Shown here piece by piece: positions 1 through 64,000 of a stretch of DNA of 64,000 nt. A program made the position numbers and the translations under genes. The notes beneath the pieces were generated by a model, which did no database searches, was not told the DNA's origin, and saw only the letters and a program-made list of their open reading frames with translations. The stretch lies in NCBI RefSeq assembly GCF_022637555.1, contig NZ_CP093342.1, positions 310,001-374,000 on the forward strand, given 5' to 3'. Within the stretch, counting starts at the first letter, position 1, and every line of letters starts with the position of its first letter. The stretch is from Microbacterium sp. H1-D42 (GTDB lineage: Bacteria; Actinomycetota; Actinomycetes; Actinomycetales; Microbacteriaceae).

Positions 1-1049
1 GCACCCTCTGGAACGAGGTCATCGCCGCGGCAGCGCCGCACGGACTCACGGCGCTGCACGGCAGCGCCGGAGATGTCTCGGTGACCGGATACATCCTCGG
101 CGCCGGCATCTCCTTCTATGGACGCACGCACGGACTCGCCACGCACCGGATGAGCGCCGTCGAACTGATCACCGCCACGGGCGAGGTCGTACGGGCGACC
201 GCCGACGAGCACAGTGACCTGTTCTGGGCGCTGCGCGGGGGTGGCGGGAACTTCGGCGCGGTCGTCGCCGTCGAGATCGACCTGCTGCCGATCCCCGACG
301 TGCAGGCGGGGTTCCTGCTGTGGGACATCGTGGCGGCATCCGACGTCATCCCCGCCTGGCGGGACTGGACTCGCGGGCTCGACAGGGCGGCGACCACGGC
401 GCTGCGCCTGTTCCGCTTCCCGCCGCTGCCCGAGCTGCCGCCGTTCCTCTCCGGACGCTCGCTCGTCATCATCGACGGGGCGATCCTCGGCGACGACGCG
501 CTCGCCGCCGAGCTGCTCGAACCGCTGCGCGCGCTGCGCCCCGAGATGGACACGTTCGCGCGGATCCCAGCGCAGGCGCTGCTCGAGGTGCACATGGATC
601 CGCCGATGCCGTCGGCCGCGGTCACGGATCACCTCATGTTCGGCGATCTCACCGACGCTGCCGTCACCGCGCTGCTCGATGCGGCGGGACCCGGCGCGGA
701 AGCGGCGCCGATGGTCGTCGAACTGCGGCACCTCGGTGGCGCACTCGGGGACGCGCAGGATTCCGCCGTGCGCTGCTTCGACGGGGAGTACGCGCTGGTC
801 GCCGTGCAGGTGGTTCCGGTGCCCGAATTCGCCCCGCAGGCGGTCAGACTGGTCGACGAAGTGGTCGAGACGCTGCGGCCGTGGGCAGACTGCGCGCCCT
901 ACCTGAACTTCGTCGATGTGCCGGTGGGCGCAGAGGTCGGCTTCGACGCCGAGACCATCGAGCGGCTGCGCCGAGTGCGCGAGATGTACGACCCGAACCG
1001 GGTGTGGGTGGCCGCGCACGCGCTGCCGGACCCGGCTGTCGCCGTGTGA
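1..1049 (+). CDS. FAD-binding (PCMH/berberine-bridge type) oxidoreductase, 3' part
   Basis: The reading frame is open from base 3, so the gene starts upstream of the window and only the C-terminal ~348 residues are seen. The first part has the end of an FAD-binding PCMH domain: a GD-VTGY-LGAGISFYGR stretch followed by a VELITATGE strand, as in 6-hydroxynicotine oxidase and berberine-bridge enzymes. The C-terminus carries the BBE-type signature MYDPNRVW. Family members oxidise alcohols, amines or sugars with covalently held FAD; the covalent His/Cys residues would lie partly outside the window and cannot be checked. The substrate is unknown. An upstream partner cannot be judged. Confidence 0.85.
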   Translation, partial: TLWNEVIAAAAPHGLTALHGSAGDVSVTGYILGAGISFYGRTHGLATHRMSAVELITATGEVVRATADEHSDLFWALRGGGGNFGAVVAVEIDLLPIPDVQAGFLLWDIVAASDVIPAWRDWTRGLDRAATTALRLFRFPPLPELPPFLSGRSLVIIDGAILGDDALAAELLEPLRALRPEMDTFARIPAQALLEVHMDPPMPSAAVTDHLMFGDLTDAAVTALLDAAGPGAEAAPMVVELRHLGGALGDAQDSAVRCFDGEYALVAVQVVPVPEFAPQAVRLVDEVVETLRPWADCAPYLNFVDVPVGAEVGFDAETIERLRRVREMYDPNRVWVAAHALPDPAVAV

Positions 1050-1057
1050 CGGCCGGG

Positions 1058-1222
1058 TCAGCCGCGCGGGCCTCGGGGGCGATCGTCGTCGTCCCAGGGG
1101 CCCTCGTACCACTCGCCGCGATTGTCCCTCTTGTCGCGGCGCAGCAGGCGGAACGAGAACAGGCCGAGTCCGGCCAGCCCGGTGCTGATCAGCACCAGGA
1201 ACAGCAAGTCGTCCTGAGTCAT
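1058..1222 (-). CDS. small single-pass membrane protein, 54 aa
   Basis: The short frame begins MTQDDLLFLVLISTGLAG and has one hydrophobic segment (about residues 6-24), then a basic stretch (RLLRRDKR) and an acidic/Pro tail (WDDDDRPRGPRG). This suggests an N-out, positive-inside single-pass topology. A TAGGCT hexamer lies exactly 6 nt upstream of the ATG, the leaderless promoter pattern repeated throughout this window, so the gene probably has its own promoter although it follows mntR by 42 bp on the same strand. The function is unknown and I recognise no family. The convergent FAD oxidoreductase gene ends 9 bp away. Confidence 0.6.
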   Translation of the reverse strand: MTQDDLLFLVLISTGLAGLGLFSFRLLRRDKRDNRGEWYEGPWDDDDRPRGPRG

Positions 1223-1264
1223 GGGTTCAGCCTACGTCCCGCGGCTATGCGCTGAGCGGGATTC

Positions 1265-1897
1265 TCAGGCGCTGAGCCAGACGGCATCTCCGGCGCCGTC
1301 CGGCAGGGGGTGTCGGATGCCATCGAGCACGATCCCGTCGGCATCCGCCAGCGCAGGCGCCCCGACGGTCACGCCGATGCCCTCCAGCTGCTGCAGCAGT
1401 TCAGGATCGCGATCGCTGACCCGCAGCACGCGGCCGCTGTGCCCCTGCGCGGCGTCGGCGAGCAGCACGAACGGCTCGCGCACGACGTTGCCGTCGGCAT
1501 CGGGAATCGCATCGCCGTGCGGGTCGAATCGCGGACGCCCGAGGCGCTGGTCGATGGCATCCAGCATCCGATCGCTGATGGTGTGCTCGAGAACCTCGGC
1601 CTCGTCGTGCACCTCATGCCAGGCGTAGTCGAACTCGCGCACCAGCCACGTCTCGATCAGTCGGTGGCGACGCAGCATCTGCAGCGCGCGCTCGCGCCCG
1701 GCATCCGTCAGCTTCACCGCGCCGTACGGCACGTGCGAGACGAGACCTGCGGCCGCGAGCTTCTTGACCATCTCGGTGACGCTCGACGGCGCGATGCCGA
1801 GAGCGGCGGCGAGCTGCGACGGGGTGATCGGCGCGTCCTGCCACTCGGTGTGCGAGTAGACGGTCTTGAGATAGTCGTCGAACGCGGGGGATGCCAC
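1265..1897 (-). CDS. mntR: DtxR-family metal-dependent repressor, MntR-like
   Basis: The 210-aa protein has the DtxR/MntR layout. It has an N-terminal winged helix (about residues 5-65, with a recognition helix near PSSVTEMVKKL), a metal-binding/dimerisation domain (residues 65-140, with the His/Glu-rich HEVHDEAEVLEH segment) and a C-terminal FeoA/SH3-like domain (residues 145-205). Members of this family bind Mn2+ or Fe2+ and then bind palindromic operators. The manganese assignment rests on the mntH gene 2.5 kb away, which carries a strong palindromic site at its start. The gene sits 3 bp downstream of a small membrane-protein gene and is probably co-transcribed with it. An iron-responsive IdeR role is the alternative. 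Confidence 0.85.
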   Translation of the reverse strand: MASPAFDDYLKTVYSHTEWQDAPITPSQLAAALGIAPSSVTEMVKKLAAAGLVSHVPYGAVKLTDAGRERALQMLRRHRLIETWLVREFDYAWHEVHDEAEVLEHTISDRMLDAIDQRLGRPRFDPHGDAIPDADGNVVREPFVLLADAAQGHSGRVLRVSDRDPELLQQLEGIGVTVGAPALADADGIVLDGIRHPLPDGAGDAVWLSA

Positions 1898-1900
1898 GGA

Positions 1901-2230
1901 TCAGCCTCCCAGCGAGACCAGCACCTTGAAGGCCGCGTTCCCCGCGAAGAACAGGATCGCGAATCCGCCCAGCGCCGCCAGCAGCGACAGGCGGCCGTCG
2001 TAATCGGTGACGCCACGGGTGCCGATCGCCCGAGCGCGGAATGCGAAGAACAGCGTCATCGCTCCGAGCGCGAGCTGCACCCATGGTCCGCCGACGGGCA
2101 GCAGATACGGCCAGATGACCAGGACGCCGCCCAGGAGGCCGCTGAGCAGGGCGAACCAGGTGCTCAGACGCATCGCCCGCACGGTTGCGGGGTCGTCGTG
2201 GGCAGGCTTGTCGGCGCGAGCGGAGGGCAT
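1901..2230 (-). CDS. small membrane protein, three predicted TM helices, 109 aa
   Basis: The protein has a polar N-terminus of about 20 residues and three hydrophobic segments: about residues 23-44 (FALLSGLLGGVLVIWPYLL), 49-67 and 83-103. No catalytic motif is visible and I recognise no named family. It lies 3 bp upstream of mntR, so the two are almost certainly one transcript. A TAGGCT hexamer 6 nt before the ATG makes a leaderless promoter likely. A role in metal homeostasis is only suggested by this pairing. Confidence 0.75.
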   Translation of the reverse strand: MPSARADKPAHDDPATVRAMRLSTWFALLSGLLGGVLVIWPYLLPVGGPWVQLALGAMTLFFAFRARAIGTRGVTDYDGRLSLLAALGGFAILFFAGNAAFKVLVSLGG

Positions 2231-2272
2231 GGGTAGAGCCTACCCGCGCCGTCTAGAGCGCCCCTCACCGTT

Positions 2273-2327
2273 CAGGTCGCAATGGTTGCCGCCATATCGC
2301 CGGCGAACCGGCAACGAGTGCGACCTG
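2273..2327. terminator. imperfect hairpin, probable terminator or small repeat
   Basis: A 9-bp outer stem (CAGGTCGCA at 2273-2281 with TGCGACCTG at 2319-2327) and a 7-bp inner stem (GTTGCCG at 2285-2291 with CGGCAAC at 2309-2315) are separated by 3-nt internal bulges on both sides. It lies immediately downstream of the leftward gene ending at 2335, so termination of that transcript is likely. There is no T-tract. The TGCGACC core recurs in the repeat cluster at 23699-23801, so it may instead be a dispersed repeat. Confidence 0.55.
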
Positions 2328-2334
2328 GAGTGGG

Positions 2335-2934
2335 TCAGGCGGCGGCGTGGGCGGCGTCGCCGGCGGCGGTGTCGCCTGCGGTGTCGTCTGCCCGTCGCCG
2401 TCGCCCCGCGGACAGCATCGCCACGAGTCCGACGATGATTCCGAGCAGGAGGCCAGTCAGCAGCGACACGACGATCGCCGCGAGCAGCTGACCGAGGTAT
2501 GTGCCGAGGTCGGCATGCAGCAGGAAGCTCTGCCCGACGCTGCGCACGATGTTGCCCGCAGTGACCGCGAGGATCGTCACCCACAGCCCGCGACCGAACG
2601 CGCGGGGCATGCTCGGGTAGCGGTTCTTGCGCGATGCGGTGCGCAGCCAGATCCATGCCGTCAGCAGCATGACCGCCACTCCGAGCAGGTCGATCAGCCA
2701 CAGGGCGACCGTCGTCTCGCCGAGCGGCGTGAATCTCAGGATCGGCCACATCGCCGGAAGGCCGAACGCCGGCGGGAACAGCAGCGCCACCACCCAGGTC
2801 GACAACCACCCGATCACTGGGCGGAATCCCGCCAGCCAGGCGAGCACGAGCAGTGAGACGAGCACGCTCCAGCCGACGCCGCCGAGCGCTGCGGCAGGGC
2901 GGGCAGGTGCGAGGGGGGAAGGCTCCGATGCCAT
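2335..2934 (-). CDS. polytopic membrane protein of unknown function, ~199 aa
   Basis: There are about four to five hydrophobic segments (VSLLVLAWLAGF, WVVALLFPPAFG, LIDLLGVAVMLLTAWIWL, a moderately hydrophobic stretch, and an Ile/Val/Leu-rich one near the end). The tail is Ala/Asp-rich and low in complexity. I chose the ATG at 2934 because a TAGCAT hexamer sits 7 nt upstream, as at other leaderless starts here; a GTG at 2967 is an in-frame alternative adding 11 residues. The gene is divergent from the secreted GH5 gene, with starts about 57 bp apart, so the two share a promoter region. No family is recognised. Confidence 0.7.
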   Translation of the reverse strand: MASEPSPLAPARPAAALGGVGWSVLVSLLVLAWLAGFRPVIGWLSTWVVALLFPPAFGLPAMWPILRFTPLGETTVALWLIDLLGVAVMLLTAWIWLRTASRKNRYPSMPRAFGRGLWVTILAVTAGNIVRSVGQSFLLHADLGTYLGQLLAAIVVSLLTGLLLGIIVGLVAMLSAGRRRRADDTAGDTAAGDAAHAAA

Positions 2935-2991
2935 GGCGGCGATGCTAGCATCCGACACAGACGACACGGCAATGCTGCCGGAAGGAGCCCG

Positions 2992-4401
2992 ATGCGCAAC
3001 CCGAGCCGCTGGATACTGGCGGGCGCACTCACACTCGTCATGGTCGGAGGGGCGGTCGCGGCTGCGGCCCGCGTCGCACCGCAGGCGACGACGGAGTTCA
3101 TCACCGACGCTTCAGGGCGCGACCTGGTGCCGAACGGATTCAACACCGCGAGCAGTGCGAAGAGCACGCCCGACGGCATGCCGCTGTTCACAGAGGAGCA
3201 GCTCGACGCAGAGCATGCCGATGTCGGCACGAACTTCGTGCGCTTCCTGATCTCATGGCGCTCGGTCGAGCCCGAGAAGGGCGAGATCAACCAGGCCTAC
3301 CTCGACGACGTCGAGGACCGGGTCGGCTGGTACGCCGAGCGCGGCTACCACGTCATGCTCGACATGCACCAGGACCTGTGGGGTTCGGCCATCAGCCCCG
3401 ACCACCCCGGTTGGGGCAACGGCGCGCCGGCATGGGCGACCTACACCGATGACCTGCCCGTTGTCCCTGGCGACATGTGGGAGCTGGTGTACCTCGAGCC
3501 GGGCACGATCCGGGCGTTCGACCATTTCTGGAACACCACCGGCGAGCATCCCGAGCTGATGGAGCACTATGCCTCGGCGTGGAAGGCTGTCGCCGAGCGT
3601 TTCGCAGACAACGAGACCGTGGTCGCGTACGACCTGATGAACGAGCCCTACGGCGGCACTCTGCAGGGCGTCGCGTTCGAATCCGGCCCACTGACCGAGC
3701 TGTACCAGCGCACGACGAACGCGATCCGCGAGGTCGACCAGGACAGCTGGGTGTGCGTCGAACCGCAGGCGTTCGGGTTCAACTGGGGCGTGCCCAGCGC
3801 GCTCGGAGCGATCGACGACCCGCGCGAGGGCGATGCTCGCATCGCCTATTGCCCGCACCTCTACCCACTGCCGATGGACCTCGGTGATGGCTTCAGCGGC
3901 GGCTCGAAGGATCTCATCAAAGCGACGGTCGAGCAATGGGATCACAACGTGATGCGTGCCGCCGAGGTGCTCGGCCAGGGGAACGGCCCCGTGCCGATCA
4001 TCCTCGGCGAGTTCGGCCTCGACACCACTCGCGACGGTGCGGAGGAGTACGTGAAGCTCGTCTACGACACGGCGGATGCCAGCGGCATGGGTGTCACGTA
4101 CTGGTCGAGGGATGACGGCAGCTGGGGTCCGTACGAGACCGACGGCACCAAGCGCAATCTGATCGACTGGGTGCACCGCCCGTACGTGCGCGCGGCTGAG
4201 GGGCTGCAGTCGTGGCAGTCGGATGCTGACAAGCTGACCTTCACGGTGTCAGGCGGCGGCTCGGCGGAGGTCTACCTGCCCTCGAACACGTTCCAGGGTG
4301 AGCCGCAGGTTGACGGGGCTGAGGTCTCATCGTGGGATGCCGATTCGGGCATCCTCACGCTGGCGGTGCCCGCCGACGCGACGGTGACGATCACGCCCTG
4401 A
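2992..4401 (+). CDS. secreted GH5 glycosidase, endoglycoceramidase-like
   Basis: The 469-aa protein has a signal-type N-terminus (basic start, hydrophobic residues 7-25, AAAA). A GH5 (beta/alpha)8 catalytic domain spans about residues 45-390 and a small beta-rich domain about 395-469. The acid/base Glu218 lies in YDLMNEP and the nucleophile Glu340 in IILGEFG. The DMHQDLWG segment near residue 124 is typical of endoglycoceramidases and related glycolipid hydrolases, which release the whole glycan from ceramide; other beta-glycosides (such as steryl glucosides) are possible. The ribosome site is strong (GGAAGGAG). The gene is monocistronic, convergent with mntH. Assignment to GH5 is firm; the lipid-glycan substrate is an inference from the motif pattern. 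Confidence 0.85.
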   Translation: MRNPSRWILAGALTLVMVGGAVAAAARVAPQATTEFITDASGRDLVPNGFNTASSAKSTPDGMPLFTEEQLDAEHADVGTNFVRFLISWRSVEPEKGEINQAYLDDVEDRVGWYAERGYHVMLDMHQDLWGSAISPDHPGWGNGAPAWATYTDDLPVVPGDMWELVYLEPGTIRAFDHFWNTTGEHPELMEHYASAWKAVAERFADNETVVAYDLMNEPYGGTLQGVAFESGPLTELYQRTTNAIREVDQDSWVCVEPQAFGFNWGVPSALGAIDDPREGDARIAYCPHLYPLPMDLGDGFSGGSKDLIKATVEQWDHNVMRAAEVLGQGNGPVPIILGEFGLDTTRDGAEEYVKLVYDTADASGMGVTYWSRDDGSWGPYETDGTKRNLIDWVHRPYVRAAEGLQSWQSDADKLTFTVSGGGSAEVYLPSNTFQGEPQVDGAEVSSWDADSGILTLAVPADATVTITP

Positions 4402-4415
4402 GGGCGCGGCGGGTG

Positions 4416-5693
4416 TCAAGCGCCGGTGGTGATCAGCCAGAGCAGCACGGCGTTCAGGGTGATCAGCAGGATGGCGAAGATGATGCCGAGCACGGTCGTG
4501 CCGAGACGATTGGCGTGCACGCCGAGGGTGCGCCGCTGTGCGGTGAGCACGACGAGCGGGATCAGCGCGAACGGGATGCCGAAGCTCAGCACCACCTGAC
4601 TCAGCACCAGCGCGAGCGTCGGGTCGAAGCCGACGCCGAGGATGATCAGTGCGGGGATCAGCGTCACCAGTCGCCGCGCGAGCAGCGGGATGCGGATGGT
4701 GAGCAGGCCGTGCATGATCTCGGCGCCGGCATACGCGCCGACCGAGGTGGACGCCAGGCCGGAGGCCAGCAGACCGACGGCGAACAGCGTGCCGATCACC
4801 GCGCCGAGGTTGTCGGTGATCGCGGCGTACGCACCCTCGAGTGAGTCGGTGCCCTCCACCCCGGCGAGGTTCGCCGCAGCCAGCAGCAGGATCGCGAGGT
4901 TCACCGAACCGGCGATGATCATCGCGATCGTGACATCCCAGCGGGTGACAGTGAGCAGCGTGCGGATCGACGGGGGATTGGGGTTGCGGGCGCCGGCGAA
5001 GCGGTCGCGGGAGAGCGCGGAGTGCGCGTAGATCGCGTGCGGCATGATCGTCGCGCCGAGGATGGATGCTGCCAGCAGCACCGACCCGCTGTCGGTGAAT
5101 CGCGGGATCATCCCGCCGAGCACGCCCGCCGGGTCGGGCGGGGCGACGAAGAGTCCAGCGACGAAGCCGATCACGATGATCGACATCAGCCCGATGATGA
5201 CGAACTCGAAGTGCCGTGGGCCGCGCAGCGTCTGCACGGCCAGCAGTGCCATCGAGACGGCGCCGGTGATCACGCCCCCCAGCAGCAGCGGGATGTCGAA
5301 GAGCAGGTAGAGGGCCACCGCGCCGCCGAGCACCTCGGCGATGTCGGTCGCCATCGCGACGAGCTCGGCTTGCAGCCAGTAGGCGCGTCGCGCCCAGCGA
5401 TTGCGGATGCGAGTGCCGAGCACCTCGGGAAGGCTCTGCCCGGTGACGACGCCGAGCTTGGCGGAGAGGTACTGGATCAGCCAGGCCATGATGTTGCCCG
5501 CGAGCACGACCCACACCAGCAGGTAGCCGTAGCGGGCGCCGGCGGTCATGTTGCTGGCGACGTTGCCGGGGTCGAGGTAGGCCACGCCTGCCACCAGCGC
5601 CGGGCCCAGCATCCACACTCTGCTCTTCCAAGCGCGGCGCAGAGGCGACCGGCTCGGCGTCGTCGGCTGCTCCACCATCAAATTTTTAGGCAC
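4416..5693 (-). CDS. mntH: Nramp-family Mn2+/H+ symporter MntH
   Basis: The 425-aa inner-membrane transporter has about 11 TM helices and the Nramp metal-site motifs: DPGN in TM1 (after VAYL) and MPHAIY in TM6, whose Asp, Asn and Met ligate Mn2+ or Fe2+. The length is typical. The start is uncertain. The GTG at 5693 has a TAATTT hexamer 6 nt upstream (leaderless pattern), while the ATG at 5678 gives a 420-aa product. Both starts are within or next to a 24-bp palindrome, the presumed MntR operator, so metal-loaded MntR should block initiation of transcription. The gene is divergent from the TrmH-type methyltransferase gene. Confidence 0.92.
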   Translation of the reverse strand: MPKNLMVEQPTTPSRSPLRRAWKSRVWMLGPALVAGVAYLDPGNVASNMTAGARYGYLLVWVVLAGNIMAWLIQYLSAKLGVVTGQSLPEVLGTRIRNRWARRAYWLQAELVAMATDIAEVLGGAVALYLLFDIPLLLGGVITGAVSMALLAVQTLRGPRHFEFVIIGLMSIIVIGFVAGLFVAPPDPAGVLGGMIPRFTDSGSVLLAASILGATIMPHAIYAHSALSRDRFAGARNPNPPSIRTLLTVTRWDVTIAMIIAGSVNLAILLLAAANLAGVEGTDSLEGAYAAITDNLGAVIGTLFAVGLLASGLASTSVGAYAGAEIMHGLLTIRIPLLARRLVTLIPALIILGVGFDPTLALVLSQVVLSFGIPFALIPLVVLTAQRRTLGVHANRLGTTVLGIIFAILLITLNAVLLWLITTGA

Positions 5694-5704
5694 GCCTAAA
5701 AATT
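5681..5704. promoter_or_regulatory. 24-bp palindrome, probable MntR operator of mntH
   Basis: Two perfect 11-bp arms (AATTTTTAGGC / GCCTAAAAATT) are separated by AC. The TTAGGC..GCCTAA core resembles binding sites of DtxR/MntR repressors in actinobacteria. It overlaps the putative -10 hexamer (5700-5705, read leftward) and the GTG start of mntH, an arrangement expected for direct repression. It is AT-rich against a GC-rich background. It also lies ~20-30 bp upstream of the -10 of the divergent methyltransferase gene and could affect that promoter. Confidence 0.75.
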
Positions 5705-5735
5705 ACCACTGAATCGGGCGCGATAGCCTGACGGA

Positions 5736-6362
5736 ATGGATGAGGAGACTCCAGAGCACACCACGCACGGAGTCGGTCCCTACCCCGGTGGCCGCGAGGC
5801 GTGGCCCGTCGAGGACTACTTCGACCCCGAGCTGCTCGAGCACGGCGACACCCGCAACGTCATCGACCGGTACCGGTACTGGCGCATGGAGGCGATCGTC
5901 GCCGACCTCGATCTGCAGCGGCATCCGTTCCATGTCGCGATCGAGAACTGGCAGCACGACATGAACATCGGCTCGATCGTGCGCAGTGCGAACGCGTTCC
6001 TCGCCGACACGGTGCACATCATCGGTCGCCGTCGCTGGAACAAGCGCGGTGCGATGGTCACCGACCGCTATCAGCACGTCGTGCACCACCCCGATGTGGC
6101 GACCTTCGCGGCGTGGGCGGCGGCCGAGGGCATCCCGATCATCGCCGTCGACAACGTCGGCGAGGCGGTGCCGGTCGATCGGGCCGATCTGCCCGAGCGC
6201 TGCGCACTGCTGTTCGGTCAGGAGGGGCCCGGCCTGTCTGACGAGGCGCTCGCCGCAGCATCCGGCCACATCGAGATCACTCAGTACGGCTCCACTCGCT
6301 CGATCAACGCGAGTGCGGCTGCGGCCGTCGTGATGTACGAATGGTGCCGCCGGTACGCCTGA
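5736..6362 (+). CDS. TrmH/SpoU-family RNA 2'-O-methyltransferase
   Basis: The 208-aa protein has the SPOUT methyltransferase motifs in order. Motif 1 is NIGSIVRSANAF (about residues 77-88) with the catalytic Arg. Motif 2 is LLFGQEGPGLS and motif 3 is the QYGSTRSINASAAAAV segment that builds the trefoil knot and binds S-adenosylmethionine. Family members 2'-O-methylate tRNA or rRNA ribose; the exact target is not deducible. A TAGCCT hexamer lies exactly 6 nt before the ATG, suggesting a leaderless transcript. It stands alone, divergent from mntH. Confidence 0.9.
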   Translation: MDEETPEHTTHGVGPYPGGREAWPVEDYFDPELLEHGDTRNVIDRYRYWRMEAIVADLDLQRHPFHVAIENWQHDMNIGSIVRSANAFLADTVHIIGRRRWNKRGAMVTDRYQHVVHHPDVATFAAWAAAEGIPIIAVDNVGEAVPVDRADLPERCALLFGQEGPGLSDEALAAASGHIEITQYGSTRSINASAAAAVVMYEWCRRYA

Positions 6363-6483
6363 GTGGTCGCCGGACTCCGTCCAATCGGATGCTGAAGCAG
6401 TGCTTCCGTCGGGCTTTGGCGCCCGTTGTTGTGGAACGCAGTGTCGCGTACACTGAATCTCAGTTTCAGCGAAGGAGTGCACG

Positions 6484-8199
6484 ATGGCATCCGAGTACAT
6501 CCCCCCGGTCGATGACTACGCCTTCCTCTTCGGCGAGGCATTCGGGCTCGACCTGCCCGCCCGCAGCACGGGCGGCACGTTCAGCGCCGACGACGCCACC
6601 GAGATCATCGCCGGCGCCGGTGAGTTCGCCGCCTCTGTGCTCGCACCGCTCGAGACCGTCGGCGACCGCGAGGGCGCCCGCCTCGAAGACGGCCAGGTGC
6701 ACCTGCCCGCAGGGTTCGCCGAGGCCTACCAGGCGTTCGTCGAAGCCGGCTGGATCACCGCCGAGGCACCCGAGTCCGCTGGTGGCGACGGCCTGCCGGC
6801 CTCGATCCGCGCTGGACTCGGCGAGATCTGGAACGGCTCGAACGCCGCCTTCGCGCTGTGCTGGCTGCTGACGGCCGGGCAGATCCATGCGCTCGACGCG
6901 GCAGCATCCGACGAGATCCGCGAGACGTACCTGACCAAGCTCGTCTCGGGCGAGTGGACCGGCACCATGAACCTCACCGAGCCCGAGGCCGGCACCGACC
7001 TGGGCGCGATCCGCACCATGGCGACCCCGCGCGCGGACGGCTCGTGGGGCATCAGCGGCCAGAAGATCTTCATCACCTGGGGCGACCATGACGTCGCCGA
7101 GAACATCGTGCACCTCGTTCTCGCGCGCACGCCCGATGCTCCCGCCGGCGCCAAGGGCCTGTCGCTCTTCGTCGCCCCGAAGTACCTGCCCGAGGCCGAC
7201 GGCACCCCCGGCGCCCGCAACGCGGTGACGACCGTCGCGATCGAGCACAAGCTCGGCATCCACGGCAGCCCCACCTGCGTGCTCGCGTACGAGGACGCCA
7301 CCGGGTACCTCGTCGGCGAGGTCGGCGGGGGACTGGCGGGCATGTTCGTGATGATGAACTCCGCGCGCGCAGGCATGGGTTTCCAGGCCACCGGCATCTC
7401 GGACCGCGCCTACCAGCAGGCTGTCGCGTACGCCGCCGACCGTCTGCAGGGGCCGGTTCTCGATCGCCCCGCCGGCACCAGGATCGCCGAGCACCCTGAT
7501 GTCCGCCGTCTGCTGATCTCGATGCAGAGCCGTATCTTCGCCATGCGCGCCCTCGGCGTGTACCTCGGCGACCTGTTCGACCGCGCCGAGACCGACGGCA
7601 CCGGCACGCTCGCCGAGTTCCTGGTGCCGATCCTGAAGGGCTGGGCCACCGAGGATGCCGTGGCGCTGACCAGCGACGCGATCCAGGTGCACGGCGGCAT
7701 GGGCTTCATCGAAGAGACCGGCGTCGCCCAGCACTACCGCGATGCGCGCATCATGCCCATCTACGAAGGCACGACGGCGATCCAGTCGAACGACCTGATC
7801 GGTCGCAAGGTCATCCGCAACGGCGGCCAGACCGCTGAGTCGCTGTTCGCCGAGATGGCCCAGACGGTCGAGACCCTGCGCGGGCTCGGCAATGACCTGG
7901 CCACGCGCACCGCCGACCGCCTCGAGCGCGCGATCGCCGCGGCGCGCGCAGCGACGGCATCGCTGATCGGCTTCGGCATGACCCGCGATGCGTACGGCGT
8001 CAGCGTGCCGTACCTGATGCTGCTCGGCACGCTCGCCGGTGGCTGGATGCACGCACTCGCCGTCGTCGCCGTGCTTGGCCACGAGACGTCGGATGCAACG
8101 GACGAGGCGCGCCTGCGCAGCGCCGACTTCTACGGTGCGCACCACCTGCCGCGCGTGCACATGCTGGCTGAGACGGTGGCCGCCGGCGAGGTCGCCTGA
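6484..8199 (+). CDS. acyl-CoA dehydrogenase (FadE-like, long form)
   Basis: The 571-aa flavoprotein is longer than the usual ~380-400 aa because it has an extra C-terminal helical region after the core (about residues 450-571), as in FadE5-type enzymes. The order is an N-terminal helical domain, a middle beta domain (TMNLTEPEAGTDLG, and KIFITWGDHD near residue 196), then a C-terminal domain with GGMGFIEETG and the catalytic base Glu428 in IYEGTTAIQ. It should oxidise acyl-CoA at C2-C3 with electron transfer to ETF. The ribosome site is GAAGGAG. The leader contains CTGAA-N7-TTCAG around 6455-6471, a possible but unproven regulator site. No other beta-oxidation gene adjoins. Confidence 0.9.
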   Translation: MASEYIPPVDDYAFLFGEAFGLDLPARSTGGTFSADDATEIIAGAGEFAASVLAPLETVGDREGARLEDGQVHLPAGFAEAYQAFVEAGWITAEAPESAGGDGLPASIRAGLGEIWNGSNAAFALCWLLTAGQIHALDAAASDEIRETYLTKLVSGEWTGTMNLTEPEAGTDLGAIRTMATPRADGSWGISGQKIFITWGDHDVAENIVHLVLARTPDAPAGAKGLSLFVAPKYLPEADGTPGARNAVTTVAIEHKLGIHGSPTCVLAYEDATGYLVGEVGGGLAGMFVMMNSARAGMGFQATGISDRAYQQAVAYAADRLQGPVLDRPAGTRIAEHPDVRRLLISMQSRIFAMRALGVYLGDLFDRAETDGTGTLAEFLVPILKGWATEDAVALTSDAIQVHGGMGFIEETGVAQHYRDARIMPIYEGTTAIQSNDLIGRKVIRNGGQTAESLFAEMAQTVETLRGLGNDLATRTADRLERAIAAARAATASLIGFGMTRDAYGVSVPYLMLLGTLAGGWMHALAVVAVLGHETSDATDEARLRSADFYGAHHLPRVHMLAETVAAGEVA

Positions 8200-8351
8200 C
8201 CTCTCGTCGCGCTCGATCCGCGGCACCGCCCGCCAGCCGTCGGGCTACGCCCGCGTTTCCTGGGTCGCGCGGCGGTCGAAGTGGGCCGCTGTGCCGGTCA
8301 GAATCGAATCACCCGCACCGCAGCGGGACTGACCGACCGATGGAGATCGTG

Positions 8352-9317
8352 ATGACCAACACCTACCCTGCGCCGCCCTTCGACCCCGAATTGGCGGCGG
8401 CGCTCGCCCTCGTCGGAGAGATGATTCCTTCGACGCTCACGCCCGAGATGATCCCGCTGATGCGGCAGATGCCCGCTGATCCGACCCTCGCAGATCAGGT
8501 CGCGGCGGTCGGCGCAGTCGCGGAGGACCACACGATTCCCGGGTTCGACGGCGCCGAGATAGCCGTCACCGTCTATCGGCGCCCCGACCAGGTCGAGCCG
8601 GGCCCCGGGATCTTTCACATTCACGGTGGCGGGATGATCATCGGCGATCGCTTCGGTGGTGTGCAGGGGTTCCTTCCGTACATCGCCAGCCACGGCGCCG
8701 TCGTGGTGACTGTCGAGTACCGCCTGGCGCCGGAGTTCCCTGACCCGGTGCCGGTCGAGGACTGCTATGCCGGTCTGCGCTGGACCGCCGACAACGCCGA
8801 TCGGCTCGGCATCGACGTGACGCGTCTGGTGGTCGGCGGCGCGAGCGCCGGTGGCGGGCTGACGGCGGGCGTCACTCTGCTGGCGCGCGATCGCCAGGGG
8901 CCAGAGCTGCGCGCTTCTCTGTTGATCTATCCGATGATCGACGACCGCAACATCACGGTCTCCTCGCACCAGATCCAAGGGATCGGCGTGTGGGATCGCG
9001 TCAGCAATGACACCGGCTGGGACGCTCTGCTCGGGGACCGCCGTGGGACGGACGATGTCTCGATCTACGCGGCTCCCTCGCGTGCGACCGACCTGTCGGA
9101 CCTGCCGCCGACCTTCATCGAAGTGGGAAGCGCCGAGGTGTTCCGCGACGAGGACGTCGCCTACGCCACGGCCATCTGGGCGGCAGGCGGCGAATGCGAG
9201 CTGCACGTGTGGCCGGGCGGGTTCCACGGCTTCGACGGTCTCGCGCCGCAGGCGCAGCTTTCTCTCCTGGCGACGGAGGCGCGCCACCGCTGGCTCACCC
9301 GCATGCTGGAAGCCTGA
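8352..9317 (+). CDS. alpha/beta-hydrolase, hormone-sensitive-lipase type
   Basis: This is a cytoplasmic carboxylesterase of family IV (321 aa from the ATG at 8352). I preferred this ATG because GGAG lies 6 nt upstream; the ATG at 8340 is the in-frame alternative. The oxyanion-hole motif HGGG occurs in FHIHGGGMI. The nucleophile Ser lies in GGASAGGG, in place of GDSAG. The acid is probably the Asp of EVFRDED and the catalytic His is in WPGGFHGFDG. It hydrolyses short acyl esters or lactones of unknown origin. The PucR-like regulator gene follows 80 bp downstream on the same strand and may control it. Confidence 0.88.
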   Translation: MTNTYPAPPFDPELAAALALVGEMIPSTLTPEMIPLMRQMPADPTLADQVAAVGAVAEDHTIPGFDGAEIAVTVYRRPDQVEPGPGIFHIHGGGMIIGDRFGGVQGFLPYIASHGAVVVTVEYRLAPEFPDPVPVEDCYAGLRWTADNADRLGIDVTRLVVGGASAGGGLTAGVTLLARDRQGPELRASLLIYPMIDDRNITVSSHQIQGIGVWDRVSNDTGWDALLGDRRGTDDVSIYAAPSRATDLSDLPPTFIEVGSAEVFRDEDVAYATAIWAAGGECELHVWPGGFHGFDGLAPQAQLSLLATEARHRWLTRMLEA

Positions 9318-9396
9318 CGACGACCTGACGGATATCGCTCCGTGCCGTTATGTCCCGCCCGCTTAGGGTGGGGCACAACGGTGAGAGGATGCTGCG

Positions 9397-10410
9397 ATGA
9401 GGGAACTCGCCGGCCGGCTCAGCGCCCTGGATCCCGAGGCCAGTGAGACGCTGCGCGTGATCGAGTACTTCGACACGCTTGTCGACGGTCGCGTGGGATC
9501 CGAGGGAATGCTGCGCGGGGCGGCCGTGCTGAGCGGGGCGCCGATCGGATACCGCTCATCTGCGGCCTCACCTGCGCGGGTCTTCGAAACGGATCAATCG
9601 AAACCGCGCGACGGGAGCCCGGAGGGCTGGCCGTCCATGCGGCTCTCCGACGACGCCGTCGTGTGGATCGAGCGACTGGTCCTGCTCGCGAACGACGGGA
9701 TGATCCTCGAACGGCTGGCGATCTCGCTGTCGATCATCTCGCGCCGACTCGACACATCCGCACCCACCAGGCGCGCCGTCGAGGCCCTGCTGTCGTCGGA
9801 TGCTGATGCCGACGAGCGCGAGCAGGCCGTCGCTCACCTCGCCTTCCCCACTCATGCACTGGTTCGAGCGGTCGCGATGCCCCCAGCGGTGACCCTCGAA
9901 AGGACTCTTCCGCACGCGATCACCGCCACTCGGTTCGGCGTCGTCCGCGCCGTGCTCTTGCATGACGGAGCAGTACCGGGTGCGCGTGCCGGTATCGGCA
10001 TCGTCGCGGAGTCGCCACTGGATCTGCGTGAGTCCTGGCGTTCGGCTCTGATCGCGCTGCGATTGGCGGACGCCCAGAGCCCGGTGGTCCGAGCGGACGA
10101 TCTCGGGGTGCTGCTCAGCGTTGCGGATGCCGAGGATCAGCGTCCGTCGGCACACGCCGATGTCGCTGCGCTGGAGAAGATGCTCGAGTCGGGGTGGTCC
10201 GAGGCGGTCCTGCGGGGGATCGCTGCGGGTGCCAGCATCCGATCGCTGGCGTCGACCGCGGGCATCCACCACTCCTCGATGGACGGCAGATTGCAGAAGC
10301 TGCCGGAGACTCTGGGCTACAACCCGATGCTGCCTTCCGGGCGGACGCGCCTCGATGTCGCGCTCATGCTGCACCGCCTCGCTCACGTGCGTTTCGACGC
10401 CGACGCCTAG
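9397..10410 (+). CDS. PucR/CdaR-like transcriptional regulator
   Basis: The 337-aa protein has no signal or TM segment. The middle part (about residues 60-240) lacks a known ligand motif, but the RESWRSALIALRLA segment resembles the linker before the C-terminal HTH in PucR/CdaR-type regulators. The end (about residues 262-330: LRGIAAGASIRSLASTAGIH, then LQKLPETLGYNP, then LDVALMLHRLAH) fits the C-terminal PucR helix-turn-helix. The start has GAGAGG as ribosome site, with a TAGGGT -10 candidate at 9364-9369. It may sense a substrate or product of the adjacent esterase. Family assignment is moderate because the sequence is divergent. Confidence 0.6.
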   Translation: MRELAGRLSALDPEASETLRVIEYFDTLVDGRVGSEGMLRGAAVLSGAPIGYRSSAASPARVFETDQSKPRDGSPEGWPSMRLSDDAVVWIERLVLLANDGMILERLAISLSIISRRLDTSAPTRRAVEALLSSDADADEREQAVAHLAFPTHALVRAVAMPPAVTLERTLPHAITATRFGVVRAVLLHDGAVPGARAGIGIVAESPLDLRESWRSALIALRLADAQSPVVRADDLGVLLSVADAEDQRPSAHADVAALEKMLESGWSEAVLRGIAAGASIRSLASTAGIHHSSMDGRLQKLPETLGYNPMLPSGRTRLDVALMLHRLAHVRFDADA

Positions 10411-10490
10411 GCCGCTGAGGTGGTGTCGAACGGCCGCGACCGCGCAGATCCATCCCCGCCCGGTGGCCAGGCCCGGCGTCGTGCATCAGC

Positions 10491-10595
10491 TCACGGGCTG
10501 AAGAATCCGAGCAGATCGGGCTGGCCGCTGAACGCCCATAGGCCGAAGAGAACGGCGCTGGCGCCGATCGCTCCGACGAGAGCGCGAGTGATCAT
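10491..10595 (-). CDS. possible 34-aa single-pass membrane peptide
   Basis: The short frame MITRALVGAIGASAVLFGLW... has one clear hydrophobic helix (about residues 5-22) and a short polar tail ending LLGFFSP. Weak SD-like GGTGGG precedes the ATG. Longer in-frame starts exist up to 10682 but are less convincing. It lies between the PucR-like gene and the histidine kinase gene, transcribed oppositely. There is no homology evidence, so it may be a chance frame. Confidence 0.35.
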   Translation of the reverse strand: MITRALVGAIGASAVLFGLWAFSGQPDLLGFFSP

Positions 10596-10725
10596 CCCAC
10601 CATCGCTATGACGCCTTCGTATGCGCATGTCGCCTCCCCAGGCTGCTGGCTTCACCAGACTCGACACGGTCAGCATAGTCACCAGCGAGGGCCCGCGGGG
10701 TAGCAGTCCGTGTCACGATGGGGGC

Positions 10726-11961
10726 GTGACGGCATCGAGTGGGACCGCCCCCGAGCTGCGCACACCCCTGCTCCTCGGCGTCATCGTCCCCGTGTTGCTC
10801 ACGGTCGTCTTGCTGCCCGCGTCGCTCATCGCGCTCGTGCAGCCGGTGGCGCTTCCGGTGCCACTCATCATCGTCGCCGCGGCGCTGTTCGTGGCCCTGC
10901 ACGCCGCGTCGTTCCTGGCATCCCGGCATCCACGCGCGGCGTTCGCCGCGGCCAGCGCGATCATGCTGCTGCTGGCGCTGCTGCCTGTCTTCACCGGCGT
11001 CGGAGCCGTGCTGTATCCGTCGGGGCTGGCATATCTGCTGTGCGTGCATCAGGTGGCCGTGCGATGCGAGCGCCGCTATGCGCTTGGCGGCATCGCGATC
11101 GCCGTGGTGGGGTCGGCGATCGTCGCGATCACGACGCCCGCCCTGCCGGACCCGCTCCTGCGACTGGGCGTGTTCCTGGGACTCGCCGCAGCGAACGCCG
11201 CCGCGTGGGCGTTCGGTCTGCTGCAGCGGGTGCGCGCTGCGCAGGCCATCGAGCGCGAGCAGGTGCGGATGCGCGAGGCGCGCGCGGCGGAGCGCGCCAG
11301 GATCAGTGCCGAGCTGCACGATGTGGTCGCGCATTCGCTGACGGTGATGATCGCACAGGCGGATGTCGCGCGCGGCTTTCTGCGCGAGCAGCCCGATGTC
11401 AGCGACCGCGCACTCGGCATCGTGCTCGCCAGCGGCCGCGACGCGCTGCGCGGCATGCGCGGAATCGTGCGCGAAGATGTGGCTGGGACCGCCGGGCCGC
11501 GCGCCCCGGCGCCGCGCATCGAGACCCTGAACGCCGACCCCCTGAACCGCGAGTCCCTGGCCGCGCTCATCGATGCTGCGCGCAGCCCTGATACCCATAT
11601 CGATCACAGCGAGTACGGCACGGCGCACAGGCTCCCCGCGCCCGGGCTGGCCGCGCTGCTTCCGGTCATCCGCGAGGGTCTGACGAACGCGATCCGGCAT
11701 ACTGCTCCGCCGCGCGCGGTGCACGTGCGCCTCGACTGGGGCAGCACCGCATTGACTGCGACGATCGATGACGACGGCGGCTCGGCCTCGACTGAGACCG
11801 GGCTCGGTTCCGGCACCGGTCTGATCGGCCTGGCAGAACGGGTGCGCCTGGTCGGCGGGTCGATCGACTCCGGCCCGACGCCGGACGGCGGCTGGCGGCT
11901 GCGCGTCATGCTGCCGCTCGCGGATGCCGAAACCGATGCCACCGAACAGGAGACCTCATGA
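10726..11961 (+). CDS. NarL-type two-component sensor histidine kinase
   Basis: The product is about 411 aa from the GTG at 10726, which is preceded at 6 nt by CACGAT in the leaderless pattern; upstream in-frame starts give no plausible N-terminus. Five or so hydrophobic helices form the sensor part (residues 10-165). A HisKA_3 domain follows with His198 in SAELHDVVAHS, then a HATPase_c domain (IREGLTNAIRHT, then TGLIGLAERVRLVGG). No large periplasmic domain is present, so it probably senses within the membrane. The stop overlaps the regulator start by ATGA, so kinase and regulator are translationally coupled. Confidence 0.92.
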   Translation: MTASSGTAPELRTPLLLGVIVPVLLTVVLLPASLIALVQPVALPVPLIIVAAALFVALHAASFLASRHPRAAFAAASAIMLLLALLPVFTGVGAVLYPSGLAYLLCVHQVAVRCERRYALGGIAIAVVGSAIVAITTPALPDPLLRLGVFLGLAAANAAAWAFGLLQRVRAAQAIEREQVRMREARAAERARISAELHDVVAHSLTVMIAQADVARGFLREQPDVSDRALGIVLASGRDALRGMRGIVREDVAGTAGPRAPAPRIETLNADPLNRESLAALIDAARSPDTHIDHSEYGTAHRLPAPGLAALLPVIREGLTNAIRHTAPPRAVHVRLDWGSTALTATIDDDGGSASTETGLGSGTGLIGLAERVRLVGGSIDSGPTPDGGWRLRVMLPLADAETDATEQETS

Positions 11962-12644
11962 CTGTGCGCGTGCTGCTCGCCGACGATCAGGAGCTGCTGC
12001 GCGAGGCGCTGGCGATGATGCTCGCCCGCGACGAGCGGATCGAGATCGTCGGTTCCATCGGCTCCGGTGACGAGGCGATCTCGTTCGTGCGTGCTCACGC
12101 CGTCGACGTCGTGCTGATGGACGTGCGCATGCCTGGCACCGACGGCATCGCCGCGACGGCCGCGGTGCGCAGCATCCGATCCGACACTCGCGTGCTGGTG
12201 CTGACGACGTTCGATCTCGACGAGTACGTGTTCGGCGCGATCCGTGCCGGCGCGAGTGGGTTTCTGACGAAGGACGCGACGCCGCAGGCCGTCGCTGACG
12301 CCGTCGTCGCCGTGGCGTCTGGTGAGGCGGCGATGGGCGAGCACGCCGTCGCCGCGATGGTCGGGTTCGTGCGCGAGGGTGCGGCTCCGGACACCGCATC
12401 GGATGCTGTCGAATCGCTCAGCCCGCGCGAGCAGGAAGTGCTGCGGATGCTGGCCACCGGTGCCGGCAACGACGCCATCGCGCAACGGCTGTTCGTCTCG
12501 CAGAACACGGTCAAGACGCATGTGAAGGCGGTGCTCGCCAAACTCGGTCTGCCCGATCGCATCCACGTCGTGATCTGGGCTTACGAGAACGGCCTGCGCA
12601 AGCCCGGCGGCGGGCCGAGCTCCGGTCCTCACCCGCGCGGGTGA
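11958..12644 (+). CDS. NarL/LuxR-family response regulator
   Basis: The 228-aa protein has a receiver domain (residues 3-120) with acidic residues Asp9/Asp10, phospho-acceptor Asp55 in VVLMDVRMPG and the conserved Lys in LTKDATPQ. A C-terminal GerE/LuxR helix-turn-helix follows (residues ~155-220: LSPREQEVLRMLATGAGNDA, SQNTVKTHVKAVLAKLG). It is coupled to the kinase by an ATGA overlap. A likely target is the membrane-protein gene 57 bp downstream, but no operator is recognised. Confidence 0.93.
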   Translation: MTVRVLLADDQELLREALAMMLARDERIEIVGSIGSGDEAISFVRAHAVDVVLMDVRMPGTDGIAATAAVRSIRSDTRVLVLTTFDLDEYVFGAIRAGASGFLTKDATPQAVADAVVAVASGEAAMGEHAVAAMVGFVREGAAPDTASDAVESLSPREQEVLRMLATGAGNDAIAQRLFVSQNTVKTHVKAVLAKLGLPDRIHVVIWAYENGLRKPGGGPSSGPHPRG

Positions 12645-12701
12645 GTCGGATCGCCCCAGCGGGCGAAGCGGACGGATGCCCGTGATTTCTAGCGTGAAGA
12701 C

Positions 12702-14018
12702 ATGAACATCCGCACGAGAACGATCATCTTCCTGCTGTCGGCCCTCTGCGCGGCCGTCATCGCTGCGCTGTCGCTGATGCGCCTCACTGTTCCCACCTTC
12801 GCCGAGTGGTACTCCGGCCTCTCGCCGGCGCTGCTTGATCGAGTGGTCGACGGCTTCGCCGCCTCACTCATCGGGCTGCTCACCGGCGCCGTGGGCGTGG
12901 TCGTCTCGCTGCTGCTGCTCGCCCACAACGCGGAGACGCGCGCCAGCGAGCGAGGGGGCGCGAGAGCACGCGCGAGGGCAGCTGGGCCAGCATCCGTGGA
13001 CGCCAGCGCGACCGCGGGCCACGTCGCGAGTACGAGTATGCGCACGAGCACAAGCGCAGCCCGGGCGCCAGTTCCTCCCGTGGTCGGCGCTCTCGCCGTG
13101 ATGGTGGCGATCGCCGCAGTGCTGCTTGTTCCCGGCGATGTCATTCCGGTCGCCGGCTACACGTTCGCGATGGTGGCGATGGGCATCCTGGTCACCGGCG
13201 CTGTGCTGCTGACGATCCGGCATCCGCTGCCCGGCATTGCCGTGCTGGCCGCATTCGCCGGGGTCATCGTGTTCTTCACGGTGCGCGTCGACGACCCGAC
13301 TCTGCTGCTGTCGCTGTTCGCCAGCCTCGGCGCCGAGCTGCCGCAGCTCGCTGTGACGGCCGCCTACCTGGCGCTCGCCGCGGGCGTCGCCCTGAGCGCG
13401 ATCGGAGACGGGCGCGCGCGAGGCGCCGTCGGCCGCTGGGTGCTCGCGCACCGCATCGCGATCACGGTCGTGGCCGCGGTGTGTTCCGTACCGTACGTGT
13501 TCGTGCGGGCCAGCTGGCTTACGCCCTGGCCGCTGCTCTCACCCGGCTCGGACGTGCTCGCCGCCAACCCGGCTGTGCTGGCCACCGGGCTGTCGCTCGG
13601 GTTCGCGATGCTGGCCGGCGGCCTGCTCACCCTCGGCCTGGTGCGACCGTGGGGCGAGCGGTTCCCACGCTGGTTCGCCGCGGTGGGCGGACGCCCCGTG
13701 CCGGTCGGGCTGCCCGTCATCGCTGCGATGACGGTGGCTGTGCTGTTCACCGCCGGCGGGGTCGGCATGGTGGTGCAGGCCTTCGCCGGACAGTTCGGCG
13801 CACTCGGTGCGGTAGCGGTCGTCGAGATCGTGGCGGTCTTCCCGTTCTGGCTGTGGGGTCCCCTGCTCGCGCTGGCGGCGTGGGGATACGCGATGCACCG
13901 CGCCGATCGGCAGGCGGTGGATGCCGCTGCGTACGCCTCCACGGCAGGGCGAGTCTCAGCGACAATGTCGCCGCACACCCTGGCTCAGCTCGATGCCTGG
14001 GAGAGCCGCGAAGCGTGA
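12702..14018 (+). CDS. polytopic membrane protein next to a two-component system
   Basis: The 438-aa protein has about 10-11 hydrophobic segments spread over its whole length. A cytoplasm-like Arg/Ala/Ser-rich linker sits around residues 75-120, and an 11-residue Arg/Ala stretch there is low complexity. No transporter or enzyme motif is recognised. A TAGCGT hexamer 6 nt before the ATG suggests a separate leaderless promoter. Position directly after the kinase-regulator pair suggests that it is the regulated output, as is common for such pairs. A stable inverted repeat follows the gene. Confidence 0.8.
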   Translation: MNIRTRTIIFLLSALCAAVIAALSLMRLTVPTFAEWYSGLSPALLDRVVDGFAASLIGLLTGAVGVVVSLLLLAHNAETRASERGGARARARAAGPASVDASATAGHVASTSMRTSTSAARAPVPPVVGALAVMVAIAAVLLVPGDVIPVAGYTFAMVAMGILVTGAVLLTIRHPLPGIAVLAAFAGVIVFFTVRVDDPTLLLSLFASLGAELPQLAVTAAYLALAAGVALSAIGDGRARGAVGRWVLAHRIAITVVAAVCSVPYVFVRASWLTPWPLLSPGSDVLAANPAVLATGLSLGFAMLAGGLLTLGLVRPWGERFPRWFAAVGGRPVPVGLPVIAAMTVAVLFTAGGVGMVVQAFAGQFGALGAVAVVEIVAVFPFWLWGPLLALAAWGYAMHRADRQAVDAAAYASTAGRVSATMSPHTLAQLDAWESREA

Positions 14019-14037
14019 GAGCGCATGCGGGGCGGCT

Positions 14038-14069
14038 CGGCAGGACTGCGGAGTTCCGCAGTCCTGCCG
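14038..14069. terminator. perfect 15-bp inverted repeat, probable terminator
   Basis: Arms at 14038-14052 and 14055-14069 are fully complementary (CGGCAGGACTGCGGA and its complement) with a GT centre. It begins 19 nt after the stop of the membrane-protein gene. There is no T-tract, as in many actinobacterial terminators. The rest of the gap to 14297 shows no coding frame or other recognisable feature. Confidence 0.6.
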
Positions 14070-14297
14070 AATCAGCCCGTCCCCGCGGTGTGCGATGTGT
14101 GTGCGTCGCGACCACGCAGTAGCAGGTCGCCCCAGGTGCACCTGCCTCCCGCACGCCAGTCGCTTCAACATGCACGCCAGGGCCCGTTCACCGCGCTCGC
14201 ACCTGCCGCCGCATTCGCGCCGGATCCGACCGCTCTCAGAGCGAGGGTTTGCGGCCCCGCAACCAGCATCCGGAGTGCTTGAGCAGCACGCCAGAGC

Positions 14298-15629
14298 TCA
14301 CGCCTCCACCTTCGTCCAGGCGTCGGTGCGCACGCGCCAGCCGAGGGTCGCCAGGCGCGCGAGCATGTAGACACCGAAAAACGCGATCGCGAGCCACACC
14401 AGCCCGGCGGCTCCGTCGACGCCGCTCGCCGAGATGATCCACAATGCGGGCAGGAACGGCACGAGGTTCAGCAGCCCGACCACAGCGAGGTAGCGGGCAT
14501 CATTGGCCCCCATCAGGACGCCGTCGAGCACGAAGACGACTCCGGCGGCGGGCTGCGCGACGGCGAGCACGAGCAGTGCGGGCATGACGAGGGCGGCGAC
14601 GGCGGCATCTCCGGTGAAGAGGATGCCCATCACCGGCGACAGCGCCGCGATGATCGCACCGACGATCACGCCGAACCACACGCCCCAGGCGACAGTGCGG
14701 CGCAGCACGCGGTGCACTTGGTCGATGTCGCCGGCACCGAGGCTCTTGCCGATCAGCGCCTGTGCGGCGATGGCGAGGGCATCGAGCGCGAATGCCGCGG
14801 TCGAGAAGATGGTGAACGCGATCTGCCAGCCGGCGAGTTCGGTGGTGCCGATGCCTGTAGCGACACCGACGGTGGCGAGCAGGGCGACGCGAAGGCTGAC
14901 CGTGCGCAGGAACAGCCAGCCGCCCGAGCGGGCGGTGCCGCGGATGCCGCTGCGCTGTGCCTTCATCGATGCGCCGTGATGCACGGCGAGACGGCGGATG
15001 ACGATGACGTAGGCGGCGACCATTCCCCATTGCGCCATGACGGTGCCGAAGGCGGAGCCCGCGATGCCCCAGCCGAGACCGTAGATGAAGATCCAGTTGA
15101 GTCCGGCGTTCGCGGCGAAACCGAGTCCGGCGATCCAGAGCGGCGTCATGGTGTCCTGCATGCCGCGCAGCAGGCCGGTTGCGGCGAAGACGATGAGCAT
15201 GGCAGGCAGGCCCCACATCGAGATCGACAGGTACGTGCGGGCCTGTTCGGCGACGGCGTCGGAAGCGCCGAACAGTCCGACCATGGCAGGGGTGGCCAGC
15301 GACCCGGCGAGGGCGAGCAGGGCGCCGAGGGCGAGCGCGAGCCACATGCCGTCGATGCCGACCGAGACGGCGTCGCCCGGCTTTCCGGCGCCGAAGCGGC
15401 GTGCCACGGCCGGGGTCGTCGAGTAGGCGAGGAACACCATCAGCCCGACGATCGTCTGCAGGACGGCGCTGGCGATGCCGAGCCCGGCGAGCGGTGTCGT
15501 GCCGAGGTGGCCGATCATGACGCCGTCGATGATCAGGAACAGCGGCTCGGCGACGAGCGCCCCCAATGCAGGCACGGCGAGCCGCAGGATCTCGCGGTTG
15601 AGCGTCGGCGACGCGGAGGGGGATGGCAC
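14298..15629 (-). CDS. MATE-family multidrug/Na+ (or H+) antiporter (DinF-like)
   Basis: This is a 12-TM exporter of about 443 aa. The N-terminus (NREILRLAVPALGALVAEPL) and the GLGIASAVLQ and FLAYSTTPAVARRFGAGKPG segments are typical of the DinF-like MATE branch. Two homologous halves are visible, the second starting near SGGWLFLRTVSLRVALLA. It would expel cationic drugs or metabolites. Two adjacent GTG codons (15632, 15629) are possible starts; the second lies 6 nt after a TAGGCT hexamer, fitting a leaderless start. It is monocistronic, tail-to-tail with the previous gene. Confidence 0.9.
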   Translation of the reverse strand: MPSPSASPTLNREILRLAVPALGALVAEPLFLIIDGVMIGHLGTTPLAGLGIASAVLQTIVGLMVFLAYSTTPAVARRFGAGKPGDAVSVGIDGMWLALALGALLALAGSLATPAMVGLFGASDAVAEQARTYLSISMWGLPAMLIVFAATGLLRGMQDTMTPLWIAGLGFAANAGLNWIFIYGLGWGIAGSAFGTVMAQWGMVAAYVIVIRRLAVHHGASMKAQRSGIRGTARSGGWLFLRTVSLRVALLATVGVATGIGTTELAGWQIAFTIFSTAAFALDALAIAAQALIGKSLGAGDIDQVHRVLRRTVAWGVWFGVIVGAIIAALSPVMGILFTGDAAVAALVMPALLVLAVAQPAAGVVFVLDGVLMGANDARYLAVVGLLNLVPFLPALWIISASGVDGAAGLVWLAIAFFGVYMLARLATLGWRVRTDAWTKVEA

Positions 15630-15667
15630 CACTCGAGCCTATGGGGTGGGTGGGACGCCGCGACCGA

Positions 15668-17023
15668 TCAGGCGGCTATGTCGTAGCGTGCTCGACCGCC
15701 GAGGCGCGGCGTTCGCGTCGAGTCGATGTAGGGCGGGGGGATGAACCACACTCGCGCCCGCGTTCCCGTGCCCTCGATGCGGATCTGCCACCCATTGTCG
15801 TGGATGCGGTGGTGACACGTCTCGCACAGCAGGATGCCGTTCTCGAGATCGGTGGGCCCGGCATCCCGTTTCCACCAGTCGATGTGATGGACCTTGGTCA
15901 TTCCCGGTGGCAGCCCGCACATGGCACATCCGCCGTCACGGTCGACGAGGGCGAGCTTCTGCGCCGGGGTGAACAGCCGCCGCCTGCGGCCCCAATCGAG
16001 GATCTCGCTGTCCGACCCGAGAACGCACGGGATCACTCCACTCGACGCGGCCATCCGCCGCACCGCCCCGATGCTGATCGGCTGGTCGGTTCCGTCGATC
16101 GTGCCGAAGCCGGTGCCGTTTCGCAGATCTGCCAGGTTCACGCGCACGACCACGGTCGCACCGTTCATCGGGACACGGTCGTCATCGCATCCGAGCGCGT
16201 GAGCACAGATCCGCGCGAGCGCATCGGCTCGCATCATGGCCACCGTGCGGTGATCCGCGTCCGGACCGTCTGATCCGACCGATTCCTCACGCACGGAGAA
16301 CTGCGCTGTCACGTTGCCGTCGACGGCGGCGCGCACCTCGGCGCCGGATTCGATGTCGGCGACCAGGTTCAAATGCAGCATCCCGTTGCGCTCGAACATC
16401 GTCAGCGAGCGCTGCGCTCGACGTTCCTGCTCGTCGGCTTCCAGATGCTCAGGTGCGAGCGTGGCCTCGGCGCGCGTGACGAGCCTGCGTGCATCGTCGA
16501 GTGAGAGCCCCTTGGCACGGTCGACCAGTTGACGCTCTGCCGTGGCGAGAGTGGCGAGCCGGTCGGCGTCTGCGCCGAGTCGCACGCGGTCGAGCATCGT
16601 GACGATGAGGCTTGCCGTGGGCGCCCCAAGGGCGCCGGACCTCAGCGCCGACTGCACGGCGGGGTACTTCGGCGGCAGCGGGTCGCCCACCAGGTCGGTG
16701 CGCGGCGCCACGGTCTTGCCCAGCTCGACGAGCCTCGCTGCATCTCCTGTCGAGCTGCCCGTCGTCGCCGCGATCATCTGCGCGGGATTGCGGAAGCCGT
16801 TCTGCTTCGCGAGGGAATCCGCTCCCAGCTCGGGGCGTGACTCATGAGCGATCTCGGCGGCCACCTCGACCTGCAGCGCATCCAGCTGTCGACGCATCGA
16901 GCCGAGCGCCGCCGACGTGGCCACGAGGCTCGGGCGCGACAGGTCGGCGGCAGTCCCGGCATCCGCCCACGTCGCATCGAGAGCCGACAGGGCCTCGTGC
17001 AGTGCGGACAGGTGCTGATGCAT
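15668..17023 (-). CDS. DUF222 (13E12 repeat) protein with HNH endonuclease domain
   Basis: The 451-aa protein has an N-terminal DUF222 region (residues ~10-330; HLSALHEALSALDATW, then LPPKYPAVQSALRSGALGAP). A C-terminal HNH nuclease domain follows (residues ~365-435): CAMCGLPPGMTKVHHI, then ENGILLCETCHHRIHDNGW. The two Cys pairs should bind Zn2+ and the HH/N/H residues form the beta-beta-alpha metal site. These genes occur in many copies in Microbacterium-type and mycobacterial genomes; their biological role is unknown and mobile-element ancestry is often suspected. TAGATT lies 6 nt before the ATG (leaderless pattern). Confidence 0.88.
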   Translation of the reverse strand: MHQHLSALHEALSALDATWADAGTAADLSRPSLVATSAALGSMRRQLDALQVEVAAEIAHESRPELGADSLAKQNGFRNPAQMIAATTGSSTGDAARLVELGKTVAPRTDLVGDPLPPKYPAVQSALRSGALGAPTASLIVTMLDRVRLGADADRLATLATAERQLVDRAKGLSLDDARRLVTRAEATLAPEHLEADEQERRAQRSLTMFERNGMLHLNLVADIESGAEVRAAVDGNVTAQFSVREESVGSDGPDADHRTVAMMRADALARICAHALGCDDDRVPMNGATVVVRVNLADLRNGTGFGTIDGTDQPISIGAVRRMAASSGVIPCVLGSDSEILDWGRRRRLFTPAQKLALVDRDGGCAMCGLPPGMTKVHHIDWWKRDAGPTDLENGILLCETCHHRIHDNGWQIRIEGTGTRARVWFIPPPYIDSTRTPRLGGRARYDIAA

Positions 17024-17082
17024 GAAACAAATCTACGCCAGGTGCCCGCTAGTGTCAATGGAAACCTAGAACAAATATACGA

Positions 17083-17517
17083 TCACCATGCGCGCAGACG
17101 GCGCGGAGTGATGGTGATCCGCGTCGAGAAGGTGTCGATGATCTGATCGATGCTCTGCCCGTAGTCCTTGATCGCAGCCGAGTACTTCTGCTCGTAGGCG
17201 TCGCGGTGCGCCAGCATCCACTCCGCTGTGCCGTTCTCGGCCACCTCGGCGTCACCGTCGATGATCACCACGTCGTCGCCGTACGGTCCGCCGGCGTGCA
17301 GATGGAACTGCACGGGCGACCCGGCGAGCAGGTGGGTCACCTTCGCGGTGCCCGGTTGGGTGAGGACCACGATGCTCGTGTCGTCCCAGTAGAACCACAC
17401 CGGCACTGAGCGAGGTTCGCCCTGGGCGCTCACCGTGGTGATCCAGCCGATCAGGTCGGACTGCAGCATGCCGAGTGCCTTCGCATCTCGCGTGTCGTTC
17501 GTGTCAAGCGTGAACAT
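17083..17517 (-). CDS. pyridoxamine-5'-phosphate oxidase-fold flavin/F420 protein (Rv3369-like)
   Basis: The 144-aa protein has the split-barrel FMN/F420-binding fold: GWITTVSAQGEPRSVPVWFY, then TKVTHLLAGSPVQFHLH, and a C-terminal TRITITPRRLRAW. It resembles the mycobacterial Rv3369-type group, thought to be F420-linked reductases; FMN or heme binding cannot be excluded. The start has a GGAGGT ribosome site 6 nt upstream. It is divergent from the DUF1992 gene with about 75 bp between. Confidence 0.8.
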   Translation of the reverse strand: MFTLDTNDTRDAKALGMLQSDLIGWITTVSAQGEPRSVPVWFYWDDTSIVVLTQPGTAKVTHLLAGSPVQFHLHAGGPYGDDVVIIDGDAEVAENGTAEWMLAHRDAYEQKYSAAIKDYGQSIDQIIDTFSTRITITPRRLRAW

Positions 17518-17592
17518 GTCGTACCTCCGCGACGACGGTAACGCGCACCTCGGACATCGACCCCGTACCCTGGAAGCACCGGAGGTGACGCC

Positions 17593-18174
17593 ATGTCAGA
17601 TGCGATGAGCGAGGCGGCCCGGTATCGCGCGCGGCAGGCAGCGGGTGAGACGGAGTCGTCGGATGCTGATGCCAAGGCGCCCATGGTGTTGAACGCGCAG
17701 AACAAGGCGGAGTTCGTCGAGACGGCGATCCAGATCGCGATCCGCCAGGGCCAGTTCGATAATCTGCCCGGCGCGGGCAAGCCGCTGGAAGGGCTCGGCA
17801 CCCATCACGACCCGGACTGGTGGATTCGCCGCAAGATCGAATCCGAGAACCTGTCGGGGCTCGGCCCGCCGGCGCTGATGCTGCGGACTGAGGATCGCGC
17901 GCTCGACGGTGAGCTCGACCAACTCGGCCGCGAAGACGATGTGCGCACGGTTGTGGAGGACTTCAACCGCCGAGTCATCGAGGCGCGTCGGCAGCTCAGC
18001 GGAGGCCCACCCGTGGTCACGAAGACGCGTGACGTGGATGCTGAGATCGACGCCTGGAGAGCTCGTCGGGCATCCGATCCCGCCCGCGGGCACGAGGCCG
18101 CAGGCGCGGCCGAAGGCGCCGAGAAACCGCGCACCGGATGGCTGCGCCGTCGCTCGCAGTCACGACGACCGTAA
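17593..18174 (+). CDS. DUF1992 (DnaJ-associated) protein
   Basis: The 193-aa protein has a DUF1992 core at residues ~35-105 (IQIAIRQGQFDNLPGAGKPL, WWIRRKIESENLSGLGPPAL). This is a conserved short domain often found with or annotated near J-domain proteins; its biochemical role is unknown. The C-terminus is basic and Ala/Arg rich. A good GGAGGTGA ribosome site lies 6 nt before the ATG, with a TACCCT -10 candidate at 17567-17572. Confidence 0.8.
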   Translation: MSDAMSEAARYRARQAAGETESSDADAKAPMVLNAQNKAEFVETAIQIAIRQGQFDNLPGAGKPLEGLGTHHDPDWWIRRKIESENLSGLGPPALMLRTEDRALDGELDQLGREDDVRTVVEDFNRRVIEARRQLSGGPPVVTKTRDVDAEIDAWRARRASDPARGHEAAGAAEGAEKPRTGWLRRRSQSRRP

Positions 18175-18250
18175 CGATCGCCCGCGGCATCAGTCCCGCC
18201 GTCACGCACCCCCGCGCAGCGCGAACCCGCCCCCTGGATAGGCTGACCGC

Positions 18251-20014
18251 GTGAACTCACTGCTCCGATTCGCCGAGCGCCTGCCACGGCCCGTCATCGT
18301 CGTGATCGCCATCGCGGCCATCGGAATCGGCATCGCGCTGGCTATCCGTCCCACCACGGCGCTTGGCGTGCTGGCACTGCTCATCGGCGCGGGTCTCGTG
18401 CTCGCCGGCGTGCTCGAGGCCGTGTCGCCTGCCGTCGCCGGCGAGAGGATTCGGATGCTGCTCGCCGGGGCCCTGATCGCCGGGGGCATCTTCGTGCTCG
18501 TGGCGCCTGGGCTCACGGTGCGCGCTCTCGCGATCGTCGTCGGTGTGACTCTGATCGTGCGCGGCATGATCGGGGTGAGCGCGATCATCGGCGGGCGGAA
18601 TCTGTCGCTCGATCGTCGAGTTGCCGAGGTGCTGCTCGGCGTCGCCGGCATCACGTTCGGCGTTCTGGCGATGATCTGGCCCGACATCACGCTGCTCGTC
18701 GTCGCGGTGGTGTTCGGAGCATCACTTGCGCTGTTCGGCGCCGGCGTGCTGATCCGGATGATGCTCGCCCGTCGACAGAGGAAGCAGACATCAGACCACA
18801 AGCCCGAGTCGCTGTCACGTCGCTGGTTCCGCACGATCGGCGCCGTCTGCGCGATCGCCCTCGCCGCCGGAGCGGTCGTCGTCAGCGTCACGCTGCGGGA
18901 GGGGAGTCCCGTGGTCGATGACTTCTATGCCGCACCGCGGACGGTGCCCGAGCGGCCTGGGCAGCTGATCCGCGCGGAGGAGTTCACCCGCGACATCCCC
19001 GAGAATGCGACCGCCTGGCGGATCCTCTACACGACAACCCACGCTGACGGCAGCTCCGCAGTGGCGAGTGGGATCGTCGTCGTGCCGGATGTCGGTGAGC
19101 AGCATCCGGTCATCGCCTGGCACCACGGCACCACGGGGTACAGCCCCGCGTGTGCGCCGTCACTGGCATCCGCTCCGTTCGAATCGGGCGCGCTGTTCGT
19201 GACCGACGCGATCATCGATCGCGGCTGGGCGCTCGTCGCCACCGACTACGTCGGGCTTGGAACCGAGGGTCCGCACCCGTACCTGATCGGCGACGACAGT
19301 GCCCGCGCGGAGCTCGACGCGGTGCGCGCCGCGCGTCAGCTCTCGGATGCTGAGATCGGCGATCAGACCGTGGCGTGGGGTCACTCGCAGGGTGGGGCGG
19401 CGTCCCTGTGGTCGGCTGCGATCGCTGAGGACTATGCGCCAGACGTGCCGCTGGAAGGTGCGGTGGCGCTGGCGCCGGCGAGCGACCTGCCGGCCCTCGT
19501 CGCCAACCTGGGCGACGTCGCCGGCGGCAGTGTGTTCGCCTCGTTCTTGATCACCGCGTACAGCAAGATCTATCCCGACGTGAGGTTCGCCGACTATGTG
19601 CGGCCCGGCGCTGAGGTGACGGTGCGTCAGATGGCGACGCGCTGCCTCGCCGAGCCCGCCATGCTCGTCTCGGTGCTCACGATGCTGGCGCTGAAGGACG
19701 ACCCTGACATCATCTCGCGTGACCCGGCATCCGGCCCGCTCGGCGAGCGGCTCGAGCAGAACGTGCCGCCCGCCTCATCGGCGGTCCCGGTGCTGCTCGG
19801 ACAGGGTGAGGTCGATGATCTCGTGCTCTTCGACATGCAGTCGGCGTTCGCGCAGCGCATGTGCGCGGAGGGAGCGCCGATCGACTTCCGTTCCTACCCC
19901 GGGCGCGATCATCTTTCGCTCGTGCAGGTGGGGTCGGATGCTATCGACGACGCATTCGCGTGGACGGACGACCGCTTCGCCGGGGTGGCCGTGGCCGATG
20001 CCTGCGGCGTGTGA
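18251..20014 (+). CDS. fusion of DUF308/HdeD-like membrane domain with secretory-lipase-type hydrolase
   Basis: The 587-aa protein has residues ~15-175 as about six TM helices in the DUF308/HdeD pattern (ALGVLALLIGAGLVLAGVLE, then LLGVAGITFGVLAMIWPDIT). A further TM helix at ~195-217 follows, then an extracytoplasmic alpha/beta-hydrolase domain (~225-587). The hydrolase has an oxyanion-type AWHHGTTG motif, the nucleophile Ser in WGHSQGGAAS, a putative acid Asp in LGQGEVDDLV and a catalytic His in YPGRDHLSL, most like bacterial secretory lipases (LIP family). The fusion should tether a lipase/esterase to the outer membrane face. GTG start, with TAGGCT 6 nt upstream (leaderless). Confidence 0.82.
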   Translation: MNSLLRFAERLPRPVIVVIAIAAIGIGIALAIRPTTALGVLALLIGAGLVLAGVLEAVSPAVAGERIRMLLAGALIAGGIFVLVAPGLTVRALAIVVGVTLIVRGMIGVSAIIGGRNLSLDRRVAEVLLGVAGITFGVLAMIWPDITLLVVAVVFGASLALFGAGVLIRMMLARRQRKQTSDHKPESLSRRWFRTIGAVCAIALAAGAVVVSVTLREGSPVVDDFYAAPRTVPERPGQLIRAEEFTRDIPENATAWRILYTTTHADGSSAVASGIVVVPDVGEQHPVIAWHHGTTGYSPACAPSLASAPFESGALFVTDAIIDRGWALVATDYVGLGTEGPHPYLIGDDSARAELDAVRAARQLSDAEIGDQTVAWGHSQGGAASLWSAAIAEDYAPDVPLEGAVALAPASDLPALVANLGDVAGGSVFASFLITAYSKIYPDVRFADYVRPGAEVTVRQMATRCLAEPAMLVSVLTMLALKDDPDIISRDPASGPLGERLEQNVPPASSAVPVLLGQGEVDDLVLFDMQSAFAQRMCAEGAPIDFRSYPGRDHLSLVQVGSDAIDDAFAWTDDRFAGVAVADACGV

Positions 20015-20603
20015 CATATTCGGAAGGACACGCCGCAAGAGCCCGCGCGACCGGAAACGTATACCGGTATTTCGGATGCGGGTGAGCGCCGTTCGTCCGG
20101 TCACTACGATGGACGCGTCGTGAGGACTGATTGACAAGCTGATCAGCCATTCTCGCTGTCACGGTCGAGCTGTTCCTGCGGGTGAGACGTCGTTCGCGAG
20201 CCCGATGCGGATGGAACCGCTTCCATGGCGTGATCAGAGCGTGATCTATTCCTCTTGCCATCCGGGATGTATTCAAGTCAATATGACTGCCAGGAGTCGC
20301 TCAACTGGGGAGACGGCGGCTCTCAACTCTGGGGCCGGAAACGGATAGGCCGGTGTTGCTGGGGCACACCTGTTCAATGAACCCGTTTCCGCCACCCGGG
20401 GCGGCTTGTCAGGCGATCACGGCCCGATTCGAGAGCGTGAAGCCAGTGCCGCACAGCGCTGGCAGAGAAGTTGTGCAGAAGCTCGGCCTGCGCGACCGTG
20501 TGCAGGCCGTGATCGCCGCGTACGAGTCGGGGCTGGTGGTCCCGGGCGGGGAGCGGTGAGGCAGGCGGGTCAGATGTCGCCCACGCCGCATAGGCTTGAC
20601 CGC
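20015..20603. other. 590-bp gap with no intact gene
   Basis: This stretch is less GC-rich than its surroundings and has no convincing full-length frame on either strand. It holds a small perfect palindrome ATACCGGTAT near 20060-20069, a response-regulator remnant at its right end and a short promoter-like stretch before the M13 gene. No transposase, terminal repeats or integrase are seen, so the cause (deletion or decayed insertion) is unknown. Confidence 0.6.
20473..20559 (+). pseudogene. C-terminal remnant of a NarL-type response regulator
   Basis: The last 28 codons of an otherwise featureless frame read VQKLGLRDRVQAVIAAYESG and end in VVPGGER. This matches the end of a LuxR/NarL helix-turn-helix (compare AKLGLPDRIHVVIWAYENGL at the end of the regulator at 11958-12644). 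The receiver domain and most of the HTH are absent, and the sequence upstream shows no homology in any frame. It is a decayed or recombined fragment, probably not functional. Confidence 0.65.
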
Positions 20604-22568
20604 ATGACTGACGTTCTGCCCTCCGGCCTTGCCGTCTCGGAGTTCAACCCCTCCATCCGTCCGCAGGACGACCTCTACCGCCACGTGAACGGCACGTGGC
20701 TCGAGGCCGCCGAGATCCCCGCCGACAAGGCGCGCTGGGGCTCGTTCCACCTCCTTGCCGAACAGGCCGAGAAGGACGTTCACGCGATCATCGAAGAGTC
20801 GCAGACGGCCGAGCCCGGCACTCTCGCCCGCAAGGTCGGTGACCTGTTCAGCAGCTTCATGGACACCGACGGCATCGCCGCCGTCGGCACCGCACCGCTG
20901 GTCGACCTGCTCGCCAAGGTCGATGCCATTGACGGCATCCCCGCCTTCCTCTCCACCGTCGGCACGCTCGACCGTGACGGCGTCGCCGCGCTGATCGGCG
21001 CGTTCATCGAGCCCGACCCCGGCAACCCCGAGCGCTACGTGCCGTTCGTGGTGCAGGCAGGTCTCTCGCTGCCCGACGAGAGCTACTACCGTCTCGACAA
21101 CTTCGCAGACACCCGCGCCGCCTACCGCGCACACCTCGAGCGGCTGCTGGCACTGGCATCCATCGACGATGCCGCTGGCAACGCCGACCGCGCCTTCGCG
21201 CTCGAGCACGAGATCGCCGGCCACCACTGGGACAACGTCGCCTCCCGCGATGCGGTGAAGACCTACAACCTCAAGACGTGGGACGAGTTCCAGCAGCTCG
21301 TCGGCGTCGACCTCGCCCCGTGGCGGGATGCTGTCTCGTCGGCCAACCCCGACTCGTTCGCCGACCTCGTCGTGTACCAGCCCAGCTTCTTCGAGGGACT
21401 CGGCGCACTGCTGGTCGAAGACCGCCTCGACGACTGGAAGGCATGGCTGCGCGCCAAGGTCGTGCACGGCGTGGCCGCGTACCTCACCGACGACTTCATC
21501 GACGAGAACTTCTCGTTCTACGGCACCGAGCTCACCGGCACCCCGAGCATCCGCGAGCGCTGGAAGCGCGGCGTCTCGCTCGTCGAGGGATCGCTCGGCG
21601 ACGCGGTCGGCAAGATCTACGTCGAGCGGCACTTCCCTGCCGCCTCGAAGGTCGCCATGGATGAGCTGGTCGCCAACCTCATCGAGGCCTACCGGCAGAG
21701 CATCGAGACGCTCGAGTGGATGAGCCCGGAGACCCGTCAGAAGGCGCTCGCCAAGCTCGCGGCCTTCCGTCCGAAGATCGGCCACCCCGATGTGTGGCGC
21801 GACTACGAGAGCATCGAGATCTCAGCATCCGACCTCATCGGCAACGCGCGCCGCGCGACCCAGTTCGAACACGACCGTCAGATCAACAAGGTCGGTCAGC
21901 CGATCGACCGTGACGAGTGGCACATGCCGCCGCAGATGGTCAACGCGTACTACAACCCGCTGATGAACGAGATCGTCTTCCCCGCGGCCATCCTGCAGTA
22001 CCCGTTCTTCGACGCGAACCGCGATGCGGCCGCCAACTACGGCGGCATCGGCGCGGTGATCGGTCACGAGATCGGCCATGGCTTCGATGACCAGGGCAGC
22101 CGCTACGACGGCGACGGCCGTCTGCAGGACTGGTGGACGGACGCTGACCGCGCCGCCTTCGAAGAGCGCACCAAGGCACTCATCGCCCAGTACGACGCGC
22201 TCACCCCGCTCGGCCTCAGCGACGAGCACCGGGTCAACGGTGCACTGACGATCGGCGAGAACATCGGCGACCTCGGCGGCCTCGGCATCGCGCTCAAGGC
22301 GTACGAGCTGTCGCTCGACGGCGCCGAGGCTGCGGTGATCGACGGCTACACCGGAGTGCAGCGACTGCTGCTGAGCTGGGCACAGGTGTGGCAGCAGAAG
22401 AGCCGCGATGCCGAGACGATTCGCCTGCTCACGATCGACCCGCACTCGCCGAACGAGTTCCGCTGCAACCAGATCCTCAGCAACGTCGATGCCTTTTACA
22501 CCGCTTTCGATGTGAACGAGGGCGACGCGCTGTACCTGCCCGAGGGGGATCGCGTCACGATCTGGTGA
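20604..22568 (+). CDS. pepO: M13-family zinc metallopeptidase (PepO/neprilysin-like)
   Basis: The 654-aa protein is typical in length for M13 endopeptidases. The N-terminal domain begins with the family hallmark SIRPQDDLYRHVNGTWL. The catalytic zinc motif HEIGH (His488, Glu489, His492) is followed by the third-ligand motif ENIGDLGG. The C-terminus has NEFRCNQILSNVDAFYTAF, the PVNN-like substrate region. There is no signal peptide, so it is probably a cytoplasmic oligopeptidase. I chose the ATG at 20604 because the family N-terminus begins there and TAGGCT lies 7 nt upstream; the frame is open further upstream without similarity. Confidence 0.93.
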   Translation: MTDVLPSGLAVSEFNPSIRPQDDLYRHVNGTWLEAAEIPADKARWGSFHLLAEQAEKDVHAIIEESQTAEPGTLARKVGDLFSSFMDTDGIAAVGTAPLVDLLAKVDAIDGIPAFLSTVGTLDRDGVAALIGAFIEPDPGNPERYVPFVVQAGLSLPDESYYRLDNFADTRAAYRAHLERLLALASIDDAAGNADRAFALEHEIAGHHWDNVASRDAVKTYNLKTWDEFQQLVGVDLAPWRDAVSSANPDSFADLVVYQPSFFEGLGALLVEDRLDDWKAWLRAKVVHGVAAYLTDDFIDENFSFYGTELTGTPSIRERWKRGVSLVEGSLGDAVGKIYVERHFPAASKVAMDELVANLIEAYRQSIETLEWMSPETRQKALAKLAAFRPKIGHPDVWRDYESIEISASDLIGNARRATQFEHDRQINKVGQPIDRDEWHMPPQMVNAYYNPLMNEIVFPAAILQYPFFDANRDAAANYGGIGAVIGHEIGHGFDDQGSRYDGDGRLQDWWTDADRAAFEERTKALIAQYDALTPLGLSDEHRVNGALTIGENIGDLGGLGIALKAYELSLDGAEAAVIDGYTGVQRLLLSWAQVWQQKSRDAETIRLLTIDPHSPNEFRCNQILSNVDAFYTAFDVNEGDALYLPEGDRVTIW

Positions 22569-22685
22569 AGTCCGGTGTGAGGGGATGGAGGAGACGGCTA
22601 CGATGAACACGGCAGTCGGAATCGTGCGCACGGGGGAGTGCGATTTCGAGGGCCGACTCCTCCCCCCTTCCCCGTAAGGAACTGC

Positions 22686-23624
22686 GTGGTTTCGCACTCC
22701 TCTTCCTCCCTCCCCGAACCCGTCGAGGGACCGCGCGCTGCGTTGCGCGGGTCTCAACGCGGCAGCAGGCGCACGCCTCGACGGGCCGCGGTGGGTCGCC
22801 GCTCGTTCAGTTCGAGCCTGCGCGCGCTGGAAGAGCTTGCGCAGTCCGGAGCCCAGGTCTCGGTCCACGTCGCCGACCTCGACAGCGGCGATGTCGTGCT
22901 CTCCGGCGACGACCACGTCGCGCTCCCCATCGCCGGGCTCGGTGTGGTGCCTGTTCTCGTCGAAACCGCAGCCGGCCTCGACGTCGGCCGGATCGATCCG
23001 CTGCAGATCGTAGACCGGGTGCGGGCGCATTTCGTCACCGGTTCGGGCCTGTGGCGCAGTCTGCGCGCCCCTGCGCTGCCGATGATCGACCTCGCCGTCC
23101 TCGCCGCTGCGGCCGGGGATCCGAACGCTGCCAACACCCTGCTCGACGTCGTCGGACATGACCAGGTGCGCGCGCGCATGGTCAGCCTCGGGATGCCCCG
23201 GAGTGCCGTGCTCGATCGGTTCCGCGACAAGCGCGGCCCGGACGACGCCCCGCACGTCGCCGTCGGCACGACCCGCGAGTTCGCCGGCCTGTTCGCCGCG
23301 CTGGTGAACTCCACGGTCGTCAACGCCGCCGTCAGCGCGCAGGTGTCGGAGTGGCTGAGCCTGAACCATGACCTCAGCCTGGTCGCCGCGGCCACCGGGC
23401 TGGATCCGTTCGCGCATGAGCAAGACGCGCACGGGCTGCTGTTCATCAACAAGACCGGCCGCGACCGGGGCGTGCGCGCCGAGGCCGGTGTGCTCGCCGG
23501 ACCCCGCGCCGGCGTCGCCTACGCGCTCACGGTCTGCTTCGACGATCTGTCGATCAACCACCGCCTGCGTGCACATGAGGCGTTCCGCATCCTCGGCACC
23601 GACCTGATGGAGTACGTGCACTGA
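22686..23624 (+). CDS. class A beta-lactamase-fold protein lacking catalytic residues
   Basis: The ~312-aa protein starts at GTG with AAGGA 6 nt upstream (a GTG at 22791 is an alternative). Residues ~45-312 follow the serine beta-lactamase-like fold, but the usual SxxK is replaced: at PIAGLGVVPVL the Ser is Gly84 and the Lys is Val87. The usual SDN is GDP (144-146). A KTG motif (INKTG) is kept. Hydrolase activity by the normal route is therefore unlikely; a binding or regulatory role is possible. Residues 3-40 (SSSSLPEPVEG and the following Arg-rich part) are encoded by a palindromic repeat. It is not clearly linked to its neighbours. Confidence 0.75.
   Translation: MVSHSSSSLPEPVEGPRAALRGSQRGSRRTPRRAAVGRRSFSSSLRALEELAQSGAQVSVHVADLDSGDVVLSGDDHVALPIAGLGVVPVLVETAAGLDVGRIDPLQIVDRVRAHFVTGSGLWRSLRAPALPMIDLAVLAAAAGDPNAANTLLDVVGHDQVRARMVSLGMPRSAVLDRFRDKRGPDDAPHVAVGTTREFAGLFAALVNSTVVNAAVSAQVSEWLSLNHDLSLVAAATGLDPFAHEQDAHGLLFINKTGRDRGVRAEAGVLAGPRAGVAYALTVCFDDLSINHRLRAHEAFRILGTDLMEYVH
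22719..22785. repeat. REP-like nested palindrome within the 5' end of a gene
   Basis: Outer arms CCCGTCGAGG (22719-22728) and CCTCGACGGG (22776-22785) enclose an inner hairpin CCGCGC (22731-22736) / GCGCGG (22745-22750). The encoded SLPEPVEG peptide is characteristic of repeats of the GAGCCTGTCGAAGG family found across bacteria. The element probably inserted at or in the start of the serine-hydrolase-like gene. Confidence 0.6.
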
Positions 23625-23635
23625 GACCGGGGTCA

Positions 23636-23660
23636 CGGCTCACGGATGCTCGGTGAGCCG
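23636..23660. terminator. short hairpin after the serine-hydrolase-like gene
   Basis: 8-bp arms CGGCTCAC (23636-23643) and GTGAGCCG (23653-23660) with a 9-nt loop lie 12 nt after the stop codon. There is no T-tract. It is a probable terminator for the rightward gene. Confidence 0.45.
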
Positions 23661-23698
23661 GCATCCACTCGTCACCGTCGCTGACTCGCGCCGCGTCG

Positions 23699-23801
23699 GT
23701 TCCGGTCGCAATAAGTCGCGCCTGGCGAGCGCGCAAGCGGGAGAAATTGCGACCGGAACTGTGCGGATGACCGTCGGTGCGGGAGAAATTGCGACCGGAA
23801 C
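23699..23801. repeat. cluster of one inverted and two direct GGTCGCAA-type repeats
   Basis: Two identical 23-bp direct copies occur at 23737-23759 and 23779-23801 (beginning GCGGGAGAAATTGCGACC). A 13-bp inverted copy of their right end (GTTCCGGTCGCAA) lies at 23699-23711. They fill the space between convergent genes. The TGCGACC core is shared with the hairpin at 2273-2327, so this is likely a dispersed intergenic repeat that can also form terminator-like hairpins. Confidence 0.65.
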
Positions 23802-23817
23802 GCGGGTCGCAGCCCGA

Positions 23818-25260
23818 TCAGTCGCGCAGCGCCGGGCGCTGCTCGGAGTGCGGATGCCGCGGGATGAAGAACGTCAGCACGAAGGCGAGGATGCCCGCCG
23901 CGATCGCCAGCCAGAACGAGAACTCGAAGGCGTCGCGGGTGGGGATCGCGACGCCGTCGACCTGCGTGCTCATCGAAGCCAGCACGCCGCCCATGACCGC
24001 GGAGGCCGTCGACGTGCCCACCGAGCGGAACAGCGCGTTCAGACCGTTCGACGCGCCGGTCTCGTGGGCGGGCACGGCGCGCATGATGATCATCGGCATG
24101 GCCGCGAACGAGAAGCCGATGCCGACGCCGATCAGCAGGTTGGCCACGATCAGGTGCCAGACCTCGGTCGACCACAGCAGCACGAACGCGTAGGCGAGGA
24201 CGATCGCGGCGGTGCCGACGGTGAACAGCGGGCGCGGCCCGACCGTGCGCTCGAGGAACCCCGACAGGGGCGAGATCACCATCATCACGACGCCGGAGGT
24301 GGCCACGACCAGCGCGGCGGAGAACACGTCGAGTCCGAGCCCCGACCCGGTCTCGACCGGAAGCTCGAGCAGCTGCGGGAAGGTCACGTTCGACGCGAAC
24401 AGTGCGAAGCCCATGCAGATCGCCGCGACGTTGGTGAACAGCACCGCTGGGCGCACGGCGACGCGCAGGTCGAGCAGCGGATCCTTGGCCTTCAGCTGGT
24501 ACCAGCTCCACAGCACCAGCACGACGATGCCGCCGATCAGCATGGCCAGCGAGGCCGGGGCCGTCCAGCCCCATTCCGCGCCGCGCGATACGTACAGCAG
24601 CAGTCCGGTCAGACCGATCGCCAGTCCGATCGCGCCGACGATATCGAGCTTGCCAGGGGAAAGCAGCACATCCGCCGGCACGACCAGCACCACGAGCACG
24701 GCGCCGATCAGGCCGAGCCCGGCGGCGAGCCAGAACAGCGCGTGCCAGTCGGCGTTCGCAGCCAGGTAGGCCGCCACTGGCATCCCGATCGCGCCGCCGA
24801 CGCCCATCGTCGCGCTCATCAGCGCCACCGCGGTGCCGAGGCGCTCGGGCTTGAGCACATCGCGCATGATCGCGATGCCGAGCGGCACCACGCCGGTCGT
24901 CGCACCCTGCAGGCCGCGACCGATGATGACGCCGACGATCGAGGTCGACATCGCCGCGATCACCGACCCGACGATCAGGATGATCAGCAGCACGATGACC
25001 ACGCGCTTCTTGCCGTACATGTCGCCGAGGCGCCCCGAGATCGGGGTGGCGACGGCGGCGACGAGCAGGGTGATCGTGACGACCCAGCTGGTGTCCTCGC
25101 GCGAGGCGTTCAGCAGATGGGGAAGGTCGGCCTGCAGCGGCACGACCAGCGTGAACATGAACGCCGAGCACAACCCGACGAAGGCGAGCACCGCGACGAT
25201 CGCTGCGGGAGGAGGTGTGCGCGTCAGGCGCTTTCTTGCCCTGTCATCCGCATTGCCCAT
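23818..25260 (-). CDS. MFS multidrug exporter, 14-TM DHA2 type
   Basis: The 480-aa protein is inferred to have 14 TM segments. Characteristic parts are motif A between TM2 and TM3 (GRLGDMYGKKRVVI), VVPLQADLPHLLN in TM1, and GVGGAIGMPVAAYLAANADW, which resembles motif C of drug:H+ antiporters. It starts 18 bp downstream of the marR-like gene on the same strand, so the pair forms a regulator-exporter operon under the divergent MarR operators. The substrate is unknown. Confidence 0.88.
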   Translation of the reverse strand: MGNADDRARKRLTRTPPPAAIVAVLAFVGLCSAFMFTLVVPLQADLPHLLNASREDTSWVVTITLLVAAVATPISGRLGDMYGKKRVVIVLLIILIVGSVIAAMSTSIVGVIIGRGLQGATTGVVPLGIAIMRDVLKPERLGTAVALMSATMGVGGAIGMPVAAYLAANADWHALFWLAAGLGLIGAVLVVLVVPADVLLSPGKLDIVGAIGLAIGLTGLLLYVSRGAEWGWTAPASLAMLIGGIVVLVLWSWYQLKAKDPLLDLRVAVRPAVLFTNVAAICMGFALFASNVTFPQLLELPVETGSGLGLDVFSAALVVATSGVVMMVISPLSGFLERTVGPRPLFTVGTAAIVLAYAFVLLWSTEVWHLIVANLLIGVGIGFSFAAMPMIIMRAVPAHETGASNGLNALFRSVGTSTASAVMGGVLASMSTQVDGVAIPTRDAFEFSFWLAIAAGILAFVLTFFIPRHPHSEQRPALRD

Positions 25261-25278
25261 CAGATCAGCGTATCGGCC

Positions 25279-25722
25279 TCAGTCGTCGAGGTGCGGAAGC
25301 ACAGTCTCGGCGATCCCGTGCAACTGGGTGATCTGCTCGTCGCTGAGGGTCTTCGTGACGTAGCGGCACACGGCCTCGTCGTAGGCGGTCTTGGCCTTCG
25401 CGTGCGCGGCGCGGCCGGCCTGGGTGAGTGCGATCTCCTGCCCTCGGCCGTCTTCGATGCAGGTGTCTCGGGTGATGAGTCCGCGCTGCTCCATGCGACG
25501 CAGCTGGTGTGAGAGGCGGCTCTTCTCCCACTCCAGATCGCAGCCGAGTGCGACCGGCCGCAGCGGGGCATCCGATCGCGACAGTGCGCCGAGGATCTCG
25601 TAATCCGCCTCGGAGAGCCCGGACGCCGCCGTCAGCTCGCGCGCGATGCGGGCGGCGAGCCGTGCCCGCATGCGCTGGTACGAGTCCCAGGCCTGCAGCG
25701 CGGTGGCGTCGGTGTGTTCCAT
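25279..25722 (-). CDS. MarR-family transcriptional regulator
   Basis: The product is about 148 aa starting MEHTDATALQAW. The winged helix spans residues ~50-105 (GCDLEWEKSRLSHQLRRMEQ as recognition region, then the wing ITRDTCIEDGRGQEIALT). I chose the ATG at 25722 because TACACT (25735-25730, leftward) lies 7 nt upstream; the ATG at 25728 is equally in frame. The operator-like TTGACGTATCA sits in its promoter, so autoregulation is expected. MarR proteins usually release DNA on binding a phenolic or drug ligand or on Cys oxidation. It should control both the exporter gene and the divergent oxidoreductase genes. Confidence 0.88.
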   Translation of the reverse strand: MEHTDATALQAWDSYQRMRARLAARIARELTAASGLSEADYEILGALSRSDAPLRPVALGCDLEWEKSRLSHQLRRMEQRGLITRDTCIEDGRGQEIALTQAGRAAHAKAKTAYDEAVCRYVTKTLSDEQITQLHGIAETVLPHLDD

Positions 25723-25734
25723 GTGCATCAGTGT

Positions 25735-25792
25735 AGTTGACGTATCACCTAATTGCGATACACTCGATTCAGCGTCAAGTTGACGTATCAAC
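25735..25792. promoter_or_regulatory. divergent promoters with two MarR-type operators
   Basis: A 13-bp direct repeat AGTTGACGTATCA occurs at 25735-25747 and 25778-25790. The second copy lies in a full palindrome GTTGA-CGTA-TCAAC (25779-25792). The rightward promoter reads TTGACG (25737-25742), a 16-bp spacer, then TACACT (25759-25764). The first operator covers its -35 and the second lies just after its start point. The leftward promoter has TACACT at 25735-25730. Binding of the MarR-like protein would block both directions. Confidence 0.7.
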
Positions 25793-25818
25793 TACAACTG
25801 TTCGGTCGGAGGACCATC

Positions 25819-26514
25819 GTGGGGGACAAGCCCGTGCTGACGAAGATCGCCGTTCTCGGAGTGGGCCGCGTCGGCACCGCCGTCGCGCGCACCGCAATGC
25901 AGGCTGGGTTGGCTGTCAACGTCGCCGCTTCCAAGGGCGCCGAGGAGATCGCGCTGATCGCCGAGATCATCACGCCGGGCGCGGTCGCGATGACCGCGGC
26001 GGATGCTGTCGCCGACGTCGACCTGGTGGTGCTGGCCGTTCCGCTGCACAAGTTCCGTACCGTCGACCCGCGCATGCTCGACGGCAAGATCGTCATCGAC
26101 GCCATGAACCACTGGCACGACGTCGACGGCCCGCTCGAGGACGTCACCGGCGACCCCCGGAGCACATCCGAGATCGTCGCCTCGCACCTGGCGGGCGCGC
26201 GCATCGTGAAGGCGCTGAACCACATCGGGTACCACGAGCTCGAAGAGGACGCGCGGCGCGACATCGCATCGGGCGCCGAGGGGCGCGGGCTTGAGAGCCG
26301 CCGTGCTCTCGCGTACGCGACCGACGATGCGGATGCTGCCGCAGCGACCCATGAGCTGCTGGACCGGTTCGGATTCGAGCCCGTGTTCGCCGGCGCACTG
26401 GCATCCGGAATCGCCTTCGAATCCGGCACCGACATCTTCAACGACAGCTTCGACGCCGTCGGCATGCGCGCTGCGCTCGCCGACGCGGGCATCCCCGCGC
26501 TCGTCGCGGCCTGA
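25819..26514 (+). CDS. NADPH-dependent F420 reductase-like oxidoreductase
   Basis: The protein is about 231 aa from the GTG at 25819, which has GGAGGA 5 nt upstream; an ATG at 25753 falls inside the promoter and is rejected. The N-terminal Rossmann motif GVGRVGTAVA is followed by LVVLAVPLHKF and IDAMNHWHD. The C-terminal part has ALNHIGYHELEE, in the pattern of F420H2:NADP oxidoreductase (Fno) and related Npd proteins. It would transfer hydride between NADP and F420 or a similar cofactor. It is followed by a luciferase-like monooxygenase gene 29 bp downstream, a fitting cofactor partner. Confidence 0.8.
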   Translation: MGDKPVLTKIAVLGVGRVGTAVARTAMQAGLAVNVAASKGAEEIALIAEIITPGAVAMTAADAVADVDLVVLAVPLHKFRTVDPRMLDGKIVIDAMNHWHDVDGPLEDVTGDPRSTSEIVASHLAGARIVKALNHIGYHELEEDARRDIASGAEGRGLESRRALAYATDDADAAAATHELLDRFGFEPVFAGALASGIAFESGTDIFNDSFDAVGMRAALADAGIPALVAA

Positions 26515-26543
26515 TCATCACTTCACTTCGGAAGGCACATCTC

Positions 26544-27587
26544 ATGCAACTCGGCGCCTACAGCTTCGGCGACACCCCGCGCGACGCGGATGGCACACTC
26601 GGCAGCACGTCCGACGCGATCCGCAACCTCTTCGACGCGATCGTGCACGCCGACCAGCACGGCCTGGATTACTTCGGCGTCGGTGAGCACCACACGCTCG
26701 ACATGCCTGCGTCGTCGCCGGGCGCGATGATCGCCGCGGCGGCGGGGGCCACGAAGAACATCATCCTCGGCAGCGGCGTCTCGGTGATCAGCACCGATGA
26801 CCCGATCCGGGTGTTCCAGCAGTTCGCGACCGCAGACGCCGTCTCGGGCGGGCGCGTCGAGATCACGGCGGGACGCGGCTCGTCGGTCGAGTCGTTCCCG
26901 CTGTTCGGCTACGACCTCGCCGACTACGACCGCCTGTACGAGGAGAAGCTCGAGCTGCTGCGCGCGGCGAACGATGCAGGATCCGATGCCCGTGTGACCT
27001 GGTCGGGCACAGTGCGCGCACCGATCGACGGTCTGGAGGTCGTGCCGCGCCCGGTGCGCGGACGCCTGCCGATCTGGGTCGGCACCGGCGGCAGCGCGCC
27101 GTCGAGCATGCGCGCAGGGCGACTCGGCATGCCCGTGTCGTACGGCATCATCGGCGGAGCGCCGGCGCGCTTCGCGCCCCTCGTCGACCTGTACCGGCGG
27201 ACCGCGGCTTCTGCGGGTCATGCCGGGGATGAGATCCGCGTCTCGGTGGCCGCTCTCGGGCTGATTGCACCGACCAAGCAGGAGGCGCTGGACCGCTTCT
27301 ACCCGGGGTGGCACGCCATGAACATGTCGATGGTCGAGAAGCGGGGCTGGCCGGCACCGCAGACCGAGCACTTCCTCGCCCAGGCGCACGGCGCCGGCGC
27401 GTACTACGTCGGCGACCCGGATGACGTGGCCGAGCGGATCGCAGATCTGCACGGACACCTCGGTCACATGCGGCACTTCCTGCAGATGGACTTCGGCGGC
27501 CTGCCGCAGGAGCACTTGCTCGAGTCAATCGAGCTGCTGGCCACCGAGGTCAAGCCCCGCGTGGAGCGCCTGCTGGCCGCCAAATAA
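26544..27587 (+). CDS. luciferase-like (LLM class) flavin-dependent oxidoreductase
   Basis: The 347-aa protein is a TIM-barrel flavin monooxygenase. Typical segments are FGVGEHHTLDMPASSPGAM near residue 46, LGSGVSVISTDDPIRVFQQF, a GGRVEITAGRGSS flavin/phosphate-site region and PIWVGTGGSAPSSMRAGRLG. The cofactor may be FMN or F420. With the upstream F420-reductase-like gene (29 bp, ribosome site GGAAGG) it forms a two-gene operon under MarR control, suggesting oxidative modification of a xenobiotic sensed by MarR. The substrate is unknown. Confidence 0.88.
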   Translation: MQLGAYSFGDTPRDADGTLGSTSDAIRNLFDAIVHADQHGLDYFGVGEHHTLDMPASSPGAMIAAAAGATKNIILGSGVSVISTDDPIRVFQQFATADAVSGGRVEITAGRGSSVESFPLFGYDLADYDRLYEEKLELLRAANDAGSDARVTWSGTVRAPIDGLEVVPRPVRGRLPIWVGTGGSAPSSMRAGRLGMPVSYGIIGGAPARFAPLVDLYRRTAASAGHAGDEIRVSVAALGLIAPTKQEALDRFYPGWHAMNMSMVEKRGWPAPQTEHFLAQAHGAGAYYVGDPDDVAERIADLHGHLGHMRHFLQMDFGGLPQEHLLESIELLATEVKPRVERLLAAK

Positions 27588-27604
27588 GGCACCGGGCGGA
27601 CGGC

Positions 27605-27708
27605 TTCGTGCTGCGCGTCCATTCGCCGAGCGCACGGCTTCCCGCCCAGTGCACGAGGTATTGACGTGAACAGCTCGTGCGTTCGGCGAGATCCCGTGCT
27701 CTCGACGG
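27605..27708. repeat. palindromic intergenic repeat, copy 1
   Basis: This copy contains GCACGGCTTC units and a hairpin-forming pair (AGTGCACGAG / CTCGTGCGTT). A 26-bp core at 27683-27708 (starting TCGGCGAGATCCCGTGCTCT) is repeated exactly at 28236-28261. It lies downstream of the luciferase-like gene and upstream of the hypothetical gene at 27744. Confidence 0.65.
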
Positions 27709-27743
27709 AGTGAACAGCGGCGACGGAGCGGTAACGTCGGGGG

Positions 27744-28139
27744 ATGCTTCCTGAAGACTGGACGCCGCACCGACGGGACGACGGCGAGCTGCTGGGCTGG
27801 ATCCATCCGTCCGGCGACGAGTGGGTCGCCGTCGATGTGCTCGGACGTGTGGCATCCGACGCCGTCGACTGGCTCGACGCCGAGGCGGCGCTGGAAGCGG
27901 TCGGCCTCGCCTGGCTCGCCGACGTGTGGATGCTGGAGGGCGAAGCCCCCGGCCCGCTGCGCGTCCGCTTCATCGAGGTCACGCCGTCGGTCGGCTCTGA
28001 GATCGGCAGGGTCGTGGTGAAGGTCGACGACTTCGGTGACATGCAGCGCCCGCCCACCGAGCGCTTCACCCTGCCGTGGCCGGCGCCCGCTCGTCTGCGC
28101 CCCGCTCGCCCCGGCGACCCCGACGGCCGCACGCTCTGA
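27744..28139 (+). CDS. hypothetical protein, 131 aa
   Basis: This is a soluble protein starting MLPEDWTPHRRDDGELLGW, with a middle part EALEAVGLAWLADVWMLEGE and a Pro/Arg-rich end. No catalytic or binding motif is visible and I recognise no named family. TAACGT lies exactly 6 nt before the ATG, the leaderless pattern, which supports it as a real gene. It is flanked on both sides by copies of the same palindromic repeat. Confidence 0.7.
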   Translation: MLPEDWTPHRRDDGELLGWIHPSGDEWVAVDVLGRVASDAVDWLDAEAALEAVGLAWLADVWMLEGEAPGPLRVRFIEVTPSVGSEIGRVVVKVDDFGDMQRPPTERFTLPWPAPARLRPARPGDPDGRTL

Positions 28140-28152
28140 CACTGCGCCCGTT

Positions 28153-28261
28153 GGCGCCGCGTGCACGGCTTCTTGGCGCCGAGTGCACGGCTTGACGCCG
28201 AGTGCACGGGAAATCCGCGCGAATACCCCGTGCAGTCGGCGAGATCCCGTGCTCTCGACGG
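28153..28261. repeat. palindromic intergenic repeat, copy 2
   Basis: Three near-identical units of the form GGCGCCGMGTGCACGGCTT lie at 28153-28171, 28175-28193 and (partial) 28195-28210. The last forms a 15-nt-arm hairpin with 28227-28241 (one mismatch, 16-nt loop). The 26-bp core 28236-28261 is identical to 27683-27708. It is the same family and orientation as copy 1. Confidence 0.7.
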
Positions 28262-28310
28262 TGGGGGCGGGGCAGGAACCGGGGGTGCGCGGGCCGGTAG
28301 GGTGGCGAGC

Positions 28311-29630
28311 ATGAGCAATGTGGCTCCGAACGACCCGGCGGCCGCGCGAGGCATCTCGCGCCGCACGCAGTCCGATATCTACCGCGCAGGCATCAGCGGT
28401 GCCCTTCCGGCGGTGCCAATCGACGCGCAGAAGCTGGATGCTGCCGCCGAAGCAGCCCTGACGAAAGAGGCGTACGCCTACATCGCCGGTGGCGCCGGTG
28501 GCGAGGCCACGATGAGAGCCAACCGCGCGGCGTTCGACCGCTGGCAGGTGTGGCCAAGGCCGCTGCACGATGTGGCCACCCGCGACCTGTCGGTCGAGTT
28601 CCTCGGACGCACCAGGCCCACGCCGCTGCTGCTGGCACCGCTGGGGGTCATGGAGCTTGCGCACCCTGAGGCCGATCTCGCCGTCGCGCGGGCGGCAGCA
28701 TCCGCCGGCGTTCCCTACGCGATCTCGAATCAGGCATCCTTCCCGATGGAGCGCATCGCGCAGGCCGCCCCTGGCGCTGCGCGCCTCTTCCAGCTGTACT
28801 GGTCAGCATCCGACGAGCTCAACGCATCCCTCCTCGGCCGCGCCGAGGCATCAGGATGCGAGGCGATCGTCGTCACACTCGACACGCACCTGCTCGGCTG
28901 GCGCACGCGCGATCTCGACCTCGCGTACCTGCCGTTCACGCGCGGGATGGGCATCGCGCAGTACACCAGCGACCCGGTGTTCCAGCAGCTGGTCAAGGAC
29001 CGGGCATCCGCTCCCGCCGCCGGCGGCGACGCCGTCAAGGTGACGCCGAAGACGATCGCCGCGGGCGTCTCGATCGCACGCAAAGGCGCGGCGCTGACCG
29101 GCAGCCGCAGCCTGCGCGACAACCTGCGCTCGCCGCTGCCTCGCACCGCCGTCGAGACGTTCCTCGACGTGTTCTCCACACCGAGGCTCACCTGGGACGA
29201 CCTCGCGAACGCGCGCGAGTGGACGTCGCTGCCGATCATCCTGAAGGGCATCGTGCATCCCGACGACGCCGAGCGCGCAGTGGATGCCGGACTCGACGGA
29301 GTCTGGATCTCGAACCACGGCGGCCGGCAGATCGACCGCTCGGTGCCGACGCTCGACGTGCTGCCCGAGATCGCCGAGAAGGTCGCCGGGCGGGTTCCGG
29401 TGGTGTTCGATTCTGGCGTACGCGGCGGAGCGGATGCTGCCATCGCCCTCGCTCTGGGAGCCGATCTGGTCGCACTCGGGCGTCCATACGCCTATGGGCT
29501 CGGCATCGCAGGGGAGGCCGGCGTTCGCGAGGTGATCCGCAATGTGCTCGCAGAGCTCGACATCACGCTGGGTCTGGCCGGGTTGACATCGGCGGGGGAG
29601 CTGGATCGCGACGCGCTGCGCGCGGTGTGA
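28311..29630 (+). CDS. FMN-dependent alpha-hydroxyacid oxidase (lactate 2-monooxygenase-like)
   Basis: The protein is about 439 aa from the ATG at 28311, with TAGGGT 7 nt upstream; the frame is open into the repeat upstream but without similarity. The TIM barrel has YAYIAGGAGGEATMRANR near the N-terminus, PLLLAPLGVMELAHPEAD and the catalytic Lys in ILKGIVHPDDA. The catalytic His and Arg are in ISNHGGRQIDRS, with FMN-phosphate binding through FDSGVRGGADA. An insert-bearing middle part (HLLGWRTRDLDLAYLPFTRG) is typical of lactate 2-monooxygenase, which converts lactate to acetate and CO2; oxidation of another 2-hydroxyacid is possible. Confidence 0.85.
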   Translation: MSNVAPNDPAAARGISRRTQSDIYRAGISGALPAVPIDAQKLDAAAEAALTKEAYAYIAGGAGGEATMRANRAAFDRWQVWPRPLHDVATRDLSVEFLGRTRPTPLLLAPLGVMELAHPEADLAVARAAASAGVPYAISNQASFPMERIAQAAPGAARLFQLYWSASDELNASLLGRAEASGCEAIVVTLDTHLLGWRTRDLDLAYLPFTRGMGIAQYTSDPVFQQLVKDRASAPAAGGDAVKVTPKTIAAGVSIARKGAALTGSRSLRDNLRSPLPRTAVETFLDVFSTPRLTWDDLANAREWTSLPIILKGIVHPDDAERAVDAGLDGVWISNHGGRQIDRSVPTLDVLPEIAEKVAGRVPVVFDSGVRGGADAAIALALGADLVALGRPYAYGLGIAGEAGVREVIRNVLAELDITLGLAGLTSAGELDRDALRAV

Positions 29631-29701
29631 CCTGCGGCCCCGGTGACGGCTGCTCGCTCGCCGCGCGGCACGATCGCGCCCGGTCGTGATTCCATGGACG
29701 C

Positions 29702-30334
29702 ATGAGCGCACACGACGAGCCCACTGCTGAGCAGCATCCCGCCGACACCGATTGGCACCGCTGGGCGCCGATCGGGCAGACTCTCGACGCGAGCGGCACG
29801 GTCGGCAGTGGTCCGGAGCCCAGCATCGCGGCCTTCGAACTGCTGCCGCTGGAGCCCATGCTGGTGCCGGAGAAGCCGCGCGGCGGAGAGCTCGACCAGT
29901 CGCAGTGCCACCACTGCAAGCCGTCGCCCTACGTGATCTGGCAGGACGACGAGTGGCAGGTCAGCGGCGGCATGCAGGGCCCAAGCGGGCTGCCGTTCAT
30001 CGGCGCCATCTCGCCGCGTCGGCACGTGAAGCTCGAGGATGCCCCGATCGAGGTGCTCGCAGGACTCGGTCCTGTTCTGCAGCGGGTGTCGGAGGCGGCC
30101 AAGGCCATCCCGGCCGTCGCCCGCTGCCACTTCTCGCGCTGGAACGACGGCTCGGCGCACCTGCACCTGTGGGCGTACGCGCGCCCGGCCGGCATGATGC
30201 AGGGGCGCGGCGCGATCCTGCCGTACTGGGAGCAGAGCATGCCGGCGATGCCCGACGAGATGATGCAGGAGTACCTCGAGATCGTCGCGCACGCGCTCGC
30301 CGCAGGTGGCGGCGAGGCGTTCCCGAACCGCTGA
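29702..30334 (+). CDS. HIT-like superfamily protein
   Basis: The 210-aa protein has a QCHHCKPSPYVIW segment (possible metal site, residues ~70-80). Later come PFIGAISPRRHVKLED and the HIT-like core SAHLHLWAYARP (residues ~150-160), where a His-x-His pair would act as nucleophile or metal ligand, as in HIT/GalT-type nucleotidyl hydrolases. The substrate is unknown. No obvious ribosome site precedes the ATG. It stands between the hydroxyacid oxidase gene and the merR-like gene. Confidence 0.65.
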   Translation: MSAHDEPTAEQHPADTDWHRWAPIGQTLDASGTVGSGPEPSIAAFELLPLEPMLVPEKPRGGELDQSQCHHCKPSPYVIWQDDEWQVSGGMQGPSGLPFIGAISPRRHVKLEDAPIEVLAGLGPVLQRVSEAAKAIPAVARCHFSRWNDGSAHLHLWAYARPAGMMQGRGAILPYWEQSMPAMPDEMMQEYLEIVAHALAAGGGEAFPNR

Positions 30335-30335
30335 A

Positions 30336-30366
30336 TTGACTCTCCTGCAAGGGGAGAGTGGATGCT
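30336..30366 (+). promoter_or_regulatory. MerR-type promoter and operator
   Basis: The -35 TTGACT (30336-30341) and -10 GATGCT (30361-30366) are 19 bp apart, the long spacer typical of MerR-controlled promoters. An inverted repeat ACTCTCC (30339-30345) / GGAGAGT (30353-30359) fills the spacer. The start codon at 30373 falls at the expected transcription start, so the message is leaderless. This indicates autoregulation of the downstream MerR-family gene. Confidence 0.8.
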
Positions 30367-30372
30367 GGAATC

Positions 30373-31179
30373 ATGTTGGGAATCGGTGAGTTCGCAGGAT
30401 TGACGGGCCTCAGCGTGAAAGCGCTGCGGCACTACGACGACAAGGGTGTGCTGACACCGTCCGACGTGGACGATCGGTCGGGATACCGGCGCTACACCGA
30501 GGCGCAGGTGCGCGCCGGCGTGGAAGTGCGAGCGCTGAGGGATGCCGGTGTCGCGCTGCCGGAGGTCGCGGCCGCGCTTGCCGTCGATGATGCACTCGGG
30601 GCGCTGTCGGACCATCAGGAGAGGGTGCGGGTGCGGCGCTCCGAAGAGGACCGCGCGTTCGCCGACGCCGAGACCGCTCTGCGCGCTCTGCGCGTGCCGG
30701 TTGAGGTCATGGAGCGGCGCGTGGATGCCGTCCCGTACGTCGGGCGCGTGATCACCGTGCCGGTGGATGCTGCGGACGAGCTCACGGACGACCACGCCAA
30801 TCACCTGTTCGAAGTGCTCTTCGCGCAGGTTCATGAGGCCGGCCTCGGCCCCGCCGGCACGTTCTGGACGACGATCCGCGCCGGCGACCGCGGTCAGGTG
30901 GAGCTGGTGTGCTGCTGGCCGACCGTGCGGCAGGCGGATGCTGGATGGGGTGGCCCCGATACAGAGGTGGCTGTGCTCCCCGCGCGCACCGAACTCATCG
31001 CGACGTGGCGGCCCGCCGCCGGCGAGGAACTGCCGGACGGATACACGCACCCGGCCGTGGTGGCCCTGTTCGAAGCCGTCGGAGCGCGGGGGATCGCGCT
31101 GTCTGACAGTGAGGTGCGGCAGCGTGTGCACGGCTCGAGCGATCAGGACTGGTGCGTCGAGGTGGCGATCACCATCTGA
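30373..31179 (+). CDS. MerR-family regulator with GyrI-like effector domain
   Basis: The protein is about 268 aa starting MLGIGEFAGLTGLSVKALRH; the ATG at 30358 is rejected because it lies upstream of the inferred transcription start. The N-terminal winged helix (residues 1-70) has HYDDKGVLTPSDVDDRSGYR and YTEAQV. A short coiled-coil linker comes at ~75-110. The C-terminal ~150 residues resemble a GyrI/SOUL small-molecule binding domain (RVITVPVDAADELTD and FWTTIRAGDRGQVELVCCW). It is likely a drug-sensing activator like BltR/TipA. It autoregulates through the 19-bp-spacer promoter. No efflux gene is adjacent. Confidence 0.88.
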   Translation: MLGIGEFAGLTGLSVKALRHYDDKGVLTPSDVDDRSGYRRYTEAQVRAGVEVRALRDAGVALPEVAAALAVDDALGALSDHQERVRVRRSEEDRAFADAETALRALRVPVEVMERRVDAVPYVGRVITVPVDAADELTDDHANHLFEVLFAQVHEAGLGPAGTFWTTIRAGDRGQVELVCCWPTVRQADAGWGGPDTEVAVLPARTELIATWRPAAGEELPDGYTHPAVVALFEAVGARGIALSDSEVRQRVHGSSDQDWCVEVAITI

Positions 31180-31239
31180 TCGCGCGCGTTCGCCGGGCGC
31201 CGGTTTCGGCATCCGGGGTGAGAGGGGCAGACTGGGGTC

Positions 31240-31929
31240 GTGCGCACGATTCGAGATCTCGACACCGTTGAACTGATCATCGAGGCCCAGGGCCTGCTGG
31301 ATTCCATCCGCGGACCCGAACGCGTCATCGATGCCGGCACGCTGCGCGCCCTTGAGCAGTCGGGCAACTACGTCGTCGGGCTGTTCGACGGCGATGACGG
31401 CGACGAGCGCATGGTCGGCGCGTCGGTCGCGTTCTTCGGCGCCCCTGGCAAGCGCACCATGCACTCGCACATCACGGCGCTGATCCCCGAGTACCGCGGT
31501 CGAGGCTGGGGCCGTGAACTCAAGGAGCACCAGCGCCAGTGGGCGTTCTCGCGCGAGGTCGGCCGCATCACGTGGACCTTCGACCCGCTCGTCGCCCGCA
31601 ACGCGCACTTCTTCCTCACCGTGCTCGGCGCACGCGTGACCGGGTACGTCGTCAACCAGTACGGCATCTTCGGCGGTGGCGACGCGGGCGACGAGAGCGA
31701 CCGGTTCGACGTGGAGTGGGCGCTCGCCGACATCGCGAAGCCGCCGGCATCCGACGCCGTCGTCGCGACTCTCGAGATCCCGACCGACGTCGAGACCATG
31801 CGTCTTTCGGACCCGGATGCTGCGCACGAATGGCGCCTGCGCCTGCGCGGCGAGATCGAGCAGCTGCTCGCCCAGGGACTGCGCGTCGCCGGCTTCGAAC
31901 CCGCTCGCGGCTACCTCTTCACGAAGTAG
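31240..31929 (+). CDS. GNAT-family N-acetyltransferase
   Basis: The 229-aa protein has a GTG start preceded at 6 nt by CAGACT. The acetyl-CoA binding motif A is visible as HITALIPEYRGRGWGRELKEHQ (Q/RxxGxG/A form: RGRGWG). The strand/helix pattern continues to FFLTVLGARVTGYVVNQYG. The C-terminal ~70 residues are an added region not typical of minimal GNATs. The substrate is unknown. Its end overlaps the convergent VOC gene by 11 bp. Confidence 0.82.
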   Translation: MRTIRDLDTVELIIEAQGLLDSIRGPERVIDAGTLRALEQSGNYVVGLFDGDDGDERMVGASVAFFGAPGKRTMHSHITALIPEYRGRGWGRELKEHQRQWAFSREVGRITWTFDPLVARNAHFFLTVLGARVTGYVVNQYGIFGGGDAGDESDRFDVEWALADIAKPPASDAVVATLEIPTDVETMRLSDPDAAHEWRLRLRGEIEQLLAQGLRVAGFEPARGYLFTK

Positions 31930-32332
31930 GCAGCACGAACGCCCCGGTCTCGCCGGGGTTGATCGCGATCTCCCAGCGGAAGCCGTCCGGGTCGGTGAAG
32001 TACCCCGAATAGCCGCCCCACTCCCGGTGGGTGGCGGCCGAGACGCGGGCGCCGAGCGCCGCGGCCTCGGCGAGCACAGCATCCACCTCCGCCTCTGTGG
32101 CGAGGTTGTGCGAGAGCGTGATCGGGGCGAGGCCGGATGCCGGGGCTTCGCCGATCTCGGCGGTGAAGCCCTGCACGCTCCACAGTGACAGGATGACGCG
32201 GTCGGCGACGGCGAACATCAGCACGTCGTCGGATTCGAAGATCGGATGCCAGCCGAGCCCGTCCACGTAGAACGCGCGACTGCGCTCGACGTCCGCTACG
32301 GCAAGGGTGATGAAACTGACGCGCTGATCCAT
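31919..32332 (-). CDS. VOC/glyoxalase-superfamily protein
   Basis: The protein is about 137 aa from the ATG at 32332 (CAGAGT 6 nt upstream). Two beta-alpha-beta-beta-beta units are visible: FITLAVADVERSRAFYVDGL at the start and GYSGYFTDPDGFRWEIAINP near the end, the usual pattern for glyoxalase or bleomycin-resistance-type dioxygenase-fold proteins. Metal ligands are not certain (the first His position is Thr). It could bind a drug or be a lyase. It converges with the GNAT gene and is not co-transcribed with the POT gene. Confidence 0.82.
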   Translation of the reverse strand: MDQRVSFITLAVADVERSRAFYVDGLGWHPIFESDDVLMFAVADRVILSLWSVQGFTAEIGEAPASGLAPITLSHNLATEAEVDAVLAEAAALGARVSAATHREWGGYSGYFTDPDGFRWEIAINPGETGAFVLPTS

Positions 32333-32360
32333 GCCGACACTCTGCCACGGGCATCCGACG

Positions 32361-33830
32361 TCAGCGCACACCCTTCATCAGCGCGAGCACGGGGCGCGAA
32401 CCGAGCAGCAGCGCGATGCCCATCGCGATCGCGATGGCGCCGAGGATCAGGAAGTACGGCACCTCGTCGGTCGGGTCGTAGAACTGCGCGAGCCATCCGG
32501 CGATCGCGGTGCCCAGCGCCACCGACAGGAAGTACAGCGACACCATCTGCGTGTGGAACCGCGCGGGGGCGAGCTTGGTGGTCACCGAGAGCCCTGGAGG
32601 CGAGATGAACAGCTCAGCCACGGTGAACACGAGCAGGATGAACACGATCGCGATCAGCGGTGTCGCGTTGGCCGCGCCGTTCGCCCACGGCAGGAACAGC
32701 AGGAACGCGACACCCATGATGATCGCGCCGAGTGAGAACTTCACCGGCGCAGCGGGCGCCCGGTTGCCGAGCTTCGTCCAGACGAGAGCGAACACTCCGG
32801 ACAGGATGATCACGAAGATCGGCCCGATCGAGTTCACCCAAGAGACGGGCATCTCCCAGCCGAAGATCGAGCGGTTCAGGCGCTCGTCGGAATAGATGGT
32901 CAGCACCGTGAACTGCTGCTGGTACAGCGACCAGAATCCGACGTTCACGATGAACAGCGGGATGAATGCCACGACCCGCGATCGGGCATCCGCGTCGATG
33001 TGCTTCGACGAGATGATGACGAAGAAGTACGCGATCGCCGCCACAAGGGTCACCAGGATCACGACCGCGGCGAGGTTGTCGGCGCGGATCACGCCGACCA
33101 GCACCAGCACGACGAGCAGGGCGAGCGCGCCGACGGCGATCCAGATCATGCGCGCGTAGCGATCCGCGGGGAGCGGGTTCGTCACGACACGGGACGATTC
33201 CGGCAGCTGCTTGCGGCCGAACGAGTACTGGATCAGGCCCAGCCCCATGCCCACCGCCGCTGCGCCGAAGCCCCAGTGGAAGCCGACGTTGTTCTGCAGC
33301 ACACCGGTGATCAGCGGGCCGAGGAACGCACCGAGGTTGATGCCGAGGTAGAACAGCGAGAAGCCGGCGTCTCGGCGCACATCATCTGCAGAGTAGAGCG
33401 TGCCGACGACCGCTGTGGCATTGGCCTTCAAGCCTCCGGAGCCGACGGCGACGAGGATCAGGCCGACCCCGAGCCCCCAGACGTTCGGCAGCACGGCCAG
33501 TGCGATGTGACCGGCCATGATGACCCAGGCGCTGTAGAACAGCACGCGCTCCGAGCCGAGCAGGCGGTCGGCGAGCCAGCCGCCGAGAATCGTCGACAGG
33601 TACACCGTGCCGCCGTAGGCGCCGACGATGCCCGTCGCGATGCCGCGGTCGATGCCGAGGCCGCCCTCTGTGACCGAGTAGTACATGTAGATGAGCAGGA
33701 TGCCCTGCATGCCGTAGAAGCTGAACCGCTCCCACATCTCGACGCCGAAGACGTGCGCGAGCGCCCATGGCTGCCCGAAGAAGCGAGTGTCATTGTCGCC
33801 GGATCCCCGCGTCAGCGATGGTGTGCTCAT
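32361..33830 (-). CDS. POT-family proton-coupled di/tripeptide transporter (DtpT-like)
   Basis: The protein is about 489 aa from the ATG at 33830; the leader reads TACCTT then 6 nt, a leaderless start, and the open frame upstream has no similarity. The proton-coupling ExxERF motif is present as EMWERFSFYGMQG in TM1. The POT signature GGWLADRLLGSERVLFY follows. About 14 TM helices match bacterial POT length. It would import small peptides with H+. It is divergent from glyS. Confidence 0.92.
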   Translation of the reverse strand: MSTPSLTRGSGDNDTRFFGQPWALAHVFGVEMWERFSFYGMQGILLIYMYYSVTEGGLGIDRGIATGIVGAYGGTVYLSTILGGWLADRLLGSERVLFYSAWVIMAGHIALAVLPNVWGLGVGLILVAVGSGGLKANATAVVGTLYSADDVRRDAGFSLFYLGINLGAFLGPLITGVLQNNVGFHWGFGAAAVGMGLGLIQYSFGRKQLPESSRVVTNPLPADRYARMIWIAVGALALLVVLVLVGVIRADNLAAVVILVTLVAAIAYFFVIISSKHIDADARSRVVAFIPLFIVNVGFWSLYQQQFTVLTIYSDERLNRSIFGWEMPVSWVNSIGPIFVIILSGVFALVWTKLGNRAPAAPVKFSLGAIIMGVAFLLFLPWANGAANATPLIAIVFILLVFTVAELFISPPGLSVTTKLAPARFHTQMVSLYFLSVALGTAIAGWLAQFYDPTDEVPYFLILGAIAIAMGIALLLGSRPVLALMKGVR

Positions 33831-33963
33831 GTGCTGAAGGTAGCCCGGTACAGGGCCGCGCGGTAGCAGGACCCGCCTCATCCGCCGAGGGAACCGCCGG
33901 TAGGATTGAGGATGCCCGCCGTTCACGGGCGATTCCCCGTAGCATCCGACCATTGGAGCCACC

Positions 33964-35349
33964 GTGGCCGAACAGTCCCGTCTTGACAAGGTCATCGCCC
34001 TCGCCCGCCACCGCGGGTTCGTGTTCCAAGCGGGTGAGATCTACGGCGGTTCCCGATCGGCATGGGACTACGGCCCCCTCGGCACCGAGCTGAAGGAGAA
34101 CATCCGCAGGCAGTGGTGGCAGACCTTCGTGCGCGGACGCGGCGACATGGTTGGGCTCGACTCGAGCATCATCCTGCCCAAGCGCGTCTGGGAGGCCTCC
34201 GGCCACGTCGCCACGTTCTCGGACCCGCTGGTCGAGTGCCTGCAGTGCCACAAGCGCCACCGCGAGGACCACCTCATCGAGGCATACGAGGCGAAGAAGG
34301 GCCGCAAGCCCGAGAACGGCATGGCCGACATCCCCTGCCCCGACTGCGGCACCCGCGGTCGCTGGACCGAGCCGAAGTCCTTCTCGGGTCTGATCAAGAC
34401 GTACCTAGGCGTCGTCGATGACGAGTCGGGCCTGCACTACATGCGCCCCGAGACGGCCCAGGGCATCTTCGTGAACTTCTCGAACGTGCTCACCGCTTCG
34501 CGCAAGAAGCCGCCGTTCGGCATCGGCCAGGTCGGCAAGGCGTTCCGCAACGAGATCACGCCGGGCAACTTCATCTTCCGCACCCGCGAGTTCGAGCAGA
34601 TGGAGATCGAGTACTTCGTGCCGCCGGCTGAGGCGCAGGAGTGGTTCGAGCACTGGGTCAAGGCATGCTGGGACTGGTTCATCGACCTGGGTGTCGACCC
34701 CGAGAACATGCGCCAGTTCGACGTGCCAGAGGATGAGCGCGCGCACTACTCGGCCGGCACGATCGACTTCGAGTACCGCTTCGGCTTCCAGGGCTCGGAG
34801 TGGGGCGAGCTGATGGGTGTCGCCAACCGCACCGACTACGACCTGTCGAGCCACAGCGAGGCCTCCGGCCAGAGTCTGACCTACTTCGACCAGGCGTCGG
34901 GAGAGCGTTACACCCCCTACGTGATCGAGCCGTCGTTCGGTCTGACCCGGTCGATGATGGCCTTCCTCGTCGACGCGTACGAAGAGGAAGAGGTGCCCAA
35001 CGCCAAGGGCGGCACCGACACCCGCACCGTGCTGAAGCTCGACCCGCGCCTGGCGCCGGTCAAGGTCGCTGTGCTTCCGCTCTCGCGCAACGAGCGCCTC
35101 TCGCCGCTGGCGCGCGAGGTGGCCGACACGCTGCGCGGCCGCTGGAACATCGACTTCGATGACGCCGGGGCGATCGGTCGCCGCTACCGTCGTCAGGACG
35201 AGGTCGGCACCCCGTTCTGCGTCACCGTCGACTTCGACTCGCTCGACGACCGCGCCGTCACCGTGCGCGACCGCGACACCATGAGCCAGGAGCGCGTGCC
35301 GCTCGACGCCCTCGAGACCTACCTCGCGGAGCGCCTGCGCGGAGCCTGA
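33964..35349 (+). CDS. glyS: glycyl-tRNA synthetase (class II, alpha2 type)
   Basis: The 461-aa enzyme charges tRNA-Gly and is of the eukaryote/archaea-like dimeric type found in actinobacteria. It starts at GTG with GGAG 5-8 nt upstream. A zinc-binding insert has CLQCHKRH and CPDCG. Class II motif 2 is [21 protein letters not shown] and motif 3 is in [13 protein letters not shown]. The C-terminal anticodon-binding domain runs from [16 protein letters not shown] to the end. A TAGGAT -10 candidate (33901-33906) gives a ~50-nt leader with a small hairpin (33914-33930), too short for a T-box. A strong terminator follows. Confidence 0.97.
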
Positions 35350-35383
35350 CCCGCTCTTCTCACACGCCGCCCCTGCTGATCGT

Positions 35384-35423
35384 CGCCGCCCCTGCTGGAC
35401 GACGCGATTCAGCAGGGGCGGCG
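35384..35423. terminator. GC-rich terminator hairpin after glyS
   Basis: Perfect 14-bp arms CGCCGCCCCTGCTG (35384-35397) and the complementary 35410-35423 enclose a 12-nt loop. An extra half-copy of the arm lies just upstream (GCCGCCCCTGCTG at 35366-35378) and another just downstream, so alternative pairings exist. It is placed 35 nt after the glyS stop codon. Confidence 0.75.
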
Positions 35424-35470
35424 GCGTTGTGCAGGGGCGGCGACGGAAGTGCGCTGGCTAGAGTGAGCGC

Positions 35471-36178
35471 ATGAGTGCACTGTCGGACGCTGGATCGCTG
35501 ATCGAATCGGATGCTGTCGCACGCGACAACCGGGCGAGACGGCGCACCTGGGTGATCGGCGGCGCGCTGCTGGTGCTGTCGGCGCTGGTCGTATTGGTGC
35601 GGGTGCTCACGTATCGTGCCGGCATCGTCGGCGAGTCGCCGGCCTGGGCGTATTACATCAAGGATTGGCTGTGGGGGATCGGCGCATTGATTCTGGTGAT
35701 CGGCCTCGGCCGTGCGGGCAGCATCACCGGCCGTCGACCATTCGCCACGATCTTGGTGATCCTGCAGATCATCGTCGCCTCGCCGGCGGCAGCGTGGTAC
35801 CTGTCCACCCGTCTGCCCGATCTTCCGACGAGCACACACGCCGCGGAAGACGCCTGGACCGCCGTGTTCATCCCCTACTACCTCGCGGTCTTCGCACTCA
35901 CATTCACCGCGGCACTTGCGATCGGCCTGGTGCGTGCGGTGCCAGCGCCCTGGTGCTGGGCGCCGTCGGTGGCGTTTCTCGTCGCGATCGTCTTCGGATC
36001 CGCGGTATCTGGGGGAGCGTACGTCCTGGGCGGGTTCAGCGTCGTCTACCTGCCGGTGATCAGCACTGGGCTCCTCGGCATGCTGGCCATCGTGCTGGGC
36101 ATCCGCGCGGGGCGCGACGAGCCTGCAGAGACGAGAAGACCCCTCCCGGAATTCCAAGAGGGGTCTGCTCAGCGTTAG
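35471..36178 (+). CDS. polytopic membrane protein of unknown function, 235 aa
   Basis: The protein has about six TM helices: residues ~27-45, 63-80, 92-110, 133-153, 161-182 and 187-207. Cytoplasmic tails are charged and no motif is recognised. TAGAGT lies 6 nt before the ATG (leaderless pattern). The last codons contain a 9-bp hairpin (36137-36166) that looks like a terminator for the opposite strand. It is convergent with a 35-aa gene whose stop codon lies 2 bp past this gene's stop. Confidence 0.75.
   Translation: MSALSDAGSLIESDAVARDNRARRRTWVIGGALLVLSALVVLVRVLTYRAGIVGESPAWAYYIKDWLWGIGALILVIGLGRAGSITGRRPFATILVILQIIVASPAAAWYLSTRLPDLPTSTHAAEDAWTAVFIPYYLAVFALTFTAALAIGLVRAVPAPWCWAPSVAFLVAIVFGSAVSGGAYVLGGFSVVYLPVISTGLLGMLAIVLGIRAGRDEPAETRRPLPEFQEGSAQR
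36137..36166. terminator. hairpin within the 3' end of a coding region
   Basis: Arms AGACCCCTC (36137-36145) and GAGGGGTCT (36158-36166) with a 12-nt loop lie inside the last codons of the rightward membrane-protein gene. For the leftward 35-aa gene it comes 14 nt after the stop and is followed by a pyrimidine-rich stretch, fitting a terminator in that direction; it may act both ways. Confidence 0.6.
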
Positions 36179-36179
36179 C

Positions 36180-36287
36180 TCAGAAGTCTTCGCCTTCGGC
36201 CTGCGAGGGGTGCTTGTCGAACCAGTAGGGGCGGCCGATGTGCAGGTGGGCGTCGCTGTCGAAGAGGGTGCTGTCGTCGCGTTCCAT
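36180..36287 (-). CDS. small acidic protein, 35 aa
   Basis: The frame starts MERDDSTLFDSDAHLHIGRP and ends HPSQAEGEDF. A strong AAGGAG ribosome site lies 6 nt before the ATG, and a hairpin terminator follows the stop. Together these make a real gene likely despite the size. It is hydrophilic with no TM helix, no Cys, and two His-x-His-like positions (HLH). No maturation or export genes for a modified peptide are nearby. The function is unknown. Confidence 0.65.
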   Translation of the reverse strand: MERDDSTLFDSDAHLHIGRPYWFDKHPSQAEGEDF

Positions 36288-36455
36288 GAGTGGCTCCTTT
36301 GCGCGTGGATGAGGTCTACCTCCAGCCTCACTCAGGGTTCACCACTCTTATGGCGGATTCGATGCGAAAGAAACGCCATTCCTCAGCGATTGACAAGACG
36401 ACAGGTGCCGCAGGCCCTGTCGCACCGATTCCGGGCATCCGACGCTGTTGACGAG

Positions 36456-36521
36456 AAAGGCGATCCGCTCGCAGCAGGTCGATCTCTGAGAAATCGACCT
36501 GCTCACGGCGGATCGCCTTTT
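36456..36521. terminator. two-stage stem terminator 3' of the GH38 gene
   Basis: The outer 13-bp arms AAAGGCGATCCGC (36456-36468) and 36508-36520 and the inner 11-bp arms AGCAGGTCGAT (36473-36483) and 36493-36503 form a long stem with 4-nt bulges and a short loop. A/T runs on the outside give a U-tract in either direction, so it can stop both strands. The remaining gap 36288-36455 shows no gene. Confidence 0.85.
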
Positions 36522-36560
36522 CCGGGCGGGCGCGCAGCGCGCCGCCCACGTCAGCGCGCC

Positions 36561-39500
36561 TCAGGCGCGGGTGATGCGCACGGTGCGCACCTCGAACGGG
36601 CGCAGCGACAGCTTGCCGCCCGTGCGAGCGTCGTCGAGGTCGTCCTCGATCAGCGAGACCTCGCGGATGCCCGAGTGCGCGAACCCGACCGACAGCGCCC
36701 CCGTGGTGCGGCGACCGAGCGACTCGTACACGCGCACGATGACATCGCCGGAGCGGTCGTCGGCCAGCTTCACCGACGACACCACGATGCCTTCGCCGGT
36801 CACCGAGACCAGCGGCTCGACCTCGTTCGCTCCGCGGACCAGCGTCGCCGGCGCGTTGAGCTTGATGCCCTCCGCGGTGGCGATGGCGGCATCAGCGCCG
36901 ATCACGAAGCCGACCTCGATCTCGTGGTGGCCGTGGTCGGTGTCCGGGTCGGGGAAGCGCGGAGCGCGCAGCAGCGAGAGGCGCACGGTCGTGGTGATGT
37001 CATCACCGTCGACCTCGCGCGACGTGTCGAAGCCGTAGATCGAGTCGTTCACGAGGGCGGCGCCGAAGCCGTCGTCCTCCTGCGCGAGCACGAAGCGGTG
37101 CATCGAGGTCTCGAACTTCGCAGCCTCCCAGCTGGTGTTCACATGCGTCACCCGGCGCTGGAAGCCGAACTGCGTCTCGGCCAGCGTCTCGCGCGCGAAG
37201 AGGTCGAGCGGGAAGGCGAGCTTGAGCAGCTTCTCGGTCTCGTTCCAGTCGATGTCGTTGATCAGCAGCACCGTGCGCGAGTCGGCTCGGAGCACGATGG
37301 TCTGCTCGATCGTGGACTTCGAGAACTCCCGCTTGATCAGAACGGTCGCCGCGCCGTCGATGACGGATGCCGAGATCGATGCGACCCCGGTCAGGTCGTC
37401 GACCCGGTTCTTGTAGTACCGATCGATGTCCCATGCATCCCACATGTTGGGGAAGTCCTGGTGCATCTGGAACAGGTTGGCGGGCTTGCCGGCGGGGATC
37501 GTCTCGCGGCCGGTGGCCTTGTCGATCGCCGAGATGATCAGACCCTCTGCCGAGACGACGACCGAGACCAGGTCGTTCTCCAGGCGGAAGCCGTCCGGCA
37601 GCTCGGTGAGAGTCGCCGGGCCGCTGCCGAAGTCGGCGGCGGTGACGGCGACGGCGCCGAGAGCGCGGTCATCGGATGCTGCCGTGAGCGAGGTCGGAGT
37701 GAAGCGCAGCAGCGTGTCACCCTCGCCTGCGAGGGCGTCGCGTGCCGCGGTGGACAGCTCTTCAGCATCCGAGATCACACCCGTCAGCACCTCGACGGCT
37801 TCGCGGTGCACCCACGCGATCGAGGTGCCGGGCAGGATGTCGTGGAACTCGTGCAGCAGCACGAGCTGCCACAGCCGGTCGAGCTCTTCGTACGGGTACT
37901 CGGTGCCGTGCTGCACGGCAGCGGTCGCCGCCCACAGCTCGGCCTCGATGAGCGCCTGCTCCGCCCAGCGGTGCAGCGCCTTGGTGGCGTGCTGGCTGGT
38001 GAGGGTGCCGCGGTGCAGCTCGAGGTAGAGCTCGCCGACCCAGACGGCGGGGTCGGTCAGCTCGGCGCGAGCGTCGTCGAAGAACTCGTCAGGGTGCTTC
38101 CACTCGACCTTCGCCGAGCCCTCGAGGTCGGCCAGACGCGACGCCTTTCCGGTCATCTCGCGGGTCGTGCCGCCGCCGCCGTCACCCCAGCCGACCGGGG
38201 CGATCGACATCGTGCCGACACGGTTCTCCTTGAACTGGCGGGAGGCCTTCGCGACCTCCATGCCGCTCAGCTGCGAGTTGTACGTGTCCATCGACGGGAA
38301 GTGCGTGAACATCCGCGAGCCGTCGATGCCCTCCCACAGGAACGAGTGGTGCGGGAAGACGTTGCGCTGGTTCCACGAGATCTTCTGCGTGAAGAACCAC
38401 TCGAAGCCGGCGCGGCGCATCAGCTGCGGCAGCGCGGGGGAGTAGCCGAAGCTGTCCGGCAGCCAGACGCCCTTCGACCGGATGCCGAATTCACGCTCGA
38501 AGAAGCGCTGGCCGTGCGAGAACTGGCGCACCAGTGACTCGCCGGTGGGCATGACGGTGTCGGACTCGACCCACATGCCGCCAAGGGGCAGGAACTTCCC
38601 GTCGGCGACGGCTGCCTTCACGCGCTCCCAGACCTCGGGGCGGTGCTCCTTGATCCAGGCGTACTGCTGCGCGCTGGACATGCCGTACTTGAAGTCGGGC
38701 TGCTCGTCGATGAGCGTCGTCATCGACGAGGTCGTGCGGGCGACCTTGCGGATCGTCTCGCGCACCGGCCACAGCCAGGCGGAGTCGATGTGCGCGTGAC
38801 CGATGGCGGCGATGCGGTGCGCGCTCGCGTCGGCGGGGGACGCCAGCACCTCGGTCAGCTGGGCACGGGCATCCGACGCGGTCTCGACGATGCGCTGCAG
38901 GTCGAGCGCATCCAGCGCGTTGTCGAGCGCCTGCAGGATGCGCATCCGGCGCGGGGAGGTCTCGGGCAGCTCTGCCTGCAGCTCGATGAGCACCTCGAGG
39001 TCGAGGGACAGGTCGAACACCTCCGGCTCGAACACGGCGAGGTCCATGTGCCGCACGCGGTACAGCGGCTCGGGGGACGAGGTCTGGATGTCACCCTCCT
39101 GCGTCGGCAGGAAGGGGTGGTAGTCGAGCAGCACCGGGTTCGATGCGCCTTCGAGGTAGAACTCGACGGCACTGCCCGGCTCGGCGTCGATGGCCACCCA
39201 CTGGTTGCGCGGGTTGATGCTCTTCAGGGGCGTGCCGTCGGGGCGGTACGCGAGCGCCTCGCACTGGAAGCCGGGCATGTTGATGTCGAAGCCGAGATCG
39301 ATGAGCGCCTCGATGCGCTTGCCTGCCCAGTCCGCCGGCACCTCGCCGCGCACGCGGAACCAGGTGGTGCTCCAGGCCGGGCCCCACATGGTGCCGGCGC
39401 TGAACGGCTCGAACTCGAGGGCGAGGCCGTCGGCCGGGGCGATCGGCTCGCCGGGCAGCTGGTTCGCGGTGATCTCGAGCGGGACGCGCGCCGAGTGGAT

Positions 39501-39569
39501 GGCGGGCCGCACGCGCTCGGTGAGGACGCGGTTCACGCGTCCGACGGTGAGCGAGGTCTCTTCGTGCAT
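36561..39569 (-). CDS. GH38 alpha-mannosidase, cytoplasmic
   Basis: The 1002-aa protein is the usual length for bacterial GH38. An N-terminal beta domain is followed by the catalytic (beta/alpha)7 domain with zinc ligands in GHAHIDSAWLW (His260, Asp262). The nucleophile Asp372 is in VWLPDSFGYSPALPQLMRR and another ligand region is APVGWGDGGGG. C-terminal beta domains follow from ~residue 640. There is no signal peptide, so it acts on imported glycans, removing alpha-linked mannose from oligomannose or hybrid N-glycans. The ribosome site is GGAGGA. A TACAAT -10 candidate lies at 39612-39607. It is divergent from the LacI-type regulator with a shared operator region. Confidence 0.93.
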   Translation of the reverse strand: MHEETSLTVGRVNRVLTERVRPAIHSARVPLEITANQLPGEPIAPADGLALEFEPFSAGTMWGPAWSTTWFRVRGEVPADWAGKRIEALIDLGFDINMPGFQCEALAYRPDGTPLKSINPRNQWVAIDAEPGSAVEFYLEGASNPVLLDYHPFLPTQEGDIQTSSPEPLYRVRHMDLAVFEPEVFDLSLDLEVLIELQAELPETSPRRMRILQALDNALDALDLQRIVETASDARAQLTEVLASPADASAHRIAAIGHAHIDSAWLWPVRETIRKVARTTSSMTTLIDEQPDFKYGMSSAQQYAWIKEHRPEVWERVKAAVADGKFLPLGGMWVESDTVMPTGESLVRQFSHGQRFFEREFGIRSKGVWLPDSFGYSPALPQLMRRAGFEWFFTQKISWNQRNVFPHHSFLWEGIDGSRMFTHFPSMDTYNSQLSGMEVAKASRQFKENRVGTMSIAPVGWGDGGGGTTREMTGKASRLADLEGSAKVEWKHPDEFFDDARAELTDPAVWVGELYLELHRGTLTSQHATKALHRWAEQALIEAELWAATAAVQHGTEYPYEELDRLWQLVLLHEFHDILPGTSIAWVHREAVEVLTGVISDAEELSTAARDALAGEGDTLLRFTPTSLTAASDDRALGAVAVTAADFGSGPATLTELPDGFRLENDLVSVVVSAEGLIISAIDKATGRETIPAGKPANLFQMHQDFPNMWDAWDIDRYYKNRVDDLTGVASISASVIDGAATVLIKREFSKSTIEQTIVLRADSRTVLLINDIDWNETEKLLKLAFPLDLFARETLAETQFGFQRRVTHVNTSWEAAKFETSMHRFVLAQEDDGFGAALVNDSIYGFDTSREVDGDDITTTVRLSLLRAPRFPDPDTDHGHHEIEVGFVIGADAAIATAEGIKLNAPATLVRGANEVEPLVSVTGEGIVVSSVKLADDRSGDVIVRVYESLGRRTTGALSVGFAHSGIREVSLIEDDLDDARTGGKLSLRPFEVRTVRITRA

Positions 39570-39651
39570 CGGTGTGTCCTCCGGGTGGCGGAATGTGGGG
39601 TGGCGGATTGTACGTAAGAATGTGGGGAAGTGCTCGCACTGGGGACGAGCA

Positions 39652-39667
39652 ACTAAAACGATCTAGT
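39652..39667. promoter_or_regulatory. LacI-type operator A (regulator/GH38 intergenic region)
   Basis: The sequence ACTAAAACGATCTAGT is an imperfect palindrome centred on CG. It directly abuts the -10 hexamer TACGGT (39667-39672) of the regulator gene, whose ATG is 6 nt further on. The same motif occurs at 44869-44884 and 49703-49718 (consensus ACTAWANCGNTWTAGT, with a mismatch or two per site). Autorepression is expected. Confidence 0.8.
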
Positions 39668-39678
39668 ACGGTGAGTCT

Positions 39679-40710
39679 ATGTCACGGTCCAAGCGTGTCA
39701 CCATCGCGGACATCGCGCGAGAGGCGGGGGTCTCTCCCGGCGCGGTTTCCTTCGCGCTGAACGGGCGCCCCGGGGTGAGCGAGGAGACGCGTCAGCGCAT
39801 TCTCGAGATCGCGGATCGCCACAGCTGGCAGCCGAGCTCGACAGCGCGCGCGCTGGTGGGCGCGAAGGCCGGTGTGATCGGGCTCGCCGTCAACCGCCCC
39901 GCGCGGACGCTCGGCACGGAGGCCTTCTTCACCGAGCTCATCGCCGGCGCGCAGTCGTCGCTCGCGACGCGGCGCATCGGGCTGCAGCTGGTGGTGGTGC
40001 CCACGATCGAGGACGAGATCTCGACCTACCGGCGCTGGAGCAGCGCGAACCAGGTCGACGGAGTGATCATGCTCGACCCGCGCGACGACGACCCCCGGCT
40101 GCCGGTGCTGCGTGATGTGCAGCTGCCGGCCGTGGTGATCGGCAGTGCGCCGCCCGCCGGCGATGACGACGGCACGGTGGCGGTCTGGCTGGATGACGCC
40201 GAGGCGGCGCACACCGTCTTCGACTACGTCGCCGGGCTCGGGCACCGCCGCGTCGCCTATGTCTCGGGTCCGGCCGTCTTCCAGCACACGCGCATCCGCG
40301 CGGACGTCCTGGAGGGGCTGGCGGCACGGGGGGTCGACGGCGAGACGATCGCCACGGACTTCTCGCCGGCCGAGGCATCGGCCGCCGCGCGCAAGCTGCT
40401 CAGTCGCACCGAGCGCCCCAGTGCGATCGTTTTCGACAACGACGTGATGTGCATCGCGGGGCTTCGGGTCGCGCAGGAGATGGGCATCGCCGTGCCGGGG
40501 GCGCTGTCGCTGGCATCCTTCGACGACTCAGTGGTCGCGGGGCTTGTGCATCCGTCGATCACCGCCCTCACGCGCGACACGTTCGAGCTGGGCGTCCGCT
40601 CTGCCGAGCTGCTGCTCGCGCGACTCGACTCCGCCGACGCACCGCGCGATCGGCAAGGGCCACGACCGACGCTGTCCGTGCGCGAGAGCACGTCCCGCCC
40701 CGGCGCCTGA
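39679..40710 (+). CDS. LacI-family repressor of the N-glycan locus
   Basis: The 343-aa protein has an N-terminal LacI helix-turn-helix (VTIADIAREAGVSPGAVSFAL) with hinge helix region PSSTARALVG. A periplasmic-binding-protein-like ligand domain follows at residues ~60-335 (GVIGLAVNRP, AIVFDNDVMCIAGL, LASFDDSVVAGLVHPSITAL). It is placed between the GH38 gene and the sulfatase/GH5 operon, and its operator type recurs at the locus promoters, so it is the likely local regulator. The inducer is probably a breakdown product such as a mannose-GlcNAc oligosaccharide. The transcript appears leaderless. Confidence 0.9.
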   Translation: MSRSKRVTIADIAREAGVSPGAVSFALNGRPGVSEETRQRILEIADRHSWQPSSTARALVGAKAGVIGLAVNRPARTLGTEAFFTELIAGAQSSLATRRIGLQLVVVPTIEDEISTYRRWSSANQVDGVIMLDPRDDDPRLPVLRDVQLPAVVIGSAPPAGDDDGTVAVWLDDAEAAHTVFDYVAGLGHRRVAYVSGPAVFQHTRIRADVLEGLAARGVDGETIATDFSPAEASAAARKLLSRTERPSAIVFDNDVMCIAGLRVAQEMGIAVPGALSLASFDDSVVAGLVHPSITALTRDTFELGVRSAELLLARLDSADAPRDRQGPRPTLSVRESTSRPGA

Positions 40711-40742
40711 TCGCCCCGGCGCCAGGCCGCGTCACGCCGCCG

Positions 40743-42065
40743 TCAGGACCGCGGAAGCCAGGACACCGGATCCCAGCCGAACTCCGCTGCCCAGCCAAGC
40801 AGGTCTGCGCGCAGGGCGGCGGCGATGGTCGGATGCTGGGCAGACACATCCGTGGTCTCGGCCGGGTCGGCTGTGAGGTCGACGAGGATGCTGCTGGCCG
40901 GATCGAACGGCCCACCGAGATGCTCCCGTGCCGACAGTGTCAGCTTGTACCGCCCTCGACGGGCGGCCAGCTGCGGACCGTACTCCCAGAACAGGGTGCG
41001 CTCATCGAGCAGGGTGCGCTCATCGGCATCCGCTCCTCGCAGCACCTCGAGAACGCTCTGCCCGTCGATGCCCTCAGCGGCAGGGGCGCCGGCGGCCTCG
41101 AGCAGCGTCGGCAGAAGATCCATCATGGTCGCCGGCGCAGTCAGCGAGACGCCCTGCGGCAGGCAGGCCGGCCACGAGATGATCGCCGGCACGCGGATGC
41201 CGCCATCGAACAGTGAACCCTTGTTGCCGCGAAGGCCGCCGCTCGAACCGCCCTGGTAGTCGATCTCCTCACCGTTCAGCCAGTTGCGGCTCTCGGTCGA
41301 CGGGCCGTTGTCAGACGAGAAGAACACGATCGTGTCATCGGCGATGCCCGCAGCGTCCAGGGCATCGAGGATCCGGCCGACCCCGTCATCCATCGCGGCG
41401 ATCATCGCGGCCATGATGCGACGGTCATCGGGCAGGCCGGGGAACCGATCCATATACTCGGCGGGTGCGTGCATCGGGTAGTGCGGCGCGTTGAACGGCA
41501 CGTACGCGAAGAACGGCTCGTCGCCCGCGCCGGCGATGAAGTCGACCGCCTTCTCGGCGATGACCTCGGTCAGGTACCGGCCGTTGTCGTACACCTCCTC
41601 GCCGTCGTCCCACAGGTCGTGCACCGGATTGACGCCCTGCCCCCAGTAGAAGATGTGCGAGTAGTAGTCGACGCAGCCGGCGAGGAAGCCGAAGTGGCGC
41701 TCGAATCCGCGGTCGAGCGGGCGGTACCCGTCACCGACCCCGAGGTGCCACTTGCCGAAGATGCCGGTGCGGTAGCCCTCATCACGCAATCGTGTGGCCA
41801 GCGTCGGCTGCTCGGGCAGGCCAGGGGTGCCGCGCTTGCCGCCGAGGATCTCCTGCACCCCGGCATGCACCGGGTGGAGCCCCGTGAGCAGCGCCGCGCG
41901 CGACGGGGAGCACACCGGGGAGTTCGAATACCAATCCGTCAGACGGATGCCACGGGCGGCGAGTCCGTCGAGGTGCGGCGTGCGCACGTCGTCGCTGCCG
42001 AAGCATCCGACGTCGCCGTAGCCCAGGTCGTCCGCGTAGATGACGACGACGTTCGGACGGCCCAT
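40743..42065 (-). CDS. type I (formylglycine) sulfatase, cytoplasmic, 440 aa
   Basis: The Cys-type sulfatase motif is present as VCSPSRAALLTG with Cys52, to be converted to formylglycine. Metal ligands Asp12/Asp13 lie in VVIYADDLGYGD; GKWHLG and FFSSDNGPS provide further active-site residues. There is no signal peptide, so it acts on imported material. It is the last gene of a three-gene leftward operon; its ATG shares one base with the stop of the GH5 gene. A formylglycine-generating enzyme is needed but is not in the window. The exact sugar-sulfate ester is unknown; a sulfated GlcNAc, Man or Gal of an N-glycan is inferred from context. Confidence 0.9.
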   Translation of the reverse strand: MGRPNVVVIYADDLGYGDVGCFGSDDVRTPHLDGLAARGIRLTDWYSNSPVCSPSRAALLTGLHPVHAGVQEILGGKRGTPGLPEQPTLATRLRDEGYRTGIFGKWHLGVGDGYRPLDRGFERHFGFLAGCVDYYSHIFYWGQGVNPVHDLWDDGEEVYDNGRYLTEVIAEKAVDFIAGAGDEPFFAYVPFNAPHYPMHAPAEYMDRFPGLPDDRRIMAAMIAAMDDGVGRILDALDAAGIADDTIVFFSSDNGPSTESRNWLNGEEIDYQGGSSGGLRGNKGSLFDGGIRVPAIISWPACLPQGVSLTAPATMMDLLPTLLEAAGAPAAEGIDGQSVLEVLRGADADERTLLDERTLFWEYGPQLAARRGRYKLTLSAREHLGGPFDPASSILVDLTADPAETTDVSAQHPTIAAALRADLLGWAAEFGWDPVSWLPRS

Positions 42066-43357
42066 CAGCTCACGACGGTGTTGTTCGAGGAGTACGTTCC
42101 GACGCCCTTCGTGAGATCGGGGCGCAGCAGCTCGGTGATGCCGCGGGCTGCGAGCACAGTGGCATCCGACGCGTCCTTCGACGTGACGAAGGCAGGGTCG
42201 ACGCCGTCACTGATGGCATCCACCCATGCCTGGAAGATCGCGCCGCCCGGGCTCATCGCTCCGCGGCTGACCGGGATCTCGTCGTCGTCCACCTCGACGA
42301 CGATGCCGAGCGTGCGGGCCGGCGTCGCCTGACGCGAGCGCAGTTCGGGGATGATCTCAGCGAAGCGCCTGCCGATCGGCTTGGCCGTGCCGTCGTTCGC
42401 GATAAGCCCCAGCGAGTACTCCAGCTCGGGATAGTCGGCGAGCGACCGGCTGACGTCATGCGAGCACCACCAGGTGACGCCCCAGAGATTCTCCGTTCGT
42501 GCGGCCGACCGCACGGTCGCCTCCAGGAATCCGGGGGTCTCCTCCGGCGTCAGGCAGTTCGAGGGTGCCCCGACCTCCTGCAGCCAGATGGGCCGGTTCG
42601 GGTCGGTCGCGAACGCGCGCGACAGCTCGATCATGTACTCGGCATGACGATCGGATGCCAGGGACGTGCCGCCGTACCGCTGCGCGGTGCCGTTGAAGAT
42701 CCAGGAGTGCACGGTCGTCATGGCGCCGAGGCGCGACGCGTGGGCGGGCGTGAAGCCGTGCCCGTCCATGTACCAGGCGGCGTCGTACTCGCTGTGCACG
42801 TGCTCCTGCCGCGGCGCGGAGCGATCGGCCGCGTCGAGCAGCGTGGTGATCCAGTTCGCCGCCTCTGCCGGGGTGACGGGCCACTGGTGCGGGTGGGTCT
42901 CGGCCGAGAACTGGTTGGTCTCGTTGCCCAGCGTGAAGCCGAGGAAGTTGTCGGCGCCGCCCAGCGCAGCACCGAGCCGCTCGACCAGAGCGACCTGGCC
43001 GCTGAGGGCATCGGGGTGCGTGAACATGTTCTTGTCGTGCCAGGTGTACAGCCACGACGGCACGAAGTCGAAGCTCGACAGGTGCCCCTGGATGACGTCG
43101 ACACTGGCATCCATCCCGAACTCGGCCGCCACGTCGACCACCGCGCGCACGTCGGCGACGGCCTGCTCGCGGATCAGGGTGCGGTTCGGCTGCAGCACCG
43201 TCCACAGCGGGAAGATGCGCACGTGGTCCATGCCGAGTTCGGCGAGGCCGGCGAAGTCGCGACGCACGTCGTCCAGGTTCAGCGACAGCCAGGAGTGCAT
43301 CCACTCCGTCGCCGGGGTGTAGTTCGCACCGAAGCGCAGAGGGGTGTCGGGGCTCAT
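42065..43357 (-). CDS. GH5 beta-mannosidase-like enzyme (subfamily 18 type)
   Basis: The protein is about 430 aa from the ATG at 43357, which overlaps the stop of the upstream sulfatase gene (ATGA). The (beta/alpha)8 fold of clan A is indicated by acid/base Glu146 in [10 protein letters not shown] and nucleophile Glu261 in [10 protein letters not shown]. The start [15 protein letters not shown] and [20 protein letters not shown] resemble GH5_18 enzymes of bifidobacteria and actinomycetes, which hydrolyse the Man-beta-1,4-GlcNAc core of N-glycans. There is no signal peptide. It fits between GH38 action and GlcNAc release. Subfamily assignment is from memory of family sequences. Confidence 0.8.
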
Positions 43358-44781
43358 GAAGTGCGTCCTTCCGGAACGGGCTGTCGAGGATGCGGGGAGT
43401 CGCCGAGCGCGAGTTGCAGATCCCACAGCTGCAGGGTCAGCTCGTCCCGGATGCCCGAATATGCGGGGTCGAGGTGCATGCTGTGCAGTTCGTGAGGATC
43501 CTTCTCGAGATCGAACAGCTCCCACTCTGGCGGGTAGGTGACGTTGCTCGCGTTGGGCAGTCCCATGCCGTCGGCGTAGAAGTAGATGAGCTTGTACCGC
43601 TCGGTGCGGATGCCGTAGTGCGCCCACACGTGGTGCATGTGGTCGTCGTGCTCGTAGAACCGGTAGTAGTGCGCGGCGCGCACCGGTGCGGGGTCTTCGC
43701 CGGTCAGCATCGGGGCGAGGCTCGCGCCCTGCATGGCGGCGGGGGCGGCGACGCCGGCGAAGTCGAGGATGGTCTGCGCGATGTCGACGTTCGAGACCAG
43801 GGTGTCGGATGCCCGGCCTGCGGCGACCCGCGATGGATAGCTCAGCACGAGTGGCATCCGCAGCGACTCCTCGTACATGAAGCGCTTGTCGAACCAGCCG
43901 TGCTCGCCGAGGTAGAAGCCCTGATCGGATCCGTAGACCGTGACGGTGTCATCGAACTGGCCGTTCTCGGTCAGGAAGCCGGTGAGCGCCTGCACGCTCT
44001 CATCGACGGCGGCCACGCAGCGCAGATAGTCCTGCATGTAGCGCTGGTACTTCCACACGGCGCGCTCGGCATAGTCGAGCTCGGTCGGCGGCTGCTGCTT
44101 GAGGTCGACGTCGGCCAGGTAGTCGGCGATGCGCATCGTGGCGTGGTGCGCTGGTGTGCCCCGGCCCTCGTAGTCGTCATCGAACGTCGGCGGCAGCGGG
44201 ATCGGGTCGGTGAACAGGTCGCTGTGACGCGGATGCGGCAGCCACGGGCGATGCGGCGCCTTGTGCCAGACCAGCACGCAGTACGGCTCGTCGCCCTGCT
44301 CGGCCATCCAGGAGAGCGCCCTCTCAGTGAGGACATCGGTGACATACCCCTCATGCTGCACTGGGCCGTCAGCGGTGAGGAACTGCGGGTCGAAGTACTC
44401 GCCCTGATCGGGCAGCACCTCCCAGTGGTCGAAGCCGGTCGGGTCGTAGCCCTCACCATGACCGAGGTGCCACTTGCCGAACATCGCGGTGCGGTACCCG
44501 GCGGCCTTCAGCGCCGTGATGAACGTCTCATGATCGTTCGACAGCTGCGTCGAGAGAGTGGTCACCGCACTGGTGTGGCTGTAGGTGCCGGTGAGGATGG
44601 CCGCGCGGCTGGGGGTGCACAGCGAGTTCTCGACCAGTGCGCGATCGAAGCGCATTCCGGCCTCGGCGATCGCGTCGATGCCTGGGGTGGTGTTCACGAC
44701 CGATCCGTAGGCGCTGATCGCGTTCGAGGCGTGATCGTCGGTGAGGATGAACACGAAATTGGGTCGTCTGTGCACGCTCAT
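43354..44781 (-). CDS. type I (formylglycine) sulfatase, cytoplasmic, 475 aa
   Basis: The sulfatase motif is [12 protein letters not shown] with Cys55 as formylglycine precursor. Metal Asp15/Asp16 lie in [21 protein letters not shown] and [18 protein letters not shown] follow, a pattern common in N-acetylglucosamine-6-sulfatase-like and heparan-type exo-sulfatases. No signal peptide. First gene of the operon sulfatase - GH5 - sulfatase, with AAGGAGG ribosome site. Its promoter (-10 TACGGT at 44868-44863) abuts operator B and is divergent from the ABC importer operon. It is distant in sequence from the second sulfatase, so the two probably remove different sulfate esters. Confidence 0.9.
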
Positions 44782-44832
44782 CGTGGCCTCCTTGTCGGCG
44801 ATGCGGAGTTATGCAGGTGTGATTCCAGGGCG

Positions 44833-44862
44833 TTGGACGCGGGTTGTGTCCTGTGCAATACT
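44833..44862 (+). promoter_or_regulatory. promoter of the ABC importer operon
   Basis: The -35 TTGGAC (44833-44838), an 18-bp spacer and the -10 AATACT (44857-44862) place the start point near 44869, inside operator B. A LacI-type repressor bound there would block this promoter directly. Confidence 0.55.
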
Positions 44863-44867
44863 TACCG

Positions 44868-44885
44868 TACTATATCGCTTTAGTA
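44868..44885. promoter_or_regulatory. LacI-type operator B (sulfatase / ABC importer)
   Basis: The core ACTATATCGCTTTAGT (44869-44884; ACTAAAGCGATATAGT on the other strand) is extended to an 18-bp imperfect palindrome. On the leftward strand it is followed immediately by TACGGT, exactly as operator A is followed by the regulator's -10. It also covers the expected rightward start point, so both divergent operons should be repressed together. Confidence 0.8.
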
Positions 44886-44940
44886 AAGGATGCCCGAGCA
44901 CACCCGCTGAGGCTCCTGGCCACTTCGAAGGAGAATGCCC

Positions 44941-46230
44941 ATGAAGATCCGATCGATTCTCGCCGCGGGTGCCGCGGCATCGGTCGTTCTCGTCCTTGCC
45001 GGTTGCACCGGTGCCGGCGCCCCCCAGAGCGGTGGCTCGGCGGACGGCGAGATCACAGGCGAGATCACGTTCCAGACGTGGTCGCTGAAGAACGACAAGT
45101 TCACCCCCTACTTCGAGAACGTGATCGACTCGTTCGAGAAGGAGCACGAGGGCGTCAAGGTCAAGTGGATCGACCAGCCGGCCGACGGCTACGAGGACAA
45201 GATCCTGCAGCAGGCAGAGTCCGGCGAACTTCCCGATGTCGTCAACCTGCCCCCGGAGTACGCGGCTGAGCTCGCCAAGGCCGGACAGCTGGTCGACCTG
45301 AAGAAGGACTCCAAGGTCATCGGCGACTACGTCGACGGCGGTCTCGCCGGTTACACCTACGACGGGCTCGAGGGCACCTACGGCTTCCCGTGGTACCTCG
45401 GCACCAACCTGAACTACTGGAACATGGAGCTGCTCGCCAAGGCCGGCATCACCGCACCGCCGGCGGACTTCTCCGCCACTCTCGACGCCGCAGACAAGCT
45501 CGCGGCCGAGGGTGTGCAGATGATGTCGGACATCCCCGACGTCAAGTCGCTGCAGTGGATGGTCACCGACATGGGCGACGAGTACCCCTTCCTCAAGGAC
45601 GGCACGTTCCTCTTCGACACCCCTGAGGCCGAGGCGATCATCGAGCGCTACGCCGAGCTCTACAAGGCAGGTGGCGTCAGCCCCGAGGCGCTGCAGAACG
45701 CCGGCGCCGCGAACGCGAACGTCAACAACTTCAACAAGTCGACTGTCGCGTGGACCACGGCCGGCCCGAACTACATCGACAAGGACGTGGCGGTCAACGC
45801 CCCGAACCTGCTTCCGCATGTCAAGGTCAGCGGCGGCTTCGGCGACGCCCCGCTCTTCCTGCAGGGCATCAGCGTCGGCGCCACCAGCAAGAACCCGGCG
45901 ACGGCCATGGCATTCGCCGAGTACGTCACCGACACGGCCAACCAGATCGAGTTCGTGAAGCTCGCAGCCGGCTTCTTCCCCGGCACCAAGGCAGCGAACG
46001 ACGACCCCGAGGCATTCGCCGAGACCGCGCAGAACCCCGAGCAGGCTGAGGCGACGAAGTTCGCCGCGGCGCAGATGGACTCCGCTCGCACCCCGGGTGC
46101 CCCCGGCTTCTCCGAGGCGATGAACACCTACGCCAAGCAGCAGATCGCCCTCGCCGTGCGCGGCGACATCACGGCGAAGGAGGCCCTGACGAAGGGTCAG
46201 GACTACGCCAACGAGAACGCCACCGACTGA
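44941..46230 (+). CDS. sugar ABC transporter substrate-binding lipoprotein
   Basis: The protein is about 429 aa from the ATG at 44941 (AAGGAG 7 nt upstream; an ATG at 44935 is the alternative). The signal peptide has a lipobox LVLAGC at Cys22, so it is anchored to the outer face of the membrane. The solute-binding domain (family 1, oligosaccharide type) has ITFQTWSLKNDKFTPYF, DGLEGTYGFPWYLGTNLNYW and FLQGISVGATSKNP. It is the first gene of the importer operon and likely binds glycans released by the GH18 enzyme. Confidence 0.93.
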   Translation: MKIRSILAAGAAASVVLVLAGCTGAGAPQSGGSADGEITGEITFQTWSLKNDKFTPYFENVIDSFEKEHEGVKVKWIDQPADGYEDKILQQAESGELPDVVNLPPEYAAELAKAGQLVDLKKDSKVIGDYVDGGLAGYTYDGLEGTYGFPWYLGTNLNYWNMELLAKAGITAPPADFSATLDAADKLAAEGVQMMSDIPDVKSLQWMVTDMGDEYPFLKDGTFLFDTPEAEAIIERYAELYKAGGVSPEALQNAGAANANVNNFNKSTVAWTTAGPNYIDKDVAVNAPNLLPHVKVSGGFGDAPLFLQGISVGATSKNPATAMAFAEYVTDTANQIEFVKLAAGFFPGTKAANDDPEAFAETAQNPEQAEATKFAAAQMDSARTPGAPGFSEAMNTYAKQQIALAVRGDITAKEALTKGQDYANENATD

Positions 46231-46255
46231 TCGGTGATGCGGAGAGGGTGAGCAG

Positions 46256-47203
46256 ATGAGACGACAGCGCTGGTACACGCCGTACCTGCTGGTACTGCCA
46301 GGTGTGATCTGGGTCGTGGTGTTCGCACTGTGGCCGTTCCTGAACACGGTGGTGCTCGCGTTCACGGATGCTCGCCCTCTCCGACCGGTCCAATTCGTGG
46401 GACTGGACAACTTCGCCAAGCTCGGCGGCGATGAGCGCTTCGGCTACGCACTGACCACGTCGCTCGTCTACGTTGCGGTGTGCGTGCCCCTGCTGACGTT
46501 CATCCCGCTGCTGCTGGCGCTGCTCGTGCACCGGAAGGTGCCGGGTATCGGCTTCTTCCGCACGACCTTCTACTTCCCGGTGATCGCTTCGGCCGTGGTG
46601 GTCGCCATCGTCTGGGAATTCCTGTTCTCCAGCACCGGAACGATCAACGCCGCACTGAAGTTCTTCGGGCTGGCCGACCGGCCGATCGAGTTCCTCTCGG
46701 ACCGCTGGCTGCTGATCCTGTGCGCCATCGGCCTCACGGTGTGGAAGGGACTCGGCTACTACATGGTCGTGTACCTCGCCGCCCTCGGCAGCGTCGGGCG
46801 CGAGCTGCACGAGGCGGCCGCCATGGACGGAGCGGGCGCCTGGCGCCGGTTCTGGTCCGTCACCGTGCCCGGCGTCCGCGGACCGATGATGCTGGTCTCG
46901 GTGCTGATCTGCGTCGCCGCGATGCGCGTCTTCACCGAGCTCTACGTGCTCTCCGGCGGGTCCGGCGGGCCTGGTGGCCAATCGATGAGCATGGTGATGC
47001 TCATCCAGTCCATGGGCAAGGGGCTGAACGGCCAGATCGGCTACGCATCGGCGATCTCGATCGTGCTGTTCCTGCTCACCCTGGTGCCGCTGCTGATCGT
47101 CGGCATCGCCAACAACGGCGACATGATCCGCGAAATGGTGAACAACCGGCGTGCGCGTCGCGCGATGCGCGCCGCCAAGCGTGACGAGGAGGTCGCGGCA
47201 TGA
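46256..47203 (+). CDS. sugar ABC transporter permease, MalF/UgpA type
   Basis: The 315-aa protein has six TM helices with the binding-protein-dependent transport EAA loop (ELHEAAAMDGAGAWRRFWSVTV). The N-terminus WYTPYLLVLPGVIWVVVFAL is typical of the first permease of CUT1 systems. It ends with an ATGA overlap with the second permease gene, giving translational coupling. No ATPase gene is in the operon, so a shared MsiK-type ATPase is expected. Confidence 0.93.
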   Translation: MRRQRWYTPYLLVLPGVIWVVVFALWPFLNTVVLAFTDARPLRPVQFVGLDNFAKLGGDERFGYALTTSLVYVAVCVPLLTFIPLLLALLVHRKVPGIGFFRTTFYFPVIASAVVVAIVWEFLFSSTGTINAALKFFGLADRPIEFLSDRWLLILCAIGLTVWKGLGYYMVVYLAALGSVGRELHEAAAMDGAGAWRRFWSVTVPGVRGPMMLVSVLICVAAMRVFTELYVLSGGSGGPGGQSMSMVMLIQSMGKGLNGQIGYASAISIVLFLLTLVPLLIVGIANNGDMIREMVNNRRARRAMRAAKRDEEVAA

Positions 47204-48162
47204 GCCTGATGGGATCCCGCGAGACGACGGGCCTGGTCGAGCAGACCGAGGAGAGCATCAAGAGGCGAGGCGGCGCCGCACGCGAACCGCGCCACAAGGA
47301 GAAGCCGTACCGCACCAAGGGATCGGTCGACATCCTGAAGCCCTCCCTCGGCGGCCTCATCGGCAAGTACGCGCTGATGATCGCGATCTTCGTCGTGATG
47401 GTCTTCCCGTTCGTATGGCAGCTCTCCACCTCGTTCAAGGGCGCGACCGAGAACATCTACGACTTCCCGCCCTCGCTCATCCCACAGGCGCCGACGTGGG
47501 ACAACTACACCGAGGTGTTCCGCACGATCCCGGTGCTGGACTACGCCCGCAACTCGCTCGTGATCGCGGTCGGCACGGTGATCACCAACGTGATCTTCGC
47601 CACCCTCGGCGGCTACGCCCTCGGGTGCCTGAAGTTCCGCGGCAAGGGCATCATCATGGTGATCTTCTTCTCGACCCTGCTGCTGCCGGGCGAGGTCACC
47701 CTGACCAGCCAGTACCTGACGGTGAAGTCGCTCGGGCTCGCCAACACCCTGTGGGGCGTGTTCCTGCCAGGGGCGATCGCGGCGATCAACGTGCTGCTGA
47801 TGACCGCTGCGTGCCGCATGATCCCGGCCGACACCCTGGATGCCGCGACCATCGACGGCGCGAACACCCTGCAGCGGCTCCGTCACATCGTGTGGCCGAA
47901 CATCCGCGGGATGGTCTCGGTCGTCGCTCTGTTCGCCTTCATCGGCTCGTGGGACGAGTTCCTCTGGCCTCTGGTGGTGCTCTCGGACCCGGCCAACTAC
48001 ACGCTGACCGTCGGCATGGACTACCTGAACTCCACCTTCGGCGCGAACCCCCGTGTCATAGCCGCGGGCACGATGATCGCGCTCGTGCCGATCATCTTCC
48101 TCTTCGCCGTCCTGCAGAAACAGTTCTTCAAGGGCGTGGAAGAGGGCAGCGTCAAGGGATGA
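47200..48162 (+). CDS. sugar ABC transporter permease, MalG/UgpE type
   Basis: The 320-aa protein has a cytoplasmic N-terminus of about 55 residues and six TM helices. The EAA loop is DTLDAATIDGANTLQRLRHI and the end LQKQFFKGVEEGSVKG is typical of MalG-like permeases. Coupled by ATGA overlaps to the first permease gene and to the GH20 gene, so importer and hexosaminidase are made together. Confidence 0.93.
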   Translation: MSLMGSRETTGLVEQTEESIKRRGGAAREPRHKEKPYRTKGSVDILKPSLGGLIGKYALMIAIFVVMVFPFVWQLSTSFKGATENIYDFPPSLIPQAPTWDNYTEVFRTIPVLDYARNSLVIAVGTVITNVIFATLGGYALGCLKFRGKGIIMVIFFSTLLLPGEVTLTSQYLTVKSLGLANTLWGVFLPGAIAAINVLLMTAACRMIPADTLDAATIDGANTLQRLRHIVWPNIRGMVSVVALFAFIGSWDEFLWPLVVLSDPANYTLTVGMDYLNSTFGANPRVIAAGTMIALVPIIFLFAVLQKQFFKGVEEGSVKG

Positions 48163-49667
48163 CCGTCCGCTGGCTCGCCCTGCCGCAGCCGTCATCGGTG
48201 CAGCTGACCGACGATCGGTGGTCGCCCTCCGCCGTCGAGGTCGTCGTCGAGGACGACGGCTTCGCCGCGGAGGCGGCGAGACTGCGCGTCGAGCTCGCCG
48301 CCCTCGGCATCGAGCCGGGACAGGAGTCCCGCATCGTGCTGCGTCGCGCAGCGCCACAGGCCGCCTCGTCGGGCACGGCACTGGTTCCGGGGGGAGTCGC
48401 CGTTCCCGACGAGGCCTACGCGATCGACATCGCCGACCGGGTCGTCATCACCGCAGCATCCGACGTCGGCGTCTTCCGCGCCACCAGGCAGCTGCTGCAC
48501 AATCTGAGCGCGCAGGGCTTCGTCCCACGCGGACAGGTCGCCGGCGCACCGGCCGTCGGCGAGCGCGGCATCCATGTCGATGCCGCGCGCAAGCACTATC
48601 CGGCGGACTGGATCATCGCGCTGCTGCACGATGCAGCAGACGTCGGGGTGAACGTGTTCCAGTGGCACTTCTCTGAGAACGAGGGGTTCCGCCTGGAGTC
48701 GCAGGCCTTTCCTGAGGTCGTCTCGGCCGAGCACATCACGCGCGCAGAGGCGGCGCAGATCATCGAGACAGCGCGGTCGCTGCACATCGATGTGGTCCCC
48801 TCGCTCGACATGCCCGGGCATCTGCGTCAGGTGCTCTCGGCGCATCCCGACCTGCGTCTGCCGCCTGGAACCGATCCGGAAGACCCCGCCGAAGCCGGGA
48901 TCATCGGCACCGACCACGCCCTCGACATCACCCGCGACGAGTCAGTCGACTTCGCCTGCCGGCTGATCGACGACATGGTGGGCGTGTTCCCGCACAGCAC
49001 GCGATGGAATCTCGGCGGCGACGAGTTCGTCGCGTTCGAGCGCATCGAGGACTATCCGGCGCTGACGGATGCCGCGCACGCGCGCTATGGCGAGAGCGGC
49101 ACCGGGTTCGACCTGCTGACCGACTTCGTGAACAGGATCGCCGCGCACCTGCGCGGCCTCGGCCTGCAGCCGCGCGCATGGAACGACGGGATGCTGCGCA
49201 GCGAGATCGTGCAGCTCGACCCTGAGGTCGAGCTGACGTGGTGGACGAATTGGCACGCCGAGATGCGCCCAGTGTCGGATGCTGTCGCCGCCGGCCACCG
49301 GATCGTGAACGTCAACGATGCGCTGTTCTACTACGTGCTCGGCGAGAACGCCGGCTATCGCTATCCGTCTGCGCAGCGCATCTGGGAGGCCGACTGGCAC
49401 CCGGGGCTGTTCCCCGCGCTGTGGGGTGCTGGCGGGCAGGCCACGCGGCGGCAGGAGCTCGTGGCCCCGTACCCCGACCTGCTGCTCGGCTGCTCGTTTG
49501 CGATCTGGTCCGACCGACCGGACGCTCAGACCGTCGAAGAGGCGGCAGCGGGCATCCGATCACCCCTTCGCGCGATGGCGGAGCGAGGCTGGAACGGCGG
49601 CAGCGCGCTGTCTCTCGACGAGTTCGTCGCGCTGGACGCGGCGATCGGCCAGACACGCGGCGAGTAG
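48159..49667 (+). CDS. GH20 beta-N-acetylhexosaminidase, cytoplasmic
   Basis: The product is about 502 aa; the ATG overlaps the stop of the permease gene. An N-terminal alpha/beta (GH20b-like) domain comes at residues ~1-130. The catalytic barrel begins ERGIHVDAARKHYPADWI, with FQWHFSENEGFRLES and the catalytic Asp288-Glu289 in WNLGGDEFVAFE. The substrate N-acetyl group would act as nucleophile. There is no signal peptide, so it acts on imported oligosaccharides, for example GlcNAc antennae. The last Trp/Asp substrate region (CSFAIWSDRPDAQ) is kept. It joins the importer in one operon. Confidence 0.92.
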   Translation: MTVRWLALPQPSSVQLTDDRWSPSAVEVVVEDDGFAAEAARLRVELAALGIEPGQESRIVLRRAAPQAASSGTALVPGGVAVPDEAYAIDIADRVVITAASDVGVFRATRQLLHNLSAQGFVPRGQVAGAPAVGERGIHVDAARKHYPADWIIALLHDAADVGVNVFQWHFSENEGFRLESQAFPEVVSAEHITRAEAAQIIETARSLHIDVVPSLDMPGHLRQVLSAHPDLRLPPGTDPEDPAEAGIIGTDHALDITRDESVDFACRLIDDMVGVFPHSTRWNLGGDEFVAFERIEDYPALTDAAHARYGESGTGFDLLTDFVNRIAAHLRGLGLQPRAWNDGMLRSEIVQLDPEVELTWWTNWHAEMRPVSDAVAAGHRIVNVNDALFYYVLGENAGYRYPSAQRIWEADWHPGLFPALWGAGGQATRRQELVAPYPDLLLGCSFAIWSDRPDAQTVEEAAAGIRSPLRAMAERGWNGGSALSLDEFVALDAAIGQTRGE

Positions 49668-49702
49668 CCGCGACCGAACGCTGACACCCTCTGCTACGGT
49701 TC

Positions 49703-49718
49703 ACTAAATCGCTATAGT
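49703..49718. promoter_or_regulatory. LacI-type operator C (GH18 promoter)
   Basis: The sequence ACTAAATCGCTATAGT is a near-perfect match to operators A and B. The right half contains TATAGT (49713-49718), a good -10 hexamer for the downstream GH18 gene, so binding would cover the promoter. It lies 73 bp upstream of the ATG. Confidence 0.78.
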
Positions 49719-49791
49719 TCCGGACCTCATCTCGTTCGGGATCGCGGCGATTCGATTCAAGAGATCCCCACTCGAAGAAGAGAGAAGTGAC

Positions 49792-51048
49792 ATGAAGAGA
49801 ACGACAGCACTGGGCCTCGGTGCAGTCCTCACCGGCCTTGCGGCATTCAGCGTTGCACCCGCCATGGCCGAGGAGTCCCCAGCTCCCGTCGGCAACACGG
49901 CGCACTGCGAAGCCGAACCGCTGACGATGGCGTACTACCGCACCTGGCGCGATGTGACGGTGCCTCAGAACGCGAACTCGAACCTGCCCGACCCCAACGT
50001 CACGCGCATGAGCGACCTGCCCACCGAGATCGACGTGGCGATGGTGTTCGACGCCGGCGACACGGCCGACACCGACTACTGGGACACGTTGCGCGACGAG
50101 TACGTGCCGGCGCTGCACGCCCAGGGAACCCGCGCCGTCTACACGCTATGGATCGATGACCTGGCGAAGGCCGACATCCCGCTGACCGATGCCGCGTACC
50201 AGGAGTACGCCCAGGAGCTCGTCGACACCTACGTGACGCCCTACGGGCTGGACGGCATCGACGTCGACGTGGAGTCGTACCCCCGCGGCGACGACCTCAC
50301 GCGTGCGATCGGCGTGTTCAACGCGCTTGGCGAGCTGATCGGGCCGAAGTCCGGCACCGACAAGCTCTTCATCTTCGACACGAACCAGACCGGCAGCACC
50401 GACCTGTTCGAGGCCGTCTCGAGCAATGTGTCCTTCGTGCTGCTGCAGGCGTACGGCCGCGACGTCACGCGGATGCAGTCGACGTGGAACACGTTCGCCG
50501 ATGACATCGCGCCCTGCCAGTTCCTGCCCGGCTTCTCGTTCCCGGAAGAGCAGGATCGCACCCACTGGGGTGACGCCGAGGGTCTCTACGACCCGGCGAC
50601 GGCTGCAGGCTTCACGGCGCACAAGTACGCGACCTGGCAGCCGGAGGTCGGCACCAAGGGCGGATTCTTCTCGTACGCCGTCGACCGCGACGGAAAGGTC
50701 TGGGGCGACAACACGATCACCCCGACCTCGTTCACGTGGATGAAGAACCTCGCCGCCGTGCAGGATGACGCCGCAGGCGTCGCACCGGATGCGCCCGAAG
50801 CGGCCCTCGCAGCGGATCGCGTGACCCTCAGCGGCATCGGCGCGCCCGGGGCCACGGTCGAGGTGTCGGTCGCAGGGCCGGGGCGCGTGCCCTCGGCAGC
50901 ATCCACCACGGCCGCCGTGGACGGAAGCTGGACGATCGTCCTCGATCGCAAGCTCACCGTGCCGCAGACCGCCAGCGTCACTCAGAAGCTCGGCAACACC
51001 GGATCATCCGACGCGGTCGACGTGCGCTTCCGCCCGATGGATCGCTGA
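49792..51048 (+). CDS. secreted GH18 endo-beta-N-acetylglucosaminidase, EndoS/CP40-like
   Basis: The 418-aa protein has a signal peptide (residues 1-26, cleavage after AMA). The GH18 catalytic domain has the DxxDxDxE motif DGIDVDVE (Asp154, Asp157, Asp159, catalytic Glu161). Segments TMAYYRTWRD, LPTEIDVAMVF, YVPALHAQGTRAVY, ELIGPKSGTDKLFIFD, FLPGFSFPEEQ and TKGGFFSYAVDRDGK follow, in order, the catalytic domain of streptococcal EndoS and corynebacterial CP40, which cut the chitobiose core of IgG N-glycans. A C-terminal Ig-like domain (residues ~335-418) replaces the long EndoS accessory domains. It has its own operator-controlled promoter. Confidence 0.85.
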   Translation: MKRTTALGLGAVLTGLAAFSVAPAMAEESPAPVGNTAHCEAEPLTMAYYRTWRDVTVPQNANSNLPDPNVTRMSDLPTEIDVAMVFDAGDTADTDYWDTLRDEYVPALHAQGTRAVYTLWIDDLAKADIPLTDAAYQEYAQELVDTYVTPYGLDGIDVDVESYPRGDDLTRAIGVFNALGELIGPKSGTDKLFIFDTNQTGSTDLFEAVSSNVSFVLLQAYGRDVTRMQSTWNTFADDIAPCQFLPGFSFPEEQDRTHWGDAEGLYDPATAAGFTAHKYATWQPEVGTKGGFFSYAVDRDGKVWGDNTITPTSFTWMKNLAAVQDDAAGVAPDAPEAALAADRVTLSGIGAPGATVEVSVAGPGRVPSAASTTAAVDGSWTIVLDRKLTVPQTASVTQKLGNTGSSDAVDVRFRPMDR

Positions 51049-51067
51049 CCGAGCCGAGATGTGAGAG

Positions 51068-51098
51068 CGGCGGGGTGGGACGCGGTCCCACCCCGCCG
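51068..51098. terminator. strong GC terminator hairpin after the GH18 gene
   Basis: Perfect 14-bp arms CGGCGGGGTGGGAC (51068-51081) and 51085-51098 with a 3-nt GCG loop lie 20 nt past the stop codon. There is no T-tract. It marks the right end of the N-glycan locus. Confidence 0.8.
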
Positions 51099-51166
51099 TC
51101 CTGCGCGGGCCGCGGGTGCCGCTGCACCCGAATAGACTCTCCAAGGCACGACCCGAGAGGATCACC

Positions 51167-51640
51167 ATGACCGAGACACCGAAGAAGCACGTGGACTACA
51201 ACCCGGGCCCGCGAGTGGGAATCACCTTCTCCACCTTCGATCTGCTGCACGCCGGGCACATCATGATGCTCGCCGAGGCGAAGCGGCAGTGCGACTACCT
51301 GATCTGCGGTCTGCAGATGGACCCCACGCTCGACCGCCCCGAGAAGAACGCTCCGACCCAGACGGTCGTCGAGCGCTACATCCAGCTGCGCGGCTGCGAG
51401 TACGTCGACGAGATCGTGCCGTACTCCACCGAACAGGACCTCGAGGACATCCTGCGCTCGTTCAAGCTCGACGTGCGCATCGTCGGCGACGAGTACGAAG
51501 ATCGCGACTTCACCGGACGCGCGTACTGCGAAGAGGCCGGCATCGAGCTGTACTTCAACAGCCGCAACCACCGCTTCTCGAGCTCGGGCCTGCGCAAGAT
51601 CGTCGCGGCGAAGGAAGCCGAGCGCCTCTCGCGCGGCTGA
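51167..51640 (+). CDS. cytidylyltransferase-like protein (TagD/glycerol-3-phosphate type)
   Basis: The product is about 157 aa from the ATG at 51167 (ribosome site GAGAGG). The nucleotidyltransferase HxGH motif is in TFDLLHAGHIMMLAEA. Later come the KxxPxQTVVERYIQLRG region and an RFSSSGLR segment in place of the ISTT/ISSS signature. Family members form CDP-glycerol or similar activated alcohols for teichoic acid or lipid synthesis. It is monocistronic, between the GH18 terminator and the convergent Lrp-type gene; no wall-synthesis gene adjoins. Confidence 0.82.
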   Translation: MTETPKKHVDYNPGPRVGITFSTFDLLHAGHIMMLAEAKRQCDYLICGLQMDPTLDRPEKNAPTQTVVERYIQLRGCEYVDEIVPYSTEQDLEDILRSFKLDVRIVGDEYEDRDFTGRAYCEEAGIELYFNSRNHRFSSSGLRKIVAAKEAERLSRG

Positions 51641-51655
51641 CGCCCGAAACCGGCG

Positions 51656-52573
51656 TCACGACGCGTGCGTCGCGTTCGGTCGCACGACGCGACCCAGCGA
51701 CCGTGCGTAATCCTCCTTGACGATGTCGAGGTGGGTCCAGCTCTCCAGCGCGCCCACCTCGGGGAGTGCGCGCAGCTCCTCGAGCACGGCCAGCACGCCG
51801 GCTGAGGACGAACCGGCGATCGTGGCGATGAAGTCGTAGACGCCGTGCGTCCGCGCCGCGAACTCGATCGCCCGCTGCTCGAGGATGTACTGGCGCACCG
51901 GCTCCGCGTCATCGCGGAGCGTCACGCCGACGCCGACCGCGAGCCGATTGCGCGAGAGTCCGCCGGAGGGGATGGCGGAGATGCGGATGACACCGGCATC
52001 GATGAGGCGGCGCACCCGTGCTCGGGCCGATGACGGTGACAGGTGAACTGTGTGGGCGAGTTCCTGGTAGCTGGCGCGCCCATCGCTCTGCAGCGCGGCG
52101 ATCAGGCGCTCGTCGAGTTCGTCCAGCGTGATGTCAGTGCGTGACTCGGCGACGAAGAAGCCCTTGAGCACATCGGCGTAGGTCGTCACCTTCACCTGCT
52201 GCACGGCGGGGATCCGGCGCACCTGCTCCAGCATCGCGTGCAGCTGCCGGTCGTCGCCGTGGCGTGACTCGAACACGAGCGGCCGCGATCCGCTCACCAG
52301 CGACACGAACACCGCGTCGCTGATGTCCGCGATCTGCTCGGCCACAGGGCGGGCGGCGCCAGTCAGGCTCACCATGGCGTGAGTGAGCACGTGATGGCCG
52401 GCGAAGCCGGGGTCGAGTGCAGCGACGATCCTCAGCCCGCCGCGCTCGGTGAGCGAGCGCAGTCGAAGCGACACGAAGTCGCGAGGCGCATCCAGCAGCC
52501 GGGAGAGGTCTTGGATGCTGGTGCGACCATTCTCCTGGAGGGCGTGGATGAGCCTGCCGTCCAGATCGTCCAC
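51656..52573 (-). CDS. tandem Lrp/AsnC-type transcriptional regulator
   Basis: The 305-aa protein is about twice a normal Lrp. Two HTH units are visible: residues ~3-50 (LDGRLIHALQENGRTSIQDL) and ~150-200 (LDERLIAALQSDGRASYQEL). Each is followed by a ligand-binding RAM-type domain, the second containing GVYDFIATIAGSSSAGVLAV. Such double Lrp proteins occur in actinobacteria. It starts at GTG 52573; slightly longer starts are possible. It is divergent from the transporter-led catabolic operon and probably its regulator, responding to an amino-acid-like substrate. Confidence 0.85.
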   Translation of the reverse strand: MDDLDGRLIHALQENGRTSIQDLSRLLDAPRDFVSLRLRSLTERGGLRIVAALDPGFAGHHVLTHAMVSLTGAARPVAEQIADISDAVFVSLVSGSRPLVFESRHGDDRQLHAMLEQVRRIPAVQQVKVTTYADVLKGFFVAESRTDITLDELDERLIAALQSDGRASYQELAHTVHLSPSSARARVRRLIDAGVIRISAIPSGGLSRNRLAVGVGVTLRDDAEPVRQYILEQRAIEFAARTHGVYDFIATIAGSSSAGVLAVLEELRALPEVGALESWTHLDIVKEDYARSLGRVVRPNATHAS

Positions 52574-52763
52574 GTCGCGGTCGGGGCGCGCGGGGGAGCT
52601 GTCCAGGCTGATGGCATCCTCCAGTTGTCGACGGGGTGCGAATTCGCCGGATCTGCCGATCGGATGCTACAGATCGTCGGCATAGTGGCGCCTTGCACCC
52701 GTGAGTGAAGTCGTTTGGCGGAAACACTAGCGCAGATGTGCGGTCAACGGGGCGCTCGACGTG

Positions 52764-52792
52764 TGGATCTGCGTGCGGATCGGGCCTATAGT
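52764..52792 (+). promoter_or_regulatory. probable promoter of the guanidino/2-oxoacid operon
   Basis: The -10 TATAGT (52787-52792) is preceded at 17 bp by TGGATC (52764-52769), a weak -35. A leader of about 60 nt ends with an AGGGAG ribosome site before the ATG at 52858. The space to the divergent Lrp-type gene (285 bp) contains no other gene; the regulator's binding site was not recognised. Confidence 0.45.
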
Positions 52793-52857
52793 CGGCACAT
52801 CCCCGACGCAGCAGCCGCCCATGGCTGCCCCACCCTGACAGAGCAAGGGAGCCCTGT

Positions 52858-54213
52858 ATGACCACCTCCGCAGCCCAGCCGGTTGTGCATTCGCACCGCC
52901 GAGCCCTCCGGGCCGGCTTCGCAGCCCTGGCCGGCACCTCGATCGAGTGGTACGACTTCTACGTCTACGCGACGGCCGCCGCCATCGTCTTCCCCCAGGT
53001 GTTCTTCCCCGAGGTCGATCACGCACTGGGCACGCTCGCCTCGTTCGGCACCTATGCCGTGGCGTTCTTCATGCGTCCGCTCGGTGGCATCATCTTCGGC
53101 CACATCGGCGACAAGATCGGTCGCAAGCCCGCGCTCACCATCACCCTGCTGATCATGGGTGTCGCCACTGTGCTCGTCGGCTGTCTTCCCGACTACGCGA
53201 CCTGGGGGCTGGCGGCACCGGTCCTGCTGATCATCCTGCGCATGGCGCAGGGCCTGGCCGTCGGCGGCGAGTGGGGCGGCGCGAGCCTGATGTCGGTGGA
53301 GAGCGCTCCGCCGAAGTACAAGGTGTTCTACGGCGGCTTCACGCAGCTCGGCAACCCGCTGGGTGCGCTGATGGCATCCGCCGCGTTCTGGATCCTGGCC
53401 GCGATGGGCGATGACGTGCTGCTCAGCTGGGGCTGGCGCGTGCCGTTCCTGTTCAGCATCGTGTTGATCGGCGTCGGTCTCTGGGTGCGCTTCCGCGTCG
53501 AGGAGACGCCGGTGTTCGAGCAGAAGATCGAGGGTCACAAGCAATCCACCCCGATCCTGTTCGCCCTGAAGAACAACTGGTGGCCGATGCTGCTCGGCTT
53601 CTGCATCGTGGCCATGTCCTCCGGCGGGTACGTCATCGCGACGACCTTCGTGCAGAACTTCGCGATCAGCCCAGAGGTCGGTCTCTCGGCCGCCATCATC
53701 CTGGGTGCGATGACGGTCGCCTCGTTCGTCGAGACGATCGTGACGCTGCCGCTGGCGCTGCTCGGCGACAAGTGGGGCGGCAAGTCGATCATCTACCTCG
53801 GCATCGTGCTGTCGTTCATCGTGTTCATCCCCCTCGTCTTCGTCATCCAGAACCACCAGGTCGGCATGATCTTCCTGCTGGTGTCGGTGCTGCGACTGAC
53901 GCTCAGCGGTGCTTGGGCATCGCTCTCGACCGTGATGACGCAGATGTTCCGCCCACAGGCGCGATACACCTCGATGTCGCTGTCGTACGGCATCGGCGCA
54001 GCCGTCTGGGGCGGGCTGTCGCCGGCGATCGCGGCAGGGCTGCTGGTCGCGACCGGAAACTTCTGGTCCGTGGTCGGCTTCTTCGGGGTGCTCTCGGCGG
54101 TCGCCCTGTTCGGCGCGGTGTTCGCACCGCAGCATTCCGATGTCGCGCCCGTCACCGCATCCTTCGCCGCTCGCAAGGACACCACCACCATCCGCAACGT
54201 CCGGAGAAGCTGA
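52858..54213 (+). CDS. MHS-family metabolite:H+ symporter
   Basis: The 451-aa protein has 12 TM segments with the MHS hallmarks: GTSIEWYDFYVYATAAA in TM1, MRPLGGIIFGHIGDKIGRK as motif A, and LRMAQGLAVGGEWGGASLM. Related members carry shikimate, 2-oxoglutarate, proline/betaine or dicarboxylates. It heads a six-gene operon and should import the compound broken down by the following enzymes. The next gene starts 1 bp after its stop. Confidence 0.9.
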   Translation: MTTSAAQPVVHSHRRALRAGFAALAGTSIEWYDFYVYATAAAIVFPQVFFPEVDHALGTLASFGTYAVAFFMRPLGGIIFGHIGDKIGRKPALTITLLIMGVATVLVGCLPDYATWGLAAPVLLIILRMAQGLAVGGEWGGASLMSVESAPPKYKVFYGGFTQLGNPLGALMASAAFWILAAMGDDVLLSWGWRVPFLFSIVLIGVGLWVRFRVEETPVFEQKIEGHKQSTPILFALKNNWWPMLLGFCIVAMSSGGYVIATTFVQNFAISPEVGLSAAIILGAMTVASFVETIVTLPLALLGDKWGGKSIIYLGIVLSFIVFIPLVFVIQNHQVGMIFLLVSVLRLTLSGAWASLSTVMTQMFRPQARYTSMSLSYGIGAAVWGGLSPAIAAGLLVATGNFWSVVGFFGVLSAVALFGAVFAPQHSDVAPVTASFAARKDTTTIRNVRRS

Positions 54214-54214
54214 A

Positions 54215-55888
54215 ATGCGCCGACTGGCGACCTACGATTCGCGCGACGCCGTCGCGACGATCGTGACCGCAGAGAACATCCACACCGTCGATGAGCAGCA
54301 TCCTCATGCCGAGGCGATGCTCACCGTCGGCGGGCGCATCCTGGCGGTGGGCTCTCTTGACGAGGTCGCGGCCGCGGCCGAGGCGGCGGGTCTTGACCCG
54401 GTGCGCAGCGACCACCCCGGCGCGACCATCGTCCCCGGTTTCGTCGACGCGCACGCGCACCCCCTGATGTACGGGCAGCTGCTGACCTGGGTGGACATCG
54501 GCCCCGATCTCGCCGCCTCGATCCCCGAGATCATCGAGCTCATGCGAGCACGTGCCGAGACCCTGGCGCCGGGCGCACCGCTGCGCGGCTACGGCTACGA
54601 ACAGCGCAACCTGGCCGAGCGCCGCCATCCCACTCGGCAGGAGCTCGACCTGATCGCAACGGATCGCGAGGTGTACATCATGAACGCCTCCGGCCACGGC
54701 GGCGTCGTGAACTCCTACGCGCTGCAGAAGTACGGCATCACCCGCGACACCCCCAACCCCGACGGCGGCGAGTTCTTCCGCGACGCGGACGGCGAGCTGA
54801 CCGGCGAGCTGTCGGATGCCGCATGCAACGTGCTCACCGGGCTGCACGGGGTGAAGGTCGGCCATCACGGCCCGAACTTCCACCTCGGCGACGAGCCCGC
54901 CGAGCATCAGCGCCAGCTCGACGCGGTGCAGCGCGAGTTCCTCGCCGGCGGTGTGACCACGATCGGCGACGCGCAGGTGTCGCAGCGTGAGTTCGCCGCC
55001 TACCTGGCGCTCGCCGACCGAGGGGCGCTCGACCTGCGAGTGTCGATGTACTTCCTCTCGCACCTGCTCGACCAGGCCATCGACCTCGGCCTGACCGGGC
55101 CGTTCGGCAACGCGTTCCTCTCGGCCGCCGGCATCAAGCTATACGCCGATGGCACACTCGGCGGCTGGACGGCGTACTTCCCAGAGGGCTATCGCGATGA
55201 TCCCTGCCGCACCGGGCAGCTCTACCACTCGCCGGAGGAGTACACCCAGCTGGTGAGCAAGGCGCACCGAGCAGGCCTGCAGACCGCCACACACGCGCAG
55301 TCGCCCACCGCGATCAAGATGGTGGTGGATGCCATCGAGCAGGCACTCGGCGAGCGCCCGGACGCGGACGCACGGCACCGCATCGAGCACTGCGGTCTGC
55401 CCGATGCGGCTGAGATCCGGCGGATGGCCGAGCTCGGCATCCGTCCCGTGAACCAGACCCAGCACTACTACAACTGGGGTGAGGGAGTGGAGCAGGCCAT
55501 CGGCACCCCCGGCGAGCGGTTCAACCCGCTCGGCGAGTTCCTCGAGGCCGGGGTGCCGGTCACGATCTCGTCGGATGCCCCTGTCGCAGAGCCCCGACCG
55601 CTCGAGGCGCTGCAGGCGGCGGTGACCAGGGTGACCCGTCGCGGGCACAAGCTGGGCCCTGACTCGCTGCGCATCAGCGCCGCGGATGCGCTGCGCGGGC
55701 ACACGCTCGAGGGGGCCGCCTCGCTCGGCAGGGATCACGAGCTCGGCTCGCTGACCCCCGGCAAGCGCGCCGACTTCGTCGTGCTCGGCGCAGACCCGCT
55801 GGTGGTCGACGGGGAGAGCATCGCCGCCATTCCGGTGCTCGAGACCTGGGTCGACGGCAGTGTGAAATATCGGAGCCAGGAAGGATGA
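54215..55888 (+). CDS. metal-dependent amidohydrolase (YtcJ-like, Amidohydro_3)
   Basis: The protein is about 557 aa from the ATG at 54215, with GGAGAA upstream; the frame is open into the transporter gene without similarity. The N-terminal metal motif is VPGFVDAHAHPLMYG. Later come HAQSPTAIKMVV, RHRIEHCGLPD and a C-terminal SSDAPVAEPRPLEAL with the catalytic Asp, then the GSLTPGKRADFVVLG strand. Such enzymes hydrolyse amides, ureas or cyclic amidines. It is coupled to the next gene by an ATGA overlap. The substrate is unknown. Confidence 0.88.
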   Translation: MRRLATYDSRDAVATIVTAENIHTVDEQHPHAEAMLTVGGRILAVGSLDEVAAAAEAAGLDPVRSDHPGATIVPGFVDAHAHPLMYGQLLTWVDIGPDLAASIPEIIELMRARAETLAPGAPLRGYGYEQRNLAERRHPTRQELDLIATDREVYIMNASGHGGVVNSYALQKYGITRDTPNPDGGEFFRDADGELTGELSDAACNVLTGLHGVKVGHHGPNFHLGDEPAEHQRQLDAVQREFLAGGVTTIGDAQVSQREFAAYLALADRGALDLRVSMYFLSHLLDQAIDLGLTGPFGNAFLSAAGIKLYADGTLGGWTAYFPEGYRDDPCRTGQLYHSPEEYTQLVSKAHRAGLQTATHAQSPTAIKMVVDAIEQALGERPDADARHRIEHCGLPDAAEIRRMAELGIRPVNQTQHYYNWGEGVEQAIGTPGERFNPLGEFLEAGVPVTISSDAPVAEPRPLEALQAAVTRVTRRGHKLGPDSLRISAADALRGHTLEGAASLGRDHELGSLTPGKRADFVVLGADPLVVDGESIAAIPVLETWVDGSVKYRSQEG

Positions 55889-57504
55889 CCGTCATGCAGA
55901 CCGAGACCAGGCGCACCACCGGCTGGGTGATCATGGAGGCCCTGCGGGCCTACGGCATCGACACGGTGTTCGGCATCCCGGGCACCCACAACCTCGAGTT
56001 CTACCGGCCGCTGCCCGCTCTCGGCATCCGGCCCGTCACCACCCGGCACGAGCAGGGCGCCGGGTACGGGTCGGACGGCTGGTCGCTGCAGACCGGGCTG
56101 CCGGGGGTCGTCGTGACCACCAGCGGTCCCGGCCTGCTCAACGCGCTGTCGGCAGCGGGTACCGCCTACTGCGAGTCGCGGCCGATGATCATCCTCTCTC
56201 CCGGCCCTGCCCGCGGCAGCGAGTTCGCCGACGTCGGCACGCTGCACGAGACCAAGGACCAGCTCGCGGCAGCATCCGCCGTCGTGGAGTGGGGTCGTCG
56301 TGTCACCAGCGCCGCCGAAGCGGTCGCCGCGGTGCACGACGCATTCGCGCTGTTCGCGACCGGCCGCCCGCGTCCGGTCTACATCGAGGTCCCCCTCGAC
56401 CTGCTCGAGGAAGAGGCCGTGGGACTCACCGCCGACGACCTGGCCGTGCGCGCGTTCCCGCCTGCCCCGGCCCCCGACTCGCAGGCGATCGCCGAGGCGG
56501 CGCGGCTGCTCGCAGCCGCGAGCGACCCTGTCATCCTCGCCGGCGGCGGCTCCCGCCGCGCCGGAGCCGCCCTGCGCGCGCTGGCCGAGCGGCTCGGTGC
56601 ACCGGTGGTCACGACCGCGAACGCGAAGGGCGTGCTCGACGAGCACCACCCGCTCTCGCTCGGCTCCAACCTGCGTCTCGCCGCCGCCCGCAACCGTGCG
56701 CGCGACGCCGACGTGCTGCTGGTCGTCGGCTCGAAGCTCGGCGAGGCCGAGCTCTGGGTGGACCGGCTGGATGCCGGCGGCACCGTCATCCGCATCGACC
56801 TGCTCGCCTCGCAGATCGATAAGAACCAGCACGCTGACATCGGGATCGTCGGCGACGCCGCATCCGCCCTCGCAGCCCTCCTGACGGAACTCGGCGACGG
56901 CGCACCGCGGGCAGACGCCCGCGTCGCCGAGACCCTCGACGCCGTGCGCGCCGAGACCCACGAGCTGTCGCCGGCGAACGCGGCGCTCGCCGCGGTCATC
57001 GCCGACGCGCTGCCCGCAGACGCCGTCGTCGCCACTGACTCGTCGCAGATTGCCTACTGGGGTCTGATGAACGTGCTGCGGGTGTCGAAGCCGAACTCGA
57101 TGCCGTACATGGCGACCTACGCCACGCTCGGCTACGGGCTGCCGGCCGCCCTCGGCGCTCGCATCGCCGACGACACGCGTCCGGCCTTCGTCGTCACCGG
57201 CGACGGAGCGCTGATGTTCTCGATGCAGGAGATGATCACGGTCGTCGAGCAGCAACTCGATGTCACCGTGATCGTCGTCGACAACGGCGGGTACGCCGAG
57301 ATCAAGCAGAACGAGGCGGATGCCGGCATCGCACCGATCGGCGTCGATCTCGTCCAGCCCGACTGGGCTGCGCTCGGCACCGCGTTCGGAGGCGCCGGCC
57401 GTCGCGTCGGCTCGGCTGCCGAGCTCGCCGACGCCGTGCAGGGCGCCGTCGCGGACGGCGGCCTGCAGATCGTCCACATCGACCAGTCGACGTTCGCCCT
57501 CTGA
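55885..57504 (+). CDS. ThDP-dependent 2-oxoacid decarboxylase, like 5-guanidino-2-oxopentanoate decarboxylase
   Basis: The 539-aa protein has a Pyr domain with the catalytic Glu in [15 protein letters not shown], a central domain ([20 protein letters not shown]) and a PP domain with the ThDP/Mg motif [20 protein letters not shown], then [12 protein letters not shown]. The overall pattern is of acetolactate-synthase-like enzymes. The pairing with a ureohydrolase of the guanidinobutyrase type suggests AruI-like decarboxylation of 2-ketoarginine. Acetolactate synthase is unlikely, as no regulatory subunit or ilv genes are near. The start overlaps the amidohydrolase stop. Confidence 0.82.
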
Positions 57505-57517
57505 GACAGGAACCTCC

Positions 57518-58480
57518 ATGAGCAGCACACCCATCGGGCCAGCTGACGCCTCGAAGACCCCCAGATACGCGGGTCTGTCCACGTTCGCCCGGCTGCCCCG
57601 CATCGAGGACGTCGGCGAGACGGACATCGCCGTGGTCGGCATCCCATTCGACAGCGGCGTCAGCTTTCGCCCCGGCGCCCGGTTCGGACCAGAGCACGTG
57701 CGCGCCTCAAGCCGTCTGCTGCGCCCGTACAACCCGGCGCAGGACTTCGCCGGCTGGGAGGCGGTGCAGATGGCGGATGCCGGTGACATCGCCGCGAACC
57801 CGTTCAACATCCACACCGCCGTCGACCAGATCGCCGAGGCCGCGACCGAACTGGGGGAGCGCGTCGACAGGATCCTCACGATCGGCGGCGACCACACCAT
57901 CGCCTACCCGCTGCTGAAGGCCATCAGCGCCAAGCACGGCCCGGTCGCGGTGGTGCACTTCGACGCCCACCTCGACACCTGGGACACGTACTTCGACGAG
58001 CCGATCACGCACGGCACGCCCTTCCGACGCGCGTCCGAGGACGGCTTCATCGACCGCACGGCGTCGATGCACGTCGGCACCCGCGGCCCGCTGTACGGAA
58101 AGAGCGACCTCGAGGACGACGAACGGCTCGGCTTCTCGATCATCACGAGCGAGTTCATCGAGGAGCACGGCGTGCCCGCCGCGATGGAACGGCTGCGGCA
58201 GCGGATCGGCGACCGGCCCCTGTACCTGTCTGTCGACATCGACGTGCTCGATCCGGCGCACGCGCCGGGCACAGGCACGCCGGAGGCGGGCGGTCTCACC
58301 AGCAGGGAGCTGCTGCGGATCATCCGCGGCCTCGCTGACCTGAACATGGTCGGCGCCGACGTCGTCGAGGTCGCGCCCGCCTATGACCACGCCCAGATCA
58401 CCGGTATCGCCGCCAGCCATGTCGCCTACGAGATCCTCACCGCGATGGCACGTGCGATCGTCCGCGGACGCGGCGAATGA
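57518..58480 (+). CDS. ureohydrolase: agmatinase/guanidinobutyrase type
   Basis: The product is about 320 aa from the ATG at 57518 (ribosome site AGGA). The di-manganese site motifs are all present: [22 protein letters not shown] and [22 protein letters not shown]. The arginase/agmatinase family member would release urea from a guanidino compound; GTGTPEAGG is typical of the agmatinase/guanidinobutyrase branch. Next to an AruI-like decarboxylase, 4-guanidinobutyrate is a plausible substrate, giving 4-aminobutyrate and urea. No urease gene is in the window. Its stop overlaps the next start. Confidence 0.88.
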
Positions 58481-59496
58481 GTTTCAGGACGGACGACAAG
58501 ATGAACACCGCACGACCACTCGCCGTCTACACGGACGTCGACGACACAGACCCCGGCCCGGGCATCGCGCTGCTGGAAGCGCACGGCTTCGAGGTGCGGG
58601 TGCTCGGCACCCGCGATCCCCACGAGATCGTCGCGGGCGCCCGCGATGCCGTGGCGCTGCTGCCCGGCTACGCCTCGGTCACTCGCGAGATGATCGCAGA
58701 GCTGCCGAACCTCGAGGTCATCGCGCTGATGTCGATGGGCTTCGACTATGTCGACGTCGAGGCCGCCGCCGAGCATGGCGTCTGGGTGACGAACGTGCCA
58801 GGGGCGGCGACCGAGGAAGTCGCCACCCACGCCCTGGCGATCATGCTGCACAGCATCCGCCAGCTGCGCTTCTACCTCGCCAGCGCGACCCCATCCGGTT
58901 GGAACGAGCGCGCGCCGAAGGCGCCGCCGCGGCTCAGCGAGCAGACCCTCGGCATCATCGGTCTCGGCCGCATCGGGCGCGAGCTCGCGCGGCAGGCCGG
59001 ACCCCTGTTCGGGCGCGTGCTCGGCTACGACCCGCTGATGCCCGATACCGCAGAGGTGCGCGCCGACCTCGAGCGACTCGGGGTGCAGAGCGCGGGCCTC
59101 GACGAAGTGCGCGGTGCCGCCGACGTGCTCTCGCTGCACCTTCCGCTCACACCGCAGACCGAGCGCATGGTCGACGCGGCGTTCCTTTCCGGGATGCCGG
59201 CGGGGGCGCTCCTCGTGAACGTGTCGCGCGGGGCGCTCATCGACGAGCATGCCCTGGCGGCATCACTCGACGCCGGACACCTCGGCGGAGCCGCCCTGGA
59301 CGTGCTCTCCGCCGAGCCGCCGCAGCCCGGGCATCCACTGCTGGGCAGGGACGACGTCGTGCTCACGCCGCACATCGCCTACTTCTCGGAACGCACCGAG
59401 ATCGAGTACGTGCGCATCCAGGCGCAGAACGCCGTGACCCTGCGCGAGACCGGTTCACCCGAGTCGCCGGTGAACCGGCCGGCACCCCGCAACTGA
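58477..59496 (+). CDS. D-isomer-specific 2-hydroxyacid dehydrogenase
   Basis: The 339-aa protein has an NAD(P)-binding domain [20 protein letters not shown]. Catalytic residues are Arg in [14 protein letters not shown], a Glu in the region after [12 protein letters not shown] and His in LTPHIAYFS. It reduces 2-oxoacids or oxidises D-2-hydroxyacids. The ATG overlaps the ureohydrolase stop (ATGA); an ATG at 58501 is an alternative. In this operon it may divert or feed the same 2-oxoacid used by the ThDP enzyme. Confidence 0.9.
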
Positions 59497-59534
59497 GCAC
59501 CGCGCAAATGAACACACAGCAAGAGGGGAACTCC

Positions 59535-61100
59535 GTGGCACACCTGACCGACGAGGCCAAGCAGACCGCCCGCACCTGGATCGACGAGCACCTGGTGCAG
59601 CTCACCGAGTGGCACACCCGCATCTGGGAGCTCGCCGAGCCGGCGTGGCGGGAGTACCGCTCGCAGGCCTGGTACGTCGAGCGGCTGCGCGCCGAGGGGT
59701 TCGAGGTCGAAGACGGCTCTGCCGGCATGCCCACCGCGTTCAGCGCGGTCTGGAGCAACGGCGACGGACCGACCCTGCTGACCTACGCCGAATACGATGC
59801 GGTGCCTGGCAACAACCAGGCCGCGACCACCACGGAGTCGCCGCGCGACGGACTCAGCCGGTTCGCCCCCGGTCACACCGATCCGCACTCCGTGCTCGGC
59901 ATCTCGACTCTCGCCGGGGTGCTCGGCACCAAGCACGCCATGCAGCAGCACGGCATCGTTGGGACGCTGAAGTACACCGGTGAGCCGGCCGAGAAGATGC
60001 ACGGCTCCAAGGTCGTGCACGGCCTGCGCGGCTACTACGACGGCGTCGACGCCATCGTGTCGTTCCACCCGTTCTACATGCTGCCGCTGTGCAACACCGC
60101 GCGCTGGGACACCCAGTGCGGCGCGTACTACAGCAAGGTGTACACCTTCGTCTGCGATCACCCCGAGACGTGGCAGATCTCCAGTGCTGACCCGAACTCG
60201 CCGATCCCGGCGTCGCACTCGGCGGCGCGGGCGCCGGGGGCGAACGTGGCGCTGACGCAGATGTACACCGCGTCGCGCACCATGCTCGACTCGATGCTGC
60301 CGGCGACCGGTGGGTGGAGCTTCTCCGACGCGATCCTCAGCGATGGCCAGGCGACAGCAGACAACCTGCCGCACCGGGTGGCCCGCCTGCAGTTCTCGTG
60401 GCGCACTCCCGACGTCGAGATGGCCGAGCACATCCTCGCGGTGCTCGACCGCAACGCGACGGCGGCCGCGATGATGGCGCACTGCGACCTCGAAGAGCGG
60501 TGGGTGGCGCGAAGCCGACCCGGTCGCACCAATCACGTCATGGCCGAGACGCTCTACGCCAACCTCGAGACGGTCGGCGCTCCCGTGTACGGTCCGGATG
60601 CCGTGGCGATCGCGCAGGACATCCAGCGCACCCTCGGATTCGAGCCGAGTGCGAAGCCGTTCCTGGCAGAGACCGAGCAGCTCATCGCCCCGCAGGAGGC
60701 GGAGCGGATCCTGCGCGAGCACATGCCGGCCTGGCAGCGCAACTGGACCAGCGATGACTACGTCGAGATGTCGCACTACGCGCCGCTGGTGCGCTTCTAC
60801 GTGTCCAGGCCCGCGCTGCAGTCGGTGCCGGATGCTGGGCCGTACCCGGCCTGGGTGATGAACGCACTCGGGGGCATCCCCGAGACGATCGCACCGACGA
60901 TCCTGACGGCCGGCAAGACCATCGCCGGCACGTTCCTCGACCTGCTCACCTCTCCTGAGACCCTCGCCGCAGCCCGCGCTGAGTTCGTCGAGCGCACTGA
61001 GGCAGATCCGATGCCGGCCCTGCTGCCGACCGACTTCGCGGCGCCCATCGACCTGCCGTGGCCCGACTACGCCGGCACGGAAGAGCACCGGCGCTGGTAG
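59535..61100 (+). CDS. M20-family amidohydrolase (AbgB-like)
   Basis: The product is about 521 aa. The GTG at 59535 has AGGGG 6-7 nt upstream and is preferred; the ATG at 59508 lacks one. The metal site follows the AbgB-like pattern: TYAEYDAVPGNNQ, APGHTDPHSVLG, YTGEPAEKMHG and VSFHPFY near the middle, with no ACGHD box. Related enzymes cleave p-aminobenzoyl-glutamate and other N-acyl amino acids. It is the last gene of the operon and could remove an acyl group from an imported amide. A 521-aa length is longer than typical M20 carboxypeptidases but fits AbgB-like ones. Confidence 0.85.
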   Translation: MAHLTDEAKQTARTWIDEHLVQLTEWHTRIWELAEPAWREYRSQAWYVERLRAEGFEVEDGSAGMPTAFSAVWSNGDGPTLLTYAEYDAVPGNNQAATTTESPRDGLSRFAPGHTDPHSVLGISTLAGVLGTKHAMQQHGIVGTLKYTGEPAEKMHGSKVVHGLRGYYDGVDAIVSFHPFYMLPLCNTARWDTQCGAYYSKVYTFVCDHPETWQISSADPNSPIPASHSAARAPGANVALTQMYTASRTMLDSMLPATGGWSFSDAILSDGQATADNLPHRVARLQFSWRTPDVEMAEHILAVLDRNATAAAMMAHCDLEERWVARSRPGRTNHVMAETLYANLETVGAPVYGPDAVAIAQDIQRTLGFEPSAKPFLAETEQLIAPQEAERILREHMPAWQRNWTSDDYVEMSHYAPLVRFYVSRPALQSVPDAGPYPAWVMNALGGIPETIAPTILTAGKTIAGTFLDLLTSPETLAAARAEFVERTEADPMPALLPTDFAAPIDLPWPDYAGTEEHRRW

Positions 61101-61161
61101 CGGCGTCAGGCGTCGTCCGTGGCGACGCGGATCGCGGGAACGCTTCGCGCCTTTGGGGTCA

Positions 61162-61584
61162 TCATCCGGTGACGGTCAGTTCGGCCTGCTCGCTGCCGCC
61201 GGCCTCGCTCCACGCGAGAGAGCGGGTGAGGATGTCGCGCAGCACCTCGAGATCGACCTGCTCCAGATCCTTGATGTACAGGCATCCGACGCCCGTCGTG
61301 TGCGGACCGAGACGGGCCAGATCGTCCGCGTACTCCGCGGTGGACTCCAGGTAGATGGTCGAGGCCGTCTTGCGCGGCGCGAACGCCAGCAGCGGCATGT
61401 CGCCCTCGGTGCCGGTCGGGTAGCGGTAGTGGCAGCTGCCGAACCCGACGATCGTGCCCCACAGCACTGGTTCGCGGCCGGAGACGTCCTGCAGCAGGGC
61501 GGTCAGCGTCTCAGCATCCCGCTGCCTGCGAGCCGGCGTGACGGCGGCGAGGAAGCCGCCGACGCTGCCCCCGGTGGGCTTCAC
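61162..61584 (-). CDS. DUF1801-domain protein, 140 aa
   Basis: Small soluble protein with DUF1801 segments: VTPARRQRDAETLTALL near the start, LWGTIVGFGSCHYRYPTGTE in the middle, YLESTAEYADDLARLGPHTT and a C-terminal CLYIKDLEQVDLEVLRDIL. Members resemble the YdhG/frataxin-like fold of iron-binding proteins, but the role is not established. The ATG overlaps the stop of the HhH-GPD gene, so the two are translated from one leftward message. Confidence 0.85.
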   Translation of the reverse strand: MKPTGGSVGGFLAAVTPARRQRDAETLTALLQDVSGREPVLWGTIVGFGSCHYRYPTGTEGDMPLLAFAPRKTASTIYLESTAEYADDLARLGPHTTGVGCLYIKDLEQVDLEVLRDILTRSLAWSEAGGSEQAELTVTG

Positions 61585-62156
61585 TGCTTCACTGCCTTCG
61601 CCGCGGCCTTCATGGCCTTCTTGTGCTCGCGCACCTTGGTCAGCGACTCGGGCGAGACGATGTCGGCGACGCTGCGGTAGGAGTCCTGCTCGCCGTAGGG
61701 GGCGGATGCCTCGCGCCAGCCCGCACCGTTGAACCCGTACTGCTTGCCGAGCAGCGCGAGGAAGATCTTCGCCTTCTGCTCGCCGAAGCCCGGCAGCTTC
61801 TTCAGGCGCTTCAGCACCTCGGGCCCGTCAGGGTCGTCGCGCGTCCACAGTGCATCAGCGTCGCCGTCCCAGTCATCGACCAGGGTCTGGCACAGCGTCT
61901 GCACCCGAGTGGCCATCGAACCGGGGAAGCGGTGCACAGCCGGTGTCTGCTTGAAGGCTTCGAGGAAGGCGTCCGGATCCATGGCGGCGATGGCACTGGC
62001 ATCCGACGCTCCGGTGCGCTGCTCGATCTTGAGTGGACCCGCGAACGCGGTCTCCATGGGCACCTGCTGGTCGAGCAGCATGCCCACCAGCAGCGCCAGC
62101 GGGTTGTCGGTCAGCAGGGTGTCGGCGGCGGTGTCTCCGGTGATGTGAAGGGCCAT
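61581..62156 (-). CDS. HhH-GPD family base-excision DNA repair protein
   Basis: The 191-aa protein is helical and soluble. The helix-hairpin-helix segment is LKRLKKLPGFGEQKAKIFLAL near residues 120-140. The N-terminal NPLALLVGMLLDQQVPMETA and GPLKIEQRTG parts match the short actinobacterial HhH-GPD group. The usual catalytic Asp follows at a weakly conserved place, and no iron-sulfur Cys cluster is present. GACACT lies 6 nt before the ATG (leaderless pattern). It is the first gene of a two-gene message with the DUF1801 gene. Confidence 0.85.
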   Translation of the reverse strand: MALHITGDTAADTLLTDNPLALLVGMLLDQQVPMETAFAGPLKIEQRTGASDASAIAAMDPDAFLEAFKQTPAVHRFPGSMATRVQTLCQTLVDDWDGDADALWTRDDPDGPEVLKRLKKLPGFGEQKAKIFLALLGKQYGFNGAGWREASAPYGEQDSYRSVADIVSPESLTKVREHKKAMKAAAKAVKQ

Positions 62157-62219
62157 GCGTCCAGTGTCGCATCGAGCGGGGTGGCGCGGGGATGCTCGCG
62201 CGGATGAGACAGCATCCGA

Positions 62220-62286
62220 CGCGGAGAACAGCGCCTGACGCGGACAGAATCCGTGGATTCATCCGCGTCAAGCGCCGTTCTCCGCG
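62220..62286. terminator. 67-bp nearly perfect palindrome
   Basis: 25-bp arms (62220-62244 and 62262-62286, two mismatches) enclose a second small hairpin GAATCC-GT-GGATTC (62247-62260), so almost the whole 67 bp is self-complementary. It lies between the stop of the leftward exporter gene (62302) and the promoter of the HhH-GPD gene. It most likely terminates the exporter transcript; it may also be a dispersed repeat. Confidence 0.7.
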
Positions 62287-62301
62287 CGAAGCGCACGCCG
62301 C

Positions 62302-63774
62302 TCAGGCGGCGAGTGCCGCCTTCTCAGGAGCGGATGCCACTGGCGCCGCGCCGCGGACGAAGAAGCTCCCGACGACGGCGATCAAAGACAGTGCGGCGCC
62401 GACAGTGAAGGCGAACGACACGCCGTGTGCCTGGGCGGCGACGTCGGCCACGCCGGAACCCGCCGCCTGCGCGGTGCCGAACGCCAGCACGCTGACGAAG
62501 AGAGTCGTCCCGATCGCTCCGGCCACCTGCTGCACGGTGCCGACGATCGCCGACCCGTGCGAATACAGGCTGGGTCCGAGCGAACCCAGGGCCGAGGTCA
62601 TCAGCGGGGTCATCATGAACGAGACTCCGAGTGAGATGCCCACCAGAGCCAGTGCGGCGACCGCCGGCGGCGTCTGCTCATCGACGAAGGTCATCGCCCA
62701 CAGCACCGCCGAGACGAAGATCGCCCCAGGGATCACCAGCGGACGCGGTCCGTACTTGTCGAACAGGCGGCCGACGAGCGGTGCGACGACCCCCATCACC
62801 AGCCCGCCGGGCAGCAGCAGGAGCCCGGTCGTGGCGGCGTCGACGCGCAGCACGTTCTGCAGGTAGAGCGGCAGCAGGATGATGGCTCCGAACATGGCTG
62901 CCATCATCACGACGATGAGGCCGGCTGCGAGCGAGAACGAGCGCGAGCGGAAGGTGCGCAGATCGAGCAGAGCCCGTTCGGTGCGCTGCAGTGCGATCTG
63001 ACGCCACACGAACATCGCCAGACCGATAACTCCGGCCAGCAGTGCGACGATGCCAGCCGTGACTGGGGCCTCAGGGCCGCCGCCCACAGTGCTGATGCCG
63101 TACACGAGTCCGCCGAAGCCGATCGCGGCCAGCGGCAGTGACGGCACGTCCAGTGGTGTCCTGCTGCGCTCGCCGACGTTCTTCAGCAGCAGTGCGCCGA
63201 CGGCCGCCATGATGATCGCGACGGGGAGGATCGTCCAGAACAGGAAGTGCCACGACAGCGTGCTCAGGATGAATCCCGACAGTGCAGGGCCGAGCGCGGG
63301 TGCGACGGCCATCACGATCGTGATTCGGCCCATGAAGCGACCGCGCTCGTGCGCCGGCACGACGTTCATGATCGTCGTCATCAGCAGCGGCATCATCATC
63401 GCGGTGCCGACGGCCTGCACGACACGGGCGAACAGCAGCACCGAGAAGTCCGGTGCGAGCGCACCGATCACGGTACCGATCGTGAACGCCGTCATCGCGA
63501 ACAGGAATACCTGCCGGGTGGTGAATCGCTGCAGCACCCATCCTGTGGTGGGGATGACGACCGCCATGGTCAGCATGAACGCCGTCGTCGTCCACTGTGC
63601 GGTGGAGAGCGTGATGTCGAGGTCGGCGACGAGGTGCGGAAGGGCGACGCTCATCACGGTCTCGTTGAGCATCGTCACGAACGCGGCTCCGAGCAGCAGC
63701 CAGATCACGCCGGTGCCGCGGTTCGCGCGCTTCGGCGCCGTGGTGGTCATGGTGGTTCCGGTCATGATGCTCAC
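62302..63774 (-). CDS. MFS drug exporter, 14-TM DHA2/EmrB type
   Basis: The 490-aa protein has a TM1 segment with the DHA2 signature LNETVMSVALPHLVADLDI. TM2-3 has TTTAFMLTMAVVIPTTGWVL and TM5 motif C appears as MAVAPALGPALSGFILSTLSW. About 14 helices are visible. The GTG start at 63774 overlaps the stop of the DoxX-like gene (GTGA); the ATG codons at 63765 and 63750 are in-frame alternatives. It would expel lipophilic drugs with H+ exchange. No regulator gene is visible within the window. Confidence 0.9.
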   Translation of the reverse strand: MSIMTGTTMTTTAPKRANRGTGVIWLLLGAAFVTMLNETVMSVALPHLVADLDITLSTAQWTTTAFMLTMAVVIPTTGWVLQRFTTRQVFLFAMTAFTIGTVIGALAPDFSVLLFARVVQAVGTAMMMPLLMTTIMNVVPAHERGRFMGRITIVMAVAPALGPALSGFILSTLSWHFLFWTILPVAIIMAAVGALLLKNVGERSRTPLDVPSLPLAAIGFGGLVYGISTVGGGPEAPVTAGIVALLAGVIGLAMFVWRQIALQRTERALLDLRTFRSRSFSLAAGLIVVMMAAMFGAIILLPLYLQNVLRVDAATTGLLLLPGGLVMGVVAPLVGRLFDKYGPRPLVIPGAIFVSAVLWAMTFVDEQTPPAVAALALVGISLGVSFMMTPLMTSALGSLGPSLYSHGSAIVGTVQQVAGAIGTTLFVSVLAFGTAQAAGSGVADVAAQAHGVSFAFTVGAALSLIAVVGSFFVRGAAPVASAPEKAALAA

Positions 63775-64000
63775 GCCCCGATCAAGCGCAGCACGACGAT
63801 CGCCAGCGCGACGAGCATCATCACCAGGTTGGGGGTGAAGGACTCGTTGTGCTTGCGGTGGGCGAAGATCGCGAGGAACTGGATGATCGCGATGCCCAGG
63901 GCCGCGAGCGGAGTGAGGAAGGTCAGGGTGCCGGTCAGCGCGGGCAGGATCAGCCCGACGGCGGCGGTGACCTCGGCGATGCCGATCCAGCGCACTTGAG
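63771..64000 (-). CDS. DoxX-like membrane protein, partial (5' end outside window)
   Basis: The visible 76 codons continue off the window edge; the GTG at 63995 is probably internal. The segment IGIAEVTAAVGLILPALTG and the following helices (LGIAIIQFLAIFAHRK, LVMMLVALAIVVLRLIGA) match the second half of DoxX-like small membrane proteins with four TM helices. It is upstream of and coupled to the exporter gene. Confidence 0.7.
   Translation of the reverse strand, partial: QVRWIGIAEVTAAVGLILPALTGTLTFLTPLAALGIAIIQFLAIFAHRKHNESFTPNLVMMLVALAIVVLRLIGA

What the first reader, a model, noticed from the sequence alone, without database searches (positions are those of the whole stretch)
36561..51048. 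Complete LacI-controlled N-glycan foraging locus with sulfatases
One 14.5-kb block encodes a secreted GH18 endoglycosidase, a lipoprotein-dependent importer, GH38 alpha-mannosidase, a GH5_18-like beta-mannosidase, GH20 hexosaminidase, two sulfatases and a LacI-type repressor. Only the GH18 enzyme and the binding protein have export signals, so the design is cut outside, import whole, dismantle inside. Known family: N-glycan clusters of bifidobacteria use GH85/GH18, GH38, GH5_18 and GH20 enzymes. Inference: this actinobacterium uses host or plant glycoprotein N-glycans, and the paired sulfatases extend the pathway to sulfated glycans, which I do not know from described clusters.
Basis: partly seen in the sequence, partly recalled or inferred. 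Interest (0 to 1): 0.85.

Follow-up and report, generated by a model that had tools for sequence, protein, structure and literature searches.

The report
Sulfatase-equipped N-glycan feeding locus
A soil-type bacterium carries one co-regulated gene block that most likely cuts sugar trees off glycoproteins outside the cell, imports them and dismantles them inside, and unlike the described versions it includes two sulfate-removing enzymes that appear meant for sulfated forms of those sugars.

Summary
In detail: all ten genes lie at 36561-51048. The core is a known kind, the GH38/GH5_18/GH20/GH18 N-glycan locus of Cutibacterium. Three findings firm it up. (1) A 16-bp palindrome (ACTAWANCGNTNTAGT) stands in all three promoter regions and nowhere else in the genome at 0-1 mismatch; in 80 related loci 71 of 71 exact sites precede cluster genes (backward control 0). 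It ties both sulfatases to importer and enzymes. (2) The sulfatases flank GH5_18 in one overlapping operon and travel as a pair: both in 9 of 52 full-length relatives, one alone in 0. (3) Related loci have two alternative front ends (EndoS-type GH18, or another GH18 plus GH92; never both, 0 of 14); sulfatases go with EndoS-type in 7 of 9, but one further genome is an exception. One sulfatase is S1_11 type (6-sulfo-GlcNAc); the other is nearest to S1_19/S1_16 4-O-sulfatases, less surely. Most likely: cytoplasmic dismantling of imported sulfated, unsialylated N-glycans. No activity was measured. 'Complete' overstates it: the block has no importer ATPase, galactosidase, fucosidase or sialidase. 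A new variant of a known kind.

The parts
36561..39569 (-). GH38 alpha-mannosidase, MAN2C1/Ams1 type, no export signal seen
   Evidence: Pfam GH38 N/mid/C; best solved match 7ufr alpha-mannosidase 796 bits, then Ams1 (that 7ufr is human MAN2C1 is recalled)
39652..39667 (.). putative LacI operator between GH38 and lacI (ACTAAAACGATCTAGT)
39679..40710 (+). LacI-family regulator
   Evidence: Pfam LacI + Peripla_BP_3
40743..42065 (-). S1 sulfatase 'S1A' (Cys type, CSPSR), nearest to S1_19/S1_16 4-O-sulfatases
   Evidence: last gene of the three-gene operon, 1-base overlap
42065..43357 (-). GH5_18 beta-mannosidase (predicted Man-beta-1,4-GlcNAc)
   Evidence: PDB matches 9y4v, 7lr7, 7lqx, 6mp2 BlMan5B, 6gvb
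43354..44781 (-). S1_11-type sulfatase (Cys type, CTPSR), predicted 6-O-sulfo-GlcNAc sulfatase
   Evidence: 5g2v GlcNAc-6-sulfatase 400 bits, 7p24 mucin-desulfating sulfatase 370 bits; 4-base ATGA overlap with GH5_18
44869..44884 (.). putative LacI operator shared by the sulfatase-GH5_18-sulfatase operon and the importer-GH20 operon (ACTATATCGCTTTAGT)
   Evidence: an exact site at the same place in 11 of 11 sulfatase loci among the 80
44935..46230 (+). sugar-binding lipoprotein of the ABC importer
   Evidence: Pfam SBP_bac_8; lipobox and hydrophobic N-terminus
46256..47203 (+). ABC permease 1
47200..48162 (+). ABC permease 2
48159..49667 (+). GH20 beta-N-acetylhexosaminidase, no export signal seen
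   Evidence: Pfam GH20 + GH20b; GGDE catalytic pair; start by ATGA overlap
49703..49718 (.). putative LacI operator before GH18 (ACTAAATCGCTATAGT)
49792..51048 (+). secreted GH18 endo-beta-N-acetylglucosaminidase of EndoS type, with a C-terminal Ig-like Big_6 domain
   Evidence: PF23916 286 bits; PDB 6kpl, 7puj (EndoE), 8uen CP40, 6e58 EndoS group; DGIDVDVE catalytic motif

Best explanation
This is a LacI-regulated N-glycan utilisation locus specialised for sulfated, probably complex-type and unsialylated N-glycans. Proposed working: (1) with no glycan, LacI sits on three copies of ACTAWANCGNTNTAGT and shuts off lacI/GH38, the divergent sulfatase-GH5_18-sulfatase and importer-GH20 operons, and GH18. 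(2) The secreted EndoS-type GH18 cuts between the two core GlcNAc residues. (3) The lipoprotein-dependent importer, using an ATPase encoded elsewhere, brings in the whole glycan with its sulfates. (4) In the cytoplasm the S1_11 enzyme removes 6-O-sulfate from terminal GlcNAc and S1A removes a second sulfate, best guess 4-O-sulfate of a terminal GalNAc or Gal; this unblocks GH20, which strips the antennae. (5) GH38 removes the alpha-mannoses and GH5_18 splits Man-beta-GlcNAc. Shown by sequence: families, gene order, overlaps, palindromes, conservation. Inferred: specificities, LacI as the binder and its direction, order of steps, substrate.
For: Families. Operators: three places in the window, 0.21 matches expected from shuffles; the only places in the 3.66-Mb genome at 0-1 mismatch; 71 of 71 exact sites in 80 related loci lie within 350 bp upstream of a cluster gene, backward pattern 0 in the same 1.52 Mb. 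Operon: overlaps at both sulfatase/GH5_18 junctions. Pair: both sulfatases in 9 of 52, one alone in 0 of 52 full-length loci with GH5_18 at 70% or more; in the genus S1A at 75% or more in 14 of 366 genomes and S1_11 at 80% or more in 15 of 366, the odd one at a contig end (L179). At least two changes of the trait on the GH5_18 tree. Cys-type motif in 27 of 28 S1A copies (60% relatives included; the miss is a fragment without that part) and 14 of 14 S1_11 copies, a few of them from the same genome; two FGE-family matches in the genome, 267 and 96 bits. Front end: sulfatases with EndoS-type GH18 in 7 of 9. No sialidase by PF13088 (control rang in 5 of 14). A gut S1 sulfatase, F1-ORF13, desulfates terminal GlcNAc-6-SO4 on N-glycans (PMC8379841, passages). 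A natural substrate of this sort exists: bovine submaxillary mucin N-glycans have sulfated terminal GalNAc and no sialylated forms (PMC7796149, abstract).
Against: No enzyme of this set has been assayed. The tree shows only two groups of sulfatase loci, so the Fisher p values, which treat loci as independent, overstate the links; several loci of the named and unnamed collections are also the same genomes. Counterexample to 'sulfatases only with the EndoS-type front end': G019/L179 has the S1_11 gene (82%) beside the other SBP type (44%) and GH92 (57%), with only a weaker palindrome. EndoS-type enzymes are not all complex-specific: EndoE's GH18 also takes high-mannose glycans (PMC8894350, passages). 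S1A's class rests on about 32% identity and a middling model (pLDDT 70). Its 60% relatives sit in other modules without GH5_18. For S1_11 only the Asp and Arg of the triad were read. At 2 mismatches the operator pattern is no commoner in the genome than its backward control (11 and 11).
Confidence: 0.7

Rival explanations
1. Same locus, but the sulfates are on alpha-mannose (arthropod or amoeba N-glycans): S1A, or even the S1_11 enzyme, is a mannose-sulfate sulfatase that opens the way for GH38.
For: S1A's 58-64% relatives outside this locus lie within about 6 kb of a GH38 gene (44% identical to the window's) in 6 of 16 loci examined: L116, L117, L163, L167, L168, L171. Sulfated alpha-mannose and core fucose occur on N-glycans of arthropods and Dictyostelium (PMC6994554, section 7). 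Mannose and GlcNAc share the O3/O4 geometry that the S1_11 triad reads, and the C2 pocket is poorly conserved in S1_11 (PMC10154612, passages; the geometry argument is mine). The closest GH18 structure, 6kpl, is recalled to be the enzyme of the insect pathogen Cordyceps; that enzyme is fucose-specific (PMC5762919, abstract; an author correction on other proteins of that paper was seen in a listing).
Against: S1A's closest solved relatives are galacto-type 4-O-sulfatases; 10 of the 16 relatives have no such GH38 beside S1A (L176 has a partial one about 9 kb off).
Confidence: 0.15
2. The locus serves ordinary unsulfated N-glycans; the sulfatases are passengers or serve another imported sugar such as mucin O-glycan or glycosaminoglycan pieces.
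For: Most full-length relatives do without the sulfatases (43 of 52); S1_11 enzymes act in heparan and mucin pathways too (PMC10154612, passages); the genome has 13 sulfatase matches.
Against: Overlapping operon, shared operator and pairwise conservation at the same place; no polysaccharide lyase or other O-glycan enzyme among the ten genes.
Confidence: 0.1
3. A chitin or chito-oligosaccharide locus (GH18 + GH20) with mannan enzymes.
For: GH18 and GH20 occur in chitin use (general knowledge); the best GH18 PDB match is titled Chitinase.
Against: PF23916 EndoS family at 286 bits, PF00704 not reported; GH5_18 and MAN2C1-type GH38 fit the Man-beta-GlcNAc core.
Confidence: 0.03

Closest known systems
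Cutibacterium acnes N-glycan degradation locus 1 (GH38/GH5_18/GH20/GH18 with importer and regulator), PMC6160142 (passages read)
   Same: Same four enzyme families, SBP, permeases, regulator; core enzymes without signal peptides; the GH5_18 activity was confirmed there
   Different: The word sulfatase does not occur in that paper; its locus GH18 is listed as cytoplasmic and closest to EndoT, here it is secreted and of EndoS type; that locus figure lists an ATP-binding protein, here none
Bifidobacterium N-glycan loci (GH38s, GH125, GH5_18)
   Same: GH38 + GH5_18 + importer; two Bifidobacterium loci carry the same palindrome before GH38 (L076, L081)
   Different: No sulfatase of these types in the two Bifidobacterium loci seen; the GH38/GH125 operon is taken from a review (PMC10154615, passages), GH85 from recall
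EndoS/EndoE/Endo-CoM-type GH18 endoglycosidases
   Same: PF23916, DGxDxDxE motif, secreted
   Different: One catalytic domain plus an Ig-like domain; no fused GH20 as in EndoE
Bacteroides S1_11 sulfatases BT4656 and BT3177 (that 5g2v and 7p24 are these two is recalled)
   Same: Homologous over nearly the whole length, S1 sulfatase motif place
   Different: No signal peptide seen here, so desulfation would be cytoplasmic on imported glycan; lies in an actinobacterial ABC-importer locus

Membership tests
Actinobacterial N-glycan utilisation locus | GH38 + GH5_18 + sugar ABC importer + regulator together | tested here: met
Actinobacterial N-glycan utilisation locus | secreted N-glycan endoglycosidase | tested here: met
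   PF23916 286 bits, exported-looking N-terminus by hydropathy only
Actinobacterial N-glycan utilisation locus | activity on and induction by N-glycans | not testable with these tools
   needs experiment
GH5_18 beta-mannosidase | close homology to assayed members | tested here: met
   BlMan5B 438 bits, C. acnes 6gvb 343 bits over nearly full length
S1_11 sulfatase | full-length homology to GlcNAc-6-sulfatase structures and Cys-type motif | tested here: met
S1_11 sulfatase | His/Asp/Arg substrate triad | tested here: inconclusive
   Asp298 and Arg300 of WFDKRF are kept against 5g2v and 7p24 and invariant in the window and 8 relatives aligned; that these are the triad's Asp/Arg is recalled, the His was not assigned
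S1_19 or S1_16 4-O-sulfatase (for S1A) | best match to that subfamily | tested here: inconclusive
   profile and fold search both put 6prm/6psm (PsS1_19B) first, followed by other S1_19 and S1_16 entries among the best, at about 32% identity
GH20 lacto-N-biosidase | LnbB sugar-binding residues Glu216 and Asn259 | tested here: not met
   best PDB matches are lacto-N-biosidases, but Glu216 aligns with His and Asn259 with Asp; Asp467, His263 and the catalytic pair are kept (residues from PMC9016705, passages). Read as an exo-hexosaminidase
Sulfatase pair as part of the locus | same operon place and operator in relatives | tested here: met
   9 of 9 full-length sulfatase loci have both genes; exact palindrome between S1_11 and SBP genes in 11 of 11 of the 80 loci that have S1_11; weaker in L179

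The most novel reading that the evidence does not exclude
A pathway for a doubly sulfated N-glycan class, with desulfation moved into the cytoplasm: one sulfatase for 6-sulfo-GlcNAc and one with a specificity not yet described in such a locus (sulfated mannose, or 4-sulfo-GalNAc on LacdiNAc antennae), used by soil actinobacteria on invertebrate or animal glycoproteins.
Probability: 0.2. Interest if true: 0.65.

Novelty: new variant of a known kind. Interest (0 to 1): 0.5.

Why it matters
How bacteria use sulfated N-glycans seems little studied: in a review of bacterial N-glycan enzymes 'sulfat' occurs twice, both in titles of references (PMC10154615), and a review of host-glycan sulfatases contains no word beginning 'N-glycan' (PMC10154612). 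In the library at hand a search for GH5_18 + N-glycan + sulfatase found 0 papers, and sulfatase + N-glycan + GH38 + ABC transporter found 1, on Latescibacteria (listing only). Sulfatases that act on N-glycans are known, but I saw none placed in an N-glycan locus; the library lacks most subscription papers. The locus offers a set of enzymes for reading and removing N-glycan sulfation, and a natural comparison: one back end with two alternative front ends.

Tried and rejected
Lacto-N-biosidase reading of the GH20 (it would have explained the missing galactosidase): rejected on Glu216 to His and Asn259 to Asp. GH112 phosphorylase as support for it: no match, but none of the control genomes rang either, so uninformative. 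A 6-sulfo motif in GH20: PMC11659886 (passages) says that sequence alone cannot predict it; not pursued. GlcNAc phosphodiesterase as rival for the 'sulfatases': that family is PF03372, unrelated (PMC10704324, passages). Terminator- and sigma-70-like sites: no more than in shuffles. Rfam (gathering threshold) and tRNA scans: nothing in the window. Plasmid search for S1A at E 1e-50: 8 records, all under 60% identity, so no sign of a recent plasmid carrier in that collection. An early memory that 6prm is an S1_16 enzyme was wrong; the fold search names it PsS1_19B. The label 'EndoH-type' for the other GH18 is mine, by eye and recall; the call shows Pfam GH18 (40 bits) and only a sub-threshold EndoS match.
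Full report
What is there. The block 36561-51048 holds ten genes in what look like five transcription units separated by three promoter regions. Minus strand: GH38; and S1_11 sulfatase, GH5_18, S1A sulfatase with overlaps of 4 and 1 bases. Plus strand: lacI; SBP, two permeases and GH20, the last two overlapping by 4 bases; and GH18 on its own. The GH18 matches the EndoS TIM-barrel family and not the common chitinase profile.

Regulation. Between GH38 and lacI, between the S1_11 and SBP genes, and before GH18 stands a palindrome: ACTAAAACGATCTAGT, ACTATATCGCTTTAGT, ACTAAATCGCTATAGT. In the window it occurs only there (0.21 matches expected from shuffles at 3 mismatches). In the whole genome the three places are the only ones with 0-1 mismatch; at up to 2 mismatches the total (11) equals that of the backward control (11), so weak sites are not told from chance. 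In the fetched loci of 80 relatives 71 exact places exist, all within 350 bp upstream of a cluster gene; the backward pattern has none in the same 1.52 Mb. Of the SBP genes 27 of 59 and of the lacI genes 35 of 60 have an exact site upstream; looser forms are seen in many of the rest. That LacI is the binder is inferred from its place and the co-conservation.

Neighbourhoods. GH5_18 was used to fetch 80 of 117 confirmed loci from named genomes, mostly Microbacterium and Arthrobacter, with some Lentzea, Streptomyces, Bifidobacterium and others. GH38 and lacI form a common back end (69 and 59 of 80). Among 52 full-length loci two front ends are seen: EndoS-type GH18 (14) and another GH18 that I call EndoH-type by eye (20); GH92 occurs in 22. 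EndoS-type never meets the other GH18 or GH92 (0 of 14), while all 20 of the other have GH92. The SBPs split likewise (64-86% against 41-47% identity to the window's). GH92 enzymes trim high-mannose glycans (PMC10154615, passages), so the second front end suits oligomannose and the first, with GH20, complex glycans; EndoE shows that the EndoS group can also take high-mannose glycans, so this is a leaning and no proof.

The sulfatases. Both genes are in 9 of 52 full-length loci, one alone in none; 7 of the 9 have EndoS-type GH18, 0 of 9 the other GH18 or GH92. Genus-wide at E 1e-100, S1A matches 16 of 366 genomes (14 at 75% identity or more, 2 at 60%) and S1_11 matches 46 of 366 (15 at 80% or more). 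Of the 14 genomes with both close genes, 13 have them on one contig around GH5_18 and one is split by contig ends (L177, L178). The fifteenth S1_11 genome, G019, has the gene at a contig end with the other SBP type, GH92, GH20 and GH29: a real exception to the link with the EndoS-type front end. On the GH5_18 tree the trait forms two groups and needs at least two changes, so it was gained, moved or lost as a pair. The p values ignore this relatedness, and named and unnamed collections overlap.

Specificity. The S1_11 enzyme is nearest to GlcNAc-6-sulfatases. S1A is nearest to PsS1_19B (exo-4S-kappa-carrageenan) and other S1_19/S1_16 enzymes by profile and by fold (model pLDDT 70, pTM 0.81); human GalNAc-4-sulfatase is among the matches. 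Relatives of S1A at 58-64% occur in 2 further genus genomes and in 14 of 395 other genomes sampled in the order at E 1e-110; in 12 of these 16 a permease gene lies just upstream, and 6 of 16 have a GH38 within about 6 kb. A regulator of ROK type is seen in some by eye only. The Cys-type motif is kept (27 of 28 and 14 of 14 copies), and the genome has two FGE-family and 13 sulfatase matches.

What the genome adds. No sialidase by PF13088, three GH2 and seven GH29 matches, all outside the window, two weaker GH38. Antennal galactose or fucose would thus need enzymes outside the locus; six of nine full-length sulfatase loci in relatives have a GH29 in the fetched flanks, one a GH2 and one a GH85.

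Comparison. The C. acnes locus 1 has the same enzyme families without sulfatases. The N-glycan-active sulfatase that I saw described resembles Bacteroides and Phocaeicola proteins (PMC8379841, passages). I found no described N-glycan locus with built-in sulfatases in the searches listed under Why it matters; the library is partial. Verdict: a new variant of a known kind, well supported as a unit, with the substrate open.

Noticed in passing
L044:2124-6949, L023, L031 and others: Second front end (another GH18 + GH92 + another SBP type) on the same LacI/GH38/GH5_18 back end; never with the EndoS-type enzyme in 52 loci.
   Followed up: yes
L116, L117, L163, L167, L168, L171: SBP/permease-S1A modules with a GH38 nearby (and in some a ROK-like regulator, by eye) in other genomes: a possible separate sulfated-mannoside importer system.
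   Followed up: partly
G000:C1:266747-271566: Two large sulfatases directly beside the stronger FGE match, about 40 kb upstream of the window.
   Followed up: no
51656-61100: Separate block: AsnC/Lrp-type regulator, MFS transporter, amidohydrolase, TPP enzyme, arginase-family enzyme, D-2-hydroxyacid dehydrogenase and a further large ORF not searched; substrate unclear.
   Followed up: no
L076:377, L081:389: The same 16-bp palindrome stands before GH38 in two Bifidobacterium loci, which suggests an old regulator-operator pair.
   Followed up: no
L016: Sulfatase locus with a GH2 beta-galactosidase and a second importer, where GH38 and the close lacI are absent from the fetched flanks.
   Followed up: no
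35350-36560: About 1.2 kb between the glycyl-tRNA synthetase-like ORF (named by eye) and GH38 without a recognised gene; a 235-aa ORF there has no Pfam match.
   Followed up: no
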